From Sneathiella glossodoripedis JCM 23214 (GTDB lineage Bacteria > Pseudomonadota > Alphaproteobacteria > Sneathiellales > Sneathiellaceae): a DNA stretch of 64,000 nt. The position numbers were made by a program, and so were the translations under genes. The stretch spans positions 62,001-126,000 of the forward strand of contig NZ_BAMS01000006.1 in the NCBI RefSeq assembly GCF_000616095.1. The letters are read 5' to 3'. Positions 1 to 64,000 of the stretch are shown one piece after another. Position 1 is the stretch's first letter; the number at the start of each line of letters is the position of its first letter. A model generated the notes under the pieces. That model was given only the letters and a program-made list of their open reading frames with translations. It ran no database searches and was not told the origin of the DNA.

Positions 1-125
1 TCTACACCCAGAATCACTAATGCAGGATCACCGGGAAGGATCTCCATAACGGTAAAGATCACAATTGATGCACCTATCAAGGTCGCAAGCAAAGTGATGA
101 ATCGTTTTGCGAGAAATACGCTCAT
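1..125 (-). CDS. ABC peptide-type permease, N-terminal fragment (DppB/OppB-like)
   Basis: The first 41 codons of a gene that runs off the left edge. The translation starts MSVFLAKRFITLLATLIGAS and continues into a membrane helix ending with the motif EILPGDPA. This is the N-terminal signature of the DppB/OppB family: a short basic start, one hydrophobic helix, then LPGDP. The family forms one of the two inner-membrane channel subunits of dipeptide, oligopeptide or nickel ABC importers. The ATG (complement of 123-125) opens into a 236-base region shared with the divergent copper operon. The substrate cannot be told from this fragment, and the rest of the transporter lies outside the window. 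Confidence 0.72.
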   Translation of the reverse strand, partial: MSVFLAKRFITLLATLIGASIVIFTVMEILPGDPALVILGV

Positions 126-361
126 ATCCTGTTAGACTGCCCCATATTACCCAGACCAAGGAATTTATTTGCTCATTTTGTTGCCAATCTATTCGGACAA
201 TTGTTTGTAGTCAATCATTCTCACGTAGATAAAAGCAACAATATAACCGTTTATACGCTGGATATTACACAACATTACCGGCAGAGCGCTAGTGTTATGA
301 TTTGGCGTCTCACCCCGCCTTTTCGCTTGCCGATGATGGGACGGTGGACTAATTTCCGCCT

Positions 362-808
362 ATGAACGGAAATCAGGAAATAAATGGCTTAAACTCGCGT
401 AGTTTGTCGGCCAGGAAAGGATTGCGCGCACGCGCTGCGATCTTCGTGACCGTTCTGGCGATATTCCTGAACCTGTTTGCACCCCTTACACATAGCGTCG
501 CATTGCCGTCCCATGATGCCACAATGCTGGAAATCTGTACTGGCAATGGTGTGGAATATGTAAGTGCAGATGAGCTCTTAAACGAGCAACTCCCAGCGGA
601 GGAGGACTGTCCGTTATGTGCGGAATGTCCTGTATGCTGGCAAGTCAGTTCTGCGAAACCTTATCTGAACGAAGCGGGAAATACCGAATATTTTGAAGCA
701 GGATTATTTCTTCGCTTCACCCGCGGAGACGTTCAGCTTGAATCGCTGGAGTCTTTTCTTTGGCCGGAAAGCCGAGCGCCGCCAACTGTGACCGAGTTTG
801 AATCCTAG
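362..808 (+). CDS. DUF2946-like membrane/secreted protein, copper operon
   Basis: A 148-residue protein with one hydrophobic segment (about residues 26-48), then a Cys-rich region containing CPLCAECPVC around residues 83-92. An N-terminal helix followed by a paired CxxC region is typical of DUF2946-like proteins found beside copper-handling genes. Here it is the first gene of a run with SCO (68 bases downstream) and PCu(A)C, so a role in metal binding or copper delivery is inferred from context. The ATG at 362 is the first in-frame start; a later start nearer the helix (GTG or ATG) cannot be excluded. Family assignment is by pattern only. Confidence 0.6.
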   Translation: MNGNQEINGLNSRSLSARKGLRARAAIFVTVLAIFLNLFAPLTHSVALPSHDATMLEICTGNGVEYVSADELLNEQLPAEEDCPLCAECPVCWQVSSAKPYLNEAGNTEYFEAGLFLRFTRGDVQLESLESFLWPESRAPPTVTEFES

Positions 809-876
809 TCAGTGGCATCAAGTTGAATGCCGCTAATTTTCCGATTTTTTCGGTTCCAGTTTCACAGGTTAATAAT

Positions 877-1488
877 ATGAACAGGTTTTTCACTTACGCC
901 GTTTCGGTGCTTGTCGTTGTCGGATTGGTTATTGCTGCCTTTATTATCGCAAACGAAATGTTTGGTGAGCGTATTCAGGGAACATCTCGCACGATAGTTG
1001 GTGCTCCGCAAATTGGAGGGCCATTTACATTGGTGAATGAAGATGGTCAGCAAGTTACAGAAGAAGACTTTAAAGGTAAGTTGATGCTCGTCTTCTTTGG
1101 GTACACTTTCTGCCCTGATGTCTGCCCGACAGAGCTAAATGTCTTTTCTGAAGTCATGGAAGCTTTGGGAGAGGACGCGGAAAATGTTGTTCCTGTCTTC
1201 ATTACAGTTGATCCCGATCGGGATACTGCGGAAGTCATAAAGGAATATACCGACGCTTTTCATCCATCGATCATTGGGCTGACGGGCACGCCAGAGCAAA
1301 TCACGCATGTGAAAAAGCAGTACCGGGCATATGGACAGGCAGTAGAAAAGGAAAAAGATCCTGAGTTTTATCTGGTGGATCATACCTCTTTTACTTACCT
1401 GATGGGGCGAGATGGTGAAATGATCACTGTGTTCTCCTATGGAACAAAAGCCGAGGAAATCGTCGCGAATATTGAAAAACTTCTGTAA
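877..1488 (+). CDS. SCO1/SenC family copper chaperone
   Basis: Thioredoxin-fold protein that delivers copper to, or keeps reduced, the CuA site of cytochrome c oxidase. One N-terminal membrane anchor (about residues 8-26) is followed by the periplasmic domain. The copper ligands are visible: the CPDVC motif (Cys79 and Cys83) and His169 in VDHTSF. The length of 203 residues fits the family. I choose the ATG at 877, preceded by ACAGG, rather than an upstream TTG at 823, because the chosen start leads directly into the membrane anchor. The stop overlaps the start of the next gene (TAATG), so the two are translationally coupled. Confidence 0.93.
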   Translation: MNRFFTYAVSVLVVVGLVIAAFIIANEMFGERIQGTSRTIVGAPQIGGPFTLVNEDGQQVTEEDFKGKLMLVFFGYTFCPDVCPTELNVFSEVMEALGEDAENVVPVFITVDPDRDTAEVIKEYTDAFHPSIIGLTGTPEQITHVKKQYRAYGQAVEKEKDPEFYLVDHTSFTYLMGRDGEMITVFSYGTKAEEIVANIEKLL

Positions 1489-2027
1489 TGAAAGATATCA
1501 AGATGATTAAGTTTCCTCGAATGGTGGCTATGGCATTGGTCGTTTGTGCCAGCCTTGCCGCTTTCCCTGTAGCTGCGGTAAAAGCCGCAGGCAGTCACGC
1601 CGTAATTTCCGTTGAAAACGCGTGGGCCAGAGCCTCGAAAGTTAAGGTTGCCGGCGCCTTTATGACATTGAACAATAAATCCACTTCCGACGATATATTG
1701 TTGTCTGCATCATCTGATGTTGCAAAGCGCGTGGAAATTCACACCACCAAAACTGTTGATGGCGTGATGAAAATGATTGAAATGGAAGAGGGTGTTGTTG
1801 TGCCCGCGAGCGGATCGCTTGTTTTAAAGCCCGGCAGTTATCATGTGATGCTGATGGGTCTGAAACACCCGCTGAAGGAAGGTGACACCTTTGCTATTCG
1901 TTTGAAGTTCAAGCATGCCGACGAGGTGGAGGCGCTTGTGACGGTGATGGCGGCCGGTGCCATGGAAGGCATGAAGCACGAGCATGGATCTCACAGCATG
2001 CAACATAAAAAACATAAGCACGACTAG
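1488..2027 (+). CDS. PCu(A)C family periplasmic copper chaperone
   Basis: A 179-residue secreted protein that binds Cu(I) and supplies the CuA centre of cytochrome oxidase together with SCO. The signal peptide spans roughly residues 1-33 (ending AAVKAAG). The copper site is recognisable from His85 (VEIHTT), Met94/Met96 (VMKM), and His119 and Met121 (YHVML). A His/Met-rich C-terminal tail (HEHGSHSMQHKKHKHD) probably adds metal-binding capacity. The gene overlaps SCO by one base. An alternative ATG lies at 1503. It closes the copper-delivery operon and is followed by a GC-rich hairpin. Confidence 0.93.
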   Translation: MKDIKMIKFPRMVAMALVVCASLAAFPVAAVKAAGSHAVISVENAWARASKVKVAGAFMTLNNKSTSDDILLSASSDVAKRVEIHTTKTVDGVMKMIEMEEGVVVPASGSLVLKPGSYHVMLMGLKHPLKEGDTFAIRLKFKHADEVEALVTVMAAGAMEGMKHEHGSHSMQHKKHKHD

Positions 2028-2051
2028 TGATAGTTGCAGCATTTTCAAGAG

Positions 2052-2075
2052 CGCGCGGGGTAATCCCGCGCGTTT
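2052..2075. terminator. GC-rich hairpin between convergent genes
   Basis: A perfect 8-bp stem (CGCGCGGG 2052-2059 with CCCGCGCG 2065-2072, 5-base loop) is followed only by TTT on the plus strand. It sits in the 49 bases between the convergent PCu(A)C and acyl-CoA hydratase genes, so it probably ends transcription. The weak T-tract makes the strength uncertain. Confidence 0.5.
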
Positions 2076-2076
2076 C

Positions 2077-2914
2077 CTAGAATTTTGCAGTCGCCTTTAC
2101 AGCCAGTTCACCGTGCGGGCCAACAGCCCAAACGTCGCAAGTGGAGTCACTGGTTTTCTTCCCGCAGATCCGAAAGGGCGCGATATCGTATATTGGACTT
2201 GAGTTTCGGAACTCAAATGTTTTGAGGCTTTTGCTGCCCATATTATCGGAGGCCAGTTTCATCAGTAGCGTACCGATAAGAGGTCCATGGACAACAAGAC
2301 CCGGATAGCCTTCAACATTAGTGACGTAATCGCGATCATAATGGATGCGATGACCGTTAAAGGTGAGTGCGGAATATCTGAATAGCATTACTGGATCCGG
2401 CACAATCGTTTTTTCCCAATCGAAATCGATAGGGGCCGCCGTTGGCTCTGGTGTCGGGTCACCCTCTTTGGCGGCCTCACGAAAAACGATATCGTGTTCT
2501 TCGCGCACGCATTGTGCGCCTTCTTTTTTTAAAAGATGTTCAACCGTGACAAATACAAGCTTGCCTGAACGACCCTCCTTTTCTTCAACGGAGAGTATGG
2601 TTGAGGTCTTTTCAATTGCATCACCCGTTCGAATTGGACGGGTGAAGGAGAGGCGCCCACCAGCCACATTCTACGGGGGAGCTTTACAGGTGGCAGAAAC
2701 GAGCCTTTGCGGCTGTGGCCATCTTCGGCAAGATTGGATTGCCGATCTTTTGGTAGAAAATATAACCAATGGCATCCGGCAGGCAGGATTTCACTAACCG
2801 GGCCTTCTTCGTCCATTAATGCGGAAAAACCCTGCAAGGTTGGGGGAAAATGACTTCGTTTCGGGTTTCACTGTTACCAACCCAGTCTTTGAGATTATTC
2901 TTGCTTGTTTTCAT
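2077..2914 (-). CDS. HTD2/MaoC-type acyl-CoA hydratase (mesaconyl-C4-CoA hydratase-like), two frameshifts
   Basis: Hot-dog hydratase/dehydratase of the FAS1-like dehydratase family (COG3777), whose members include mesaconyl-C4-CoA hydratase. The reading frame is broken twice. The N-terminal part begins MKTSKNNLKDWVGNSETRNE at the ATG ending at 2914 and shifts at the G-run 2842-2846. The middle part carries CHWLYFLP, the GHSRKGSFLPPV-type loop and LPRRMW, and shifts again at about 2663. The C-terminal part has VREEHDIVFRE and the catalytic-region motif FNGHRIHYDRDY. Adding one base at each site gives an uninterrupted protein of 279 residues, the usual family length. The breaks are therefore most likely sequencing undercalls. 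The exact substrate is not resolved; no partner pathway genes are adjacent. Confidence 0.82.
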
Positions 2915-3024
2915 TTCTGCTCTAGCCTGTAATTTGGAATGTTTTAAGCATACCGCAGATCATAATTTTCGTAAATGTCAGTGCGTCAAATGCTGCTCAA
3001 ATCAGGAAGACGGCTTAAATTTGA

Positions 3025-3945
3025 ATGGTGTTAGAAAAGTTACCATATCTGGATCTGGGTTCGGTCGAGTCAACCCATGAAGCTGCGCAATTGATTTTCA
3101 AGGAAAACCTCCTGCATCTCCAAAGGAACTTGGGCCTCTTTCTACAAGAGGAAAATGGGCAAGCTTTGATGCAAGTGCGGATTGCAACTCGCAGGATCAG
3201 AATGGCGATTACGACATTTGAAGCCTATTTAAGGCCCGTGAGTCGGAAACTGCTTCAAGATGAATTTAAACATTTTGGCCGAAAAATGGGGTTGGCCCGT
3301 GATCTGGATGTGTTGCTTCATGGAATTTTGGGGCCTTCATGCCCGCTTGATGGCATAGATGAAGAATATATGGCCCTGCGGGATCAAGTGGAGTTAATGC
3401 GGGATCGCGAGTTTGAGAGATTACGTGACAAGCTGCAAAGACGCCGTTTGAAAAGATTGCTGGAGCGGTTTGAAGAGTGGTTGCGAGCGCCTTTTGACCC
3501 GGAAAAACTGCCCTCTTGTCCCGCGTTACCCGATTTTGCTTTTGATGCTATTTCCCAGTCGAGAGAGGTACTGTTGGAGAGAGGCGAGAAGCTTGATTGG
3601 AACAGTGTTTCAGATTTACACAAGATGCGGAAAAACGTTAAGCAATACCGCTACAATATTCGTTTCTTCGCATCGAGAATTGCACCAGAAACTGTTGAGG
3701 CGGCTTATAATGTAATCGTACCGATGCAGGACTGCCTTGGGGACATAAATGACATTCATGTTGGTGCAGAAATCCTGCAAAAATTACTTCATGACATTCC
3801 ACCCAAACGCATGAAACCTTTTTTAAAGATGAATACCAAGCTGCTGGATTATTACAGCGATGTCACAGATAAAAAAATGGAAGAATATTCAGATTTGTGG
3901 TCTCGTTTTCATGCATTCGAGTTGACGCGTGATAAATTTTCCTAG
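3025..3945 (+). CDS. CHAD domain protein
   Basis: A 306-residue, mostly helical protein. Two basic repeats mark the CHAD fold: RIATRRIRMAITTFEAYL near residue 55 and LHKMRKNVKQYRYNIRFF near residue 197. CHAD domains bind inorganic polyphosphate through conserved His/Arg/Lys residues. There is no CYTH (triphosphate tunnel) domain fused or adjacent, so this is a stand-alone CHAD protein and any enzymatic role is unknown. The stop overlaps the stop region of the convergent desaturase-like gene by four bases. Confidence 0.85.
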   Translation: MVLEKLPYLDLGSVESTHEAAQLIFKENLLHLQRNLGLFLQEENGQALMQVRIATRRIRMAITTFEAYLRPVSRKLLQDEFKHFGRKMGLARDLDVLLHGILGPSCPLDGIDEEYMALRDQVELMRDREFERLRDKLQRRRLKRLLERFEEWLRAPFDPEKLPSCPALPDFAFDAISQSREVLLERGEKLDWNSVSDLHKMRKNVKQYRYNIRFFASRIAPETVEAAYNVIVPMQDCLGDINDIHVGAEILQKLLHDIPPKRMKPFLKMNTKLLDYYSDVTDKKMEEYSDLWSRFHAFELTRDKFS

Positions 3946-4742
3946 CGCTTGAAGGGTAAGCTTAAGAGCCAGAAAAAAGACTGTTTCAAATTGTCCTGAT
4001 AATTACTAAGTCCAATCGTCATTCCCATATGCCCGTCATCCGGGGTTTCTTTGTAAGTGCGAAAAAGCCGATCCCATATTGAAAGGTTAAAGCCGAAATT
4101 CCGGTGATGCTCCGATGGTTTTACGGAGTGGTGTACCCTGTGCATATCAGGGGTCACGATCAGTTTTCGAACAGACTTGTCAATATTGGCTGGCAATGTG
4201 GCATTCGCATGGTTGAACATTGCCATACTGCTCAGAATGATTTCAAAGAGAATAACAGCAATAACCGGAGGACCAAGAAGAAACACTACGCCTATCTTAA
4301 TGACCATTGAGAAGGCAATTTCCACCGGATGAAAACGGGCCCCGGTCGTAACATCGTAGTCAGGGTCCGCATGGTGCATTTTATGAAATCGCCAAAAGAG
4401 CGGGACGTAGTGAAACAGGACATGTTGAAAATAAATGACCAGGTCCTGAATTATAAGGGCGATCAGAATTTCAAAGGCAATCGGCAGGTTCACCAGATTA
4501 AGGACACCCCAGTTGTTTAATTCGCAGATAGCGGCAAATCCGACGGCCAATACGGGAAACAGAAACCTTAGGATGAATGAGTTAAAGATGGTGACGCCCA
4601 TATTGTGGATCCATCTGAAGGATTTTGATACTCTTAAGCTTCTGCGCGGGGATAGAATTTCCCAAGCAGCAACCGCAACTAATGTGCCGAGGAAAAAAGT
4701 CATTCTCACGATCGGCTCGTGCTGAATAAGAAATTCGATCAT
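3942..4742 (-). CDS. Sterol desaturase / fatty acid hydroxylase family membrane protein
   Basis: A 266-residue integral membrane diiron oxygenase-like protein. The His clusters expected for the metal site are visible: HVLFH, HKMHH, and a C-terminal HRVHHS. Hydrophobic helices flank them (near residues 11-28, 48-70, 85-105, 150-175). Members hydroxylate or desaturate lipids and carotenoids; the substrate here is unknown. The gene is monocistronic on this strand and diverges from the hydrolase gene at 4827. Confidence 0.88.
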   Translation of the reverse strand: MIEFLIQHEPIVRMTFFLGTLVAVAAWEILSPRRSLRVSKSFRWIHNMGVTIFNSFILRFLFPVLAVGFAAICELNNWGVLNLVNLPIAFEILIALIIQDLVIYFQHVLFHYVPLFWRFHKMHHADPDYDVTTGARFHPVEIAFSMVIKIGVVFLLGPPVIAVILFEIILSSMAMFNHANATLPANIDKSVRKLIVTPDMHRVHHSVKPSEHHRNFGFNLSIWDRLFRTYKETPDDGHMGMTIGLSNYQDNLKQSFFWLLSLPFKR

Positions 4743-4826
4743 ATTGCCCTTCTTTGTAAAACATCTGTATTCTACAGATAATTCGCTGAATACTTATTCA
4801 AATCTTCGTTAAGGTATGGAAGTTAT

Positions 4827-5447
4827 ATGACCGACTATCTGCAAAATGGAAATCCGAATGCATCCAGTGTGCTGATCCTTGCGCATGGGGCTGGGGCACC
4901 CATGGATAGCCCGTTTATGGAATATTTTGCGCAAAATCTGGGAGGGGAAAGTCTGCATGTAATCCGCTTTGAATTTCCTTACATGCAAATCCGCCGCAAA
5001 GAGGGAACAAAGCGTCCTCCCGACAGGCAACCGAAATTGCTCGAGCGGTGGAGAGAGGTTATCGCTGACTTTGGCTCCTACAGGAATTTGATAATTGGCG
5101 GGAAATCAATGGGAGGTCGCATGGCATCCCTGATTGCTGATGAAATGCAGGTCAAAGGACTGGTTTGCCTTGGATATCCGTTTTACGCGCCGGGCCGATC
5201 TGACAAACCGCGTACAGAACATCTCGCGCAACTCAGTACTCCCTCGCTAATTGTACAGGGGAAGCGGGACAGTATGGGTAAAAAATCTGACGTTGAACTG
5301 TATGAACTGTCCAATCAGATTTCATTCCACTGGTGCGAAGACGGTGATCACAGTTTTAAGCCCCGAAAAGCATCCGGGTTGACCGAAGAGGAGAACTGGA
5401 AGCTTGCAGTTGCTGCTGTTTCGGAATTTGTGACCTCGATCAGTTAA
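4827..5447 (+). CDS. Tex30/KANL3-type alpha/beta hydrolase
   Basis: A 206-residue alpha/beta hydrolase. The oxyanion-side motif HGAGAPMDSPFM near residue 20 and the nucleophile elbow GGKSMGGR (Ser near residue 92) are characteristic of the dienelactone-hydrolase-like Tex30 family. The expected C-terminal acid/His pair lies in EDGDHSFKP. It is a cytosolic hydrolase of unknown substrate. The gene's last codons meet the end of the truncated dehydrogenase gene on the other strand with a four-base overlap. Confidence 0.83.
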   Translation: MTDYLQNGNPNASSVLILAHGAGAPMDSPFMEYFAQNLGGESLHVIRFEFPYMQIRRKEGTKRPPDRQPKLLERWREVIADFGSYRNLIIGGKSMGGRMASLIADEMQVKGLVCLGYPFYAPGRSDKPRTEHLAQLSTPSLIVQGKRDSMGKKSDVELYELSNQISFHWCEDGDHSFKPRKASGLTEEENWKLAVAAVSEFVTSIS

Positions 5448-5995
5448 TGGCCCAACTCGATTATATGTGATTGTCCTGCCCCAACGTCCCCTGCGTGAGA
5501 AATATCGGAACCAAGACATTGCAGAACGGCAAGAGCCCTTTGATAATCATTTGCCGTGCCACCTGCTGAGATCATAAGCTCACCCTTTCCTGCAGCAAGC
5601 TCATCACCGACAACCGGTGCATCAATCCAGTGCGCGCTTTGCTGACTTACCAGATCTGCGTAGTGGCGTGTGCTGGTGAGGGGAGTTTGGCTTGTATCAA
5701 TGACCAGCGTGTCAGGGCCGATATTTGCCACCAAACCTGCCTCACCCAATAAAATTTCTTCCATGTCCTTGGTGGAGCCCAGCATGAGAAGAATGATGCC
5801 GCCGCTTGTTTTGTGGGCGATTTCTTTGGGGGATACGCATAAGCTTATCCCTTCGCGGGCTAGCTCATATCTGACTGATGGGGAGCCATGATAGGCAAAA
5901 AGATTGGCGCCAGCCTCTTTTATGCGTAGCGCCATATGTTTGCCCATCGGCCCCAAACCAATAAAACCGATATTGGTTCCCTCAAGTGTTCCCAT
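5444..5995 (-). pseudogene. 3-hydroxyisobutyrate dehydrogenase-like protein, C-terminal domain missing
   Basis: The N-terminal Rossmann domain is clear: IGFIGLGPMGKHMA is the NAD(P) motif of the beta-hydroxyacid dehydrogenase family, and DAPVVGDELAAGKG matches the family substrate loop (usually DAPVSGG). The protein stops after GAGQSHIIELGH at 183 residues, whereas family members are about 290 residues. The all-helical C-terminal domain with the catalytic Lys, which follows GAGQ, is absent. No missing base can restore it, because the adjacent DNA encodes the C-terminus of the convergent hydrolase. It is probably a decayed remnant left by a deletion; a short NAD-binding protein is less likely. 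Confidence 0.7.
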
Positions 5996-6084
5996 ATCAT
6001 CCCCCTAATTAGATTTATATTAATTAGGATGATATTATAAAGAAAACGAATTAGCTATTTCAATATTAAGCTTTTGATGTTCTG

Positions 6085-6492
6085 TTACAGGCGGGCATAA
6101 CGTGTTGCTGCGCCACGCTCAATCGCTGCAGCGGTCAGACGATCTACGCCGAGGCCGTGACGCAGGAGCTCCAGAATACGCAGCTCTTCCTGACTGAGTT
6201 GACCATCACATACTGCAACATCACACGCGAGCGCATACGCTGTGTCATACAGTTTTCGTGGAAGAACAGCCTTGATTTTGGAAATGATGGCACTCAATTC
6301 GGAGTTTCCAGCAAACAAATCCATACTGTTGTTGGCGTCTCCGGTTAGGTGGTCCTGATTGTAGTCATCAAAAATAGGGAGGGTTTTGATAATTTCCCCG
6401 ATCGTTTTGAATTCACTGTCGGTCATATTGCCATCTGATGCAGATACCATAACCATGGTCGAAATCAGTGCAGTATGAAGAGTAAGTGACAT
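6085..6492 (-). CDS. TerB-like (tellurite-resistance fold) protein
   Basis: A 135-residue, all-helical cytosolic protein. The repeated acidic motifs ASDGNMTDSEF and VCDGQLSQEELRILE are the metal-site-like signatures of the TerB family. Function in most bacteria is unknown, and no other ter genes are nearby. I choose the ATG at 6492, preceded by GGAGAACACCAGAT, over an upstream ATG at 6540 that would overlap the helicase gene. It lies 44 bases downstream of the DinG-type helicase on the same strand and may be co-transcribed with it. Confidence 0.75.
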   Translation of the reverse strand: MSLTLHTALISTMVMVSASDGNMTDSEFKTIGEIIKTLPIFDDYNQDHLTGDANNSMDLFAGNSELSAIISKIKAVLPRKLYDTAYALACDVAVCDGQLSQEELRILELLRHGLGVDRLTAAAIERGAATRYARL

Positions 6493-6536
6493 ATCTGGTG
6501 TTCTCCGTTTATTTAATTCTCTACAGGATATGTGTA

Positions 6537-9325
6537 TCAAGTTCCATTATCCAATGAATTTTTTCCGCTTTCCTGTTCTTTCTGTGCAATGAAGTTACGT
6601 GTAAGTGCAATTGCATCCTTAATTCCAACCCGTTCAATCGGAACGTCCGGCGGAAAGGCAGACGTCAATCGTGTTGGTAACATGCTGTCAAGCATAACAA
6701 ATACGCCATAATCGCTCTCTTTTCTGAGCAGTCGACCAAATGCCTGTTTTAATTTGAGCCGGGTCAGCATGTCATCATAACGGCTCCCCCCAAATACTTT
6801 TTTACGCGCCTTGTGCTTAAGGTCCGGGCGTGGCCAGGGAACACGATCAAAGATCAACAACCGAAGAGAGCGCCCGGGCACGTCAACGCCATCCCTTACG
6901 GCATCGGTACCTAAGAGAACAGAATTCTCTTCTTCTCTGAAGATGTCGACGAGGGTGCCTGTATCCATCGCATCTTGATGTTGTGCATAAAGGTCGATAC
7001 CATTTTCCGCCAAGGGAGATACGATATGTTTATACACCTCGCGAAGGCGCCAGATTGCGGTGAAAAGACCCAATCCACCGCCTTTTGAAGCCAGAAACAG
7101 CTCCCGATAAGCGCTGGCAACTTCTCGCACGTGATCGCGGCGTACATCTGTCACAACGACTATTCGGGTCTGGCTCCTGAAATCAAATGGAGACGATAGA
7201 TAGGCCCGGCGTGGCGGCAGGATTAAATGACTTGCACCTGTTCGCAAATCTGCATTTTGCCAGTCATCGTCCGCATCCGATTGGTCCCTTAACGTCGCCG
7301 AAGTAATAAGTGCGCCATGTGAGGGTTTTAAGACGACTTCTGAAAATGGTTTGCTAGGGTCGATCCACGCGCGATAATAGCCAAGGTCAACTTCTCTGCC
7401 AGCTTGCTTTTCAATTCCGAGCCAGTCGACATAGATATCAGGTGTCGGCTCGGACAAACCTCTTAAAATTGATTGCCACGGAGCCAGCATCATTGTTGTG
7501 CGGCGCGATAGGCCCTGTACAGCCGCTTCAATTCGCTGCCTTGTAGAGCTTTCCAGATTTTCCGTATCGTCCTCGAGCCGTTTTACGAGAATTTTAGCGA
7601 GCTTCATAAGAGGGGTAACCAGTTCGGAGAGTTTTTTCTCCAGCAGGTGAGCGCTGGTCAGAAGCTCCTCATTGATGTCCTGTGTTGAGCATTCGATGGA
7701 ATAAGAGCTATCTGGTGATCCGCTTCTTGCCTTTACGGTTTGTCTGACCAGCATCAGAAACTGTTCCATTGGCCCTTTGGGCGTTCCAGTCTCTATTCGT
7801 TTCAACCAACCATCAGAGGCAAGAGCGCGGCTGCAATGAAGTGCTTCTTGTAGTGTTTTTTGTCCTTCTTCGTCGTCTCCAATCAAGTCGGAGATGCGTT
7901 TCTCCAAACCACGCATGCGGCCAGATCTTGCTGTTTCACTCCCTGATATCCAACGCCGGAGTTCACTTCCTTCCTGTCCTGTCAGATGGACTGAGAAGGC
8001 ACTGTCAGCCGCATCAAAGAGATGATGCCCCTCATCAAACACATGTCGCTTTGGAAGGTGGGGATCATCGGGGCGTGATGCAGCATTTATCATCATCAAG
8101 GCGTGGTTTGCGACGACCAGCTCTGCCTTTCTTGCTTTTCGAGTGGTCTTTTCAATGAAACATTTCTTATAATGACTGCAAGCGGAATAAATACATTCCC
8201 CGCGCCTGTCTGCGAGCCGCAATATTCTGTTCGCTCCGACAAGTTCCATCAGCCATCCTGGAAAATCACCCCCCAGATCACCATCTCGAGTTGCGCTAAT
8301 CCAGCGTGCTACAATTCCAAGTATGATTTTATCCGTTGCTCGAGCGGCACCGCCTTGCAAAGCTTCTTCATAGTTTAGCAGACAAATGTAGTTCTCTCGC
8401 CCTTTTCGAACCACCGCTTTGGCTTCTTTCTCGGCGGGGTTTGGGTATAGGCTGTTTAATTCTTCATCGATTTGCCGTTGAAGATTTTTAGTGTAGGTCG
8501 AAATCCAGACAGCGGCTCCGTTTTTCTGTGCCCAAAGGCTGGCAGGAGCAATATACCCCAACGTTTTTCCTGTGCCGGTTCCGGCTTCGGCGAGGATTAT
8601 ATTGGGTTTATCTTCCTGATCCCTTGGAATGAATGCACCTGCAGCGGCTGCGGCAAAATCAGATTGCTGAGGTCTTTCTTCTGCATCGATATGGAGTAGT
8701 TCGCGCAATCTATGCCGCGCTTCCTGATCGGTTACAGCCTCATCTTCGGGAGGTGGCGAGGGCGCAAAATCTGGCCAATCCTGCAAATCTTTCCAAATGT
8801 CCATGCCGCCGAAGGGGCCACCAGTGTCTGTTATGCCCAGTGCAGCAAGCACCGAGGGCCCCAATTCCAACCGCTTCTGGACATTGTCATGGCGATTTGA
8901 CTGGCGGATTTCAGCTCAGGCCCGTTCAGATAAGTTAGAGCTTCCAGCAATCTGCTCGCGGCTTCAAATAAGGAAAGTGCCTGGTCTTCCAGTGCTGTGG
9001 GTGGTTCCAAATCCAATGCTTTTGCAATTCCCCGTACGGTAGGCAAGCACTGTCTTGCTGGAAAAGTGAACGCAAATAGTTCTAAAATATCGAAGGCTGA
9101 AAAAGGGTTAATGTCCAGTTTTCGTGCGCAGGCAAGACGATGTGCTAAAAGCGGTGGGGTTTTCGCAACTTTCAGTCGGGCTTGATCAATCGATTCTTCC
9201 ATGATTTCGCCATCAGCGGTGAGCCATACGCTTTTACCACCAGAAAGCACTAGTACTGGCGCTTGTGGGAGACGAATTTCTCTTCCAGAACCTGTTAATT
9301 TTGGATCCAGCGGGTTTTCTGACAT
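6537..9325 (-). CDS. DinG-family ATP-dependent DNA helicase (one frameshift)
   Basis: Superfamily 2 XPD/DinG-type helicase. The N-terminal 160 residues form an alphaproteobacterial extension (FTFPARQCLPTVRGIA). Walker A follows as AGTGTGKTLGY, then the FeS-type region with cysteines in YICLLNYEE and CIYSACSHYKKC. The DEAH-like box reads VFDEGHHLFDA, and the C-terminal motifs include DGVDVPGRSLRLLIFDR and QAFGRLLR. The frame breaks near 8856-8858: the upstream part reads SGWNWGP and the downstream part SVLAALGITDTGG. One extra C on the coding strand joins them into 929 residues, normal for this family. The likely role is unwinding damaged or structured DNA. A TerB gene follows. Confidence 0.87.
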
Positions 9326-9412
9326 ATGCAGAGTTAAAATCCTGTGCCTATCGTTGACGACGTCACTTTGTACGCTTAAATTCCGCCGACCACAAATTAT
9401 GGAGAATGAAAC

Positions 9413-11005
9413 ATGTCATCGGATGCAGAAATCGCATTGTCAAGTAACTCCTGGGCGTTTGCCGAGGCGAAGAAGCTTGTGGATCGCTATGCGAAAGAAG
9501 CACCGTCAAAGGGATATGTGCTGTTTGAAACCGGATATGGTCCGTCAGGTTTGCCGCATCTTGGCACTTTTGGTGAAGTCGCCAGAACATCCTGGGTTCG
9601 TCATGCCTTTTCATTGCTGAGCGATATTCCAACCCGGTTGATTGCGTTTTCTGATGATATGGATGGGCTGAGAAAAGTCCCGGATAATGTCCCTAATCCT
9701 GAATTACTGTCAGCGAACCTGGAAAAACCTCTGACCGAAGTTCCTGATCCCTTTGGTACGCATGACAGTTTTGGGGCGCATAACAATGCGCGGCTTGTTG
9801 CGTTTCTGGATCAGTTTGGTTTTGACTATGAATTCAAGTCGTCAACAGAAGCCTACAAGTCGGGGGAATTTGACGATACTCTGAAGCTGGTTTTGGAAAA
9901 ATATGATCAGGTGATCAATGTTATTCTGCCAACATTGGGCCCTGAGCGTAGAGCTACTTATTCACCGTTCCTGCCGATTTGCCCTCGTACTCGCAAAGTT
10001 CTTCAGGTTCCGATCATTAAAAGGGATATTGAAAACTTTACTGTGACCTATGTTGACCCCGAAACAGATGAAGAAGTTACCGTGCCGGTCACAGGTGGGC
10101 ATTGCAAATTGCAATGGAAAGTGGACTGGGCGATGCGCTGGCATGCGCTTGAGGTCGATTACGAAATGGCGGGTAAGGACTTGATCGATAGTGTGACACT
10201 GTCGAGCAAAATTGTTCGTATTCTTGGGAAGAAGCCACCGGAAGGTTTCAATTACGAGCTGTTCCTTGACGCTGAGGGTAAGAAAATTTCCAAGTCAAAA
10301 GGGAATGGTATCACGATTGAGGAGTGGTTGACTTATGCATCGCCGGAAAGTCTGGCGCTGTATATGTATCAAAATCCTAAGAAAGCGAAACGCTTGCATT
10401 TCGATGTGATCCCAAAAGCGGTTGATGAATATTATACCTTCTTGCAAAAATTTCCGACGCTTGAGCCCAAGCAACAGTTTGGAAATCCGGTCTGGCATCT
10501 GCATGCGGGAAATCCGCCAGCTGCAAATATGCCGATCTCGTTTGGAATGCTATTGAATCTGGCTGCTGTTGTGAACGCAGACGAGGCATCAGTTCTTTGG
10601 GGCTTTATTACGCGCTACGCAGATGGTGCGACTGCAGAAAATAATCCCGAACTGGATCGACTGGTGGGATATGCCATTGCCTACTATCGGGACTTTGTTA
10701 AACCAGCGAAAAAATATCGCCTGCCAAATGACCAGGAAAAAGCAGCCATGTCACAGCTGGTTTCGTTGCTGGGTGAAGCTGATCAGGATACTCCTGCGGG
10801 TGACCTTCAGAATATGGTGTTTCAGGTTGGTAACGATCAAGGATTTGAAAATCTTAGAGACTGGTTTAAAGCATTGTACGAAACGCTTTTGGGCCAATCA
10901 CAAGGACCACGAATGGGTTCATTTATTTCCCTGTATGGGGTTGAAGAAACCATCGCACTGATCGAACGCGTTCTGGCGGGTGAAGATTTGGGTGCTGAAA
11001 AATAA
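9413..11005 (+). CDS. lysK: Class I lysyl-tRNA synthetase
   Basis: A 530-residue archaeal-type (class I) LysRS that charges tRNA-Lys. The HIGH-like signature reads [13 protein letters not shown] (near residues 43-55) and the KMSKS loop reads [10 protein letters not shown] near residue 295. Several alphaproteobacteria carry this class I enzyme instead of class II LysS. The ATG at 9413 is preceded by GGAGAATGAAAC. It is transcribed divergently from the helicase gene and followed by a strong terminator shared with the convergent aminotransferase gene. Confidence 0.95.
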
Positions 11006-11023
11006 CTCAGTCTAATTTTAAAA

Positions 11024-11052
11024 AAAAAGGCCGCGAAATTCGCGGCCTTTTT
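11024..11052. terminator. Bidirectional Rho-independent terminator
   Basis: The perfect stem GGCCGCGAA / TTCGCGGCC (11029-11037 with 11039-11047) is flanked by an A-run on the left and TTTTT on the right. It can therefore end lysK on the plus strand and the convergent aminotransferase gene on the minus strand. Confidence 0.9.
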
Positions 11053-11068
11053 AGTTTCTGAAGTCTGA

Positions 11069-11914
11069 TTAAAATATCTGGCTGGCTTTGGAAAATTCCA
11101 TATACATGTCCCGTAATTTTCGGGCAACTGGACCTGGTTGGAATTCCTTATCCTCAATTCTGGTAACGGGGAGAACTTTTCCGTAGTTTCCGCTATTGAA
11201 GACTTCGTCCGCTGACATGATGTCTTCTTTTTTCAGGAATGTTTCGCTGACTTCGATACCTGCCTCTTTTGCAAGTGCTTTGACGCGTGCACGCGTTATG
11301 CCAGCCAGAAAACAGCCAGTTGGTGCGGGCGTAAATGCGACACCGTCTTTGACTGTCCAGATATTCGAAGTTGCAAATTCAGCCACGTTATTATTTGCAT
11401 CCATCATTATGGCATTGTCAAAGCCCAACGCCCTTGCTTCTGCGATTGCACGGCCGGAATTGGGATATAGGCAAGATGCTTTTGCATCCGTTGGAGCCAT
11501 GTCACTTGCAGGCCGGCGCAAGCGGGAAAAATGAGCCGTGAAGCCATGCGCTTCGGGCATCGGGCTGTCATAGACAGCCAACACAAATTCGGCGCTGTCT
11601 GGATCCGGGTCGATAAATCCGCCACGCGCAAAATACATTGGGCGGATGTAAAGTTCAGATTCTTTGGGAAGTTTTTTGATGGCGGTTTTACAAAGTTCAA
11701 TTATTTCCCCGCTTTCCAGCGAGGGGTTCATGCCAAGCGCTTTTGCAGATCGTCCGAGGCGCTCACAATGCAAATCCAGATCGGGTACCATTCCCTGAAA
11801 TGAGCGGGCGCCATCAAATACGGATGACGACATCCAAAAGGCATGATCGCCCGGACCTGTGATCCGCGGACTTTCATCATACCAATCACCGTTATAAAAA
11901 TAGACACCAGCCAT
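11069..11914 (-). CDS. Class IV PLP aminotransferase (branched-chain aminotransferase family)
   Basis: A 281-residue fold-type IV PLP enzyme related to IlvE and D-amino-acid aminotransferase. Visible landmarks are DHAFWMSSSVFDGARSF at the N-terminus, the PLP-Lys region TDAKASCLYPNSGRA, EFATSNIWTVKDG, and FLAGITRARV near the C-terminus. The likely reaction is transfer of the amino group of a branched-chain or similar amino acid to 2-oxoglutarate. The branched-chain assignment is by family resemblance; related D-alanine or aminodeoxychorismate specificities cannot be excluded. It is a stand-alone gene. Confidence 0.85.
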   Translation of the reverse strand: MAGVYFYNGDWYDESPRITGPGDHAFWMSSSVFDGARSFQGMVPDLDLHCERLGRSAKALGMNPSLESGEIIELCKTAIKKLPKESELYIRPMYFARGGFIDPDPDSAEFVLAVYDSPMPEAHGFTAHFSRLRRPASDMAPTDAKASCLYPNSGRAIAEARALGFDNAIMMDANNNVAEFATSNIWTVKDGVAFTPAPTGCFLAGITRARVKALAKEAGIEVSETFLKKEDIMSADEVFNSGNYGKVLPVTRIEDKEFQPGPVARKLRDMYMEFSKASQIF

Positions 11915-12083
11915 AGTTACTTCCTGAAATTCTGTTTGGGGAACCTGATAATCTTCATTATCAGATATGCTTGTTGCTTAGCAAGTCACGTTAATTACAA
12001 ATGAGACTAATTTGACTGTTGGCTGTTCATTTGACGCCAGATCAGCTAGGTTGCGCCGTTACGTTAGGAACCGAGGAATATCA

Positions 12084-12431
12084 ATGACGACAATTTTCCA
12101 TATGGCTGACAAAGATGCCTGGGCAGAAGCTGTTTCCAGAGGAAGCTATCCGGGTACTCCCATGGATCAGGAAGATGGATTTATTCACATGTCCACCGCT
12201 GAAACCATCGTGGAAAGTGCCGCAAAGCATAGGAAAGGTGTCACAAATCTGCTGTTGTTGGTAATTGATGCTGAAGAACTTGGTGAAAAATTGGTATGGG
12301 AGCCGGCACGCGGAGGAATATTATTTCCTCATCTTTATGAAGATCTTGACCCTGAAAAAGTCCGAAAAGTAGTTCCACTTCCCTTGGGAGATGACGGCCG
12401 TCATATATTCCCCGATCTTGGAGAGATTTGA
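12084..12431 (+). CDS. DUF952 family protein
   Basis: A 115-residue protein with the family pattern IFHMADKDAW, then EDGFIHMST, then GILFPHLYEDLD. The invariant His and the F-P-H-L-Y motif suggest a small glutathione-transferase-unrelated enzyme or binding fold, but no function is established. I choose the ATG at 12084, with GAGGAA five bases upstream, over a GTG at 12012. It overlaps pyrD by one base (TGATG), an arrangement seen in other alphaproteobacteria, so the two are coupled. Confidence 0.85.
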   Translation: MTTIFHMADKDAWAEAVSRGSYPGTPMDQEDGFIHMSTAETIVESAAKHRKGVTNLLLLVIDAEELGEKLVWEPARGGILFPHLYEDLDPEKVRKVVPLPLGDDGRHIFPDLGEI

Positions 12432-13498
12432 TGGGCAAACTATATGGTGCGTTTTCCAAGGCATTATTTTGTCTGGATCCTGAGCGAGCTCATAATTTTT
12501 CACTGGCAGCATTAAAGTCAGGTTTCATGCCTTTAAAGGACGCTGAAATTGATCCGGTTCTTCAATCTAATGTCTTTAATCTCGATTTTCCAAATCCGGT
12601 AGGGTTATCAGCCGGATATGATAAAAACGGTGCGGTCTTGGATGCCCTTTTGGGGTTGGGGTTTGGCTTTGTTGAAGCGGGCAGTATTACCCCACTTCCA
12701 CAAGAGGGAAATCCCAGACCCAGGATTTTCAGGCTGACAGAAGATGAGGCGGTCATAAATCGTCTTGGCTTTAACAATAAAGGTCTGGAAGTTGCTGCGA
12801 GCAATTTCAAAGCTCCCCGCAGAGCGGGAGTGGTTGGTGCAAATCTTGGTGCGAACAAAGATAGTGACGATCGCATTGCGGATTATGTTTTGGGCCTGAA
12901 AACTTTGGCACCTTACGCCAGCTATGTGACTGTGAATATTTCCTCACCCAATACTCCGGGCTTGCGCGCGTTGCAAGGCAAGGGGGAATTGGAAGAGTTG
13001 CTGGGACGTTTGATGCAGGCTCGCAGCCAGTTGCCCGATGAAAATGACAGAAGAAAAGCCATTTTGCTCAAAATCGCGCCGGACCTTACAGCCGAGGATA
13101 AAAAGGACATTGCTGAAGTCGCGCTGGCGATGAAGCTTGATGGGCTTATTGCCACGAATACGACGATTACACGGCCAGATACATTGACCTCAACCCAAAA
13201 AGGAGAGACTGGTGGGTTGAGCGGTGCACCTCTTAAAGCATTGTCGGAGAGAGTGGTCAAAGATATGTATCAGCTAACCGGTGGTGAGATACCAATCATT
13301 GGCGTTGGAGGCATTGCGTCAGCGGAAGATGCCTACTCTCGGATAAGAGCGGGTGCATCACTGGTGCAGCTTTATTCAGCAATGGTTTATCACGGACCAT
13401 TTCTCGCGCACAAAATAGCGTTGGGTCTTGCAGGCTTATTAAAGGCCGATGGCTATAAATCAGTGTCTGAAGCTGTTGGTGTCGACGCTGGTAGTTAA
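12431..13498 (+). CDS. pyrD: Dihydroorotate dehydrogenase (quinone), class 2
   Basis: FMN enzyme that oxidises dihydroorotate to orotate in pyrimidine synthesis, passing electrons to membrane quinone. The class 2 N-terminal amphipathic helix (LYGAFSKALFCLDPERAHNF) marks membrane association. The core shows NPVGLSAGYDKNG, EAGSITPLPQEGN, NRLGFNNKG, VNISSPNTPGLR (with the class 2 catalytic Ser) and IIGVGGIASAEDA. The 355-residue length is typical. The start is ATG 12431, overlapping the DUF952 stop. The 3' end overlaps the stop of the convergent regulator gene. Confidence 0.96.
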   Translation: MGKLYGAFSKALFCLDPERAHNFSLAALKSGFMPLKDAEIDPVLQSNVFNLDFPNPVGLSAGYDKNGAVLDALLGLGFGFVEAGSITPLPQEGNPRPRIFRLTEDEAVINRLGFNNKGLEVAASNFKAPRRAGVVGANLGANKDSDDRIADYVLGLKTLAPYASYVTVNISSPNTPGLRALQGKGELEELLGRLMQARSQLPDENDRRKAILLKIAPDLTAEDKKDIAEVALAMKLDGLIATNTTITRPDTLTSTQKGETGGLSGAPLKALSERVVKDMYQLTGGEIPIIGVGGIASAEDAYSRIRAGASLVQLYSAMVYHGPFLAHKIALGLAGLLKADGYKSVSEAVGVDAGS

Positions 13499-14042
13499 AA
13501 ACTGGGTGGTGTACAGGCGCTTACGACAACTGCCTCCTCATCACCGATACATCTAAAACGATGCGGTTTGTGGCTTTCGAAATAAAAGGCATCTCCAGCT
13601 TTCAAGACTTTACGCTCGGCACCTACAGTGACTTCAAGCTTGCCTTTAACGATGACGCCAGCTTCTTCCCCTTGATGGATAGCATGTTGCGGCCTGTATC
13701 AGCGCCAGGTTTATAGGTCTCATGAAGGACCTGCAGACCTTTTCCGGTCAAGTCACGTCCCACCTGTTTATATTCAATTTTACCTTCGGAAATTCTGGCA
13801 AGTTCGTCTTCGCTAAAGAATATCTTGCGCCGCGATGAAAAATCATGCGCAAAGAAATCAGACATGGCGATGGGAAATCCGTCCAGCACTTTTTTGAGTG
13901 AACCGACAGACGGGCTAGTTCGGTTTTGTTCAATCATCGATATGGTGCCATTTGTAACTCCGGCGCGGGCCGCGAGTTCCCGTTGGGAGTATCCATGTTC
14001 CAGACGCAGTGCCCGGAGCCTTTTACCAATGTCAAATTCCAT
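13495..14042 (-). CDS. XRE-cupin transcriptional regulator, PuuR-like (one frameshift)
   Basis: An N-terminal helix-turn-helix (GKRLRALRLEHGYSQRELAA, residues about 5-60) is joined to a C-terminal cupin domain. This is the architecture of PuuR and related regulators of polyamine and amino-acid catabolism. The frame shifts at about 13677: the upstream part ends GADTGRNMLS and the downstream part continues HQGEEAGVIVKGKLEVTV to the cupin end CTPPSF. One added C gives 182 residues, the normal length. The ATG at 14042 fits the HTH start; an upstream in-frame ATG at 14108 is unlikely. It is divergent from the omega-aminotransferase/ald pair and is its probable regulator. Confidence 0.85.
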
Positions 14043-14199
14043 TCTTTCAATCCTGATTCTGACGGAACTGTTTAGAATTTTAAACATAAAAATCAAAATT
14101 GAAACCACGAAAGCGCGGAAAACAAGGATTCAATTTTTCACTTGTCGGATTTAATGAACCCGCTAACGTGCGAATTAATAGTCTAACGGGAGTTAATCG

Positions 14200-15518
14200 A
14201 TGTCTACATCAGCAGCAAATAATCTTGATGCATTCTGGATGCCGTTTACGGCAAATCGTCAATTTAAATCTAATCCTCGCATGTTGGTGAGTGCAAAAGA
14301 CATGCATTACATGAACGCCGAAGGCAGAAAATTCTGGATGGGACCGCGGGGCTTTGGTGTTGTAACGCAGGTCACGGCCGCGAAAAAATTGTAGAGGCTG
14401 TCAGTAGCCAGATAGGCGAGATGGATTACGCACCTGCATTTCAGATGGGGCATCCAAAGGTTTTTGAACTGGCCGCACGTATTTCAGCCATGATGCCGAA
14501 CGGTCTTGATCATGTCTTCTTCACCAATTCTGGTTCAGAATCTGTTGATACAGCGCTTAAAATCGCCCTTGCCTATCACCGGGCCAGAGGGGAGGGGACA
14601 CGCACCCGTTTGATCGGGCGTGAACGCGGATATCATGGTGTTGGTTTTGGCGGGATTTCTGTTGGTGGGATCGTCGCCAACCGTAAGACTTTCGGGTCAT
14701 TGCTGACCGGCGTTGACCATATGCCGCACACGCATCTGCCGGAGAAAAACGCGTTTACCCGTGGTATCCCCGAATATGGAACAGAACTGGCGGATGAGCT
14801 AGAGAGAATTGTGACGTTACATGATGCTTCAACAATTGCGGCGGTAATTGTTGAGCCGGTTGCGGGATCAACAGGTGTGATCTTGCCACCAAAAGGCTAT
14901 TTGGAACGTCTTCGCAAGATCTGCGACAAACACGGCATTTTATTGATTTTTGATGAGGTGATAACTGGCTTTGGCCGGTTGGGTACAGCATTTGCCACAG
15001 ATTATTTTGATGTGAAGCCAGACCTGATCACAATGGCGAAAGGGCTAACCAGCGGGACCATACCAATGGGTGGCGTTGTCTGTTCGAAGGATATCTATGA
15101 TGCCTTTATGACGGGTCCGGAAAACATGATTGAGCTGTTCCATGGCTTTACTTATTCCGGACATCCGGTTGCAGCGGCCGCTGGACTTGCAACCCTTGAT
15201 GTTTATCAGGAAGAAGGCTTGTTTGAACGGGCAAATGCGTTAGCTCCTTATTGGGAGGATGCGCTGCATTCTCTGAAAGACTGCCCAAATGTAATTGATC
15301 TGCGGAATTTGGGGTTGATCGGCGCAATTGAGTTGCAACCCATTGAAGGAAAGCCGACAGCCCGTGCATTTGAAGCATTTCTGAAATGTTACGAGAAAGG
15401 TGTCTTGATCAGAACGACCGGCGACATCATTGCTCTGTCTCCGCCATTGATTTGTGAAAAAGAGCATGTGGATCAGATCTTTGACACAATTAGAACTGTA
15501 CTGAATGAAATCGCCTGA
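14200..15518 (+). CDS. Omega-amino acid:pyruvate aminotransferase (one frameshift)
   Basis: Class III PLP aminotransferase that moves the amino group of beta-alanine, taurine or a similar omega-amino acid to pyruvate, giving L-alanine. The start DAFWMPFTANRQFK is typical of beta-alanine:pyruvate transaminases. The PLP-binding region has FTNSGSESVDTALKIA, LIFDEVITGFGRLG and the Schiff-base Lys in ITMAKGLTSG. The frame breaks at the A-run 14328-14331. Adding one A restores LDGTAGLWCCNAGHGREKIV and a 439-residue protein. It is followed 25 bases later by alanine dehydrogenase, which would recycle the alanine formed. Exact donor specificity (beta-alanine versus taurine) is not certain. Confidence 0.9.
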
Positions 15519-15543
15519 ATTGGTGTTTTAAAGGAAATTTGAA

Positions 15544-16662
15544 ATGTTAATAGGTGTACCTGCTGAGATTAAAACCCTTGAATCTCGCATCGGCATGACC
15601 CCCGGGGCTGTACGCGAAGCCGTCGCTCATGGTCACAAGGTTGTTGTGCAAAGTAACGGTGGTCTAAAGATCGGCCTGACCAATGATGACTATGTGGCCG
15701 CTGGCGCGACCATTGCGGATACCGCAGAGGAAATTTTTGCCACTGCAGATATGATTGTGAAGGTTAAAGAGCCGCAGCCGCAGGAATGCAAGATGTTGCG
15801 CGAAGGCCAGCTGCTCTTCACGTATTTGCATCTGGCTCCGGATCCAGTTCAGGCTCAGGGATTGCTGGACTCTGGTTGCACGGCAATTGCGTATGAGACT
15901 GTTACAAGTCCCCGCGGAGGCCTTCCGCTGCTTGCACCCATGAGTGAGGTTGCTGGCCGCATGTCAATTCAAGCTGGTGCCCATTGTCTTGAAATGCGTC
16001 AGGGCGGTGAAGGTATTTTGCTCGGTGGTGTGCCAGGTGTTCCAGCCGCTAATGTTGTTGTGCTTGGTGGCGGTGTCGTTGGTGTAAATGCTGCGCGGAT
16101 GGCCATGGGGCTGGGTGCCAATGTAACTGTTCTGGATAAGTCCTTATCTCGTTTGGCAGAGCTGGATGCTTTATATGGTCCAAATCTGAAAACCATTTAT
16201 TCAAGCAAAGATACCGTTGATGAATATGTAAGCAACGCGGATCTGGTCATTGGTGCTGTTTTGATACCTGGCGCTGCTGCTCCCAAGCTGGTCAAGAAAG
16301 ACCACTTGAAAAATATGAAAAATGGTGCCGTGGTTGTTGATGTGGCGATTGACCAAGGCGGCTGTTTTGAAACATCGAAGGCAACGACGCATGTTGAACC
16401 GACATATATTGTTGACGGTGTGGTTCATTATTGTGTTGCCAATATGCCTGGTGGGGTTGCGCGGACATCCACATTCGCACTGAACAATGCCACCATGCCA
16501 TTTATGATAGCGCTAGCGAATAAAGGCTTTAAACAGGCGTTGTCTGATGATCCGCACTTGAGAGAAGGTCTTAATGTGCACGCTGGAAAACTTACCAATG
16601 CTGCGGTCGCAAGAGACCTCGGCAAAGAGTATATTTCCACCACTGAGGCGATAGCCGCCTGA
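15544..16662 (+). CDS. ald: Alanine dehydrogenase
   Basis: NAD-dependent enzyme converting L-alanine to pyruvate and ammonia. It is 372 residues, the normal length. The catalytic N-terminal domain includes [18 protein letters not shown] (substrate Arg15 region) and [10 protein letters not shown] (Lys75 region). The NAD domain shows [14 protein letters not shown] and the [13 protein letters not shown] loop. Its place directly behind the omega-aminotransferase suggests that it regenerates pyruvate for that enzyme and releases nitrogen. Both genes are probably one operon controlled by the divergent PuuR-like regulator. Confidence 0.96.
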
Positions 16663-16681
16663 TCGTATTATTGCGCGTCAA

Positions 16682-17578
16682 TCAATAAAGGTCCGCCGAC
16701 AGATCATTTAATATCTCTGCGGCGGACTTTTTTTCTTTTACATCTCCCACACCTTGCCCTGCATAGAGTTGCACTGTTCTTGCAAAAGCCTCGCTGTCTG
16801 AACGGCGGGCTCCTGCAGCTTTGAAATTACGTAAACTGTAGTTTTTCCCTGGTTTAATGACCCGATAGGGAGTTCCAATCGGCCAGCCATAGGAATAAAA
16901 ATGTCCGTGATGGGTATCATCCACGGTGGCTTCAATCAGACGTTCGCGATAAATTTCATGCGCATTTGACTCGGTAGCAACAATGAAACTGGTTCCGACC
17001 CAGACACCAGCTGCGCCCATACCTAGCACTGCCTTTATTTTTGATGGATTTGATAAGCCACCCGCTGCGAGGACCGGTGTAGTGCCAGCAATTTTCAGAA
17101 CATCGGGCAGTATACTCATTAAGCCGATCTTACTTTTGACATGTCCGCCTGCTTCAATGCCCTGAGCGATAATGGTGTCAGCGCCATCTGATAACGCTTT
17201 TTGGGCTTCCGCCAGACTGCCAACCTGAACCATCACACTAATTCCGGCTTCCTTTAGCTTGGGAATTACTGAGCCAAAATCACCCCAGTATAAAGAAACC
17301 GCCTTTGGTTTTTCGGAAATTGTGACGTCCAGCTGTGCGTCAAACCCATCAGGCCCACCGCCCGGTGGAACCAGATTGACGGCGAACGGCTTGTCGGTCA
17401 AAGCTTTGGTTTGCGCAATCCAGTTCTTTAAATCTTTGGCAGATAGGCGAATGGCACCAAGGTGACCCAAGCCACCAACGTTACTTATGGCTGCCGTCAG
17501 CTCCGGCCCAGCGATCCCTCCCATTCCTGCCTGAAAGATCGGGTTTTTTGTCCCATAAAGTGTGTCGAGCTCAGCCAT
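16682..17578 (-). CDS. Nitronate monooxygenase / 2-nitropropane dioxygenase family protein
   Basis: A 298-residue FMN TIM-barrel enzyme. Family motifs are FQAGMGGIAGPELTAA at the N-terminus, the FMN/active-site signature IIAQGIEAGGH with its His near residue 145, and PVLAAGGLSNPSKIKAVLGMGAAGVWVGT, the phosphate-binding end. Members oxidise nitroalkanes/nitronates or act as enoyl reductases; the true substrate is unknown. It is divergent from an adjacent LysR gene with an inverted repeat between them, so LysR control is likely. Confidence 0.9.
   Translation of the reverse strand: MAELDTLYGTKNPIFQAGMGGIAGPELTAAISNVGGLGHLGAIRLSAKDLKNWIAQTKALTDKPFAVNLVPPGGGPDGFDAQLDVTISEKPKAVSLYWGDFGSVIPKLKEAGISVMVQVGSLAEAQKALSDGADTIIAQGIEAGGHVKSKIGLMSILPDVLKIAGTTPVLAAGGLSNPSKIKAVLGMGAAGVWVGTSFIVATESNAHEIYRERLIEATVDDTHHGHFYSYGWPIGTPYRVIKPGKNYSLRNFKAAGARRSDSEAFARTVQLYAGQGVGDVKEKKSAAEILNDLSADLY
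16691..16734 (+). terminator. Terminator of ald, inside the 3' end of the convergent gene
   Basis: The stem GTCCGCCG (16691-16698) pairs with CGGCGGAC (16720-16727), with further partial pairing inside (CAGAT/ATCT), and is followed by TTTTTTTCTTTT. It is a good Rho-independent terminator for the ald operon. It overlaps the last codons of the nitronate monooxygenase gene, which begins its 3' end at 16682. Confidence 0.82.
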
Positions 17579-17625
17579 ATTCGTAATTCCAATCGTTGAT
17601 TTTGGAAGTTTAGGGGAATTATTGT

Positions 17626-17650
17626 ATCTTTAAAAATGAATTATAAAGAT
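17626..17650. promoter_or_regulatory. Candidate LysR operator between divergent genes
   Basis: A perfect 7-bp inverted repeat, ATCTTTA and TAAAGAT, with an 11-base spacer lies midway between the nitronate monooxygenase and LysR starts (100 bases apart). A second repeat, AATATC/GATATT at 17655-17675, lies just before the LysR start. Position and symmetry suit an autoregulatory LysR site; binding is inferred. Confidence 0.45.
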
Positions 17651-17678
17651 AATAAATATCATTTTTTGAGATATTAAA

Positions 17679-18539
17679 ATGAATCTGGATTTGAAATCGT
17701 TGGAGATTTTCGTGTGTGTCGTGGAAGAGGGAAAAATCTCCAAGGCTGCGAAAAAACTAAATCGGGTGCAATCAAACGTAAGCACTCGCATAAAACAACT
17801 TGAAGCGGAGGTCGGAAAGCAGTTGTTTGTTCGCTCTGCTCGCTCGCTCCAACTAACTGCAGAAGGGGGACTGCTTCTTGAGTATGCCAAGCAGATGTTA
17901 CAGCTTAGAGAACAAGCTTCATTGGCATTGGGTGACGACACACCAAAGGGCATATTACGAGTTGGTGCGATGGAGAGCACTGCAGCAGCACGCCTTCCTT
18001 CGATAATACAGACTTTCAGTCATAAATATCCCGACTTGCATGTTGATCTTGTCACAGATACCGCCGCAGGGCTTATTTCACGTCTGGCGGACGGGCGAGT
18101 GGAATGTGTTTTTGCGGCGAAATCCGCGGCTGATTTTCGCTTTGCCAGTAAAACAGTATTTCACGAAGAACTTGTTCTGGTAGCGCCTGAGACGATGAGC
18201 CATATCAAGGAATATGAAGACCTTGAAAATGTCCCGCTTGTAGCTTTTGAAAAGGGATGTGCTTATCGGGGTTACCTGGAAGATTGGGTGAAGCTTCACC
18301 ACATTAAACCCAGTACTATTTTGTCTATGAATTCTTATCTTGCCATTATCTCCTGCGTCAGTGCGGGCAGTGGCTTTGCCGTAATACCGCGTTCAGTATT
18401 AAACCTTTTTCGGAAAGCCTTTCCTGTTCGCGAACTTGGAACACCTAGTGAGTTCAAAAAGATACCGACATTATTGATGTGGCAGAAGGGGCCGAAGAGC
18501 AACAATTTCGCTGCATTTTCCAGAGAATTTCATATTTAG
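17679..18539 (+). CDS. LysR family transcriptional regulator
   Basis: A 286-residue LTTR. The N-terminal winged HTH is clear (LKSLEIFVCVVEEGKISKAA, then LNRVQSNVSTRIKQLEAEVG), followed by the periplasmic-binding-like effector domain (RVGAMESTAAARLPSIIQTF, VSAGSGFAVIPRS). It most likely controls the divergent nitronate monooxygenase gene. The effector is unknown. The ATG at 17679 gives the exact LTTR start MNLDLKSLEIF. Confidence 0.93.
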   Translation: MNLDLKSLEIFVCVVEEGKISKAAKKLNRVQSNVSTRIKQLEAEVGKQLFVRSARSLQLTAEGGLLLEYAKQMLQLREQASLALGDDTPKGILRVGAMESTAAARLPSIIQTFSHKYPDLHVDLVTDTAAGLISRLADGRVECVFAAKSAADFRFASKTVFHEELVLVAPETMSHIKEYEDLENVPLVAFEKGCAYRGYLEDWVKLHHIKPSTILSMNSYLAIISCVSAGSGFAVIPRSVLNLFRKAFPVRELGTPSEFKKIPTLLMWQKGPKSNNFAAFSREFHI

Positions 18540-18644
18540 CTAAAAAACTACTTTTATTAACCATTTAATGACGCTTGTATTAGATTATTGTCCAATGGAC
18601 TTAGGGTGTTGCTCGAGTGAATCCAAGTGCAAAGGAAGTAGTAA

Positions 18645-19832
18645 GTGAAAAGTTTTGCCAAAATTTCAGTCTGTCTTCTATTAATCTCAGCTTTGTTTTT
18701 GTCAAAAGAAGTTGTGGCGGCCAATATTGAAATTGGTTTGAACGCAGACATGTCATCAAGTTCTGCTTTGGCGGGCCGTGCAATCCAAAGAGGCGCCCAA
18801 ATCGCAATTGATGAAATTAATGAAGGCGGAGGTATACTGGGTCGACAGCTTGAACTTGTCACACGTGACCATCGTGGCAATCCCGCCAGAGGTAAAGATA
18901 ACATTCTTGAATTGTCGGAACGTGAGAATATTGTTGCTGTCTTGGGCGGATTGCATACACCTGTTGTGCTGGCTGAGTTGGATCTTGTTCATAAGAAAAG
19001 GCTGCCATACCTGATCCCCTGGGCGGCTGGAACCCAAATAATACAGAATAACCATTCTCCGAATTTTGTTTTCAGGGTATCTGTTCGGGATGAATATGCG
19101 AGCTCGTTTTTGTTGTCAGAAGCAAAAAAACTGGGTTACAAACGGCCGTGCTTGCTGCTTGAAAATACGGGCTGGGGGAGATCCAATAATAATGGTTTTC
19201 ATAATGCGGCTAGTACAATCAACATGCCAATACCTGCTACCCAATGGTTTAATTGGGGGCAAACAGACTTCCAGGATATTCTCAAGAATTTGGTTTCTGC
19301 TAATTGTGACGTCATTATGTTTGTTGGCAATTCCAGAGAAGGCAAGCATATGGTTCAGTCGCTAGCCTCTTTGCCAGTTGCAGATCAACTGCCGATAATT
19401 TCTCATTGGGGTATTACTGGCGCAGACTTTGTCAAAGTTGCTGGACCTGATATATCAAAAATCAATCTTGTATTCCTTCAAACATATTCGTTTCTTGAGC
19501 CAACCGATCAGCGTTTAGCTGACAAATTCGTCAAGCATTACTTTAAAAGATTTCCGGATACCAAATCCGTCACTGACATTAAAGCACCCGTTGGGAGTGC
19601 CCACGCATACGATCTGGTGCATATTCTTGCCACTGCCATCCGTCAGTCAGGATCGCTAGACAGAACTCGCGTGCGTGAAGAGCTTGAAAGAATAGAATTT
19701 TATTCAGGACTTGTTCGCAAGTATAAACCGCCATTTACCGAAGATCAGCACGATGCCTTGGACAGCTCGGATTTCAGATTGGCTCGTTTCAATGAAGCTG
19801 GTGTTATAATACCTCTTGAAAGCAATCAGTGA
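18645..19832 (+). CDS. Periplasmic binding protein, Leu/Ile/Val (PBP1) type, paired with a sensor kinase
   Basis: A 395-residue secreted type I periplasmic binding protein. A signal peptide (residues 1-25, ending KEVVA) precedes IEIGLNADMSSSSALAGRA, the ligand-binding entry typical of branched-chain amino-acid/urea/amide receptors. It starts with GTG at 18645 behind AAAGGAAG. No ABC permease or ATPase genes follow. Instead its stop overlaps the start of a hybrid histidine kinase (TGATG). By analogy with TorT/TorS and LuxP/LuxQ, it probably senses a ligand in the periplasm and presents it to the kinase. The ligand is unknown. Confidence 0.85.
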   Translation: MKSFAKISVCLLLISALFLSKEVVAANIEIGLNADMSSSSALAGRAIQRGAQIAIDEINEGGGILGRQLELVTRDHRGNPARGKDNILELSERENIVAVLGGLHTPVVLAELDLVHKKRLPYLIPWAAGTQIIQNNHSPNFVFRVSVRDEYASSFLLSEAKKLGYKRPCLLLENTGWGRSNNNGFHNAASTINMPIPATQWFNWGQTDFQDILKNLVSANCDVIMFVGNSREGKHMVQSLASLPVADQLPIISHWGITGADFVKVAGPDISKINLVFLQTYSFLEPTDQRLADKFVKHYFKRFPDTKSVTDIKAPVGSAHAYDLVHILATAIRQSGSLDRTRVREELERIEFYSGLVRKYKPPFTEDQHDALDSSDFRLARFNEAGVIIPLESNQ

Positions 19833-22800
19833 TGATGCAAGCCACTGGCGAAGATATACAAAAACGCTCTCGATCACTCGCAAGTTATTTAAATTTTCGG
19901 GTGATTTTACCGTCGGTCTTTATAATGGTGGCGGTGTCAGTCATGGCCACCTTGTTTATTCAAAAGCAAATGACGGCGGACGTAAAAGAACGTTTAACCA
20001 GTCAAGTAAAGCAAAGTGCTGATGTTATGGCTTTGCGTTTGAATTTGTTAGTGGAATCCGTACAAGCGATCGCAGAAAATGATTTGGTTGTAAATGGTGT
20101 CATTGACGAGCAAAACCGTCAGGGGTACTTACCGGCATTTTTTAATTCTTTGAGACTTGCAGAGACGCATAGCGGTGCGATTTATCTAACAGATTACAAA
20201 GGCCGGGAAATTGCCGGAAGCAAATCAAAGGACATTTATTCACTTCCAAACGTCGAGATTTGGCTGCAACAGGTGATGTCAGGTGAAGTGTATTTTGACT
20301 TGCAGCCATATCATCTGGTGATAGCTGTACCAGTTATTTACAATGACCTGCCTGAAGGGGCAGTTGTTGTGTATTATCCGCAAGGTGGGCTCCATGAAAT
20401 ACTGGATTTACCCTCACTTACAACGTTTAAAGCTGTTGTCGGTCGCGATGGAGCTAGTCTCTTTTCTTCAATTCCGGGCATATACGGGTCAGGTTTAAAC
20501 CAGTCAAACGAAGCTAATGGCGACTGGATATTTGAAACCATTGTAGTTCCAGGATATGAAAATTTGCGTGTTGTTGCAGGAGAGACTGCGAGTAACGCAT
20601 ATGCAATGAGTGAGCAGGCGAAGTTTGTGTTTATACTCACAACTGTCATTTTCATTGTTGTGATGTTGCTTTGTAGCGTCACTTTACTCGGAAAAGTGAG
20701 TAGGCCGCTCAAGGCGCTGAGTGCAACTGCCGATGCTATCGGGCGAAAAGGCAAATTAAGTGAGCGCGCTAAATTTGTGGGTGCAAAAGAGTTTCAGGAT
20801 CTTGCAGCCAGTTTTAATCGCATGCTCGAAAAGGTAGAAAGTTCTTCAAACGACCTTAAGACTGAAATTGAAGAGAGAAAAGAATTAACGCAAAAACTGG
20901 AAGACAGTAAGCACAGTTTAATGCGGGCTCAGAAGGTCGCTAACATAGGTTATTGGAAGTTAAATTGGATCACAGGTGAAGAAGAATGGTCGCCTCATCT
21001 TAGAAGCATTTATGGGGTGTCAGGTCACGTAAAGCCTAGTTTTAAGCAATTTCAGGCCTGTGTACATGAAGAGGATTTGCCATACGTTCTCAAATCACAA
21101 AAAGCGGGCCTGGAAGAAAAGAGACCTTTTTCTACTGAATACAGACTTGTTCATAAAAATGGAAATATTAGGCAGGTAATATGCTACATAGATCCAGAAT
21201 TGAACGAAGACGGAGAGTTGGTAGCCGTTGCTGGTATCGTCCTCGATGTTACCAACTTACGAAATACGCAAAAAGAACTGAATAGTTCGTTGCAAAAATT
21301 ACATGAAACCAACATGTCGCTGGAAGCTACTGTAGAGCAGCGGACCAGAGAGTTGCTTGAAGCGAAAGAAAAGGCTGAACAAGCAAGCCAAGCGAAAAGT
21401 GAATTTTTAGCATCAATGAGTCATGAAATTCGCACACCTATGACCGGTGTCATAGGTTTTGCTGAAATGCTGCTTGAAGATGAGATGCCTGCTAAAAGCA
21501 GGGCCAAAGTTCAACGGATCATAGAAGCGACTAAATCACTTCTCAGCATTATTAATGACATTTTGGATATGTCTAAAATGGATGCTGGCAAGATGGAGCT
21601 TGAAAGAATTGACTTCAAGCTACCCAAACTGATCGAGAATGTGGTTTCTCTGTTCGATGAAAAAATTGCTCAGTCAGATGATCTGACAATTGTGACCAGC
21701 ATTGACACTCGCTTGCCAGAAAAAATTAAATGTGACCCGACAAGGTTGCGGCAAATTTTGGTCAATCTTGTTGGAAACGCAGTTAAGTTTACGGACAAGG
21801 GAGAAGTTCGAATCAATGTGAGCTTAAAACAACCGAAAGGTGGTGGCTCTTATTTGAAGTTCCTCGTAGAGGATGAAGGTATCGGCATGGATGAAGAAAC
21901 CCTGTCCGCTATTTTCACCGAATTTAGTCAGGCTGACGCCTCGATTTCGCGAAAATATCAAGGCACAGGGCTTGGTTTGGCTATTTGTAAAAAGCTGGTT
22001 GCATTATGCGGTGGGGAAATCGGTGTGAGTAGCCGCTTGGGTGAGGGGAGTCGTTTCTGGTTTGAAATACCTTTCGAAGAAAGTACTGCAAATGATGACG
22101 AGATCATTGAAGAGTTAGCTCCACAGTACGAAGTGAGCCAATCACTTAAAATTCTGATTGCTGAAGACAATCAAGTGAATCAGATGATCATAGCAAATAC
22201 CGTAGAGGGATTTGGGCATTATTGCGATGTGGTTCCGAACGGCGCGGAAGCAGTCAGGAGATTGAAAGAACAGCCGTACGATTTAATTTTGATGGATGTT
22301 CGTATGCCTGAAATGAGTGGGCCGGATGCAACCCGTGTCATTCGCAAGCTTGAAGATCAGGAACGGGCAAATGTCCCAATTATTGCATTGACAGCAGATG
22401 CTATGAATTCCCAGCGTCAAGGGTATCTGGATGCTGGCATGAATGATTGTGTCACTAAACCGTTCGAGCGTAGTGATTTAATCGCTGCAATCAATAAAGT
22501 AATGGGAAGAGATATTCATCTGCCGTCACAAGAGAGTCAAAAGCCAACGGAAACAAGTAAATCGACTCAAAATATTCTTGAACAGATAGAGGCAATTCCC
22601 ATCGGTAACGAGGATGAGCTTAATACTTTGAGCCATACACTTGGGTCAGATAAGTTTATGATGATACTGGAAACCGCACTCAGCACCCATAAAGACCAGC
22701 TGGTTCAACTCAAACAGTGTGTTGAAGCGGGAGATGCGGGCACAATTCATAATGTTGCTCATTCTATCAAAGGGTCGTCCGGGCTGTTGTTTGGAACGCG

Positions 22801-22951
22801 CTTAGCTGCATTAGCTGCAGAAATTCAGTCAAATGCTGAAGATATTGAATATGTGAAAGCAATTTTGCCCGCAACAGAAGCGACTTTAAACGAGACACTT
22901 GTTTGGTGGGAAAGTAAAAGCATAACGCCGTCAGCCAAGATCCTTCATTAA
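19832..22951 (+). CDS. Hybrid histidine kinase with PAS, REC and HPt domains
   Basis: A phosphorelay sensor of about 1039 residues. Domains in order: TM1 (about 25-47), periplasmic sensor domain (about 50-265), TM2 (about 268-290), HAMP, PAS (about 370-480), a coiled-coil linker, HisKA with phospho-His near residue 530 (SHEIRTP), HATPase (NLVGNAVKFTD, GTGLGLAICKKL), receiver with phospho-Asp near 820 (LILMDVRMPEMSG), and C-terminal HPt with His near 976 (AHSIKGSSG). This is the TorS/ArcB-type four-step layout. The ATG at 19832 overlaps the stop of the binding-protein gene. No cognate output regulator is adjacent, so the final response regulator lies elsewhere. Confidence 0.94.
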   Translation: MMQATGEDIQKRSRSLASYLNFRVILPSVFIMVAVSVMATLFIQKQMTADVKERLTSQVKQSADVMALRLNLLVESVQAIAENDLVVNGVIDEQNRQGYLPAFFNSLRLAETHSGAIYLTDYKGREIAGSKSKDIYSLPNVEIWLQQVMSGEVYFDLQPYHLVIAVPVIYNDLPEGAVVVYYPQGGLHEILDLPSLTTFKAVVGRDGASLFSSIPGIYGSGLNQSNEANGDWIFETIVVPGYENLRVVAGETASNAYAMSEQAKFVFILTTVIFIVVMLLCSVTLLGKVSRPLKALSATADAIGRKGKLSERAKFVGAKEFQDLAASFNRMLEKVESSSNDLKTEIEERKELTQKLEDSKHSLMRAQKVANIGYWKLNWITGEEEWSPHLRSIYGVSGHVKPSFKQFQACVHEEDLPYVLKSQKAGLEEKRPFSTEYRLVHKNGNIRQVICYIDPELNEDGELVAVAGIVLDVTNLRNTQKELNSSLQKLHETNMSLEATVEQRTRELLEAKEKAEQASQAKSEFLASMSHEIRTPMTGVIGFAEMLLEDEMPAKSRAKVQRIIEATKSLLSIINDILDMSKMDAGKMELERIDFKLPKLIENVVSLFDEKIAQSDDLTIVTSIDTRLPEKIKCDPTRLRQILVNLVGNAVKFTDKGEVRINVSLKQPKGGGSYLKFLVEDEGIGMDEETLSAIFTEFSQADASISRKYQGTGLGLAICKKLVALCGGEIGVSSRLGEGSRFWFEIPFEESTANDDEIIEELAPQYEVSQSLKILIAEDNQVNQMIIANTVEGFGHYCDVVPNGAEAVRRLKEQPYDLILMDVRMPEMSGPDATRVIRKLEDQERANVPIIALTADAMNSQRQGYLDAGMNDCVTKPFERSDLIAAINKVMGRDIHLPSQESQKPTETSKSTQNILEQIEAIPIGNEDELNTLSHTLGSDKFMMILETALSTHKDQLVQLKQCVEAGDAGTIHNVAHSIKGSSGLLFGTRLAALAAEIQSNAEDIEYVKAILPATEATLNETLVWWESKSITPSAKILH

Positions 22952-23029
22952 ATTACAATATTCTTATTTGCGATTGATTGTGATGTTTAGTTGCAATTTT
23001 TTGTGATCATGATTATAAGCAAGTTAGTT

Positions 23030-23046
23030 TTAATAATCATTCGCAA
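23030..23046. promoter_or_regulatory. Possible Fur-type box upstream of the iron-binding-protein gene
   Basis: The stretch TTAATAATCATTCGCAA has the AT-rich, imperfect inverted repeat form of Fur boxes and lies 18 bases before the start of the FbpA/FutA-like gene. The match is partial (about half the symmetric positions), so this is a weak inference supported mainly by the downstream gene. Confidence 0.3.
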
Positions 23047-23064
23047 TCTCAGAAGGAATAAATT

Positions 23065-24087
23065 ATGCGTTTGGCTAAGATTCTGGTTACTGCTGCCGCT
23101 GTTGTAACTGCCCTAAGCTCTCCGTCATTTGCAAAAGCGGACGAAGTCAATCTCTATTCCTACCGACAGGAAAAGTTAATTCGTCCTATTTTGGATGAGT
23201 TTGAAAAAGACACAGGCGTTAAGGTGAATGTTGTGTTTGCTAAGAAAGGAATGCTGGAGCGCTTGAAGTCAGAGGGCATGAACAGCCCAGCTGATGCGAT
23301 CCTGACTGTTGATATTAGCCGCCTTGCTGAACATAAAGAGGCAGGCGTATTGCAGGCAATTTCTTCCGAAGAGTTAAATTCAAACATTCCTGCGCAATAT
23401 CGGGATCCTGAAGGTTTCTGGTATGGCCTCACTGTTCGCAGCCGGGTTGTTTACTATGCGAAAGATCGAGTGAACGCAACTGACCTGACTACATATGAAG
23501 ATCTGGCTGATCCAAAGTGGAAAGGCAAGATTTGTATTCGTTCTTCCTCAAATGTGTATAACCAGTCAATGCTCGCCGCTATGGTTGCGCATTTGGGTGA
23601 GAAGCAGGCCGAAGAGTGGGCGGCCGGTATCGCTGCAAATATGGCGCGTAAACCGCAAGGTGGCGATCGCGATCAAATTAAGGCTGCGGCCGCAGGTGAA
23701 TGTGATATCGCAATCGGCAACACATATTACTACGGTAAAATGCAGACTTCTAAAGATGCAGAACAGAAGTCAGCAGCAGAGAAAGTTGCGATATTCTGGC
23801 CAAACCAGGATGGGCGTGGTGCTCATGTCAATATTTCCGGTGCCGCGGTTACTAAAGCCGCGAAAAATAAGGAAAATGCGATTAAGCTGATTGAGTTCCT
23901 TTCAAGCGACAAAGCACAACAATTCTATGCATCTTCAAATTTTGAATATCCGGTAAAACCAGGTATTGAAATTGATGGAACTGTTGCTGCTTGGGGTAAA
24001 CCAAAATTCGATGCTATTGGCCTTGACAAAGTTGCTGATAAGCAAGCAGATGCGGTAAAGATTTTTGACCGTGTTGGCTGGCGCTAA
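23065..24087 (+). CDS. Fe(III) ABC transporter substrate-binding protein (FbpA/FutA-like)
   Basis: A 340-residue periplasmic ferric-ion binding protein. The signal peptide spans residues 1-26 (SPSFAKA). The mature start EVNLYSYRQEKLIRPILDEF is typical of the FutA/FbpA family, and the C-lobe has the paired tyrosines in IAIGNTYYYGKM that coordinate iron. Permease and ATPase genes are not adjacent; the gene stands alone with its own strong terminator. RBS: AGAAGGA before the ATG. Confidence 0.92.
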   Translation: MRLAKILVTAAAVVTALSSPSFAKADEVNLYSYRQEKLIRPILDEFEKDTGVKVNVVFAKKGMLERLKSEGMNSPADAILTVDISRLAEHKEAGVLQAISSEELNSNIPAQYRDPEGFWYGLTVRSRVVYYAKDRVNATDLTTYEDLADPKWKGKICIRSSSNVYNQSMLAAMVAHLGEKQAEEWAAGIAANMARKPQGGDRDQIKAAAAGECDIAIGNTYYYGKMQTSKDAEQKSAAEKVAIFWPNQDGRGAHVNISGAAVTKAAKNKENAIKLIEFLSSDKAQQFYASSNFEYPVKPGIEIDGTVAAWGKPKFDAIGLDKVADKQADAVKIFDRVGWR

Positions 24088-24111
24088 GCAAGACCACAAG
24101 ATCATAATCAG

Positions 24112-24138
24112 ACGGGCGCCAATGGCGCCCGTTTTTTT
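24112..24138 (+). terminator. Rho-independent terminator of the iron-binding-protein gene
   Basis: The perfect 9-bp stem ACGGGCGCC/GGCGCCCGT (24112-24120 with 24124-24132) has a 3-base loop and is followed by seven T residues, 25 bases after the stop codon. Confidence 0.92.
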
Positions 24139-25072
24139 ATCTGAGTGCGTTATTTAAGTGGGTGACCCCTTCTGAAATTGCTGCTTTGGCTTTGTCTATT
24201 GCGCCGCCCAGATTAATGAACCCGTGGATCATGCCAGCGTAATCTGTATAGGTTACGGAAGCGCCTGCTTCTTGAAGCTTCATGGCAAAAGCTTTCCCTT
24301 CGTCTTTCAATGGATCGTATTGCGCGGTTTGTATCAAACTGCCCGGCATGTTGGACAATTCGGGGTATAGCAATGGGGAAGCTCGCCAGTCATCACGATC
24401 CGATGGGGACCTTAAATAGTGGTTTTGGAACCAGTTCATCAGACTGGTCGTCAAAAAATAACCTTCGCCGCAATCCTGATGGGATGGTGTCGTCATATGC
24501 ATGTTCGTTGCTGGATAGATAAGCCATTGAAAATCGGGCAAGGTAAATTGGTCTTCGAGTGCCATCAGTGAGACGACAGCACTCAGGTTTCCCCCAGCAC
24601 TGTCACCGGCGACCGCTACTTTGGATGGGCCACCACCAAATTTACCAGCATTGGCTCTGGCCCATTTATAGGCCGAAAATGAGTCCTGTGGGGCAGCAGG
24701 AAAAGGTGCTTCTGGCCCCATACGGTAGTCAACAGAGATAACTAGAAAATTTCCTTCGTTACTGATCTGTCTGCACAGGCTGTCATGGCTGTTTCGACTG
24801 CCAATAACCCACCCACCCCCGTGGTAGAAAACAATAACCGGAATATTTTGATCACCTGAAACCGGGGAATAGATCCGTAAAGGAATAGTGCCATTAGGAC
24901 CCTCTATCTCCAGATCCTCTGTCTTCCCGATTGGAATATCTTTTAAACAAAGCTTCTGAGCACGCTCTTCATAAGTGCGTTTCGCTTCTTGAGCTGTCAT
25001 TTCCTCAAGCGGAGGGACTTTTGCCTCAATTGCGATATCCAATACCCATTTTGCTTGCGGGTCCAGTGTCAT
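24137..25072 (-). CDS. Alpha/beta hydrolase, HSL-type (esterase/lipase family IV)
   Basis: A 311-residue serine esterase of the hormone-sensitive-lipase group. The oxyanion motif is FYHGGGWVIGS (near residue 85), the nucleophile elbow GDSAGGNLSA (Ser near 158), and the C-terminal His lies in MIHGFINLGG. It probably hydrolyses short-chain esters. It overlaps the upstream isomerase gene by four bases (the isomerase stop overlaps this ATG), so the two form an operon, possibly for an aromatic or ester substrate. Confidence 0.92.
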   Translation of the reverse strand: MTLDPQAKWVLDIAIEAKVPPLEEMTAQEAKRTYEERAQKLCLKDIPIGKTEDLEIEGPNGTIPLRIYSPVSGDQNIPVIVFYHGGGWVIGSRNSHDSLCRQISNEGNFLVISVDYRMGPEAPFPAAPQDSFSAYKWARANAGKFGGGPSKVAVAGDSAGGNLSAVVSLMALEDQFTLPDFQWLIYPATNMHMTTPSHQDCGEGYFLTTSLMNWFQNHYLRSPSDRDDWRASPLLYPELSNMPGSLIQTAQYDPLKDEGKAFAMKLQEAGASVTYTDYAGMIHGFINLGGAIDKAKAAISEGVTHLNNALR

Positions 25073-25677
25073 GAATTTGCCTCGCCAATGAGTTTTTTCT
25101 CTACAAAATCAAGGCGATCCTGACCCCAGAATATTTCGTCATCGATCACATAGCTGGGGGCTCCAAATACGCCTTTGTCGACCGCTTCTTGCGAATATGA
25201 TTTGAAGAGGGTCGAATATTTTTCAGCTTTAGCCTGATCAAGTAATTCCTGACCCTTGAAGCCGTATTGGTCCGCAATTTCAATAAGAGTGTCTGAATTT
25301 GAAATATCCTGCTCGTCTTTCCAGACTGCCTGCAGAAACCTCTCACCAAGTCCCAAAGCGTCAAGATTGTTTTCCGCTGCTGCCAGACACATGTAGGAAG
25401 CCAAGCCAGCATCTACGGGAAAGTATTTGGGCTCCAAGTTTAAGGGAATATTGAGTTCGGCCTTCCATCGCTTGAGTTCCATAAAGCGATACCTTTGTCT
25501 TTCGGGTGCGCGTTTTGCAAGAGGAAGGCCACCTGTCGCGGGGAAAATCAACCCAAAATCCACAGGTTTAAAGTTAATTTGCGCATTGTGCCGGCTGGCA
25601 ATATCGCAAAGTCTTCTGTGGCCGAGATAGGTCCAGGGGGACGATAGGCCAGCATAATAGTCAATAATTTTTAGCAT
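25069..25677 (-). CDS. 2-hydroxychromene-2-carboxylate isomerase family (DsbA-like, kappa GST)
   Basis: A 202-residue thioredoxin-fold protein without a CxxC. The N-terminal YYAGLSSPWTYLGHRRL carries the catalytic Ser of the HCCA-isomerase/kappa-GST family, and the C-terminal VFGAPSYVIDDEIFWGQDRL is the family signature. Known members isomerise a naphthalene-pathway intermediate using glutathione; many relatives have unknown substrates. It is the first gene of a two-gene operon with the esterase. Confidence 0.88.
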   Translation of the reverse strand: MLKIIDYYAGLSSPWTYLGHRRLCDIASRHNAQINFKPVDFGLIFPATGGLPLAKRAPERQRYRFMELKRWKAELNIPLNLEPKYFPVDAGLASYMCLAAAENNLDALGLGERFLQAVWKDEQDISNSDTLIEIADQYGFKGQELLDQAKAEKYSTLFKSYSQEAVDKGVFGAPSYVIDDEIFWGQDRLDFVEKKLIGEANS

Positions 25678-25746
25678 GGTGCTTCCTTTTGCTTTTTAAG
25701 CCATATTGGCAAGCTTTCTTGTGGATGTCCACGCAGCAGTTGGGGC

Positions 25747-26352
25747 TTATTGATTAAACAAATCGTGAGCCATCAGAGTAGCTTGTGTTCTGTTTTTAAC
25801 TGACAGCCGTTTATATAAAGATGTCGCGTGTACTTTCACGGTACCTTCTGACAATCCCATTTTTTCGGCAATTTCGCGATTACTTAATCCTACAGAGATT
25901 AATTGCCAGATTTGCCGTTGTTTGGGGGTAAGGTTTCTGATCTTGTCAGAACCGCCGATCGGTTCGTTGCTGGTGCTGTTTTTGTGTTTGCGGAAAGCAG
26001 ACGTTATCAATTCGAACAATTTAACGTGACTACTCACAGGTGCTGTTTTTTCAATAACACCATCAAGCCCGTTTTCTTTTATCTGAGCCACATCTGCTGG
26101 CTCATCAACGCTGATGATCACTGGGCTGCCGCCGCTCATTCGGCGGAGTTTCGTCAAGGTTTGTGAGCTTTTGTCGGGAAGGGTGTTGCTGCCAACGACA
26201 ACCAGATCATAGCCTGACTTCTTAAGCGAGCTTTGAAGTTGGTCGTAGGTATCACAGTGAAGGACTTCGCAATCGGCGGAGCAGGCTTCATTCAATGCGA
26301 ATTCTATTCCATCTCTAAATAAAACATGCGCATCTGTCACGATAACAAGCAT
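25747..26352 (-). CDS. LuxR/NarL-type regulator with degenerate receiver domain
   Basis: A two-domain regulator. The C-terminal HTH is canonical (LTPKQRQIWQLISVGLSNRE, then GLSEGTVKVHATSLYKRL). The N-terminal receiver fold (residues about 1-120) keeps an Asp in VTDAHVLFRDG, Ser in VIISVDE and Lys in GVIEKTAP. Where the phospho-accepting Asp should be, it reads YDLVVVGSNTLP, so that Asp is replaced by Gly. It therefore probably works without Asp phosphorylation. I choose the ATG at 26352, with GGGGGA eight bases upstream; an in-frame ATG at 26394 would add 14 residues. No kinase is adjacent. Confidence 0.85.
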   Translation of the reverse strand: MLVIVTDAHVLFRDGIEFALNEACSADCEVLHCDTYDQLQSSLKKSGYDLVVVGSNTLPDKSSQTLTKLRRMSGGSPVIISVDEPADVAQIKENGLDGVIEKTAPVSSHVKLFELITSAFRKHKNSTSNEPIGGSDKIRNLTPKQRQIWQLISVGLSNREIAEKMGLSEGTVKVHATSLYKRLSVKNRTQATLMAHDLFNQ

Positions 26353-26473
26353 GTTAAAATCCCCCAATGCTGGCACCGCCAAATTCGATGACATAATATG
26401 GTGTAATGCACCTTATGAGGGTAACCCAAACTGTGATGCGAGTATAGGTTTTTTTCTGTTACCTCAAGACCTG

Positions 26474-27808
26474 TTAAGTATAACCGCGTAAATCATTAAA
26501 TTGCCGAACGGCAAATGAGTCTGTCATACCGGAAACAAAATCAGTAATATCAAGCAACCATTCATAAAGGGGCTTGGACTGCTGGCGCTGATTGCCAAAT
26601 AAATTCATGACCACTTTTGAGCGCGGGGAAGGCGAGGTCCCATTTCTCAAATACTGTTCCCACTCGGAATTAGCGATGAAGAAGGCATCAAGCATTGTAT
26701 TGAGAATTTCTGATCCTCTTAACTCCGCCTGAATCCTTTCACGATGATTGAAAATGCGACTTTTACAGAGGTTTTCGACCTCTTTAAAGATTGAAGCGTT
26801 CATGGAATAGCTGAGCAGATCTTTCTTGAAAGTACCGGCTAGAATTTCCCCTTCAAAATCTGCGAAAATTGAGGAAACCTCACCGATAAGATGCCCAATG
26901 CATTTAGCGCGGAGATACGAAATTTTCTCAGAATTATCGGTGATTTCGCCGTAACGGTGAGGGGCTTCAGCCAACAGGCGCAGCATTAGATCTTCTGTTT
27001 CATCAAATTCCAGTCGACCAAGCTTGTAGCCATCTTCGATATCTACAACCGAATAACAAATATCATCGGCAGCTTCTACCAGATAGGTCAAAGGGTGCCG
27101 GCACCAATATGTTTCAGTTCCACGACGGATAAGGCCAAGTTCTTCTGCTATTTCTTCAAACTCGGGTATTTCCGACTGCATAATACCAAATTTTTTACCG
27201 GCCTGATCATCCTCAATTTGGCCGCTGATTATTGAAGTTCTAGGGTATTTCATAAAGGTGCCAAGAGTTGCGTAAGTGAGGCGAAGACCACCGTCGTGGC
27301 GCCAGTTTTGCAACTTGGTTAAAACACGAAATCCTTGCGCATTTCCTTCAAAATTCAGGAAGTCCATTTTTTGCGGAGGGGAGAGTTCATCAAGTTGCCC
27401 CTGCGCATTGGGTTTGACGTTGAACCAGTGACGAATTGTATCCTCGCCAAAATGGCCAAAAGGCGGGTTTCCTATATCATGTGCCAGGCAGGCAGCAGAT
27501 ACGATATGTCCAAATTCAGCGGCCGTGTAATCACTATTTTTAAGATGTCGGTCGATCACAACCTGTCCTGCGTTGGCGCCCAAGGATCGCCCAACTGAAG
27601 CAACTTCCATCGAATGGGTAAGACGCGTTCTAACATAATCGCTTTCGGACATCGAATGGACCTGAGTTTTATCCTGCAGCCGGCGAAAAGCGCTGGAGAA
27701 GACAATTCTGTCCTGATCTTTGTGAAAAGGGCTTCGGGAAGCGGAAACTGGGTCGTTGAGCTGCTGGCCATATCGTTTGCTTGACAGCAGCTTGTACCAA
27801 TCCATCAT
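26474..27808 (-). CDS. dgt: dGTP triphosphohydrolase (dGTPase-like)
   Basis: HD-domain enzyme that hydrolyses dGTP/dNTPs to deoxynucleosides and triphosphate, controlling nucleotide pools. Conserved features are the N-terminal SRSPFHKDQDRIVFSSAFRR and LQDKTQVHSM, then the HD metal site: His in RLTHSMEVASVGR, HD in CLAHDIGNPPFGHFGE, and a later Asp in AADDICYSVVDIEDG. The length of 443-444 residues fits the dgt type 2 subfamily common in alphaproteobacteria. Two adjacent ATGs (27808 and 27805) are possible starts. The next upstream gene on this strand is an uncharacterised small ORF. Confidence 0.93.
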   Translation of the reverse strand: MMDWYKLLSSKRYGQQLNDPVSASRSPFHKDQDRIVFSSAFRRLQDKTQVHSMSESDYVRTRLTHSMEVASVGRSLGANAGQVVIDRHLKNSDYTAAEFGHIVSAACLAHDIGNPPFGHFGEDTIRHWFNVKPNAQGQLDELSPPQKMDFLNFEGNAQGFRVLTKLQNWRHDGGLRLTYATLGTFMKYPRTSIISGQIEDDQAGKKFGIMQSEIPEFEEIAEELGLIRRGTETYWCRHPLTYLVEAADDICYSVVDIEDGYKLGRLEFDETEDLMLRLLAEAPHRYGEITDNSEKISYLRAKCIGHLIGEVSSIFADFEGEILAGTFKKDLLSYSMNASIFKEVENLCKSRIFNHRERIQAELRGSEILNTMLDAFFIANSEWEQYLRNGTSPSPRSKVVMNLFGNQRQQSKPLYEWLLDITDFVSGMTDSFAVRQFNDLRGYT

Positions 27809-27907
27809 TTATCCATATTCCTTTTCGATGAGTTGTCTGATTTGATATGTGCGTTGTATCGGATCTTAAAATAGGAACTTATATAGACAGAAACAAATAT
27901 TAACTGC

Positions 27908-28258
27908 CTAATTTCCCCACCCCGGATATGTAATAATTAGATCAGCCACAAGCTCTCTGTTGTTTCGGTCCATTGAGTGAAGCAGTTTGGGGAAGGAGCC
28001 GATTCCTTCTGCAAAGATACGATCAGCTTCTCTACCGTTCCAAAGTGCAACCAACAGAATTAGCATGCGCCTTTGCGCATGGGATAACTTTAAACCGCCA
28101 GCTGAATCCCGATCTTTTTCAATCTCTTTTATATCGGGTGCTATTTCGAAGTGATTTGTTAACCTGTCTAGGTCACTATCTTTAGGAGTAAAGTAACGTT
28201 CGAGCTGATTGTATGTGATCGCCGCTTTTAGGGTTTCTGTAAAATCTTCCTCGTGCAA
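27908..28258 (-). CDS. Small hypothetical protein upstream of dgt
   Basis: I do not recognise this 116-residue protein. It is acidic at the N-terminus, with a helical core (LSHAQRRMLILLVALWNGRE) and no signal peptide or membrane segment. The only plausible start is TTG at 28258 unless a base is missing upstream, as in several neighbours. It lies between dgt (99 bases downstream) and a divergent single-domain receiver gene. Base composition resembles its neighbours, and the antisense strand holds no competing gene. Confidence 0.5.
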   Translation of the reverse strand: MHEEDFTETLKAAITYNQLERYFTPKDSDLDRLTNHFEIAPDIKEIEKDRDSAGGLKLSHAQRRMLILLVALWNGREADRIFAEGIGSFPKLLHSMDRNNRELVADLIITYPGWGN

Positions 28259-28320
28259 AGCTTGATACCTTTATGATTCGAGCAATATAGTAGTAGATGT
28301 AAACATTTGTATTTTAGGCA

Positions 28321-28685
28321 ATGAGTGAAAAGCGCGCATTAATAATCGACGACGAAAAACTATTTGCTGACTTTGTGAAGCAGGTAGCTGAAGGCATGGG
28401 ATATGATGTGCGGGTAACCGACCAGGCCGATACCTTCAAGGAAACTTTCAAAAATTTTGATCCAACCGTTATTATACTTGATATGGTCATGCCGGGCGTT
28501 GAAGGAATTGAGCTGGTTAATTGGCTAGCTGAAGTCGGGTGTTCCGCAAAGATTATGGTGGTTACGGGTTACAATCCCAATTATGTTGATTTTGCAAAAA
28601 CCATTGGTAGCGCCCGTGGTCTTTCTTCAGTCCAAAGTTATACCAACCTATAAGTCTGGCTGATTTAAGGGAAGCCTTGTCGTAG
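28321..28685 (+). CDS. Single-domain response regulator (CheY-like), one frameshift
   Basis: A stand-alone receiver. The acidic pair is in LIIDDEKLF, the phospho-Asp in VIILDMVMPGVEG (near residue 54), and Thr in MVVTGYNP. The frame breaks after SVQS near 28640. Adding one T continues it as LYQPISLADLREALS with a stop at 28683-28685, placing the conserved C-terminal P-I-S helix where receivers have KPI/KPF. The restored protein is 121 residues, the usual length, although the conserved Lys reads Gln in this reconstruction. The output is unknown and no kinase is adjacent. Confidence 0.8.
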
Positions 28686-28763
28686 AGCCGCCCTCAAGTG
28701 GCTTGCTTTTCAAAAAACACTGTGAAATTATGATCGCAATATTGCGCTCGACTGCGAGCGGAA

Positions 28764-28897
28764 TGTTCTCAGGGCAGGGTGAAAGTCCCTACCGGCGGTG
28801 AAAGCAAATGCTTAAGCCCGCGAGCGCTCAATGATTGAGGTCAGCAGATTTGGTGTAAATCCAAAGCCGACGGTTACAGTCCGGATGAAAGAGAACA
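28764..28897 (+). ncRNA. FMN riboswitch (RFN element)
   Basis: The conserved RFN segments appear in order: AGGGCAGGGTGAAAGTCCCT, then ACCGGCGGT, GGTCAGCAGATTTGG, AAAGCCGACGGTTACAGTCC, and GGATGAAAGAGAAC. The closing stem P1 pairs TGTTCTC (28764-28770) with GAGAACA (28891-28897). FMN binding should switch off the downstream ribH. A small hairpin (CGCTCG/CGAGCG) precedes it at 28745-28760. Confidence 0.96.
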
Positions 28898-28941
28898 TGA
28901 TAATCTCACTCGTGACAGAGATGTCTCGTTGAGGATTAATG

Positions 28942-28983
28942 TTTTGCCTTGAGTTTTTGATGATTTTTGAAACTGAGGCAAAA
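28942..28983 (+). promoter_or_regulatory. Expression-platform hairpin covering the ribH ribosome binding site
   Basis: TTTTGCCT (28942-28949) pairs with AGGCAAAA (28976-28983), extended inward by AGTTT/AAACT. The 3' arm contains the GAGG Shine-Dalgarno just before the ATG at 28986. No T-run follows, so the structure looks like a translational sequester rather than a terminator. Confidence 0.65.
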
Positions 28984-28985
28984 AA

Positions 28986-29498
28986 ATGAACGAAAAGAAT
29001 AATTCCGACAGTCTTCATTCAGCGGTCAAGAACTCAACTCGTAAAATTGCTGTTATTCAGGCGAACTGGCACATAGATATTGTATCGAATGCCACTGGAT
29101 CCTTTATTCAGGATCTCGTGAAAGCCGGTTTGACTGAACAGAGAATTGATGTGATTGATGTCCCTGGAAGTCTGGAAATTCCTTTAATGGCGCAAAAGCT
29201 TGCTAAGAGTAATTCGCATGATTTGATTATGGCGACCGGTCTCATAGTTGATGGTGGTATTTACCGTCATGATTTTGTCTCCAGAACAGTGCTGGATGGT
29301 ATGATGAGAGTGCAGCTGGATACAGAAGTTCCGGTGCTCTCTGTTGTGCTAACACCGCACAATTTCCAAGAGGTGCCAGCACATATGGAGTTTTTTGCAA
29401 ATCACTTTGTTCAGAAAGGGCAAGAAGCGGCAAAGGCTGCCATTCAAACTTTGAATACATTCGCTACCCTTCAACAGCCTGATCGTCTGGCTTCGTGA
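28986..29498 (+). CDS. ribH: 6,7-dimethyl-8-ribityllumazine synthase, RibH2 type
   Basis: A 170-residue lumazine synthase, which condenses the ribityl pyrimidinedione with dihydroxybutanone phosphate in riboflavin synthesis. Motifs are IQANWHIDIVSNATG, DVPGSLEIP, and VDGGIYRHDFVSRTVLDG, where the substrate/catalytic His lies, then PVLSVVLTPHNFQE. These resemble the Brucella/Rhizobium RibH2 subtype rather than the housekeeping RibH1. RibH2 genes preceded by an FMN riboswitch are known in alphaproteobacteria, and this one has that arrangement with a sequestering hairpin. It stands alone, without ribD, ribE or ribA. Confidence 0.93.
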   Translation: MNEKNNSDSLHSAVKNSTRKIAVIQANWHIDIVSNATGSFIQDLVKAGLTEQRIDVIDVPGSLEIPLMAQKLAKSNSHDLIMATGLIVDGGIYRHDFVSRTVLDGMMRVQLDTEVPVLSVVLTPHNFQEVPAHMEFFANHFVQKGQEAAKAAIQTLNTFATLQQPDRLAS

Positions 29499-29500
29499 TT

Positions 29501-31042
29501 TTAAATTATTTTGCTTTCGTGGTCTTTCCAGTATCGATCACGTAGCAGCCTTTTATACAGCTTTCCCGTCGGATGGCGGGGAAGCTGTTCCATAAAATTA
29601 AGTGACTTTGGACATTTGATGGGACTTAAATGATCACGGCAGTAAGTGATGAGCTCTTCTGCCAATCGGTCATTTGCGATTGACATATTTACAGGTTGAA
29701 CGACAGCTTTAACCTCCTCACCAAAATCCGCATTGGGGATGCCAAAGACAGCGACATCATAAACAGCGGGGTGATTGATGAGATGATCTTCTATTTCTTG
29801 GGGGTATATGTTGACGCCACCGGAAATGATCATAAAACTTTTACGATCCGTGAGATACAGATATCCGTCTTCATCCAAATAACCAATATCTCCAAGCGTG
29901 CTCCAACCCTTTTCATTATAGCTTTCAGCGGTTTTTTCCGGATCGTTGTGGTACTCAAAATCCTTTCCATCGGAAAAGTAGATTGTACCGGTTTCATTGG
30001 GTGGCAGTTCTTGTCCAAAATCATTGACGATATGAATAACGCCAATGACGGCTTTACCAACTGTACCGGGGTGTTCCAGCCATTCCTGGGGTCCGGTTGT
30101 ACAATATCCGTTTCCTTCCGTGCCACCGTAATATTCATAGATAATTGGTCCCCACCATTCGAGCATTTGCCGTTTAATTTTTTCCGGGCAGGGGGCGGCT
30201 GCATGAATGGCAACTTTAAGGGAACTGACATCATACTGGTTACGAATTTCTTCAGGCAGCTTAAGCATGCGGACAAACATCGTCGGAACCAGTTGAGTGT
30301 GTGTAATTTTATACTTCTGAACCAGTTCCAGATAGGTTTCAGGATCAAATTTCTCCATAATCACGCATGTGCCGCCAAAACGTTGGACACGCATGTTATA
30401 TCGAAGTGGTGCCGCGTGATAGAGCGGAGCCGGAGACAGATACACGACATCATTGTCAAAACTGTAGAGGGCTTTCAGGATATTGTACAAGTTATCTTCA
30501 GAGCCAATCGGATTTCCAATTTCCACCGGTTTCACGCCCTTGGGGCGCCCTGTTGTTCCCGATGAATAAAGCATGTCCGCGCCTTCACATTCGTCCTCAA
30601 GAGGCGTGATTGGATATCGTTCCGTTTCCTGTTCATAACTTGAAAAGCCTTCCGTGGTGCCATTCATCATCAGGCATTGGCGAACTGTTCTCAGGAGAGG
30701 TTTGATCTCTGTCGCTGTTTTTTCAAGATATGTTGAGGTAATAAATAGCTCTGCACCACAATCATTAATGATATACGCAGCTTCTTCCGCGGAGAGTCTG
30801 GAAGAAATGGCGGTGTAATACAAACCTGCTCTTTGTGCCCCCCAACAGAGTTCGTGAAAGCGGTTATTATTTTCAAGAAAGAACGCGATGTGGTCGCCGA
30901 TTTTCAGCCCCTGAGCACGCAAAAACTGGGCAACCTGATTAGATCGCTCATCTAGCTGTTGGTAGGTTATTACCTCGCCTGTGCTGGCCATTATTACCGC
31001 AGCTTTATCTGGCTGAGATTTTGCAAAATCTCTTATATGCAT
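29501..31042 (-). CDS. AMP-forming acyl-CoA ligase
   Basis: A 513-residue adenylate-forming enzyme activating a carboxylic acid to its CoA thioester. Motifs: P-loop MLYSSGTTGRPKGV, YEYYGGTEGNG, the hinge STLGDIGYLDEDGYLYLTDR, and the C-terminal catalytic Lys in HPTGKLYKRL. The acyl substrate cannot be read from sequence. It is the last of a minus-strand set with a class III CoA-transferase and an acyl-CoA dehydrogenase; the gap to the transferase is 33 bases. Together they look like an uptake/activation and first-oxidation module for an organic acid. Confidence 0.92.
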   Translation of the reverse strand: MHIRDFAKSQPDKAAVIMASTGEVITYQQLDERSNQVAQFLRAQGLKIGDHIAFFLENNNRFHELCWGAQRAGLYYTAISSRLSAEEAAYIINDCGAELFITSTYLEKTATEIKPLLRTVRQCLMMNGTTEGFSSYEQETERYPITPLEDECEGADMLYSSGTTGRPKGVKPVEIGNPIGSEDNLYNILKALYSFDNDVVYLSPAPLYHAAPLRYNMRVQRFGGTCVIMEKFDPETYLELVQKYKITHTQLVPTMFVRMLKLPEEIRNQYDVSSLKVAIHAAAPCPEKIKRQMLEWWGPIIYEYYGGTEGNGYCTTGPQEWLEHPGTVGKAVIGVIHIVNDFGQELPPNETGTIYFSDGKDFEYHNDPEKTAESYNEKGWSTLGDIGYLDEDGYLYLTDRKSFMIISGGVNIYPQEIEDHLINHPAVYDVAVFGIPNADFGEEVKAVVQPVNMSIANDRLAEELITYCRDHLSPIKCPKSLNFMEQLPRHPTGKLYKRLLRDRYWKDHESKII

Positions 31043-31075
31043 CGCTTCCCCCCATTTTCCAACGCCAGGGTGGCA

Positions 31076-32290
31076 TCAGGCAGTTTTTATTGCTTTGCTC
31101 TTAATTAGGTTATTGATTGTATCTTCTGGAACACCAGACTCAATAAGTACTTCTTTCGAATGTTCACCCAACAGGGGTGGGTGACGGCGTATGCTGCCCG
31201 GTGTTTGCGAAAACTGAGTTGGTATGCCGGTGAAACGCAGCCTTCCCTCAGTAGGGTGCTCCATTTCATGCCAGAAGTTGGTCGCGACCAGATGTGGATC
31301 GGAAATGAGATCACTCGCAGTATTAATCGGGACTGCAGGAATTCCGGCTTCGTCTAGCATTGATAGCCACTCTTCAGCAGTGCGTGTTTCGATTATGTCA
31401 GAGAGAATAGAATACAGTTCATCAATGTTTGCCAATCTTTTGGAAATGCTGCAAAAGCGGGGGTCCTGCATGAGCTCGGGTCGCTCGGCCAGATCAAAAA
31501 ACGCTTTCCACTGTTTGTCGACATAGGGCAACACGCCAATCATTTTGTTATCCTTGGTCTTGTATGGATGGCGCGTCGGAGAAGTGGCTCGTGGGTATCC
31601 TGCTGTTCCCTGCGGGGGAATAAAATGTTCTCCATAAATATGTTCCAGCATGTGAAATTGGACCATAGTCTCGAACATAGGGACTTTGACTTCTTGTCCT
31701 CTGCCTGTCCGCTCTTTGTGAAAGAGCGCCATTGTGATCGCATAAACGACAGTCAGACCGGTTGCTTTGTCGGCTAATACAGTAGGCATATAGGATGGCC
31801 GTCCGACCAGATCGCTTTGGGTTGCGGCAATTCCACTTACGCCCTGAATCATATCGTCATAAGCAGGCTTGTTCGCATAAGGACCATCCTGTGAAAACCC
31901 AAATGCACCGCAATAAATGATACCCGGATTTATTTTTTTAACTTCTTCGTAACTGAGGCCTAGCCGATTAACTGCGGAAGGGCGCATGTTGTGAACAAAA
32001 ACGTCTACAGTTTTCAGAAATTCGACAAAAGCTGCTTTGCCGTCTTTATTTTTCAGGTCAATGGACAGGCTTCGTTTATTTCGGTTTGCATGCATGTATA
32101 CAGCGGCCATGCCTTCTGAATGACGGGGCCCGATATCACGCGTTGTATCACCATCCAAGCCTTCTATTTTTATGACGTCAGCACCGTGATCTGCCAGAAT
32201 TTGTGTCGCAAAAGGCCCGAGCAGGACGGAAGTTAAGTCCGCGATTTTTACCCCACTTAAAGGGCCGTCGCTTTGAGAATGTGTGTTCAT
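31076..32290 (-). CDS. Class III CoA-transferase (CaiB/BaiF family)
   Basis: A 404-residue family III CoA-transferase. The N-terminal GVKIADLTSVLLGPFATQIL and VIKIEGLDGDTTRDIGP, the catalytic Asp in NKPAYDDMIQGVSG, and GRGQEVKVPMFETM are characteristic. It moves CoA between acyl groups, for example from succinyl-CoA to a carboxylic acid. I choose the ATG at 32290; an upstream ATG at 32338 would overlap the dehydrogenase gene by 38 bases. It lies between the ligase and acyl-CoA dehydrogenase genes in one apparent operon. Confidence 0.92.
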   Translation of the reverse strand: MNTHSQSDGPLSGVKIADLTSVLLGPFATQILADHGADVIKIEGLDGDTTRDIGPRHSEGMAAVYMHANRNKRSLSIDLKNKDGKAAFVEFLKTVDVFVHNMRPSAVNRLGLSYEEVKKINPGIIYCGAFGFSQDGPYANKPAYDDMIQGVSGIAATQSDLVGRPSYMPTVLADKATGLTVVYAITMALFHKERTGRGQEVKVPMFETMVQFHMLEHIYGEHFIPPQGTAGYPRATSPTRHPYKTKDNKMIGVLPYVDKQWKAFFDLAERPELMQDPRFCSISKRLANIDELYSILSDIIETRTAEEWLSMLDEAGIPAVPINTASDLISDPHLVATNFWHEMEHPTEGRLRFTGIPTQFSQTPGSIRRHPPLLGEHSKEVLIESGVPEDTINNLIKSKAIKTA

Positions 32291-32300
32291 GGCTGGCCTA

Positions 32301-33467
32301 TTAGTATGATTTTGGCAGGCCGAGAGCCTTTTCCGCAATGTAGCACAGAATTAATTGTGGGCTGATTGGGGCAATACGGCAAATCATGACTTCGCGCATT
32401 AATCTTTCCACTGTAAATTCTTTGGCATAACCTACGCCACCGTGAGTGAGAACAGCTTGCTGGCAGGCCTTAAACCCTGCTTCGCCGCCCATATATTTGG
32501 CGGCATTCGCATATGTTCCGCATTCTTGTCCACTATCGTAAAGATAAGCAGCCTTCATTGCCATCAACATGGCAGCTTCCAATTCCATCCAGTTTTCAGC
32601 CAGTGGATGCTGGATGGACTGATTTTGCCCAATTGGCCTGCCGAATACCTCACGGTCTTTGGCATATTTTGTTGCTCTGGCCAGGGCGTTCATGCCAACG
32701 CCGGCACCCTCGGCACCGATAAGAACTCTTTCTGGATTAAGGCTATGAAGCAGGTAATAAAACCCTTTACCCTCTTCCCCAACGAGATCTTCTTTTGGGA
32801 TCGGCAGGTCATTAATAAAGACTTCGTTTGAGTCTACAGCTTTTCGCCCCATTTTTTCGATGACACGGACATCACAATGTTCGCGGTTCAAGTCGGTATA
32901 GAAGATGGACAATCCATCGGTGGGTTTCTTGCACTCTTCGATTGGTGTTGTCCTTGCAAGAAGCATTATTTTGTCTGCTTCTTGTCCAGTTGTTGTCCAC
33001 ATTTTTTGCCCGTTGGCAATGTAGTGGTCTTTATTCCACACAGCCTTTGTCTGGATCGCAGAAGTGTTAAGGCCGGAATTAGGTTCGGTTACACCAAAAC
33101 AGGTTTTGATCTTCCCTTGGATCAGATCAGGTAACCATCGTTCTTTTTGTTCCTGATTACCAAATACGACAATAGGATGCGGACCAAAAATATTTATATG
33201 AATTGCGGAGGCTGCAGACATGCCACCAGGTGACTTGGCAACCTCATGCATCATTATAGCGGCCTCTGTCACACCTAGATTGGCGCCACCAAACTCCTCA
33301 GGCATTGTAATGCCGAGCCAGCCAGCATCAGCCATGGCTTTGTGAAATTCGTGCGGAAATTCACCCGTACGATCATGGTCGTGCCAATATTCATCATTAA
33401 AACGTGCGCAAAGTCCGGCCACGTTATCCCGAATTGAGAGCTGATCATCAGTTAATGAAAAGTCCAT
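32301..33467 (-). CDS. Acyl-CoA dehydrogenase
   Basis: A 388-residue FAD acyl-CoA dehydrogenase. Landmarks are CFGVTEPNSGLNTSAIQTKA (FAD/substrate), KMWTTTGQEADKIML, DREVFGRPIGQNQSIQHPLA and the C-terminal THGGVGYAKEFTVERLMRE. The usual C-terminal catalytic Glu position reads IAPISPQ. A Glu in helix G (LNPERVLIG) is well placed to act as the base, as in isovaleryl-CoA dehydrogenase. This suggests a branched or cyclic substrate, by inference. It is the first gene of the ligase/CoA-transferase operon. Confidence 0.92.
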   Translation of the reverse strand: MDFSLTDDQLSIRDNVAGLCARFNDEYWHDHDRTGEFPHEFHKAMADAGWLGITMPEEFGGANLGVTEAAIMMHEVAKSPGGMSAASAIHINIFGPHPIVVFGNQEQKERWLPDLIQGKIKTCFGVTEPNSGLNTSAIQTKAVWNKDHYIANGQKMWTTTGQEADKIMLLARTTPIEECKKPTDGLSIFYTDLNREHCDVRVIEKMGRKAVDSNEVFINDLPIPKEDLVGEEGKGFYYLLHSLNPERVLIGAEGAGVGMNALARATKYAKDREVFGRPIGQNQSIQHPLAENWMELEAAMLMAMKAAYLYDSGQECGTYANAAKYMGGEAGFKACQQAVLTHGGVGYAKEFTVERLMREVMICRIAPISPQLILCYIAEKALGLPKSY

Positions 33468-33585
33468 TTTTTGGTCCTTTTTATTTTTATTTTTATGAAG
33501 CTACACTGCACGAACTCAGCTCAGCGATCAAGCTTTCCTAGTGAAAATTGACGATATTTCGGATTAAATTCTTATATCTGAACAA

Positions 33586-33622
33586 AAAAGGCCCGCATTT
33601 TACTGCGGGCCTTTTCTTTTTT
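33586..33622 (-). terminator. Terminator of the TRAP transporter operon
   Basis: The perfect 12-bp stem AAAAGGCCCGCA/TGCGGGCCTTTT (33586-33597 with 33604-33615) has a 6-base loop. On the minus strand it is followed by a T-run (complement of 33584-33589). It lies 12 bases beyond the dctM stop and insulates the TRAP genes from the downstream acyl-CoA dehydrogenase operon. Confidence 0.92.
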
Positions 33623-33633
33623 GATAGTTTGGC

Positions 33634-34941
33634 TTAGTTCAGCATTGTTTGTGGTAACCACAGAATGAGCGATGGGAACGCTATAAACAGTGCCACCGTC
33701 AAAATATCTGCTACAAAAAACGGACCGATCCCTCGGAAAACATCCGCAAGCGGAATATCAGGCCGGACACCGTTTACGACATAGCAGTTCAATCCAATTG
33801 GTGGTGTGATGAGGCAAATCTCAACCATTTTCACAACGATAATTCCAAACCAGATAGGATCATAGCCAAGGCCAATAACTGCTGGATACACAACTGGCAG
33901 AGTTAGCAGCAGCATGCCAATTGCGTCCATGAACATACCTAAAATGGCATAGCCGCACAGAATGAGCAGAATGGTTACAGTTGGCGGGAATGGTAACCCA
34001 AGGATCCATTCAGCAAAAGCTTCTGGTAAGCCAGAGAAGCCGAGAAAACGAACGAATACCAAAACACCCCAGATAATCGAGAAGATCATAACACTGAGTT
34101 TGGCAGTTTCAAATAAGGCTTCTTTTAATTGCTTGGTTCTCATCCCGTGAGCAAATGCAAGGATCAGAACAACAAAAGCTCCGAGTGCACCGGCTTCTGT
34201 GGGAGTTGCCCATCCACCGTAAATCGCGCTGAAGATAATGCCAATTACAGCCACGATAGGTAATGTTCCGGGTAAGGATTTTACCCGTTCAGCCATTGTA
34301 AAGCCGCGAACTGGTGGTCCTAGCTTGGGATTAACCGTTGCACGCCCCATAATAATGAACGCGTATATGAGCGCTGATACGATGCCAGGAATGAAGCCTG
34401 CCAACAATAATGCGCCCACGGATTGTTCAACGATAATGGCGTAAATAACCAGAATAGCACTAGGCGGTATGAGTGACGCAAGCGTACCGCCAGCAGCAAC
34501 AACACCCGCAGCTAGCCTGCGATCATAACCCGCGCGCAACATTTCCGGGATGGCGACGCGGCTGAATACCGCTGCTGTAGCAGTACTCGCACCGGAGACC
34601 GCTGCAAAACCTGCAGCAGCAAAAACCGATGCCACAGCGAGGCCACCGGGAACCCAGCCAATCCATTTCTTTGCCGCATCAAAGGCGGCGGTTGTAATAC
34701 CTGCGTGAAATGCCAAATAACCGATCAGGATAAACATTGGCAAAACGCTTAGCGAATATAGTGTGGATTTGGAATGTGGAATTGTTCCAACGATGCCGGT
34801 ACCCGCATCCCATCCAATGATGGATACTATGCCGATCATACCTACAACTGTGGCGGCGATATAAACCCGGACACCCAGGAAAACCATTAGCATCAGGGCG
34901 CCCATACCGATAATGCCGGTAACTAGAGGATCGAGTTCCAT
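33634..34941 (-). CDS. dctM: TRAP transporter large permease (DctM type)
   Basis: A 435-residue inner-membrane protein with many hydrophobic helices, the transport subunit of a Na+-driven TRAP importer. Family motifs include VLPMFILIGYLAFHAGI, AAGGTLASLIPPSAILVIYA, WATPTEAGALGAFVVL and LITPPIGLNCYVV near the C-terminus. Its ATG overlaps the stop of dctQ. The substrate, by neighbourhood, is probably an organic acid handled by the adjacent acyl-CoA genes; this is inference only. Confidence 0.95.
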   Translation of the reverse strand: MELDPLVTGIIGMGALMLMVFLGVRVYIAATVVGMIGIVSIIGWDAGTGIVGTIPHSKSTLYSLSVLPMFILIGYLAFHAGITTAAFDAAKKWIGWVPGGLAVASVFAAAGFAAVSGASTATAAVFSRVAIPEMLRAGYDRRLAAGVVAAGGTLASLIPPSAILVIYAIIVEQSVGALLLAGFIPGIVSALIYAFIIMGRATVNPKLGPPVRGFTMAERVKSLPGTLPIVAVIGIIFSAIYGGWATPTEAGALGAFVVLILAFAHGMRTKQLKEALFETAKLSVMIFSIIWGVLVFVRFLGFSGLPEAFAEWILGLPFPPTVTILLILCGYAILGMFMDAIGMLLLTLPVVYPAVIGLGYDPIWFGIIVVKMVEICLITPPIGLNCYVVNGVRPDIPLADVFRGIGPFFVADILTVALFIAFPSLILWLPQTMLN

Positions 34942-35612
34942 TATTTTTTCCCCCCGGATTTACGGTACGATTTGTCAAATTCTGCTTCTTTGGCGGCTTC
35001 TTCTCCCAATGCATCGGCAATCTCATGCCGAGCCTGTTCCTCCACATCTTCGATCACGGGAATAGCGACAATTGGGGCGTTTGGATAAATGAACATGCGT
35101 CCGAAACCAACCGCCTGAATGGCAAAGCGGATCCATAAGACACCAAAGGCTAGCGGAATTATCAGCTTTGCGGGCCAGATAGGCAGGCCGATATCAATCG
35201 TAGAGTCGCCAAAATCATAAGCTCTTTCAAAGTGAAGCCAGCTTTTCTGGATGAGTACGGTTATGACAAAAAGACCAACGAGCGTTGCTAGAAACTCAAA
35301 GAAGTACAGCGTGCGACCGTTGAATTTTGCCATAAACAGATCCATACGGACATGACCACCTAAGCGTTGACAATAGGCAATACCAAAAAAGGCAAAAATC
35401 ACCATGCTTTGTTCGATGAAGTCGATATAGCCGTAAATCGGCATATCCAGTAATTTTCTGCCAAGTACTTGCGACACGCCGAGGATCATGACGATAAAAA
35501 TTGCCGTAGCCGAGAAACCGTTAAGAAAGTTTTCCAGTTTAGAAAACCAGAAATCAAATTTGCCAAGTAGCCCTGTCGGCGGCTCTTGAGGAGAAACTGA
35601 GTGTGTTATCAT
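34941..35612 (-). CDS. dctQ: TRAP transporter small permease (DctQ type)
   Basis: A 223-residue membrane protein with four hydrophobic segments and the typical DctQ core: RKLLDMPIYGYIDFIEQSMV, GGHVRMDLFM and LPIWPAKLIIPLAFGVL. It has a charged cytoplasmic C-terminal tail (residues about 190-223) rich in Glu, Ala and Lys. It partners DctM and overlaps it by one base. The gene follows dctP after a 149-base gap that contains a terminator-like hairpin. Confidence 0.93.
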   Translation of the reverse strand: MITHSVSPQEPPTGLLGKFDFWFSKLENFLNGFSATAIFIVMILGVSQVLGRKLLDMPIYGYIDFIEQSMVIFAFFGIAYCQRLGGHVRMDLFMAKFNGRTLYFFEFLATLVGLFVITVLIQKSWLHFERAYDFGDSTIDIGLPIWPAKLIIPLAFGVLWIRFAIQAVGFGRMFIYPNAPIVAIPVIEDVEEQARHEIADALGEEAAKEAEFDKSYRKSGGKK

Positions 35613-35710
35613 TGACTATCTCTCTAGAAAGAGGAACCAATAAGCTCCAGTTGGAGCCGTTTGTATTTCTTCTAACTTCTTAGTGGTTAGATTTATTTGG
35701 AATTTCCACG

Positions 35711-35747
35711 AAAAAGGGGCCGGTAGCGTGAAAGCTATACCGGCCCC
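35711..35747 (-). terminator. Terminator/attenuator between dctP and dctQ
   Basis: The 10-bp stem GGGGCCGGTA (35716-35725) pairs with TACCGGCCCC (35738-35747). Read on the minus strand it is followed by TTTTT (complement of 35711-35715). It lies just after dctP and before dctQM. Partial termination here would keep the binding protein more abundant than the permease, as is common in binding-protein transporters. Confidence 0.82.
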
Positions 35748-35761
35748 ACATTCATCACCTA

Positions 35762-36796
35762 TTACTGTTTGGCAGTTGTCAGGATCAGGTCAAGCAACTC
35801 CTGACCATTAATGTCTTTTTCAGCCATTTCCTTGATCCAGTCGTCCCATACGGGTTTCGCGCCAACTTTACGAAACTCGTCCAGTTCAGCGTCAGTGTAT
35901 TTGATCGACTGAAGACCTTTTTCCTTCATGAGAGGAAAGTTTTTGGCATCTGCTTTTTCGTAAGCCACGAACAGGGACTCATAAGCAGGTGTTTTGGCTT
36001 CTTCCAGAAGGGTTTTGTACTGGTCAGGCAATTCATTGTAGGCTGGAATGTTTACCACAACTGGACAGTTGTTCGCTCCTGGGCTCAGGTTTGAAGTGTG
36101 CCATTTACCAATATCTGTGAGTTTATAGGCAACATGCGCATAAGTGAATGGGAATGACGCTGCATCAACAGTGCCACGCTCCAATGATGTGTAAACTTCA
36201 GAGGCAGTAACAGTCGTTGGAATTGCGCCAAGTTTTGTCATCGCTTTACCGATGCCGCCAAGGGCACGTACACGCATACCTTTCCAGTCATCCAGTGTCA
36301 GTGGTGGCTTACCAACACCCGTAAATTCATACTGTGGCAGCAAAGAGCTCATCAGGAGTTTGGCATTCCAGCGAGCGAGATCTTTTTCTACAGCAGGATG
36401 TGCGTAGTAAGCTTCATGCACTTTCGCTTGGGTGCGAAGGTTGGGGAACGGTAAGAATGGCAGGTCAAGACCGCTCAGAGTTGGGTTTTTGTCTGGATGG
36501 TATGCAGAGCAGAACATTGCCATCTGGAATGCTCCCAAGGAAATACCGTCCAGATTCTCTCTGGATTTGGACAGCGCTTCACCGTAGTGAATCTTAATTT
36601 TGAATTTTCCGCCAGTCCGTTCGTCCACATATTTGGAAATTTCTTCAATGCCGGCTGTAAACGCCCGCTGCTTTCCCCAAACAGACAAATTCCATTTTAC
36701 TGATGGTCCATCAACCATTTCCGCTGCTGATGCGCCAAATGCGAAGCCAGCAACAGTCGTAGCCGCAGCAATAGACAAAACAGTCTTTTTAAGCAT
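35762..36796 (-). CDS. dctP: TRAP transporter substrate-binding protein (DctP type)
   Basis: A 344-residue periplasmic solute receptor. The signal peptide is about residues 1-24 (FAFGASAA). The DctP signature is visible around the ligand-binding Arg: WKGMRVRALGGIGKAMTKLG, followed by TASEVYTSLERGTVDAA. It delivers a carboxylate-type ligand to the DctQ/DctM membrane pair; the ligand is unknown. RBS: AGGGAGTAG before the ATG on the minus strand. The upstream region is shared with the divergent CbiX gene. Confidence 0.94.
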   Translation of the reverse strand: MLKKTVLSIAAATTVAGFAFGASAAEMVDGPSVKWNLSVWGKQRAFTAGIEEISKYVDERTGGKFKIKIHYGEALSKSRENLDGISLGAFQMAMFCSAYHPDKNPTLSGLDLPFLPFPNLRTQAKVHEAYYAHPAVEKDLARWNAKLLMSSLLPQYEFTGVGKPPLTLDDWKGMRVRALGGIGKAMTKLGAIPTTVTASEVYTSLERGTVDAASFPFTYAHVAYKLTDIGKWHTSNLSPGANNCPVVVNIPAYNELPDQYKTLLEEAKTPAYESLFVAYEKADAKNFPLMKEKGLQSIKYTDAELDEFRKVGAKPVWDDWIKEMAEKDINGQELLDLILTTAKQ

Positions 36797-37043
36797 ATTT
36801 CTACTCCCTGTATTTGTTAGTGTTTCTTGTTATTTTTCCTGAGACTAAAGCATGGTTTTAGCCTCAATTCAACTAGTTGTTCCTCTATCTCAAATAATTT
36901 CGCCTATAATTTCTCTTGTAACGGATAATAGTTGAGTTTTATACACGCAAGATATGGTGGTGAGAGCTGCTGAAGGTTGCAGTTTGGAATATTTTTCAGG
37001 AAGCCCATTTACCGATCTTTTGTAACTCTTTATGGTGAGTTTT

Positions 37044-37799
37044 ATGCAACCATCCAGGCCCACGTTGATATTGATCGGTCATGGCTCTACTACAAGCGAA
37101 AGAGCCAAAATCGCTATTGAAGAGCATGCAGAAACCCTACGTCTTAGTCCTCGATTTGGAAAAGTGCAAACGTATTATTTAATGGATGAGGCTGCTAAAC
37201 CGATCATTCCTGCTGGCGAGAGCTTTCTGTTGCCGTTTTTCATGAGTGAAGGGTATTTTGTCAAAAAACGAATACCTCAACTTTTTGCGCTGGAAGATTT
37301 CAAATATCTGGATGAAACGCATCAAATTTATCAGTGTGATTCTTTAGGAGTTGATCCTGAGCTTGCTGAAATCTTGAATCAAATGGCCAAGGAATGTGTG
37401 TACGAGAATGAATTGAGTATTGGTAAAACTGCTTTTCTACTGATCGCACATGGCTCTGAGAAAAACTCTGCATCGGCGGAAGCGGCATATTATCAGCGTG
37501 ACCAGCTTGGCGAAATTGCAAAAACCCAGAACCTCGGGGTTGCATTTTTAGAGCAATCACCTTCGATTGCTCAGGAATTGTCCAGATTGGCGGAAGCGGT
37601 GGATGCCATAGTATGCCTGGGTTTATTCGCCGCAGAGGGGCCTCATGCGATTGAGGATGTACCTTCTGAGATCGAAACTTGGTCGGAAAATAATAACCGT
37701 ACAAAAGTTTATTATCAGGGACCTGTTGGTGTGCGTAGTGAAATTGTAAGACTTGTACAAAATAGTGTAAGTCGACGTGCGCACGGATTCCAGTCCTGA
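37044..37799 (+). CDS. CbiX-type sirohydrochlorin chelatase, two-domain
   Basis: A protein of about 251 residues with two CbiX-like halves. Each begins with a His-Gly-Ser motif: LILIGHGSTTSERA near the N-terminus and LLIAHGSEKNSASAEAAYYQ in the second half. The catalytic/metal His is in these motifs. Members insert Fe2+ or Co2+ into sirohydrochlorin on the way to siroheme or cobalamin. Siroheme would serve the sulfite reductase encoded at 53.6-55.3 kb. I choose the ATG at 37044 because GGTGAG lies just upstream; an in-frame ATG at 37032 is also possible. Confidence 0.82.
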   Translation: MQPSRPTLILIGHGSTTSERAKIAIEEHAETLRLSPRFGKVQTYYLMDEAAKPIIPAGESFLLPFFMSEGYFVKKRIPQLFALEDFKYLDETHQIYQCDSLGVDPELAEILNQMAKECVYENELSIGKTAFLLIAHGSEKNSASAEAAYYQRDQLGEIAKTQNLGVAFLEQSPSIAQELSRLAEAVDAIVCLGLFAAEGPHAIEDVPSEIETWSENNNRTKVYYQGPVGVRSEIVRLVQNSVSRRAHGFQS

Positions 37800-37928
37800 T
37801 ACAGCAACGCATCGCTTGCAATTTTGGCACTGCGTCGGGAATTTCGAAAAGAATACACGGAATTGATTGAGATTCTCTTCCTTTTTATGTATTGCAGGGG
37901 GAGAAATTACTAAAGAGGTCCTTATTGG

Positions 37929-38414
37929 ATGGTTGATCGCAAGCCCGCTAAAGCTGTTAAGAAAAAAATTGCAGCAACAGTAAAATTTTTTGATGAGAGT
38001 AAAGGATTTGGTTTTGTCTCTCCCTCGGATGGCTCACCAGATGCTTTTATTCATATTTCAGTGTTGCAGGACACGTCATACACCGAACTTGCTGAAGGTA
38101 TGCGTATAGTTGTCGATCTAAGCGCGGGAGATCGTGGAGCACAGGTGTCGGCCATTTATGAGCCGGAAGAAGGTGAAGTGGCGGCACCTGCTGGTCAGGA
38201 TGTGGAAGTTGAAGGCGTCGTGACGGAATTTGTAGAAGAACACAATTACGGTTTGATCTCTCCCGATGGTGGCGGCAAAAAAATCTTCTTCCATGTTAAT
38301 ATGCTGGAGAGATCAGAGGTCGATATGGAGAAGTTCGGTGTTGATGCGAAAGTGCGCTGTGTCGTAAGACAGGGTATCAAAGGCCCAATTGCTGACAGCC
38401 TGGAACTTCTGTGA
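37929..38414 (+). CDS. Cold-shock protein with two CSD domains
   Basis: A 161-residue protein with two tandem cold-shock OB-folds. The first (residues about 15-75) contains VKFFDESKGFGFVSP and DAFIHISVL. The second (about 93-160) contains VTEFVEEHNYGLISP and KKIFFHVNML. The first keeps the RNP1-like aromatic motif; the second is more divergent (NYGLISP). An acidic linker joins them. Double-CSD proteins are common in alphaproteobacteria and bind RNA or single-stranded DNA. It is followed 19 bases later by a DUF3126 gene in one operon. Confidence 0.92.
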   Translation: MVDRKPAKAVKKKIAATVKFFDESKGFGFVSPSDGSPDAFIHISVLQDTSYTELAEGMRIVVDLSAGDRGAQVSAIYEPEEGEVAAPAGQDVEVEGVVTEFVEEHNYGLISPDGGGKKIFFHVNMLERSEVDMEKFGVDAKVRCVVRQGIKGPIADSLELL

Positions 38415-38433
38415 AACGGGATAGGAAGACGAT

Positions 38434-38652
38434 ATGACAAGAACTGAAACCTTGCGTGTGCAGCGCTATCTCCGTGAAAAGTTTGCGAATGATTCCTTCG
38501 TGGTTAAAGAGAGACGCCCATCTGACGGGACTGCGGAAGTCATGTTGGACGATGAGTTTATTGGTGTCGTCTATCGTGACGAGGATGAGGGGGAAGTTTC
38601 TTTCGCATTTCATATGACGATACTGGATATCGATTTGCCCGAAACATCTTAA
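38434..38652 (+). CDS. DUF3126 family protein
   Basis: A 72-residue soluble protein with the family's well-conserved C-terminal block: EFIGVVYRDEDEGEVSFAFH then MTILDIDL. DUF3126 is a small alphaproteobacterial family of unknown function. Its coupling to a cold-shock protein and shared terminator suggest co-expression. Confidence 0.85.
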   Translation: MTRTETLRVQRYLREKFANDSFVVKERRPSDGTAEVMLDDEFIGVVYRDEDEGEVSFAFHMTILDIDLPETS

Positions 38653-38677
38653 GTTCCAACCCAACTAAAGTGTATTG

Positions 38678-38709
38678 AACCTGATTTGCGCGCAAATCAG
38701 GTTTTTTTG
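38678..38709 (+). terminator. Rho-independent terminator after DUF3126
   Basis: The perfect 13-bp palindrome AACCTGATTTGCG/CGCAAATCAGGTT (38678-38703) runs into seven T residues. It ends the cold-shock/DUF3126 operon. Confidence 0.93.
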
Positions 38710-38743
38710 TTTTTATTAACCGATCCACTCTACTGTTTAGGCT

Positions 38744-39151
38744 ATGATTGCGTTGTTAAGAATTATAGCTCTTGCCTTACTCACGATATTTGCGGAGGCA
38801 ATTTCAAATCCGGCTTCTGCGGAGAAATTTATCCTCATTGATGTCACCGGCGATAAAACAGAAAAAATTTCTGGAGATTGCTATTTATTGCGACGTAACG
38901 GTCAACTCGCGCGGCAAAGACTACAAAGTAAAGTCCCCACCCGTTTCTGGCTGCCAACAAGTGCGGTGCGGTGCAATTTTGAAAAGTCAGATGCGGTATT
39001 GCCGGTGACTGTCACCATTATCAGAAATGGAGAAGTGGAGTACAGGCTGACCAGTCGCCCTCCTTTTAAATGGATGGTTTTTCGTTCATCTGGTCCTTGG
39101 GGGCTTGCGGAAGGTAATTCATATCCGACCAGACCAGCTTTTCACCCTTGA
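38744..39151 (+). CDS. Hypothetical secreted protein
   Basis: A 135-residue protein with a clear signal peptide (MIALLRIIALALLTIFAEAI, cleavage near residue 26, SAE). The mature part is about 109 residues, probably beta-rich, with one Cys pair (Cys46 and a later Cys in VRCNFEKSD). I do not recognise a family. It stands alone between the cold-shock operon and the OmpA-like gene. Confidence 0.6.
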   Translation: MIALLRIIALALLTIFAEAISNPASAEKFILIDVTGDKTEKISGDCYLLRRNGQLARQRLQSKVPTRFWLPTSAVRCNFEKSDAVLPVTVTIIRNGEVEYRLTSRPPFKWMVFRSSGPWGLAEGNSYPTRPAFHP

Positions 39152-39466
39152 GGAAAAATTAGCAATTAACCGAACTGGTAAATAATTGTCACAATCGCGC
39201 TATGTTTAGAGATTATCGGTGGATTCAAGTGTCCCATTTCGAGGAATTGATGTCTGGACGGTCAAAAAATGCTACATTTTTGTCACTTAACATTGAAATA
39301 TAGTCCAGCCGGATTACATTGACTCCAAGTATTCGGGATGAATAACTATTAGAGTATTAGAAATATATTCTATATTTATGTCTGCCGTGATTTCCGTAAG
39401 GGGTATGCCGGTAGAAAATGCTGAGGCTCTTTTTGAGTGCTTTTACTCAATTATTAGGGGAGAGAT
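39152..39466. other. Non-coding leader region before the OmpA-type lipoprotein gene
   Basis: No credible open reading frame lies in these 315 bases. A short hairpin, TTGAGT/ACTCAA (39433-39450), sits just before the ribosome binding site AGGGGAGAG. The long AT-rich leader suggests the promoter and 5' UTR of an abundant envelope protein, but no specific promoter can be named with confidence. Confidence 0.5.
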
Positions 39467-40342
39467 ATGAAAAAGTTAATTACCTTTGCTGTATTTGGTG
39501 CAGCGTCCGTGACGCTTGCAGCTTGCGGTGGAAAACTTGGTGAGGCGGAAATGATGACAGCTTCCGGGTCAGCATTTTCTCAAGCGCTTTACAATGATTA
39601 TATCACATTATCACGCGGTGAATATGGTGAAGGTGACTATACAGACGCCGACCGTTTCGCCGTTAAGGCAATGTCTGCAGCACGGGGTAATGATGTTGCG
39701 CCTTATAATCCTGGTGAATGGAAAATTCCGGAAGATCGTGTGCCCGTGTTAACCGGCGCGTATAACCGCTTGGTAGCGGCCCTGAACGGTACAGCAAAAG
39801 ACAAGGCGACAGTTCAACTTGCTCGCGCACAAACCAGCTTTGATTGTTGGGTTCAGGAGCAGGAAGAAAACTTCCAGCCTGATCATATTGCTGCCTGCCG
39901 TGACGCATTTGTAGCTGCGATGGCGGATGTCGATAAAATGACTATGGTGGCAAAGCCAGCTCCTGCACCAGCGCCTGCGCCAGCGAAGAAGGAAATGGTA
40001 GCAGAAGCCAAAACATGGGAAGTTCTATTCCATTTTGACAGCACCAGTATGTTACCAGGCTCAAAAGCTAAGGTTAAGGAAGCTGTAGATTACGTGAGTA
40101 ATTTCAAGCGTCCTCGTGTGACAATTGCTGGCTATACGGACACTTCCGGGTCCGCAGAATATAATGCCGCACTTTCTGAAAGACGTTCTGAAGCGCTTGC
40201 ATTAATGGCAATGGATATGGGGCTTGACCCAAAAAACGTAATTATGCGCAGCTACGGTGAGGATAGAACTGCTGTCCCGACCGGCGATGGGGTTAAGAAA
40301 CAGGAAAACCGCCGCGCTACAATTACTATTGAAAGTAAATAA
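39467..40342 (+). CDS. OmpA-family outer-membrane lipoprotein
   Basis: A 291-residue lipoprotein. The lipobox LAAC (Cys near residue 20) follows a short signal peptide. A unique N-terminal domain (residues about 25-160) precedes a Pro/Ala linker (APAPAPAPA) and a C-terminal OmpA peptidoglycan-binding domain (residues about 185-291: LFHFDSTSMLPGSKAKV, TIAGYTDTSGSAEYN, LSERRSEAL). It likely ties the outer membrane to peptidoglycan, like Pal. The N-terminal domain is not recognised. Confidence 0.9.
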   Translation: MKKLITFAVFGAASVTLAACGGKLGEAEMMTASGSAFSQALYNDYITLSRGEYGEGDYTDADRFAVKAMSAARGNDVAPYNPGEWKIPEDRVPVLTGAYNRLVAALNGTAKDKATVQLARAQTSFDCWVQEQEENFQPDHIAACRDAFVAAMADVDKMTMVAKPAPAPAPAPAKKEMVAEAKTWEVLFHFDSTSMLPGSKAKVKEAVDYVSNFKRPRVTIAGYTDTSGSAEYNAALSERRSEALALMAMDMGLDPKNVIMRSYGEDRTAVPTGDGVKKQENRRATITIESK

Positions 40343-40348
40343 TATCGG

Positions 40349-40375
40349 TTGGGGAGCGGTAGAACCGCTCCCCAA
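40349..40375 (+). terminator. Hairpin after the OmpA-like gene
   Basis: The perfect 12-bp stem TTGGGGAGCGGT/ACCGCTCCCCAA (40349-40360 with 40364-40375) has a 3-base loop. It is followed by ATTATTC rather than a T-run, so it may attenuate or protect the 3' end instead of fully terminating before the small lipoprotein gene. Confidence 0.6.
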
Positions 40376-40394
40376 ATTATTCAAAGGAACCTGA

Positions 40395-40574
40395 ATGAAA
40401 TCAGTAGCCAAAATTGTTTGCACCGGATTTTCAGTTGTGATGCTTTCTTTCGCTGTTTCTGCCTGTTCGCCTGAAGTGGGCAGTAAAGAATGGTGTGAGG
40501 ATATCAAGGAAAAAGGCGCAGAGAATGTAACCGCCAAAGAGGCGGCAGATTTTGCGAAACATTGCGTATTGTAA
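40395..40574 (+). CDS. DUF3012-like small lipoprotein
   Basis: A 59-residue protein. A signal sequence ends in a lipobox-like VSAC at Cys24, and the mature part begins SPEVGSKEWCEDIKEKG and ends EAADFAKHCVL. The PEVGS...WC...ADFAKHC pattern, with two further cysteines that could form a disulfide, matches the DUF3012 family. It starts at the ATG at 40395 behind AAAGGAACC and is followed by a strong terminator. It is probably part of the OmpA-lipoprotein transcription unit. Function unknown. Confidence 0.8.
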   Translation: MKSVAKIVCTGFSVVMLSFAVSACSPEVGSKEWCEDIKEKGAENVTAKEAADFAKHCVL

Positions 40575-40600
40575 TGATAAATTCGTTCATATTTAAATAC

Positions 40601-40628
40601 AAAAAACCGGCTCTTGAGCCGGTTTTTT
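40601..40628. terminator. Bidirectional terminator between the small lipoprotein gene and tRNA-Arg
   Basis: The perfect 13-bp stem AAAAAACCGGCTC/GAGCCGGTTTTTT has a 2-base loop. It ends the DUF3012 gene on the plus strand and can also end the tRNA on the minus strand, which stops two bases away. Confidence 0.92.
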
Positions 40629-40630
40629 AA

Positions 40631-40707
40631 TGGTGACCCCGGCAGGACTCGAACCTGCTACCCCCAGATTAGGAATCTGGTGCTCTATCCTGATGAGCTA
40701 CGGGGCC
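40631..40707 (-). tRNA. tRNA-Arg (anticodon CCU)
   Basis: A 77-nt cloverleaf on the minus strand. The acceptor stem pairs GGCCCCG with CGGGGTC (one G-U), the D-arm is closed by GCTC/GAGC, and the anticodon stem CCAGA/TCTGG carries loop TTCCTAA with anticodon CCT. The T-arm is GCAGG TTCGAGT CCTGC, and the discriminator A is followed by an encoded CCA. It decodes AGG. No integrase or duplicated 3' end is seen next to it. Confidence 0.96.
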
Positions 40708-40886
40708 AGTGTTGTTTCTGATACAACAATCATTGCGATATTGACAATAGAATAATAACAGCTTCCCCAGATCGGATTGAGACTGAAGAACAGAATTTTA
40801 ATTTAACTAAAGATTTACCTAATTTATGCATTTTGGAGGCTTGTTATCAGGGCATGTGAAAATTTAATCGGGGGTGAGAATAGAGA

Positions 40887-42275
40887 ATGTCAAGCGAACA
40901 GAGAGACATAGTCGCGGAAATTGCATCTCGAACTGGCGGGCTTGGAGTTACGGCTGCAGATATTGCAGGGCAGATTTCAGAAGTTCATGGCAGAAGTCAG
41001 CAACAAAACTCCATTATAACTGATCTTATTTCTGCTGTTCAGGAGATGGTCTCCACCAATAGCAGTATTGAGGATACAGTTCTAAAAACCAAAGAGGCGA
41101 CGTCTTCTGCGAGTAATGATGTTCAATCCTCTCAGAAAAATATTCAAAACGCTGTTGAAAATATTTTTGCCCTTGTAAAGGGTGTCCAGAGTATGGAGCA
41201 GCAATTAACCAGTTTGAGCGCAGCACTAGAAAGTGTTGCCAAAGTGGCGGCAGGCATTGAAGGCATTGCGAGCCAAACTAACCTGCTCGCGCTCAATGCG
41301 ACAATCGAAGCTGCTCGCGCAGGAGAGGCAGGTAAAGGGTTTGCTGTTGTGGCAAGTGAGGTGAAAAGTCTTGCTGATGAAACAAGAAAAGCGACAGTTG
41401 AGATTACAGATACAGTAAATGAACTGACAGGTCAGGTGACTTCTCTGCAGAGCGAGAGTGAGGTCAACACTGCTAAGGCGGAAAGTGTGCAGGAGGGGAC
41501 CACCAGCATTTCGGAGATATTCGAAGCTTTGCGGGTAAATCTGGACCAGATCGATTTGAACGTTGGTAATATTGCGTCTGTGGCTGAGAAAAATCAGCAG
41601 CAATGTGACTCTGTTGCTGCGCGCATGACTGACCTGATAGAGGGAAATGAAAAGACGTCGAAAAATTTGGCTGTAGCTGATGAGGCCGCAAATGGATTGT
41701 TGAAAGTCAGCGAAACATTAATCGAATTATTGGCGAATAGTGATCATGAGACTGAAGACAGTCGATTTATTGCATTAGTGAAAGAAAAGTCAGCCCGTAT
41801 ATCTGAAATTTTCGAGCAGGCTGTAGATAGTGGAAAGCTTTCAATGGAGGATTTGTTCGATGAAGAATACAAGCCCATAGAAGGAACCGACCCTGTTCAG
41901 GTTTTAACAACATTTACGCTGTTTACCGATGAAGTCCTACCTTCAATTCAGGAGCCAGTGTTGGAGTTCGATCCGGCAGTTGTATTTTGCGCAGCGGTGG
42001 ATCGGAACGGTTATCTCCCGACACATAACCTGAAATTTGCGCAGCCTCAGCGTCCGGGAGAGCCTGACTGGAATATGGGTAACTCCCGGAACCGTAGAAT
42101 TTTTGATGATCGTACTGGTATTGCCGCTGCTAAAAATCAAAAACCGATTCTACTGCAAACCTACCGGCGTGATATGGGGGGCGGAGTGTTTGCAACCATG
42201 AAAGACTTAAGCGCGCCCATCGTGGTTAAAGGAAGGCATTGGGGTGGACTGAGGTTGGCCTATAAACCTTTGTAA
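40887..42275 (+). CDS. Soluble methyl-accepting chemotaxis protein with C-terminal sensor-like domain
   Basis: A 462-residue chemoreceptor with no signal peptide or membrane helix. The signalling coiled coil occupies residues about 1-290, with the CheA/CheW-contact hairpin near residues 128-160 ([20 protein letters not shown], then [18 protein letters not shown]). The C-terminal 160 residues form a separate domain with [34 protein letters not shown] and [15 protein letters not shown], resembling the extra domain at the end of some alphaproteobacterial cytoplasmic receptors. The sensor is therefore downstream of the signalling part and intracellular. The signal is unknown; no che genes are nearby. 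Confidence 0.88.
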
Positions 42276-42436
42276 TTATTAGACTCATTTCTAAAATCGT
42301 GTCTTTTTCGTAACAGTATGTTGTTGCGTTAAATTTTGTAATCGCGCGCACGTTTTTTCTTTTTCTTTATAGGCTCTTTTTTGTTTTGTGATGCTCGTCA
42401 CTATCTCCGGACGGGCGCATGCGTCTAAAACCTAAC

Positions 42437-42496
42437 CAGTTGAAAAAAATCAACTAATCTTGGTTCACTCACTTACAGTTTTGCCATTCGGCAAAA
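42437..42496 (+). promoter_or_regulatory. Two 5'-leader hairpins before the porin gene
   Basis: AGTTGA/TCAACT (42437-42442 with 42449-42454) and TTTTGCC/GGCAAAA (42479-42485 with 42490-42496) form stem-loops. The second lies directly against the GGAG ribosome binding site at 42498. The layout resembles stabilising 5' UTR stems of abundant outer-membrane protein mRNAs; the role is inferred. The rest of 42276-42436 is AT-rich with no gene. Confidence 0.45.
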
Positions 42497-42507
42497 TGGA
42501 GATTTAA

Positions 42508-43548
42508 ATGAAAAAATTGATTCTGGGCACGAGCGCGATCGTGGCAGCTTCAACGCTAGCAGCGACCCCCACCGTTGCAGCTGAGAAGATAAAACTGGGT
42601 TTGAGCGGTTATTTACAAACCTCTTTTGTTGTTGCTGATTATGACAATGGTGATCAGCTGCCAACAGATATTCGTCACGAAGGTGAAGTTCATTTCACTG
42701 GTGAAACAACACTAGATAATGGACTTACATTTGGTGTCAACATCCAGCTCGAAGCTCGTCAGGATAACGATCAGGTTGATGAGACCTACATGTATGTAGA
42801 AGGTGCATTTGGTCGTATCAACGTCGGTTCAGAAAACTCTGCTGCCTATTTGATGCATTATGCATCACCATCACCAGTACCGGCATGGAGCTTGAACGAT
42901 CCAAATGCGGAAGCTGGTGGATTTGAAACACCTGCCACATCTGCAACAGAAGTAAGCGATGCGGATAAAATTACTTACTTTACGCCTCGTTTCAGCGGAT
43001 TCCAGCTTGGTGTATCCTACACTCCTGATGGAGACGAGGAAACAGGCACAGCTTCTCCTTACGCCATCATTGCAGACGAAGGTGCTGAAGATGAGGCGTA
43101 CTCTATCGGTGCAAACTATTCCGGTAAAATCGGTTCCGTTGCGTTGAATGCTTCATTAGGATATGACTTGATCACTCGCAGCACGTCAGACGACACAGAT
43201 GAAATCACCGGTGGTTTCAATGTTGGGTTTGGCGGATTTGTCGTTGGCGCTGGATATAAATTCACGGATAATGATGATGGCACTGATGACAGAGAACGTC
43301 ATGATTACAATGTTGGTGTGACATACGGCCAAGGTCCGTGGAAAGTTGGTGTCCAGTATGCAGGTATCGATCTTGATGACGCTGCCGATGGTCATCTCGA
43401 TGCGGTCGTAGTCGGTGGACAGTATGTTCTGGGCCCAGGCATTACTGCATTTGGTGGTGTGCAGTTCTTTGAAGGTGAAGACGATCTCGAAGGTGATGGC
43501 GGCGAAAACGCAACGGTCTTCTTCGTAGGTACAGCACTGACTTTCTAA
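42508..43548 (+). CDS. Outer-membrane porin (general diffusion type)
   Basis: A 346-residue protein with signal peptide (residues 1-24, ending TVAA). The mature start EKIKLGLSGYLQTSFVVADY is followed by repeated amphipathic beta-strands with aromatic girdles (FTGETTLDNGLTFGVNIQLE, GAFGRINVGSENSAAYLMHY) and a terminal TVFFVGTALTF ending in Phe, the Bam signal. This is the Gram-negative trimeric porin (Porin_4) pattern. Many acidic residues in the loops suggest cation preference. It is monocistronic with a strong terminator. Confidence 0.93.
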   Translation: MKKLILGTSAIVAASTLAATPTVAAEKIKLGLSGYLQTSFVVADYDNGDQLPTDIRHEGEVHFTGETTLDNGLTFGVNIQLEARQDNDQVDETYMYVEGAFGRINVGSENSAAYLMHYASPSPVPAWSLNDPNAEAGGFETPATSATEVSDADKITYFTPRFSGFQLGVSYTPDGDEETGTASPYAIIADEGAEDEAYSIGANYSGKIGSVALNASLGYDLITRSTSDDTDEITGGFNVGFGGFVVGAGYKFTDNDDGTDDRERHDYNVGVTYGQGPWKVGVQYAGIDLDDAADGHLDAVVVGGQYVLGPGITAFGGVQFFEGEDDLEGDGGENATVFFVGTALTF

Positions 43549-43569
43549 GTGTTTGACTACATTGACTTT

Positions 43570-43603
43570 GAAAAGCCCGGGGAATATCCGGGCTTTTCTT
43601 TTT
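43570..43603. terminator. Bidirectional terminator after the porin gene
   Basis: The perfect 11-bp stem GAAAAGCCCGG/CCGGGCTTTTC (43570-43580 with 43588-43598) has a 7-base loop and continues into TTTTTT. It ends the porin transcript; the mirrored A-run lets it also end the convergent thiolase transcript. Confidence 0.92.
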
Positions 43604-43617
43604 TCAACATTTGCTGA

Positions 43618-44823
43618 CTAAGCGCCTTCACGCCCAACAATGGTTAGTGAGCAGACATTTTGATGAGGGAAGCCGCCAAGATTATGTGTCATTCCAAACA
43701 CTGGGTCGTCCTCCCGTTGGCGTTCACCCGCTCGGCCGCTCAATTGAAGATACATTTCATAGATCATACGAATGCCTGATGCACCGATTGGATGCCCAAA
43801 ACATTTCAATCCACCATCAATTTGGCAGGGGATCTTGCCGTCAGCATCATAGAAACCGTCCATAATATCGTTTACAGCACGTCCTTCCGAAGAAATGAAA
43901 AGATCCTCCATCGTCACCAGTTCGGTAATTGAGAAGCAATCATGCACTTCAAACATACTGATTTGCTCGCGTGGGTTTGTGATGCCTGCTTCCTGATAGG
44001 CGCGTTTGGCTGCCGCGCGTGTCGTTACGAAGTGACTGCCATCCCAGGAATTATGTTGTGCTTCGCGTCCATTTGAAGCGGATAGTTGCATTGCTTTTAC
44101 CGTCACCAGGTCTTTTTTACCCAGTGATTTAGCAATCTCGGGGGTTGTGACAATTGCAACAGCGGAACCATCGCTTACACCGCAGCAGTCAAAAAGCCCA
44201 AGAGGTTCAGCAATCATCGGCGCATTCATAACTTTGTCTTCGTCGATTTTGTTACGCAGATGGGCTTTAGGGTTTTTTGAACCGTTTTCATGGCTTTTGA
44301 CCGATACATGTGCCATCGCACGTTTCAAGTCTTTTGCGTTGATTTTATGCTTGGCCGCATATGCAGAAGCAAGTTGCGCAAAAGAACCTGGTGCCGATGC
44401 ATTGGCCCAGAATAAATCATTTACTGCACCACGACTTCGCTGTGGAAGCCCGCCATATCCTGTGTCTTTAAGTTTTTCTACGCCAACTGCCATCGCAATG
44501 TCAGCCGCACCTGATGCGACAGCATAGACCGCTCCGCGCAGTGCTTCTGATCCACTGGCACAGTAGTTTTCGACGCGAGTAACTGGAATATTGGGCAGAC
44601 GCAGAGCCATCGAGAGAGGAACGGCTGATTTTCCAACATGTTGTTCTTCGATGCCAGTGCCGAACCACGCTGCATCGATTTGACTTTTATCTATTCCTGC
44701 ATCTTCAATTGCTTCTACGAAGGCTTCGACAATCAAGTCCTCAGCATTGTCATTCCATCTCTCGCCAAAGCGTGAGCAACCCATCCCCAAAATTGCAACT
44801 TTATCTTTAATTCCTGTAGCCAT
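43618..44823 (-). CDS. Thiolase, SCP-x/acetyl-CoA acetyltransferase type
   Basis: A 401-residue thiolase-fold enzyme. The acyl-accepting Cys lies in ENYCASGSEALRGAV (near residue 90) and catalytic His residues in EVHDCFS and FGHPIGASG. The C-terminal region reads NLGGFPHQNVCSL where biosynthetic thiolases have a C-x-G motif, so it belongs to the lipid-transfer/SCP-x branch that often works with a DUF35 protein. It starts at the ATG at 44823, two bases after the stop of the HMGCS-like/DUF35 gene. The two are almost certainly a complex or pathway pair acting on acyl-CoA. Confidence 0.9.
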   Translation of the reverse strand: MATGIKDKVAILGMGCSRFGERWNDNAEDLIVEAFVEAIEDAGIDKSQIDAAWFGTGIEEQHVGKSAVPLSMALRLPNIPVTRVENYCASGSEALRGAVYAVASGAADIAMAVGVEKLKDTGYGGLPQRSRGAVNDLFWANASAPGSFAQLASAYAAKHKINAKDLKRAMAHVSVKSHENGSKNPKAHLRNKIDEDKVMNAPMIAEPLGLFDCCGVSDGSAVAIVTTPEIAKSLGKKDLVTVKAMQLSASNGREAQHNSWDGSHFVTTRAAAKRAYQEAGITNPREQISMFEVHDCFSITELVTMEDLFISSEGRAVNDIMDGFYDADGKIPCQIDGGLKCFGHPIGASGIRMIYEMYLQLSGRAGERQREDDPVFGMTHNLGGFPHQNVCSLTIVGREGA

Positions 44824-44825
44824 TT

Positions 44826-46291
44826 TTATTCTCCTGCATTTGTGTCCACAGGGACAGCTTTCCAAAAGTAGCGCCGAAACCCGCGTTTATTGTCGTAATC
44901 TTTAACTCTGAACACCATGCGCATTTTCATGCCAACAGTGAGTTCGTCGTCGGGGAAAATGTCAGTAAAATCATTCATTAGACGCCCACCACCTTCGAAC
45001 TGGATCATGCCATAATAGGCTGGCGGATCTGGCGAGAAAGTCAAGCGGTCTGCGGTATAGGAATTAAGAGTTGCCGTTTTTTCCGCGAAGGGGTGATCTT
45101 TCTGGGTGTCAATTGCGCCGCAGTTTTCATTCACGCAAATGTTGCTTTTTGGAAACTGTATTGTGCCGCAGTTGCTGCATTCACCACCGACCATCCGCTG
45201 GGCCATAAATCTGTTGCGATAATGGGTTGTAAGGCCAGTATTTTTGTCGACTTCTGCGCGGATGCCCAGATCCATTTCAATGCCTTCATTAAAAGCAAGG
45301 AAACGATTGTAATTTGTCACTTTCCGACCTTTAGCGAGGGAGGCGCTAACACCAGCTTGACCGCTGAATTCATTAATTACCTCTGTCACTTCGAACAAAA
45401 GTGCGTCACTGCCTTGCCCAAAACTGGCGACGAGAATTTTGTCCCCTGCTTTGGCTGTTTCAAGGGCATGGGCAAGCATGATTAAGGACTGTGCGCTGCC
45501 AGCTTCCCCCATGTTCGATTGTAGTTGTCGGCAACTGCATCAGGGGAGATGCCAACTTTTTTTGCAAGACCTGTTGCAACATTTCTGGCGGCTACTGGGA
45601 AGCAAAAAGTTGTGATTTCTTCTGCTTTCAGATTGGCTTTAGCAAGCGCGCCTTCGATCGCGGTTGGCACAATTTTCATGTAGCCTTCATCGCGAATCCA
45701 GCGCTCTTCCCAAGTGTAGTCGTACTGTTCCTCTTCGCCGCGGAAATGGTCCACAAAATCGACACTTTCCGTGTGGCTGCCGATCAAGCGGGCAATTATG
45801 TTCCCCGAACCAATTAAAAATGCGGCGGCCCCATCACCGGTTGTCATCTCGAGCGCGCTGCCAGCTTTCGTTTTTCGTTTTTCCGCAGCGCAGAGGAGTA
45901 TCGGTCCATTGTTTGCCCCTGCAGCCTGCAAGGCGACACTCAAGCCAGATGTGCCAGCGCGCATGGAAGAAGAAAAATCAAGCGTTTGAACTGAGCTTCT
46001 CAAATTCAAGGCATCCGCCACAATTGCCGCATTTTGTCGATCCAGAAAGGGAAAGGTTGTTGATGCCATATAGACACCTGAAATGGTGTCTCTGTCCATC
46101 GACTGAAGACAGCCACGAGCCGCCTCTACTGACATAGTTACGCTATCTTCGTCCCAATTTGCCATTGACCTTTCACCGCGTGCTAAGCCTTTTAGCCCGG
46201 GGTTAAACCATGCGTGCGCTTTGAAAATTTCTTCGCGCTGCAATCTGCTTTTGGGAATATATCCGCCATAAGCAAGAATTCCGACTTCCAC
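44826..46291 (-). CDS. HMG-CoA-synthase-like domain fused to DUF35 OB-fold protein (one frameshift)
   Basis: One gene broken near 45518. The N-terminal part has the KASIII/HMG-CoA-synthase fold (GILAYGGYIPKSRLQREEIF, EMTTGDGAAAFLIGSGNIIA) and ends VADNYN. The downstream frame continues MGEAGSAQSLIMLAHALE and VASFGQGSDALLFEVTE, then a zinc-ribbon (CSNCGTIQFPKSNICVNENC) and an OB-fold typical of DUF35. Adding one T joins them into 488 residues. Where archaeal HMG-CoA synthases have the nucleophilic Cys (ACKAGT), this protein reads SMRAGT, so the standard nucleophile is missing. It probably assembles with the thiolase. Reaction unknown. Confidence 0.85.
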
Positions 46292-46323
46292 ATTTACCTC
46301 CTTTAACGGTAACTTTTATCGTT

Positions 46324-46352
46324 GGCACGGACCTGTGATTTGTATCCGTGCC
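46324..46352 (-). promoter_or_regulatory. Hairpin in the leader of the HMGCS-like/DUF35 gene
   Basis: A perfect 8-bp stem GGCACGGA/TCCGTGCC with a 13-base loop lies 33 bases upstream of the start. The remaining intergenic stretch to the divergent MarR gene (46353-46538) is AT-rich and probably holds both promoters. Whether the hairpin is a regulatory RNA or an operator is not known. Confidence 0.35.
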
Positions 46353-46538
46353 TGCTGGACTCATTGACCTGGGTTCTTGGTTGTTATTTTTTCAGGTTTG
46401 CATCCAAATAGCCTGTTTAAATTAACTTTCTTGTAATTAATAAGCAAGCTAATTATATACATGCGACATATTTAAGCACGGATGCGTTGCACTGAAATTA
46501 TGGGGCGCTATAGTGTGCTAAAAAGTGAGAGATAGAAC

Positions 46539-47021
46539 ATGGATTATACTGATCATCGGGCCGGATTTGTGTTTGCGGATATTGCGCGGTTCAGAGTTCG
46601 TCTGTTTGATCGGCTACTGGCGCCGCATGGACTTACTACTTCTCAGGCTTGGGTCTTGGCTCATTTGTTTATCGAAGACAATTTACCGCAGACCGAATTG
46701 GCCAGGCGCATGGATGTTGGCGCGGTGACAATTGGCGGGTTGATTGAGCGGCTGGAAGCTCGTGGTTTTGTGGAACGAAAAGTTGACTCAGAAGACAGGC
46801 GGGTGAAAAGAGTTCTGCTGAAAGAAGAAGCAAAAAGTATCGGACGCATCATGGCGGAATGTGGACGCACCTTAAATGAAGTTGCTTTTTCAGGAATGGA
46901 AGCTGAAAAGGCTAAAGCTGTAATGGATGGTTTGCTGTCCGTTCGGCAAAATTTATTAGATGCTCTGGCTGAAGACACAGATATCAAGAGTGCGACAGAT
47001 ATTTTGCTGAGCAAAAAATAG
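46539..47021 (+). CDS. MarR family transcriptional regulator (divergent from HMGCS/thiolase)
   Basis: A 160-residue winged-helix regulator. The recognition region reads QTELARRMDVGAVTIGGLIE, followed by the wing RLEARGFVERKVDSEDRRVK, the typical MarR DxRxxRV wing. It is transcribed away from the HMGCS-like/DUF35 and thiolase genes with 247 bases between, so it probably controls that operon in response to an acyl-CoA or acid. Its stop lies two bases before the convergent stop of a second MarR gene. Confidence 0.93.
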   Translation: MDYTDHRAGFVFADIARFRVRLFDRLLAPHGLTTSQAWVLAHLFIEDNLPQTELARRMDVGAVTIGGLIERLEARGFVERKVDSEDRRVKRVLLKEEAKSIGRIMAECGRTLNEVAFSGMEAEKAKAVMDGLLSVRQNLLDALAEDTDIKSATDILLSKK

Positions 47022-47023
47022 AA

Positions 47024-47479
47024 TTACTGTTTGTTTTTGTCCATCATATGCATGCTCTCTCCCAGTTTGTTGAGATAATGGGCGAAAGAAATTCGGTCAT
47101 CCGGGGAAAAATTTCGCAACGCTTCGTCATAAAACTTGTTAATTAAAGGGGTGATATTGCCCCAGAGTTCGTGACCTTTTTCACTCAAACAAATATACCG
47201 CTTGCGCTGATCCTGATCATCGACGGTACGGGAAATCAATCCGCGCTCCTCAAGCCGCTTGAGTACGCCGGTCAGGTTTTGCCGGCTCAAGCGTAAATAT
47301 TCGCACAGTTCTGAGACGGTCATACCTTTTTGGACGCTGGTTCGGGACAAAGCTCCAAGGATTGACCATTGCTGTGTTGTTATCTGTTCCGACTCAAGTG
47401 CCTGTGCACCAACTTTTTGTAGGGTGTTGGCGGTTTGGTAAAGTCGAAAAAACAACCTATTGCTTAATTCATCTATCAT
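47024..47479 (-). CDS. MarR family transcriptional regulator (divergent from the aliB-badHI operon)
   Basis: A 151-residue MarR protein with TVSELCEYLRLSRQNLTGVL (recognition helix) and RLEERGLISRTVDDQDQRKR (wing). It is divergent from the aliB-badH-badI operon. In Rhodopseudomonas palustris a MarR protein (BadR) controls the homologous genes and responds to 2-ketocyclohexane-1-carboxyl-CoA. This gene is positioned to do the same, but orthology to BadR is not proven. Confidence 0.92.
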   Translation of the reverse strand: MIDELSNRLFFRLYQTANTLQKVGAQALESEQITTQQWSILGALSRTSVQKGMTVSELCEYLRLSRQNLTGVLKRLEERGLISRTVDDQDQRKRYICLSEKGHELWGNITPLINKFYDEALRNFSPDDRISFAHYLNKLGESMHMMDKNKQ

Positions 47480-47485
47480 AATGGC

Positions 47486-47527
47486 TTATTATAAGGGATA
47501 AATCGAAATAAACAATCAATACATTGA
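47486..47527. promoter_or_regulatory. Candidate MarR operators before the aliB-badHI operon
   Basis: Two short palindromes lie in the 97 bases between the divergent MarR and acyl-CoA dehydrogenase genes: CTTAT-T-ATAAG at 47486-47496 and TCAAT-AC-ATTGA at 47516-47527. The second has the 5-bp arm, 2-bp spacer geometry common in MarR operators. Binding is inferred from form and position. Confidence 0.4.
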
Positions 47528-47576
47528 CATAAATTCGTAATTGCGAAATGCTGAAAAAAAGTATGGGAGAGGGTTT

Positions 47577-48722
47577 ATGCATTTCGCAATGAACGAAGAA
47601 CAGCAATTAATTGTGGATGCTGCAAAGCAGTTTGCAGATCAAAAACTTGCGCCAGGCTACCAGCAAAGAGATCGTGAAGGGGTATTTGATCGGCGCCTGA
47701 CAGAACAGATGGGCGAATTGGGCTTTGTCGCGCCAGAGCAATCCGTTGAGTTCGGGGGGAGTGGGATATCCTATCTTACCAGTGGTATGGTGATGGAGGC
47801 GATCGCATCAGCGGATTTCAACATGGCCTATGTGCAGTTGCTTGCTTCGCTGAATACACAAATCTTGGCAAGATATGCAGTTCCGGAACTCGCGAAACAT
47901 TGGATTCCTCAAATTTGCAGTGGGAATATTATTTTAGGTGTTGCTCTTACTGAGCCCGGTGGTGGTTCGGATGCCGCAAACCTACAGCTTCGAGCAGAAA
48001 AAACTGAAGGAGGTTATCTCCTTGTCGGTGAAAAGGCATCTATTTCAATGTCTGATCAGGCAGATTTAATGATTGTCTTTGCACGTACCGGTGCCAAAGA
48101 TAGCCGGGCAAGGGGAGTGAGTGCGTTTCTGGTCGAAATGGATAGCCCCAACATTACTACTTCGCGATATGATGATCTGGGGCAGCGATGTGTTGGCAGA
48201 GGGTCCATTTATTTTGATAAGGTCTTTGTGCCGGAGAAAAATCGGCTGGGTAGTGAAAATCGAGCTTTTTCCCAAGTGATGGAGGGCTTTGATTTCAGTC
48301 GGGCTCTTATCGGGTTACAGTGCCTTGCAGTTGCCGAACAGTCTTTGGGCGAAGCCTGGAAGTATAGTCAGGAACGCGAAGCATTTGGCAAGCCAATAAG
48401 TGTCAATCAGGGTGTCGTTTTTCCCCTTGCCGAAGCTCAAACTCAGTTAGAGGCTGCAAAATTACTTTGTTACAAGACACTTTGGCTAAAGGATCAGGGG
48501 AAGCCACATACAGCAGAAGCTGCCATGTGCAAATGGTGGCCCCCCAAACTGGCGTTTGAAATTATCCATCAATGTTTGTTGACACATGGCCATGGTGGCT
48601 ACGCGCGAGATTACCCGTTTGAACAGAGATTGAGAGATGTTCTCGGTCTGCAAATCGGGGATGGAACTGCGCAAATAATGAAAATGATAATCGCAAGAGA
48701 AAAGTTGGGAGAGTATCAATGA
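47577..48722 (+). CDS. Acyl-CoA dehydrogenase, likely cyclohexanecarboxyl-CoA dehydrogenase
   Basis: A 381-residue FAD acyl-CoA dehydrogenase heading the cyclohexanecarboxylate operon, in the role of AliB (cyclohexane-1-carboxyl-CoA to cyclohex-1-ene-1-carboxyl-CoA). Motifs are LGVALTEPGGGSDAANLQLR, QEREAFGKPISVNQGV and GHGGYARDYPFEQRLRD. The position of the usual catalytic Glu reads IGDGTAQI, so an Asp stands in for Glu, and helix G has SRALIG with no Glu. An Asp base would suit a ring substrate, by inference. I choose the ATG at 47577, with GGGAGAGG just upstream. It overlaps badH by four bases. Confidence 0.88.
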   Translation: MHFAMNEEQQLIVDAAKQFADQKLAPGYQQRDREGVFDRRLTEQMGELGFVAPEQSVEFGGSGISYLTSGMVMEAIASADFNMAYVQLLASLNTQILARYAVPELAKHWIPQICSGNIILGVALTEPGGGSDAANLQLRAEKTEGGYLLVGEKASISMSDQADLMIVFARTGAKDSRARGVSAFLVEMDSPNITTSRYDDLGQRCVGRGSIYFDKVFVPEKNRLGSENRAFSQVMEGFDFSRALIGLQCLAVAEQSLGEAWKYSQEREAFGKPISVNQGVVFPLAEAQTQLEAAKLLCYKTLWLKDQGKPHTAEAAMCKWWPPKLAFEIIHQCLLTHGHGGYARDYPFEQRLRDVLGLQIGDGTAQIMKMIIAREKLGEYQ

Positions 48723-49476
48723 AAGGGCTCAAGGGCAAAAATGCAATCGTGACTGGTGCTGGAGGCGGACTTGGAACTGCAATATCACAACGCCTGGCGG
48801 AAGCGGGATGTTCTGTTGGCATTTTCGATTTAAATGCAGAAGCGGCTCGATCAACTGCTCGGTCAATTGGGGAAAAGGCTTCCGCTCATACAGTCGATAT
48901 ATCCGATCTTGATGCAGTCAAAAAAGCGGTAGCAGAATTTGAGGAAAAAGTCGGCCCAGTAGATATTCTGGTGAATAATGCAGGTTGGGACAAGGTCGGA
49001 AATTTTCTGGAAACAGACAAAGCGCTGTGGGAGAAAATTGTCGCTATTAATCTTTGGGGACCGCTGCATGTCACCCATACGGTTGCGCAAGGTATGACCG
49101 CGCGCGGAAAAGGCAAAATCATCACAATTGCATCTGATGCTGCTCGCGTCGGCTCAAGCGGCGAGGGGGTCTATTCCGCATGTAAGGGCGGAATGGTTGC
49201 TTTTTCAAAAACGCTTGCCCGTGAACTGGCACGCAAGAATATCAATGTGAATGTTGTTTGCCCGGGGCCCTCTGATACACCGATCTTAAATGACTTTGTT
49301 GGTGAAGGAGAGGTCGGGCAGAAAATATATGAAGGTCTAAAACGAGCGATCCCGTTCAAGCGCCTTGGTCAACCCGAGGATTTTGGAGGCATCGTCGCGT
49401 TTTTGGCGAGTGACGAGGCAGATTACATTACAGGCAGGTAATAAGTGTCTCTGGTGGTTTAACAATGGCGGGATAA
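48719..49476 (+). CDS. badH: 2-hydroxycyclohexanecarboxyl-CoA dehydrogenase (SDR), one frameshift
   Basis: Short-chain dehydrogenase oxidising 2-hydroxycyclohexane-1-carboxyl-CoA to the 2-keto form with NAD. The NAD motif is TGAGGGLGTAIS, the active-site Ser/Tyr/Lys lie in ASDAARVGSSGEGVYSACKG, and VCPGPSDTPILND follows. The whole protein closely resembles R. palustris BadH. The frame breaks at 49435, after YITG. One added C continues QVISVSGGLTMAG and a stop at 49474-49476, giving 252 residues, the normal C-terminus. badI follows 14 bases later. Confidence 0.9.
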
Positions 49477-49490
49477 GAAAGGAAAATAAC

Positions 49491-50272
49491 ATGTCATACG
49501 AAGATATTTTATACGAAGAAAGAAACGGGGCGGCATGGATAACAATAAACCGCCCAGAAGTTTACAATGCGTTTCGAGGGCAGACCGTTGAAGAAATGAT
49601 TCATGCAATGAACGAGGCTGCATGGAATAAGGAAATTGGTGTAATTGTTCTTGCCGGTGCAGGTGATAAAGCTTTTTGCACGGGGGGCGATCAATCTGCG
49701 CATGATGGCCAATATGATGGCCGTGGTATTATCGGTCTTCCTATTGATGAGTTGCAAAGTCTCATTCGTGATGTTCCCAAACCTATTATTGCGCGCGTGC
49801 AGGGGTTTGCGATTGGTGGTGGAAATGTGCTGGCAACGTTATGTGATTTTACGATTGCTTCTGAAAAAGCCCAGTTTGGACAAGTAGGGCCAAAAGTAGG
49901 TCCGTGGATCCAGGGTTTGGTACTGCTTATCTAGCCCGAATAGTGGGGGAGAAAAAAGCTCGGGAAATGTGGTATTTGTGCCGTCGCTATAGCGCGAGCG
50001 AAGCTGAGCGTATGGGGTTGGTAAATAAAGTTGTGTCGCATGAAGAGCTGGATGCCGAGGTGGAGCGCTGGTGTTCTGAGATAATGGAGAAAAGCCCCAC
50101 AGCGATTTCCATCGCAAAGAAATCCTTTAATCTGGATTCAGAAAATATTCGGGCTATTTCCTCTATGGGTATGCAGGCTTTAAGTCTGTATTACGATACA
50201 GATGAATCGCGAGAGGGAGTCGCTGCATTTAACGAAAAGCGAAAACCGGATTTCAGAAAATTCACCAAATAG
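49491..50272 (+). CDS. badI: 2-ketocyclohexanecarboxyl-CoA hydrolase, one frameshift
   Basis: Crotonase-fold enzyme that hydrolytically opens the ring of 2-ketocyclohexane-1-carboxyl-CoA to pimelyl-CoA. It is recognised from its close match to BadI: INRPEVYNAFRGQTVEEMIH, AFCTGGDQSAHDGQYDGRG, VQGFAIGGGNVLATLCDFTI, AREMWYLCRRYS and YYDTDESREGV. The frame breaks at about 49901 within KVG(S)VDPGFGTAYLAR. One added T gives 260 residues, the same length as BadI. It closes the aliB-badHI operon. The ligase (AliA) and the hydratase (BadK) needed for the full pathway are not adjacent. Confidence 0.93.
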
Positions 50273-50303
50273 AACTGCTTGCCAAATATTGGCGAAGATG
50301 AGT

Positions 50304-50329
50304 TGCCAGCCCTGAGAGCAGGGCTGGCA
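50304..50329. terminator. Hairpin between badI and the convergent hydrolase gene
   Basis: The perfect 11-bp stem TGCCAGCCCTG/CAGGGCTGGCA (50304-50314 with 50319-50329) has a 4-base loop in the 62-base gap between convergent stops. It lacks a T-run on either strand, so termination may need Rho or be inefficient. Confidence 0.65.
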
Positions 50330-50334
50330 GATAT

Positions 50335-51192
50335 TCACTTATCTCTCCAGCCAGTCCCAAATTTCCTGCCAAAGTTTTTCCCGGCCTTTTCTAAAAGCGC
50401 CTCATGTCCAATCCGTTTAACGCCAAAATCACTTGGTTTTTTGAATATGGTTTCCTTTGGGGCGTTGGGGTAGGTAACCAGTACATCTTTGGATGACCGT
50501 GGGGTGGCGATAGGGTCGTCCGTAAAAATCCAGGACCTGATCGGGCTTTGGACTTCTTCAAAATGTCCGGCAGGTAAGCGTTTGTTCAGTTCATTTCTAA
50601 AATAGTGTTTTTTATGGCTCCATCGCCGCCAGGTTTTAAACACATCTGGTGGCAACGCGGCTCCTTTCCATCCGCCAACTGGTTTAATATAACCCCAACG
50701 GGCCAGGCTAAAGCTGCCGAGCAGCCACCAGAAATACATGGAAGCAGGTAAATTGGATTTATGATGACCGCCAAAATATCCCGTTCCCACACTGACAAAG
50801 GCGTTTTTATTTATGAGATGCTGTTTATCAACAAATCCAAGAAAATGCCCTCCCACACTATGAGCTATATGATTGAGTGGGAGATTGGTAGCCTCAGCAT
50901 TTAAAAATGCCAGTGCTGCTGATTGATCTTTAGCCCAGTCGATCAACTGAATGTTTGATTTGGCAATGTTCTCTGGGGCTGATTCACCAATGCCTCTGTA
51001 GTCAAATATGAGAACCATCGCCCCTTTTTCAGCCAGAAATTCAGCGATGCCAGCGTAAAATTGACGCGGGAATCCAGTTCCTGCCGAGACAAGAATTTTT
51101 TGCGTAGGATTCTGTGAAGATATTATATCTCCTTTCAATTCCCAATTGTCTTCTGTGGGAAAGGATACGGTTTTTTTTGTAACATCAGTCAT
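50335..51192 (-). CDS. Predicted alpha/beta hydrolase (COG4757-type)
   Basis: A 285-residue hydrolase. The N-terminal strand-turn is ILVSAGTGFPRQFYAGIAEF, then VLIFDYRGIGES and the nucleophile elbow IAHSVGGHFLG (Ser near residue 112). The C-terminal His lies in VKRIGHEALLEK. Family members are uncharacterised esterase-like proteins. It lies 18 bases after the third MarR gene on the same strand, so the two form an operon. Neighbouring badI may imply a related substrate, but this is only positional. Confidence 0.85.
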   Translation of the reverse strand: MTDVTKKTVSFPTEDNWELKGDIISSQNPTQKILVSAGTGFPRQFYAGIAEFLAEKGAMVLIFDYRGIGESAPENIAKSNIQLIDWAKDQSAALAFLNAEATNLPLNHIAHSVGGHFLGFVDKQHLINKNAFVSVGTGYFGGHHKSNLPASMYFWWLLGSFSLARWGYIKPVGGWKGAALPPDVFKTWRRWSHKKHYFRNELNKRLPAGHFEEVQSPIRSWIFTDDPIATPRSSKDVLVTYPNAPKETIFKKPSDFGVKRIGHEALLEKAGKNFGRKFGTGWRDK

Positions 51193-51210
51193 AATGGATC
51201 TGCCTTGCTT

Positions 51211-51669
51211 TTATTTGTTTTTAGGATCCAGTGCCACGATGGCATCTGCATTTTGGGCGACATGTTCAAGGAAACGGTGAATTGTTCGCTGTTCTGCTTC
51301 TGAAAAGGGGGCAAGCAGATGTTCGTTAAAGTGTTTCACATAAGGCAGGCTGCGATTTACGATTTCCCGCCCCTTATCTTCGATAAAAATATTGATGACC
51401 CGGCCGTCGGGTGATGACATGGAGCGCCGAACCAGGCCTTGATCACACATTCGATCGACAAGTCCGGTGAGGCTCGATTTTCCCATTGAGAGGGTTTTTG
51501 CAACCGCGCTAATTGCCTGACCATCTTTTTGAGAAAGGACAAAAAGAACCGCTTGCTGTGTTGTTGATAGCCCCAACTCAGCTTTCGTCCGGGCGTCTGC
51601 CGCCCGAAAGAGTGCGGTATGAGCTTTTTGTAGTTGATGAAATATACGGGGTGGTTTTGCTTTGCTCAT
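51211..51669 (-). CDS. MarR family transcriptional regulator (with alpha/beta hydrolase)
   Basis: A 152-residue MarR protein with the HTH region ISAVAKTLSMGKSSLTGLVD and wing DQGLVRRSMSSPDGRVINIF. It heads a two-gene operon with the alpha/beta hydrolase. An extended set of inverted repeats just upstream of its start points to strong autoregulation. The ligand is unknown. Confidence 0.93.
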   Translation of the reverse strand: MSKAKPPRIFHQLQKAHTALFRAADARTKAELGLSTTQQAVLFVLSQKDGQAISAVAKTLSMGKSSLTGLVDRMCDQGLVRRSMSSPDGRVINIFIEDKGREIVNRSLPYVKHFNEHLLAPFSEAEQRTIHRFLEHVAQNADAIVALDPKNK

Positions 51670-51679
51670 TAAATTAATC

Positions 51680-51716
51680 CATATGCGAACTATTTTAGTT
51701 CGTATATGAACTAAAA
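51680..51716. promoter_or_regulatory. Nested palindromic operator before the MarR-hydrolase operon
   Basis: Two overlapping inverted repeats lie here. CATATGCGAACTA (51680-51692) pairs with TAGTTCGTATATG (51696-51708) with one mismatch and a 3-base centre. TTTTAGTTC (51693-51701) pairs perfectly with GAACTAAAA (51708-51716) across 6 bases. The layout gives three alternating half-sites, 11 bases upstream of the regulator start, consistent with a MarR autoregulatory site. Confidence 0.7.
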
Positions 51717-51840
51717 TAATCGGTCAAGGATATTATGTGGTTTGGGGATGGTAAATTCAGGTTACATTGTTGTTGTGTGAGCTAACCACAGTTTATATGT
51801 GTCATAAGGCGATTGAATATGAACGCGATATACAGGGTGA

Positions 51841-52488
51841 ATGATTGTGAGTGATAGTGAAGAAAAGGCTTTTAACGCGCCTCCGGTAACCAAGTATCTG
51901 GTTGCCATGTTGATACTAGTTCATATCTTGCTGCTGGTGACCGACACTGAAACCCTGAATTGGGTTTATCAGACCCTTGCCTTCAGTATCGATAATACCG
52001 CTTTGCTACTCCAGACCGGTGAGGGTAGTTTTGGCAAGTTCTTTTTTACGCTTACCAGCCACATGTTTTTGCACCATGACTTCATGCATCTGTTGTTAAA
52101 TGCGTTTATGCTACTGGCTTTTGGTGCCATGGTGGAACGATATTATGGACTGCATGCCTTTATCATAGTGTTCTTGGCCAGTGGTTGGCTGGGGGCAATG
52201 GGAGAGTACTTCGTTTCTTCAGACACAGGTGGATTTTTATATGGAGCCTCTGGTGCTGTGTTTGGAATGATGGGGGCGACCATGCTTCTGATGCTACCGC
52301 GATTTGGATTGCAAAAAATTATCGGATTTGCAGCTGTGATGATGGGGCTGAATCTGGTCATAGGCCTAACACCACTTGGGACTTTGCTAACAGGGGGAGA
52401 TGCAAGCATATCCTGGGCCGCTCATTTGGTTGGCTTTATCATAGGCGCCTGTCTGTCCGTGCTGTTTAAGCCAACTGTGCGTGATTGA
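51841..52488 (+). CDS. Rhomboid family intramembrane serine protease
   Basis: A 215-residue membrane protein with six hydrophobic helices. Catalytic elements are in place: MHLLLNAFMLLAFG (the HxxxN on TM2), GASGAVFGMMGA with the nucleophile Ser on TM4, and SWAAHLVGFIIG with the catalytic His on TM6. It cleaves membrane proteins within the bilayer; targets are unknown. It starts with ATG at 51841. A YHS-domain gene follows 80 bases downstream. Confidence 0.92.
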   Translation: MIVSDSEEKAFNAPPVTKYLVAMLILVHILLLVTDTETLNWVYQTLAFSIDNTALLLQTGEGSFGKFFFTLTSHMFLHHDFMHLLLNAFMLLAFGAMVERYYGLHAFIIVFLASGWLGAMGEYFVSSDTGGFLYGASGAVFGMMGATMLLMLPRFGLQKIIGFAAVMMGLNLVIGLTPLGTLLTGGDASISWAAHLVGFIIGACLSVLFKPTVRD

Positions 52489-52568
52489 ATAACCGTTCAC
52501 GATACTGTCATGAGTATGTGAGGTCGTTTTAGGTTACTTTTTTGGCTTGGAAAAGAAGGAGGTGACCA

Positions 52569-53030
52569 ATGCGCGAATTTTCAAGACTTGTGATGTTGGG
52601 CTTGTTGATTTGTTTACCGTACGTGCAGGCAAACGCGAATGATCATGCGGGGCCATATAGAAGCAGTTTTCTTGGGACCGCTGCAGAAGGTTATGATGTT
52701 GTTGCTTATTTTACACTTGGAAAAGCGGTTGAGGGAAAGTCCGAATTTTCTCATGAATGGCAAGATGTGACCTGGCATTTTTCATCTGCAGAGCATAGAG
52801 ATCAGTTTGCAGCGGATCCGCTTGCATATGCACCGAAATATGGAGGTTATTGTGCATACGCCGTATCACAAGGATACACAGCGGGCATAGATCCGTTGGC
52901 TTGGACGATTGTCGATGGAAAACTCTATTTAAATTATTCGAAAAGCGTGCAGTCAACTTGGGCAAAAGATATTTCCGGGTATATAGCTTCGGCGGAGCAA
53001 AAATGGCCTCAGATTCGTTCAGGCCTATAG
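52569..53030 (+). CDS. Secreted YHS-domain protein
   Basis: A 153-residue protein with signal peptide (residues 1-23, ending VQANA) and a YHS-type domain: EGYDVVAYFTLGKAVEGKSE, DVTWHFSSAEHRDQFAADPL and YAPKYGGYCAYAVSQGYTAG. The YHS domain with Y-G-G-Y-C is found in metal-associated proteins and in heavy-metal ATPases. It is probably a periplasmic metal-binding protein. The RBS is the strong AAGAAGGAGGTGA. Confidence 0.88.
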   Translation: MREFSRLVMLGLLICLPYVQANANDHAGPYRSSFLGTAAEGYDVVAYFTLGKAVEGKSEFSHEWQDVTWHFSSAEHRDQFAADPLAYAPKYGGYCAYAVSQGYTAGIDPLAWTIVDGKLYLNYSKSVQSTWAKDISGYIASAEQKWPQIRSGL

Positions 53031-53042
53031 CATATACAGAAA

Positions 53043-53076
53043 GAACGCCTGAGCTGACAGGGTAGCCCAGGCGTTC
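53043..53076. terminator. Hairpin between the YHS gene and the convergent DUF934 gene
   Basis: The perfect 9-bp stem GAACGCCTG/CAGGCGTTC (53043-53051 with 53068-53076) has a 16-base loop that pairs partly (AGCT/AGC). There is no T-run, so it is terminator-like rather than a strong terminator. Confidence 0.45.
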
Positions 53077-53126
53077 CATAGAAAGTGAGATTTGAAAAAA
53101 GGGGGAATCTCACTCAGGGGATTTCG

Positions 53127-53615
53127 TTATCTCCGCCAAATTGGCAATTCTTCATCGCATGCAGGTTGATAGGTGACGGTCATTTCGTCGAAAGCGGCAA
53201 TGACGCTTGGGATATCCTGATCTTCGCGTAGCTCAAAAGAGTTAAAGCCGCACCGTTGCATGTAAAAAACCTGATCTTGCAGGACATCACCAACCGCGCG
53301 GATTTCGCCTTTATAGCCATACCGCTCACGCAGGAGGCGAGCTTGAGTAAAGGCTCTGCCATCAGCCATTTTAGGGAATTGCAGAACAATCAGATCCAAT
53401 CTATCGAGATCATCTTTTAAAGCCGCAACATCGTCAGTGTTTTCCAGAATAACGCCAAGTTTTCCGTTGCGAAGGAGTAATTCTTCACGTTTGTTCTGCC
53501 ATTCTTCCATAGGGATGTAGATATCGCCGCCTGGTAGGCTATCAATATCTTCAAGCCCGGTATAGGGCATCCAGCTATCTTCTTGCGGCTTTCTATCCTT
53601 AATAAACTTACCCAT
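53127..53615 (-). CDS. DUF934 family protein, sulfite reductase-associated
   Basis: A 162-residue protein of the DUF934 family, recognised from LEDIDSLPGGDIYIPMEEWQ, FPKMADGRAFTQARLLRERY and EIRAVGDVLQDQVFYMQRCG. Members sit beside sulfite reductase or APS-reductase genes in proteobacteria and are thought to act in sulfate assimilation; the biochemical role is unproven. It starts at the ATG at 53615 with GGAGAGG upstream, and its start region overlaps the last codons of cysI. Confidence 0.88.
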   Translation of the reverse strand: MGKFIKDRKPQEDSWMPYTGLEDIDSLPGGDIYIPMEEWQNKREELLLRNGKLGVILENTDDVAALKDDLDRLDLIVLQFPKMADGRAFTQARLLRERYGYKGEIRAVGDVLQDQVFYMQRCGFNSFELREDQDIPSVIAAFDEMTVTYQPACDEELPIWRR

Positions 53616-55260
53616 AGAGCCTCTCCTTGAAAGGGGCCTGACCAAGACGTCTATATGTGGTGAGGAAAGTTTCTGTTTCATCTTCCCGGTTTTCCAGATA
53701 GACATCGAGTACTTTACTGACAGCATCTACAATTTCGTCCGCTGTAAATGCTGGGCCAATAATTTTACCAATGGATGCATCTTCACGAGCGCTGCCGCCC
53801 AGTGTCAGTTGATAGACCTCAACACCTTTCTTGTTCACGCCCAGTATACCGATGTTCGCGACATGGTGATGACCGCATGCGTTTATGCATCCTGAAATGT
53901 TCAGGCTGATATCACCGAGATCATTCAAATAATCATAGCTGTCAAAGCGTTCGGTCAAAGCCTGCGCAATGGGGATAGAGCGGGCTGTCGCCAGTGCGCA
54001 GTAATCCATGCCCGGGCAAGAAATAAGATCAGTCAAATGATTATAGTTCGGCGTTGCCAAATCTAGTGATTTAAGCTCTTTCCAAAGCCGATGCAGGTCC
54101 TTCAGTTTGACATCTGATAACACCAAATTCTGACGATGTGTGGAGCGAATAGCACCGAGTGAATATTTGTCTGCCAAGTCCGCAATTGCGTCCATTTGAT
54201 TGGCGGTAACGTCTCCGGCGGGTTGATTCCGCGATTTTAAGGACAAGTATACGACCCTGTAACCATCTTTTTTGTGCAATTCGACATTCTTGTCTGCCCA
54301 ATGTGCAAATTCCGGGTCAGATAATATCGCAGCGTCATAATCAGCGTCAAAGTCGCTTAATGTCTCGTATTCTGGATCCTTGAAATGGGCTTTGATATTT
54401 TCAATGTCTTCGTCGCGCAGACGCAGTCCGTTGTCTTTTATTTGGCTCCATTCCTCTTCGACAAGCTCACGGAACTTGTCCTCACCGGTTTCATGGACGG
54501 TGATTTTGATTCGCGCCTTATACATGTTGTCGCGCCGACCCAAACGGTTATACACGCGCAAAATGGCTTCCAGATAAGTCAGCATATCATGTGGATCAAG
54601 AAACGGATTGATAAGTTTCCCGATCATCGGCGTGCGACCCAGTCCACCGCCTACATAAATTTCAAGTCCCAGTTTACCAGCATCGTTTTTAACGAGGCGG
54701 ACGCCAATATCATGTACGGCGACAGCTGCGCGGTCATGTGTGGCCCCGCTCACTGCGATCTTGAACTTGCGCGGCAGGAAGTTGAATTCCGGGTGGAATG
54801 TCGACCATTGCCGGATCAGTTCGCAATATGGACGTGGATCTTCGATCTCATCCCGCGCAACACCAGCAAGTGGGTCTGACGTTGTGTTTCTAATGCAGTT
54901 CCCGCTTGTTTGAATGGCGTGCATTTCAACTTTCGCCAGATCATCGAGAATTTGCGGGACGTCTTCCAGCTTTGGCCAATTATACTGAATGTTTTGGCGT
55001 GTGCTGAAATGGCCGTAACCTCTGTCGTATTTGCGTGCGATATGGGCCAGTGTCCGCATCTGATTTGATGAAAGCAGACCATAAGGTACCGCTACTCGTA
55101 ACATGTAGGCATGCAGTTGCAGATACAGGCCATTACGAAGTCGCTGATGTTTAAACTCTTCTTCAGACAGATCGCCATTTAATCGACGCTGGACCTGATC
55201 ACGGAACTGACTCACTCTTTCTTGCAAGAGTTGGTGGTCCGCCTGGGAATATTGATACAT
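53608..55260 (-). CDS. cysI: Assimilatory sulfite reductase hemoprotein
   Basis: A 550-residue siroheme/4Fe-4S reductase that converts sulfite to sulfide. The cluster/siroheme ligand cysteines are in ISCPGMDYCALATA and in NISGCINACGHHHVANIG near the C-terminus. The N-terminal ferredoxin-like half has MRTLAHIARKYDRGYGHFST and HAIQTSGNCIRNTTSDPLAG. It is followed by DUF934 and preceded by DUF2849, the standard alphaproteobacterial order. No flavoprotein subunit (CysJ) is present, so electrons probably come from ferredoxin or a separate reductase. Siroheme synthase is not in the cluster. Confidence 0.95.
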   Translation of the reverse strand: MYQYSQADHQLLQERVSQFRDQVQRRLNGDLSEEEFKHQRLRNGLYLQLHAYMLRVAVPYGLLSSNQMRTLAHIARKYDRGYGHFSTRQNIQYNWPKLEDVPQILDDLAKVEMHAIQTSGNCIRNTTSDPLAGVARDEIEDPRPYCELIRQWSTFHPEFNFLPRKFKIAVSGATHDRAAVAVHDIGVRLVKNDAGKLGLEIYVGGGLGRTPMIGKLINPFLDPHDMLTYLEAILRVYNRLGRRDNMYKARIKITVHETGEDKFRELVEEEWSQIKDNGLRLRDEDIENIKAHFKDPEYETLSDFDADYDAAILSDPEFAHWADKNVELHKKDGYRVVYLSLKSRNQPAGDVTANQMDAIADLADKYSLGAIRSTHRQNLVLSDVKLKDLHRLWKELKSLDLATPNYNHLTDLISCPGMDYCALATARSIPIAQALTERFDSYDYLNDLGDISLNISGCINACGHHHVANIGILGVNKKGVEVYQLTLGGSAREDASIGKIIGPAFTADEIVDAVSKVLDVYLENREDETETFLTTYRRLGQAPFKERLYG

Positions 55261-55287
55261 TTTCTAGCTCGGTAATTTCAGATATGC

Positions 55288-55605
55288 TTAAGCGGCGTGC
55301 TGACCGGATAATCCAGACCCAGATTGTGGCAGGGAGATAGTTGGTCCGTAAGCACGAATTCGCTCGCGATTTTCAACAGGCTCAAGGCCATTTGCAGTCT
55401 GTGTAACTTCAACTGCATATGCGCCGACCACGATATTTTCTTTTTCTGAACGCTCAGCCTCAGCTTTCAGGCTGTCGATTGAGTTTTCATCAACAGCTGT
55501 TGCTTTGTTCAGATCAGTTGACCAGGAAATTCCATCTTCATCGATGCACAGGTAGGCAACCAAGCCTTCTTTAAGCAGCGACGCTGAGTAAACCTGAAGT
55601 GTCAT
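55288..55605 (-). CDS. DUF2849 family protein
   Basis: A 105-residue protein with the family pattern LLKEGLVAYLCIDEDGISWS, VVGAYAVEVTQTANGLEPVE and RERIRAYGPTI. DUF2849 genes sit immediately upstream of cysI in alphaproteobacteria, and the operon setting here is the same (27 bases before cysI). Function unknown, presumably in sulfite reduction or siroheme supply. RBS: AAAGGAGAAAG. Confidence 0.86.
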   Translation of the reverse strand: MTLQVYSASLLKEGLVAYLCIDEDGISWSTDLNKATAVDENSIDSLKAEAERSEKENIVVGAYAVEVTQTANGLEPVENRERIRAYGPTISLPQSGSGLSGQHAA

Positions 55606-55727
55606 CGACTTTCTCCTTTTTTGTAATATCGCACTCAGAATATGTAGAACTATGGCTACAATACATAAATATTTTTATTTACGCAATATATATGTAGTTT
55701 AAATTTTTACCACATAAAAATTGTGTA

Positions 55728-56477
55728 TTAATTCAAATGTGAAATTGAACTGGCCGAAGGCAGATGAATTCCGCATTCGGTTTTGTCTTGACCCGCCCAG
55801 CGACCAGATCTCGCATCCTCGCCATCTTGCGTGCGTGTAGTGCAAGGCATACACCCGATTGATTTAAAGCCATCAGCTACCAGAGGGTGCGGAGGTAAGT
55901 TCTTTTCAAGAAATGCAGTTTTAATGTCAGTGTCAGTCCAGTGTAGGAGCGGATTGATTTTGATAAAACTGTCGGCGTCCTCAATAGCTTCCAAACTTTC
56001 GCGATGGGCGTTTTGGAACCGTTTTCTGCCAGTAATCCATCCTTTGAAGCCTGCATTTTCTAGAGTTTTTAATGCCTTTTGGAGGGGTAGAACTTTGCGG
56101 ATTTCACAGCATTTATCGCTATCTTGAGTGAAGAGCATGTCATCCGGATCAATGTTTTCCAAATCCCCGCTGTCTGGCTTGATAATCCTTACATCTTCCA
56201 GGCCCAAATATTCGGTTATCTGCCGTTGATATCTTAGGGTTTCACCAAAAAGACGGCGGGTGTCCAGAAAAATCACAGGAATTGTGGGGTCAACCTTGGC
56301 CACTAGATCAAGAAGAACAACCGCTTCAGCGCCAAAGGAGGACGTCATCATAATTTTACCGCCCAGTTCGCTGTGAACCAAAGATTCAATCAGTTCCGCA
56401 CTATCCAAATGCCCATACTCACCACGTAACTTAGCGGCGAGGGCCTCTGTAGATGTTTCGATAGATGATGCACGCAT
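55728..56477 (-). CDS. cysH: Adenylyl-sulfate (APS)/PAPS reductase
   Basis: A 249-residue enzyme reducing activated sulfate to sulfite. It has the FeS-cluster cysteines of the bacterial APS-reductase type: a Cys pair in DKCCEIRKVLPL and the CxxC in IGCMPCTTRT. The catalytic Cys is in KTECGIHLP. The N-terminal TSSFGAEAVVLLDLVAKVD is the nucleotide loop. The ATG at 56477 fits the family start; the longer upstream frame is AT-rich non-coding sequence. It lies 123 bases upstream of DUF2849-cysI-DUF934 on the same strand, forming the sulfate-assimilation group. Confidence 0.93.
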   Translation of the reverse strand: MRASSIETSTEALAAKLRGEYGHLDSAELIESLVHSELGGKIMMTSSFGAEAVVLLDLVAKVDPTIPVIFLDTRRLFGETLRYQRQITEYLGLEDVRIIKPDSGDLENIDPDDMLFTQDSDKCCEIRKVLPLQKALKTLENAGFKGWITGRKRFQNAHRESLEAIEDADSFIKINPLLHWTDTDIKTAFLEKNLPPHPLVADGFKSIGCMPCTTRTQDGEDARSGRWAGQDKTECGIHLPSASSISHLN

Positions 56478-56644
56478 GGAATTACCCTTCAATCTAACTG
56501 ATACGCCAAATTTATTGTTATTATTTTTAATATCAATAAAAAAATGTTTAATTATATTAAATACATTTTTTTTATGTGTTTTATTTAATGTCAGACAGTC
56601 TAGGGAAATTATGTTAAAGTTAAACACTTAAAAGGGGTGGTTTG

Positions 56645-57409
56645 TTGCGATCATTTAACGTCATCATGCTAAAAAAGCTTTGTAATCTGTGTGGTTGGGC
56701 GGGGCTGATGTTTCTCGTCAGTGTAACGACCACATATGCAGATAGTAATACAAGACACCGCTTTCGTTTGGCTCAGGAGCTGCCCAAACTGGCGTTTGAT
56801 GACCTTGAAATTTATATGCAATATGCGACTTCCATCACATTTGAAATAAAAGACGCGACTCATGGCTCGCTGAAATTTCAAGAATCCGGGCTCATTAAAA
56901 ACAGATTTGGTGAGCCTTTTAAGCGTGTGTTGCATTCATCCCAAGGGCATTTACGTGAGTTTCTAATTAGCGAAGGTATGGCTGTTTACAATGGGCTCGG
57001 TCCTTATCCTGAAAAAATTCGAAACAGTCTGCTTTCGCAGGAGAAAAAGGCTCGGGCATTAAAAAAGGGTGTTTGGGCTACTCTCGACATATTCGAGAGT
57101 GCGACGTTAGAAGGCCAAGCTGTTGAGCCCGGTTTTTCACTCATACAGGGTCAGGTAAAAACTGTTGCAAAAAGGAGGAGTGGTACATACTTAAACTTCG
57201 GAGATAACTGGGATACAGATTTTACTGCCGCAATTTCGCCTTCAGCTTCGAGTAGATTTAAGGGGCAAGGTTGGAAGTTGGCAGAGCTGCAAGGAGCGAC
57301 CATTCGGATCAGAGGATGGTTGAGAAATTACGGCGGGCCATTTATGCAGGTATATTTTCCGGAGCAAATAGAGATCCTGAATGAGAACAATACCCTACGT
57401 GAGGAGTAA
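56645..57409 (+). CDS. Secreted SNase-like (thermonuclease fold) protein
   Basis: A protein of about 254 residues with a signal peptide (ending VTTTYA). The staphylococcal-nuclease-like core contains RVLHSSQGHLREFLISEGMA and LLSQEKKARALKKGVWA, and an extra C-terminal OB-like domain follows (GQVKTVAKRRSGTYLNFGDN). The usual active-site Arg/Glu pattern is only partly visible, so nuclease activity is not assured. The start is uncertain: TTG at 56642 or 56645, behind AAAGGGGTGG, is better placed than the ATG at 56666. It overlaps or abuts the M48 peptidase gene, so the two form an operon. Confidence 0.78.
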   Translation: MRSFNVIMLKKLCNLCGWAGLMFLVSVTTTYADSNTRHRFRLAQELPKLAFDDLEIYMQYATSITFEIKDATHGSLKFQESGLIKNRFGEPFKRVLHSSQGHLREFLISEGMAVYNGLGPYPEKIRNSLLSQEKKARALKKGVWATLDIFESATLEGQAVEPGFSLIQGQVKTVAKRRSGTYLNFGDNWDTDFTAAISPSASSRFKGQGWKLAELQGATIRIRGWLRNYGGPFMQVYFPEQIEILNENNTLREE

Positions 57410-57416
57410 CCGTGTG

Positions 57417-58933
57417 ATGCGTGCTATGTCGCTGGATGATCTGAGAACATTGTTTTTGAACAGCCTAATGTTACTTACTGCGTCAATTTGTTTGGCCTTT
57501 CCAGTTTCTTCGGCCAGAGCGCAGACCGAAACCCATGTAGCTGATCTGTTTTCGATATTTGAGCCCTCAAATGAAAAAGAAATCGGTGCACAGCAGCACA
57601 AGAAAATTGTAGCTCAGTACGGCGGCGAATATAAGCATGATGGTTTGAATGAGTATGTGCTTGATATCGTACTTCGAATTGTAACTGTTACCGAAAAAAG
57701 AAATGAGCTTGGCAGGTCACGATATTGAATAGTCCAGTGGTAAATGCATTCGCGTTGCCCGGTGGATATGTCTATGTCACTCGGGGTTTGTTGGCGATGG
57801 CTAACAATGAAGCCGAAGTGGCGGGAGTATTAGCGCATGAAGTGGGCCACGTAATCGCGCGTCATGGAGTAGAGCGTCAGTCGAGAGCGACAGGAATGGG
57901 CTTGCTTGGTGCTATTGCCGGTATATTAACCCAAAGTGCTGACGTCGCTCGTTTGGGGCAAACAGTTGGCGGTCTCTTTCTAGCTGACTATTCTCGTGAT
58001 CAGGAATATGAGGCTGACAGGCTTGGAGTGAAGTACCTTGGGTTGGCTGGCTATCCAAGGGAAGCCATGGCAGATTTCCTGCAACGGCTTGAGGATCATT
58101 CTGAATATGCGGCTAAGGTCGCAGGTAAAGAAGGCAAGTCCGGTCAGTATGATTTCTTTGCCTCTCATCCTCAGACGGAAGATAGAATTGAAAAAGCCAA
58201 TCAACTTGCACGTTTACAGAAAGATGATCTGAATCGTAGCTATGGTACTGAAAGGTATCTGCTGGCTATTGATGGAATGCTATACGGTGATGATATCAAG
58301 GAAGGTGTTATCCGAGGGCGAGAGTTTTTACACCCTGATCTTCGACTGGCATTTAAAGCTCCAAAAGGATTTCAGCTTATAAACTCAACACGGGCTGTGT
58401 ACGCAAAAGATGGCCGAGGTAATCAGATGGTGTTTGATCTGGATCCACGCGGCTTGCGTGATATGTCTATTGACCAATATATGAGTACAGTCTGGCTCAA
58501 AAAAGTTAATCATAATCGCCCTGAAATCATTCAGGTCGGGGGTGCTGTCGGTGCGAAAACCAGATTTGTTGTTAATCAGAATGGCCGAAAAATTTATGTG
58601 ACAGCCGTTGTGATTAATTTTGGGTACGACAAAGTCGCTCGATTTGCCTATCATTCTCGTGCTCGTTCGAGTGAATTGGAAGCTAGGTATGAGGAAAGTT
58701 ACTCGAGCTTTCGGCCAATGACTTATGATGAGGCGGCAGAAATTAAATCAGTGCAGCTCGTTATACAGAAAGTGAATTATAACGAGAGTCTGGATGATCT
58801 GGTTGGAGAAATGGTGCAGTCCTCTCATACGCGAGATTTGTTTTTATTGTTAAACCCCGTATTCAAAACGCGGGATCCGGCTCGCGGAGATACATATAAA
58901 ACCTTGATGTATGGAACCCAAGAGGGGCGCTAG
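57417..58933 (+). CDS. M48 family metallopeptidase (one frameshift)
   Basis: A secreted or membrane-attached zinc peptidase. The signal peptide (residues about 12-36, ending SARA) leads to the catalytic domain with LAHEVGHVIARHG (zinc HExxH) and the third ligand in DQEYEADRLGVKYLGLAG. The frame breaks near 57706. Adding one A joins VTVTEKRNEAWQVT to ILNSPVVNAFALPGGYVYVT, giving about 505 residues. The long C-terminal part (residues about 240-505) is unlike the plain HtpX core. Family members such as BepA act in outer-membrane quality control; the target here is unknown. I choose the ATG at 57417; earlier ATG 57381 overlaps the SNase gene. Confidence 0.87.
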
Positions 58934-59742
58934 CTTGACGCAATTAAGTCGTCAATCTCACCATCAAGGGTGATACAGGCAGCGCTTAAGGGGCCGTCAA
59001 ACCCGCATCCGCTATCGAGAGATATTGTGTGAGCCGTTTCCAGAACGCCACCATGTGATCGGTCAAACCCTCTGATAACACGTTTAAAGCCTGAATACGG
59101 TTCGCCGATTTTATCAAAATAACCACTTCCCCACCAGAACGTGTCTGTTTGTTCAGTGACCGGGCGGCTGGGGTCAATTCCTGCATGGACAAAGAGTAAT
59201 TCACCGTTGGACGTATAAGCAGCCCTACGCAAGGAAATCAGGATGTCGTTGTGGCCCGGATGGCTTTGTATTGTATCTCTTAACCGTCCCGTCCATCTGG
59301 TCGTTGCCAAGATTCCTTCGCGTAGATAACCGCGTGCTTCCTGTTCGCTGGAGTCATAGGCTTGCAGAGTTTCCTCAATCCCGTGCTCAATCATCCAGTC
59401 AAAGACACCACTTGGATCGCTGGCGAGTTGGATTTGCATGAGTTTGCGCAACATTTCTTCCTGCGCACCCCTTAGGAAGACGATATCTTCGGGGATCATG
59501 CCAGGTTGGCTCAAACGATCTGTTCGAAATCGCAGGAGCTCGTTAAACACGCCTTTGATATCAGAACCGTGGCCGATGTAATTCCCTAGATACACCAGTC
59601 GATCGCCCGATTGCCACCGTCTTTCCATTACTTCGTGGAGTTCACGGAGCTTAGCGGCTTCGCCATGAATGCAGGATACAGCCCAAACACGTTGTGCGGC
59701 AGATATGCATCCAAATTTTTCACTATGTGCGTTCGGTTTCAT
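58930..59742 (-). CDS. Metallophosphoesterase-fold protein lacking metal-ligand residues
   Basis: A 270-residue protein with the calcineurin-like phosphoesterase layout, as in bis(5'-nucleosyl)-tetraphosphatase/PrpE relatives. The motifs are altered. GDxHG reads SCIHG, GDxxDRG reads GNYIGHG, and GNHE reads GAQEE. Only isolated histidines (IHG and FVHAGID) remain. The Asp and Asn ligands of both metals are gone, so phosphatase activity is doubtful. It may be a binding or regulatory pseudo-enzyme. The 3' end overlaps the M48 stop by four bases on the other strand. Confidence 0.82.
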   Translation of the reverse strand: MKPNAHSEKFGCISAAQRVWAVSCIHGEAAKLRELHEVMERRWQSGDRLVYLGNYIGHGSDIKGVFNELLRFRTDRLSQPGMIPEDIVFLRGAQEEMLRKLMQIQLASDPSGVFDWMIEHGIEETLQAYDSSEQEARGYLREGILATTRWTGRLRDTIQSHPGHNDILISLRRAAYTSNGELLFVHAGIDPSRPVTEQTDTFWWGSGYFDKIGEPYSGFKRVIRGFDRSHGGVLETAHTISLDSGCGFDGPLSAACITLDGEIDDLIASS

Positions 59743-59811
59743 CGAAACCTACAATGAATCGTCTGATTCGCTTTTTCAAGTCTTACATTCAAAATTTACG
59801 AAAAATTAACA

Positions 59812-59839
59812 AAAAAAAGCCCGACATAGGCCGGGCTTT
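59812..59839 (-). terminator. Terminator after carD
   Basis: The 8-bp stem AAAGCCCG (59816-59823) pairs with CGGGCTTT (59832-59839). Read on the minus strand it is followed by TTTTTTTT, the complement of 59811-59818. It ends the carD transcript 29 bases past its stop. Confidence 0.85.
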
Positions 59840-59867
59840 CGTAAATTTGCGTAATCTGAAGGGGGTT

Positions 59868-60365
59868 TTAAGCCGCTTTCAGCACCTGCTGAAGCTTTTC
59901 AGTTGCGGCATCGTCTTCAATTTTTTCGACAACAGCCAGCTCACGAGAGAGACGTTCAAGTGCAGCTTCATAAATCTGACGTTCACTATAGGATTGATCA
60001 GGCTGATCATCGTTACGATGCAGATCGCGAACAACTTCCGCTATCTGGATAGGGTCGCCGGAATTAATTTTGGCTTCATATTCCTGCGCACGTCGGCTCC
60101 ACATGGTTCGCTTGATGCGAGCTTTGCCTTTGAGGGTGTCTAGCGCAGTTTTCATTTTTTTGGGTGAGGAAAGTGCCCGCATGCCTACGCTTTTCGCTTT
60201 CGCAATCGGGACACGAAGAGTCATTTTTTCGTGCATAAAGTCGACAACATACAGTGTCAGGCTCATACCTGAAATTTCTTGCTCTTCAATGCTAACAACC
60301 TGACCGACACCATGTGTTGGATATACAACATGATCCAGCGGCGAGAATTCCAACTCTTTAGACAT
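59868..60365 (-). CDS. carD: CarD family transcription factor
   Basis: A 165-residue RNA-polymerase-binding regulator of the CarD/CdnL group. The N-terminal RNAP-interaction (Tudor-like) domain reads LDHVVYPTHGVGQVVSIEEQ, and the C-terminal helical domain contains the DNA-contacting MWSRRAQEYEAKI region. CdnL stabilises promoter open complexes, especially at rRNA promoters. The neighbouring ferredoxin gene upstream on the same strand is a common alphaproteobacterial arrangement. Confidence 0.94.
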   Translation of the reverse strand: MSKELEFSPLDHVVYPTHGVGQVVSIEEQEISGMSLTLYVVDFMHEKMTLRVPIAKAKSVGMRALSSPKKMKTALDTLKGKARIKRTMWSRRAQEYEAKINSGDPIQIAEVVRDLHRNDDQPDQSYSERQIYEAALERLSRELAVVEKIEDDAATEKLQQVLKAA

Positions 60366-60612
60366 TCAATTCCTTCTCTTCAGTATGGGCAACGTCGAAG
60401 CGAAAAAAAGAGCGACCAGAATATCACAGGACGCTACAGCTGACGTTGTTCCACTTTTCAAGGCGATTTGATCGCAATCGAATATGTTTACGGATTAAAA
60501 ATCCAAAGTTTGGGCGCAATTGAGAAAACAAAATCAACGCGCTGAAACTTAAACATACAAGGACTATATCATAAATTAGAGCAAAATGCTAATGGGAAAC
60601 CATAGCAAATGT

Positions 60613-60638
60613 TGCGGGACAGATATTCCCGTCCCGCA
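60613..60638 (-). terminator. Hairpin after fdxA
   Basis: The 8-bp stem TGCGGGAC/GTCCCGCA (60613-60620 with 60631-60638) lies 20 bases past the fdxA stop on the minus strand. There is no T-run. The rest of 60366-60657, between carD and fdxA, shows no gene and is AT-rich; it likely contains the carD promoter. Confidence 0.5.
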
Positions 60639-60657
60639 TGGCTTTCAAAACCAGAGA

Positions 60658-60993
60658 TTAGCTGTCGCCTGGATTTGGGCTGAAATGGGCTTCGAATTTG
60701 CCTTCTTTCCCGTTCCAGTCATCCGCATCCGCAGGTGCGTCCCCTTTTTGGGTAATGTTTGGCCATTTTTCACTATATTCACGATTCACTTCGAGGAATT
60801 TCTCTGCGACTTCCTCTGTGTCAGGTAAAATAGCTTCAGCAGGGCATTCAGGTTCACACACACCGCAATCAATACATTCATCGGGGTGAATAACCAGCAT
60901 GTTTTCACCTTCGTAAAAGCAGTCCACGGGGCAGACCTCAACGCAGTCCATGAACTTGCATTTGATGCAGTTTTCGGTAACGACGTAGGTCAT
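60658..60993 (-). CDS. fdxA: 7Fe ferredoxin (3Fe-4S and 4Fe-4S)
   Basis: A 111-residue ferredoxin of the FdxA type. The first cluster region [20 protein letters not shown] and the second [12 protein letters not shown] hold the Cys ligands for one 3Fe-4S and one 4Fe-4S cluster. The C-terminal extension (residues about 60-111) is typical of Azotobacter-type ferredoxin I. It carries electrons in the cytosol, possibly to sulfite reductase or other oxidoreductases. Confidence 0.96.
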
Positions 60994-61102
60994 TATTTTT
61001 CTCCAGCTCTTTGGATATCAAGTCTCAGATAAATACGGATTATCTTCATTGCTGCGTAAATACAACCCTTTTTCTTGTGAAGATATCCCCTAAAAAAGCG
61101 AT

Positions 61103-61558
61103 TTACCTGCTTTGACGTTGTTCAACAAGCTTTCGCACTCTGCCACTTTCAACGTCATCTACGTAGATTAGGCCGCAAACCCGACGGATAAGATTTGCCT
61201 CATAGTCGCTGACACTGCCATCTGCATATGCCATTTCCCAGAGCATTTCAATTATATGTACCCTATCGTCATAAGGGACATTTTCTTTTACTGTACGGGT
61301 AAAATACAAGATTTGGTCTGAATTTTCATGGGCTTTTTCAGCCTGTGAAACCACGGTTTGAACCTCTTGTGCGTTCATGTCGTAATGGCGAACAAGTAGG
61401 TCGCAAATCATCTGCTTTTCGGCTTCGCAATAGGTGTCATCAGACAAGGCTGCCTCTAACATGAGAGCAGCTGTCGCAACCCGGGTTTCTTCTTCAGACG
61501 ATGTCGGAGCAATCGCGGCTTCGTTTCCACCGAGCAGTTTTTTAAGTTTAGCAAGCAT
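61103..61558 (-). CDS. TerB-like protein
   Basis: A 151-residue all-helical TerB-family protein (TerB/DUF533-like). Typical features are ATAALMLEAALSDDTYCEAE, a first acidic motif, and MLWEMAYADGSVSDYEANLI, the second. The first 25 residues are Ser/Glu-rich. Function unknown. It lies 31 bases downstream of secA on the same strand. This is the second TerB-like gene in the window; the two are not close copies. Confidence 0.8.
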   Translation of the reverse strand: MLAKLKKLLGGNEAAIAPTSSEEETRVATAALMLEAALSDDTYCEAEKQMICDLLVRHYDMNAQEVQTVVSQAEKAHENSDQILYFTRTVKENVPYDDRVHIIEMLWEMAYADGSVSDYEANLIRRVCGLIYVDDVESGRVRKLVEQRQSR

Positions 61559-61589
61559 GCGTGACCCTTATTTACGTGTGTTTGCTTGA

Positions 61590-64000
61590 TTAAAGCGCGC
61601 CATGGCAGTGCTTGTACTTTCTGCCAGATCCACAAGGGCAGGGATCATTTCGGCGAACCTTGCCCCAGTTTTCCCCTGAAGGTGCACTCTCTACTTCATT
61701 TTCACCCGTTACAGGATCTATGTGAGTTGCCTGAAGCTCCTCTTCGTTGGGCTCCTCTCGTTGAATTACCGTTTCGGGGTTTTGTAATTCAACATGACTG
61801 AGGTAGCTGGTGACGCTGACATGAAGTTGGTCCAGCATGGCTTGGAACATATTGAACGCTTCAGTTTTGTATTCGTTAAGAGGGTCTTTTTGCGCATAAG
61901 CGCGTAAAGAAACCGATTGTCGCAAATGGTCCAGTTGCAACAAATGCTCTTTCCAGGTCTGATCCAAAATTTGCAGGAGCAGGCTTTTTTCCACCATGCG
62001 CATGACGTCAGGGCCATATTTGGCAGCTTTTTCAGCCATCTTGCGATTAATATTATCGTTAAGACGATCTCGAATTTCTTCGTCTGCAATGCCTTCTTCC
62101 GCAGCCCATTCGGATATGGGAAGATCGAGCCCGAGAACTTCTCTAACCTCTTCAGTCAGCCCGTTGATATCCCATTGTTCAGGGTAGGCCTTTTCGGGGA
62201 TATGGCGGGAAACCATCTGGTCAATCACATCTGCGCGCATATCCTTGATGGTTTCAGAAACGTCGCTCTGGTTCATCAAATCAATACGTTGCTCATAGAT
62301 GACCTTGCGCTGGTCATTCATTACATCATCAAACTTAAGCAAGTTCTTGCGGATGTCGTAGTTTCTGGCTTCCACTTTTTGCTGGGCTTTTTCAAGCGCT
62401 TTGTTGATCCAGGGGTGAATAATTGCCTCACCATCTTCCAGCCCAAGCTTACGTAGCATACCATCCATTCGTTCGGAACCAAATATCCGCATCAGATCGT
62501 CCTGCAAGGACAGATAGAAACGGCTGGTGCCGGGATCGCCCTGACGCCCAGAGCGTCCGCGAAGTTGGTTATCGATGCGGCGTGACTCGTGACGCTCGGT
62601 GCCGATGACGAATAGTCCGCCTGCTTCGAGTACTTTTTTCTTCTGCTCCGCTGTATCCGCTTCGATTTCCGCATTAATGCGGGAAATCTCCGCTTCGTCA
62701 GTTAACCCACGAGTTCGTTCAGCAATCATCATTTCGGTATTGCCGCCCAGTTTGATGTCAGTTCCGCGTCCTGCCATATTTGTCGCGATCGTCACAGCTC
62801 CGATGCGGCCCGCTTGCGCGATGATTTCAGCTTCCTGTTCATGATATCTGGCATTAAGGACACTGTGTTTGATTTTTTTCTTTTTCAGAATTTCAGATAA
62901 CATTTCCGATTTTTCAATCGAAACTGTTCCCACCAGCACCGGCTGTCCCCTCTGTTGGCATTCATCAATGGTTTTAACAATAGCAGCATACTTTTCTTCT
63001 GCTGTTCGATATATCTCATCATCAACGTCCTGCCGCTGGACAGGAACATTGGTTGGAATTTCGACAACCTGCAGTCCATAAATTTCTGCAAATTCTTCTG
63101 CTTCAGTCGCAGCCGTACCGGTCATACCCGATAGTTTGTCGTATAATCGGAAGTAATTTTGAAAAGTGATAGAGGCCAATGTCTGGTTTTCCGGTTGGAT
63201 GGCAACATTTTCTTTTGCCTCCAGAGCCTGATGCAGGCCATCGGAATAACGCCGTCCGTCCATCATCGGCCGGTAAATTCATCAATAATAACAACCTTGT
63301 TGTCTTTGACGATGTAGTCTTTGTCGCGTGTGAAGAGTTTATGTGCTCTTAAAGCCTGATTGGCATGATGAACTGCGGCCACGTTTTCAACATCATACAG
63401 ATTGTCACCTTTTAATAATCCTGCTTCATCCAGCAGTTTTTCAATGGTTTCAGTTCCCTCTTCGGTGAAGCTGACAGACTTGGCTTTTTCATCGACTTCG
63501 TAATCAGTTTCAGACAGTTTAGGGATGATTTCATTTACTGCGCGGTATAACTCGGAGCTATCTTCAGCTGGCCCGGATATGATCAATGGGGTTCGGGCTT
63601 CGTCAATCAGGATGCTGTCTACTTCGTCCACCACAGCAAAGTTGAAGCCACGTTGAACCATGGATTCCGCTTCAAATTTCATGTTGTCGCGAAGGTAATC
63701 AAACCCAAACTCGTTGTTTGTTCCGTAGGTAATGTCACATGCGTAAGCCGCGCGACGTTCCTGCTCTTCAATACCGCTGGCAATACATCCGACGGTCATG
63801 CCGAGTCTGTGATACACTTTCGACATCCATTCACTATCTCGTTGAGCGAGATAATCATTTACGGTGACAACATGGACGCCTTTACCATCAAGAGCATTCA
63901 GATACGCCGCCAGAGTCGATACCAGCGTTTTACCTTCACCGGTTTTCATTTCGGTGATTTTGCCTTGATGTAGCACAATGCCGCCCATTAACTGAACGTC
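61590..64000 (-). CDS. secA: Protein translocase ATPase SecA (5' end outside window, one frameshift)
   Basis: The motor of the Sec translocase, cut off at the right edge with only the first stretch missing. Visible are [13 protein letters not shown] with Walker [10 protein letters not shown], the DEAD-like [18 protein letters not shown], the cross-linking and helicase motif region [29 protein letters not shown], and the C-terminal zinc-binding tail [16 protein letters not shown]. The frame breaks at about 63267, between DEFTGR and [10 protein letters not shown]. One missing base after CG is enough. As SecA is essential, a sequencing error is far more likely than a real mutation. Confidence 0.96.

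Follow-up and report, generated by a model that had tools for sequence, protein, structure and literature searches.

Two adjacent genes in Sneathiella glossodoripedis encode a fused HMG-CoA synthase (HMGCS)-like/DUF35 subunit, here named FUS, and its partner thiolase, THL. The pair probably forms, at a rough probability of 60%, a catabolic 3-oxoacyl-CoA thiolase whose HMGCS-DUF35 chain would be a dead scaffold and whose substrates would be methyl-branched or alicyclic acyl-CoAs. The loss of the catalytic Cys in such a domain is already known, as in PhlA (PMC6392133, in its available portion), and the accessible text of PMC2954200 had already noted both DUF35 fused to thiolase-superfamily members and the inactivity of PhlA. 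New are the fused dead-HMGCS/DUF35 subunit as a property of a family and the position of its genes, above background, near those of an MFE-2-type dehydrogenase, a hydratase-2, and a racemase. No characterization of the fused family was recognized among the titles and abstract starts of the open-licence full-text literature.

The gene pair and its frame break

In the window, the whole stretch of 64,000 nucleotides that was analyzed, FUS lies upstream of THL on the reverse strand. The N-terminal piece of FUS (45482..46291, −), an HMGCS-like domain of KAS III fold, starts with a GTG preceded by a GGAGG ribosome site. It matches the NCBIfam archaeal HMGCS model NF003274 (8.1e-43, 147 bits, cut-off 244), the archaeal HMGCS chain 6esq_I (4.5e-25), and PhlA-type chains. 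The remainder (44826..45512, −), likewise below the NF003274 cut-off of 244 with 46.5 bits, comprises the end of the HMGCS-like fold and a DUF35 region made of a zinc ribbon, PF12172, and an OB fold, PF01796 (44907..45200, −; 4.9e-05 and 1.2e-09, both above the cut-off). Its stop codon is separated by 2 nt (TAA-AA-ATG) from THL (43618..44823, −), an SCP2-type thiolase with 694 bits against NF004810/PRK06157 (cut-off 403), intact NYCAS, HDCF, and GHP motifs, and matches to solved structures that include 7yvy and 6esq_A. The layout is as the earlier note described it. The best NCBIfam models of the two proteins are generic HMG-CoA-synthase and acetyl-CoA-acetyltransferase.

In this assembly the FUS frame is interrupted by the loss of one base that a same-genus relative retains. 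The tblastn comparison with the intact relative L118 falls into two pieces in different frames, which place the deletion near 45524 (approximately 45524..45527, −). Of 23 same-genus genomes, 21 have the whole gene in a single open frame; of the other two, one has FUS split over two contigs (G012) and one gave no match (G008). FUS is likewise a single frame in 79/80 loci of named genomes, so that the covalent fusion, first proposed after frame repair, exists intact in relatives. Since the break is seen only in this assembly and badH, badI, a secA gene, and a DinG-like gene are also broken in the window, a sequence error is the probable cause. A frame scan of the window found two frames in 5 of the 50 rows listed, badH being outside those five; row 17685 had no usable piece, and row 13498-14189, one of the five, contained stops and was not counted. 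A programmed frameshift or a true pseudogene is not favored, because the deletion is absent from same-genus relatives and other window genes are broken. No slippery heptamer was seen by eye at the break, and a G run as its cause was rejected, as the aligned position of the deletion lies upstream of that run by a few codons.

A lost active site beside an intact one

Residue conservation was followed in 80 FUS loci out of 576 matching stretches in public genomes. Fusions and thiolases were counted by tblastn; greedy ORF picking (58/80 fusions, 45/54 thiolases) overlooked genes on high-GC contigs. In the window, DFSSSMRAGT aligns with DLEFACKAGT of 6esq_I, with a Met codon (45962..45964, −, counted from the GTG start) opposite the catalytic Cys, which is numbered Cys114 in the archaeal enzyme (PMC6392133, available part). 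Across the 80 loci this column holds Gln (70), Leu (7), Met (1), Arg (1), or Ser (1) and never Cys. The active-site loss claimed from the window alone is thus borne out for the family; the reading SMRAGT is right for the window, but Met occurs in six same-genus loci, the window's among them, and Gln is the usual residue. The Glu column holds Thr in 78/80 loci and the His column Pro in 80/80. With substitutions at all three catalytic positions, the HMGCS-like domain is, to judge by its residues, a catalytically dead pseudo-enzyme. FUS retains the HMGCS/KAS III fold of an HMG-CoA synthase and has lost its Cys, Glu, and His, which speaks against the suggestion that this domain performs a different condensation and for the suggestion that its fold serves only as a scaffold. 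Of the four zinc-ribbon Cys of DUF35, three are kept in 78/80 loci each and one in 80/80, and the OB fold follows, as expected of a DUF35 protein. The window's own FUS copy may be drifting, as its residue 268 is Gln where 79/80 relatives have His.

The AlphaFold model of an intact relative (L032, single chain; pLDDT 86.9, pTM 0.90) has 6esq_I as its best structural match (Z 45.7, 1.9 Å over 334 residues), followed by PhlA-type chains (Z 43 to 44) and MucA (Z 41). FabH C112Q is among the structural matches listed, and KSQ domains, ketosynthases with Gln at the Cys position, are decarboxylases of malonyl units. Could the common Gln of FUS work in the same way? We consider this very improbable: Gln is not fixed, with Leu, Met, Arg, and Ser also occurring, and the columns of the 6esq_I His and Asn, which we take to be the residues aiding decarboxylation in KAS III, hold Pro in 80/80 and Glu or Asp in 79/80 loci.

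Of the 75 loci whose downstream sequence extends to 600 nt or more, 71 have the partner thiolase directly downstream of FUS. Four were counted without an adjacent thiolase (L065, L067, L085, and L089), and L065 and L085 have a downstream thiolase match beyond the distance window. The N-x-C, HDCF, and GHP motifs, the last of which we take to be a motif of SCP2-type thiolases, are present in all 70 full-length THL partners, so that the pairing with an intact SCP2-type thiolase that keeps its Cys, seen first in the window, extends through the family. In bit score THL is much nearer to the archaeal thiolase 6esq_A (200) than to PhlC (67 to 72); the BbsAB thiolase scores 154.

These motifs also bear on the direction of the chemistry, for which the earlier note had offered a retro-aldol or a retro-Claisen step. 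DUF35/thiolase-fold complexes such as Sal/Shy and Ltp2/ChsH2 catalyze retro-aldol cleavage, and FUS-THL might by analogy cleave the 3-hydroxyacyl-CoA side chain of a steroid-like substrate. HDCF characterizes SCP-2 thiolases; in Sal and Ltp2, which are aldolases, YDCY and YDHF stand in its place (PMC12329534, accessible sections, for both points). In FUS-THL, 70/70 partners retain HDCF and the nucleophilic Cys, and a 3-hydroxyacyl-CoA dehydrogenase, whose gene is near 25/80 loci, would yield a 3-oxo substrate, which leaves a retro-aldolase with scant credence. A thiolytic, retro-Claisen step by THL is the reading favored by its residues.

Gene neighborhoods of FUS-THL

The divergent MarR-type regulator of the window (46539..47021, +) likely controls FUS-THL; a MarR gene was found at 15/80 FUS loci. 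A second MarR-type regulator (47024..47479, −) lies beside the ring-cleavage genes (47541..50272, +), which comprise a cyclohexanecarboxyl-CoA dehydrogenase gene (47541-48722, +; TIGR03207, 580 bits, above the cut-off), a badH-like gene (48719-49441, +) that is frame-broken near its end, and a frame-broken badI-like gene (about 49479-50272, +). The broken pieces have TIGR03206 and TIGR03210 as best models, below the cut-off, and the gene order is the same in the relatives L031 and L118.

Among the 80 FUS loci, the MFE-2-type dehydrogenase gene is near 25, the hydratase-2 gene near 21, and the alpha-methylacyl-CoA racemase gene near 12, in 6 of these 12 no more than 50 nt upstream of FUS. Per 20 kb, the dehydrogenase has a background of ~0.9% and the racemase one of ~0.65% (26 and 19 copies, respectively, in 14 genomes of ~58 Mb). 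The link to acyl-CoA catabolism, at which the ring-cleavage operon and the MarR gene had hinted, is thus supported by a linkage above background. A second sample of 12 places, reduced to 10 new ones by two duplicates of the first set (L138 = L095 and L139 = L087), gave a similar picture: of these 10, 3 had the dehydrogenase, 3 the hydratase, 1 the racemase, and 8 an adjacent thiolase. The neighbors were assigned by their best solved relatives: the racemase scores 380 bits to Mycobacterium tuberculosis MCR versus 108 to 109 to formyl-CoA transferases, the dehydrogenase 352 bits to the (3R)-hydroxyacyl-CoA dehydrogenase 2et6, and the hydratase 197 bits to MFE-2 1s9c. A reading of the racemase as a formyl-CoA transferase (CoA-transferase family III) was rejected, its NCBIfam score being weak (135, cut-off 442) and MCR the better match.

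The linkage is uneven. The racemase is missing from 68/80 loci and the dehydrogenase from 55/80, although many of the contigs are short, and in some lineages the neighbors of FUS, galU and UDP-glucose dehydrogenase for example, have no tie to acyl-CoA chemistry. In the window's genome, FUS-THL has neither the racemase nor the MFE-2 genes close by; a single strong racemase (54% identity) and a single dehydrogenase/hydratase pair (66 and 65%) are encoded elsewhere. On a quick FUS tree without bootstrap, of which only starred clades were used, same-genus FUS fall inside a 28-row clade (SH-aLRT 97), to which 11 of 13 racemase-linked loci also belong, and the six loci with the racemase directly upstream all fall within one 10-row clade. 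The neighbor labels change 14 times for the dehydrogenase and 6 times for the racemase as raw counts. With 11 of 13 in one clade, the racemase-linked loci are not independent trials, which slightly reduces our confidence in the best explanation.

This concentration in one clade also fits an acetoacetyl-CoA or general short- to medium-chain, straight-chain thiolase, with a scaffold that does not affect the substrate and a linkage reflecting general clustering of acyl-CoA genes. The mixed neighbors (acyl-CoA synthetases, acyl-CoA dehydrogenases, and enoyl-CoA hydratases, with housekeeping genes in some lineages) and the NCBIfam name of THL, "acetyl-CoA acetyltransferase," point the same way. We regard such a thiolase as unlikely, since a racemase named for 2-methylacyl-CoA exceeds its background at 12/80 loci and FUS is well conserved (66% mean column identity over 32 rows).

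A further point for branched substrates is a divergent carboxylase operon that adjoins FUS-THL in four Sneathiella loci (L032, L036, L037, and L039). Of the solved structures, geranyl-CoA carboxylase is the best match of the L032 carboxyltransferase (578 bits, with 467 for the next), and the L036 biotin carboxylase match did not discriminate between acyl-CoA carboxylases.

A proposed branched-chain thiolase with a pseudo-synthase partner

What would a dead synthase do beside a live thiolase? We propose that FUS and THL together make up a beta-oxidation thiolase complex with a subunit each. Catalysis would fall to THL, whose Cys88 would accept the acyl group of a 3-oxoacyl-CoA and pass it to CoA, with HDCF and GHP acting as in SCP2-type thiolases. 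If the archaeal complex and PhlABC are a guide, FUS would scaffold thiolase dimers and help to form a shared CoA/acyl cavity, which may let THL cleave bulky, methyl-branched (isoprenoid) or alicyclic 3-oxoacyl-CoAs.

The kinship with the archaeal thiolase/HMGCS/DUF35 complex, already suspected from the window, holds in all three parts, as the HMGCS domain has its closest structural match in 6esq_I (Z 45.7) and THL is related to 6esq_A (200 bits). Unlike that complex, FUS merges HMGCS and DUF35 in one chain, has its Cys, Glu, and His positions replaced and thus no active HMGCS part to make HMG-CoA, and is encoded with THL often near beta-oxidation genes.

An inactive HMGCS-like part, a DUF35 part, and a catalytic thiolase-fold part are also combined in the PhlABC Friedel-Crafts acylase of Pseudomonas protegens (5M3K/5MG5) and in CsATase (9SKH), with two of the parts fused in FUS. 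PhlA lacks Cys and Glu and is an inactive HMGCS-like subunit (PMC6392133, available portion). PhlA and PhlB are, however, separate chains, the Cys place of PhlA holds Gly and not Gln, PhlABC serves antibiotic synthesis, and PhlC is a distant match of THL. The MucABC acyltransferase of Streptococcus macacae (9VBO/9VBT), as far as the available description goes, shares the HMGCS-like fold (Z 41) and likewise has separate chains. Could FUS-THL be an acyltransferase of this type? The shared folds, the inactive HMGCS-like partner, and the rank of PhlA-type chains and MucA among the best structural matches of FUS speak for it; we nonetheless judge it quite improbable, since THL keeps its thiolase motifs and scores 200 bits to 6esq_A versus 67 to 72 to PhlC, and the annotated neighbor clusters (20 of ~130, picked by frequency and some by interest) consist mainly of acyl-CoA genes and include no polyketide synthase. 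The BbsAB benzoylsuccinyl-CoA thiolase (7PXP) also resembles the pair, as a catabolic thiolase with a zinc-finger subunit (154 bits), and to our knowledge has no HMGCS-like domain.

The branched-chain thiolase proposed here has a parallel in peroxisomes, where straight-chain thiolases are inactive on 2-methyl-branched substrates and SCPx performs the thiolysis step when pristanic acid is degraded. The racemase/MFE-2/SCPx route shares with the bacterial set, by family, a racemase, a hydratase-2, a (3R)-dehydrogenase, and an SCP2-type thiolase (PMC7106852, accessible text, for both points). It differs in that the bacterial set is encoded in separate genes with an HMGCS-DUF35 partner and that its first step, to go by the neighbors, would be catalyzed by an acyl-CoA dehydrogenase, not an oxidase. 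The parallel concerns the pathway only, as FUS is not an SCP2 lipid-transfer domain. Tentatively, FUS-THL could be the bacterial counterpart of this route, with the pseudo-HMG-CoA synthase as a cavity-forming subunit that sets the thiolase range for 2-methyl-branched isoprenoid 3-oxoacyl-CoAs and whose Gln may mimic an acylated Cys.

The proposal gives a concrete, testable job to a family whose matching stretches number in the hundreds at least (576 matches). If it is true, it illustrates how the loss of one active site and the fusion of two parts can convert a channelling complex to catabolism, and many Proteobacteria would gain a named thiolase with which to degrade branched, isoprenoid (pristane- or phytol-like), or alicyclic acids. 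An HMG-CoA-synthase label in such genomes need not imply a mevalonate route.

The fused subunit and its thiolase in the window

The fused subunit (FUS) is encoded on the minus strand in two pieces: an open reading frame at 45482-46291 resembling HMG-CoA synthase (HMGCS), and a second at 44826-45512 that holds the end of the HMGCS-like fold and a zinc-ribbon/OB (DUF35) part. The start of an SCP2-type thiolase (THL; 43618-44823, minus strand) lies 2 nt past the stop of the preceding FUS frame; THL clearly belongs to NCBIfam NF004810/PRK06157, scoring 694 bits against a cut-off of 403. The earlier note's description of a fused HMGCS-like/DUF35 protein with a thiolase two bases downstream was borne out, as FUS occupies one open frame in 79 of the 80 loci listed among 576 named-genome matches. 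It is also whole in 21 of 23 same-genus genomes, the exceptions being one in which it is split across contigs (G012) and one with no match (G008). Sneathiella is the most probable genus: Sneathiella species are among the best named-genome matches, and the window FUS is placed among Sneathiella in the FUS tree.

One base is missing in the window near 45524 compared to the same-genus relative L118. Relative to a same-genus genome, similar single-base losses affect badH and badI (48719-50272), and secA (61593-64000) and a DinG-like helicase gene (6543-9328) are each spread over two frames, which suggests many indel errors in this assembly. A broken secA, if it is the sole copy, is hardly compatible with life, so the FUS break is likely a sequence error. 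We therefore take FUS as intact in nature, with one reservation: the window copy has Gln at a column holding His in 79 of 80 listed relatives.

Replacement of the HMGCS active site

In an alignment with the HMGCS chain of the archaeal thiolase/HMGCS/DUF35 complex (6esq_I), the Met of the window's DFSSSMRAGT stands opposite the Cys of DLEFACKAGT, confirming the proposed absence of the nucleophilic Cys. Across the 80 listed loci this column contains Q in 70, L in 7 and M, R and S in 1 each, with no Cys; a 30-locus set gave Q in 21, M in 6 (including the window), R in 1 and L in 1, one row not covering the column. Profile alignment with 6esq_I places Thr at the Glu column in 78/80 listed loci and Pro at the column of the His in VFHQP, presumably the catalytic His, in 80/80. 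The four DUF35 zinc cysteines are kept in 80, 78, 78 and 78 of the 80. With these replacements at the Cys, Glu and His columns, FUS is, judged from its aligned residues, a pseudo-HMGCS, a family-wide property rather than a local accident. In ketosynthases with a Cys-to-Gln change, the Gln mimics an acylated nucleophile; by analogy, the Gln of FUS may do the same.

An AlphaFold2 model of FUS, built for the intact Sneathiella relative L032 from an alignment with 31 others, reached a pLDDT of 86.9 and a pTM of 0.90. Its top solved match was 6esq_I (Z 45.7, 1.9 Å over 334 residues), followed by PhlA-type chains (Z 43-44) and MucA (Z 41), and a Foldseek search gave agreeing matches. Residue 110, at the Cys place, lies in the turn between strand 102-106 and helix 112-126; in the HMGCS-type fold the nucleophile is located in such a strand-helix turn.

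THL matches were found for 73 loci, 70 of them long enough to be scored, and all 70 full-length partners contain N-x-C, HDCF and GHP, so the thiolase keeps its Cys as proposed. Of the functions suggested earlier, a new condensation by the HMGCS domain is not supported, given its replaced Cys, Glu and His columns, nor is a retro-aldol step, given the retained HDCF; the supported reading is the HMGCS fold as a scaffold in a catabolic thiolase.

Gene neighbourhoods of FUS-THL

ORF clustering of the 80 listed loci, with 20 of about 130 clusters annotated, showed acyl-CoA dehydrogenases, acyl-CoA synthetases, enoyl-CoA hydratases and MarR regulators as the commonest FUS neighbours. By tblastn, an MFE-2-type dehydrogenase is found in 25/80 listed loci, a hydratase-2 in 21/80 and an alpha-methylacyl-CoA racemase in 12/80, six of the last ≤50 nt upstream of FUS. 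The background per 20 kb in 14 genomes is about 0.9% for the dehydrogenase and about 0.65% for the racemase, both lower than beside FUS. These identities were assigned by best solved relative: M. tuberculosis alpha-methylacyl-CoA racemase (380 bits), (3R)-hydroxyacyl-CoA dehydrogenase (352 bits) and MFE-2 hydratase (197 bits). Twelve additional places came from a second sample, which covered 397 genomes of the phylum; two of them are contigs already in the first set, and the other 10 have an adjacent thiolase in 8, the dehydrogenase in 3, the hydratase in 3 and the racemase in 1. The linked loci are related, not independent, since 11 of 13 racemase-linked loci fall, with same-genus sequences, in one 28-row clade of the FUS tree (SH-aLRT 97); the six loci whose racemase immediately precedes FUS all sit in a 10-row clade inside it. 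In some other lineages FUS lies beside unrelated genes, galU for example. FUS relatives also occur on contigs (L053, L057, L076, L081 and L104) from MAGs that carry the labels Vicinamibacterales, Acidobacteria, Rokuibacteriota, Kuenenia and Desulfosarcina, which indicates either that the family is more widely spread or that contigs were misbinned; in the tree, L081 is almost identical to L083, which comes from a MAG labelled Rhizobium.

The window's genome carries the racemase (54% identity) and a dehydrogenase/hydratase pair (66 and 65% identity) at sites away from FUS-THL. Cyclohexanecarboxyl-CoA genes adjoin FUS-THL in the window and in its relatives L031 and L118. The set in the window (47541-50272) is a ring-cleavage set of the aliB/badH/badI type with a MarR regulator, its gene order is the same in L031 and L118, and in L094 members of these gene clusters also occur close to FUS. 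Four Sneathiella loci (L032, L036, L037 and L039) have a carboxylase operon divergent from FUS, at about 3200-9800, accompanied by a TIGR03084 protein and by an OYE-type reductase (examined in L036). Among solved structures, the L032 carboxyltransferase best matches geranyl-CoA carboxylase beta (578 bits versus 467 for methylcrotonyl-CoA carboxylase), and solved relatives of the L036 biotin carboxylase do not discriminate the carboxylase type. Terpenoid-acid catabolism is possible for this operon.

Proposed role of the FUS-THL unit

PhlABC is nearest to FUS-THL in logic. According to PMC6392133, the residues acting in acyl transfer come from PhlC only, PhlA is without the HMGCS Cys and Glu, and activity requires the entire complex; PMC2954200 describes PhlA as inactive and already reports DUF35 fusions to thiolase-superfamily members. 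From these accounts, a dead HMGCS partner is already known, and the variant here is a family in which the HMGCS-like and DUF35 parts are fused, the Cys place is mostly Gln and the thiolase looks catabolic.

We infer that FUS and THL form a complex in which THL would carry out thiolysis of 3-oxoacyl-CoA and FUS would act as a scaffold and form some of the acyl/CoA cavity, like the HMGCS and DUF35 parts in 6ESQ and PhlABC. Because of the linkage with the 2-methylacyl-CoA racemase, hydratase-2 and (3R)-dehydrogenase, the substrates would be methyl-branched, isoprenoid-type acyl-CoAs. In peroxisomal pristanic acid breakdown, as outlined in PMC7106852, thiolysis is by SCPx because 2-methyl-branched substrates cannot be cleaved by the ordinary thiolases. 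An alicyclic acid would be an equal candidate substrate in the lineage of the window itself.
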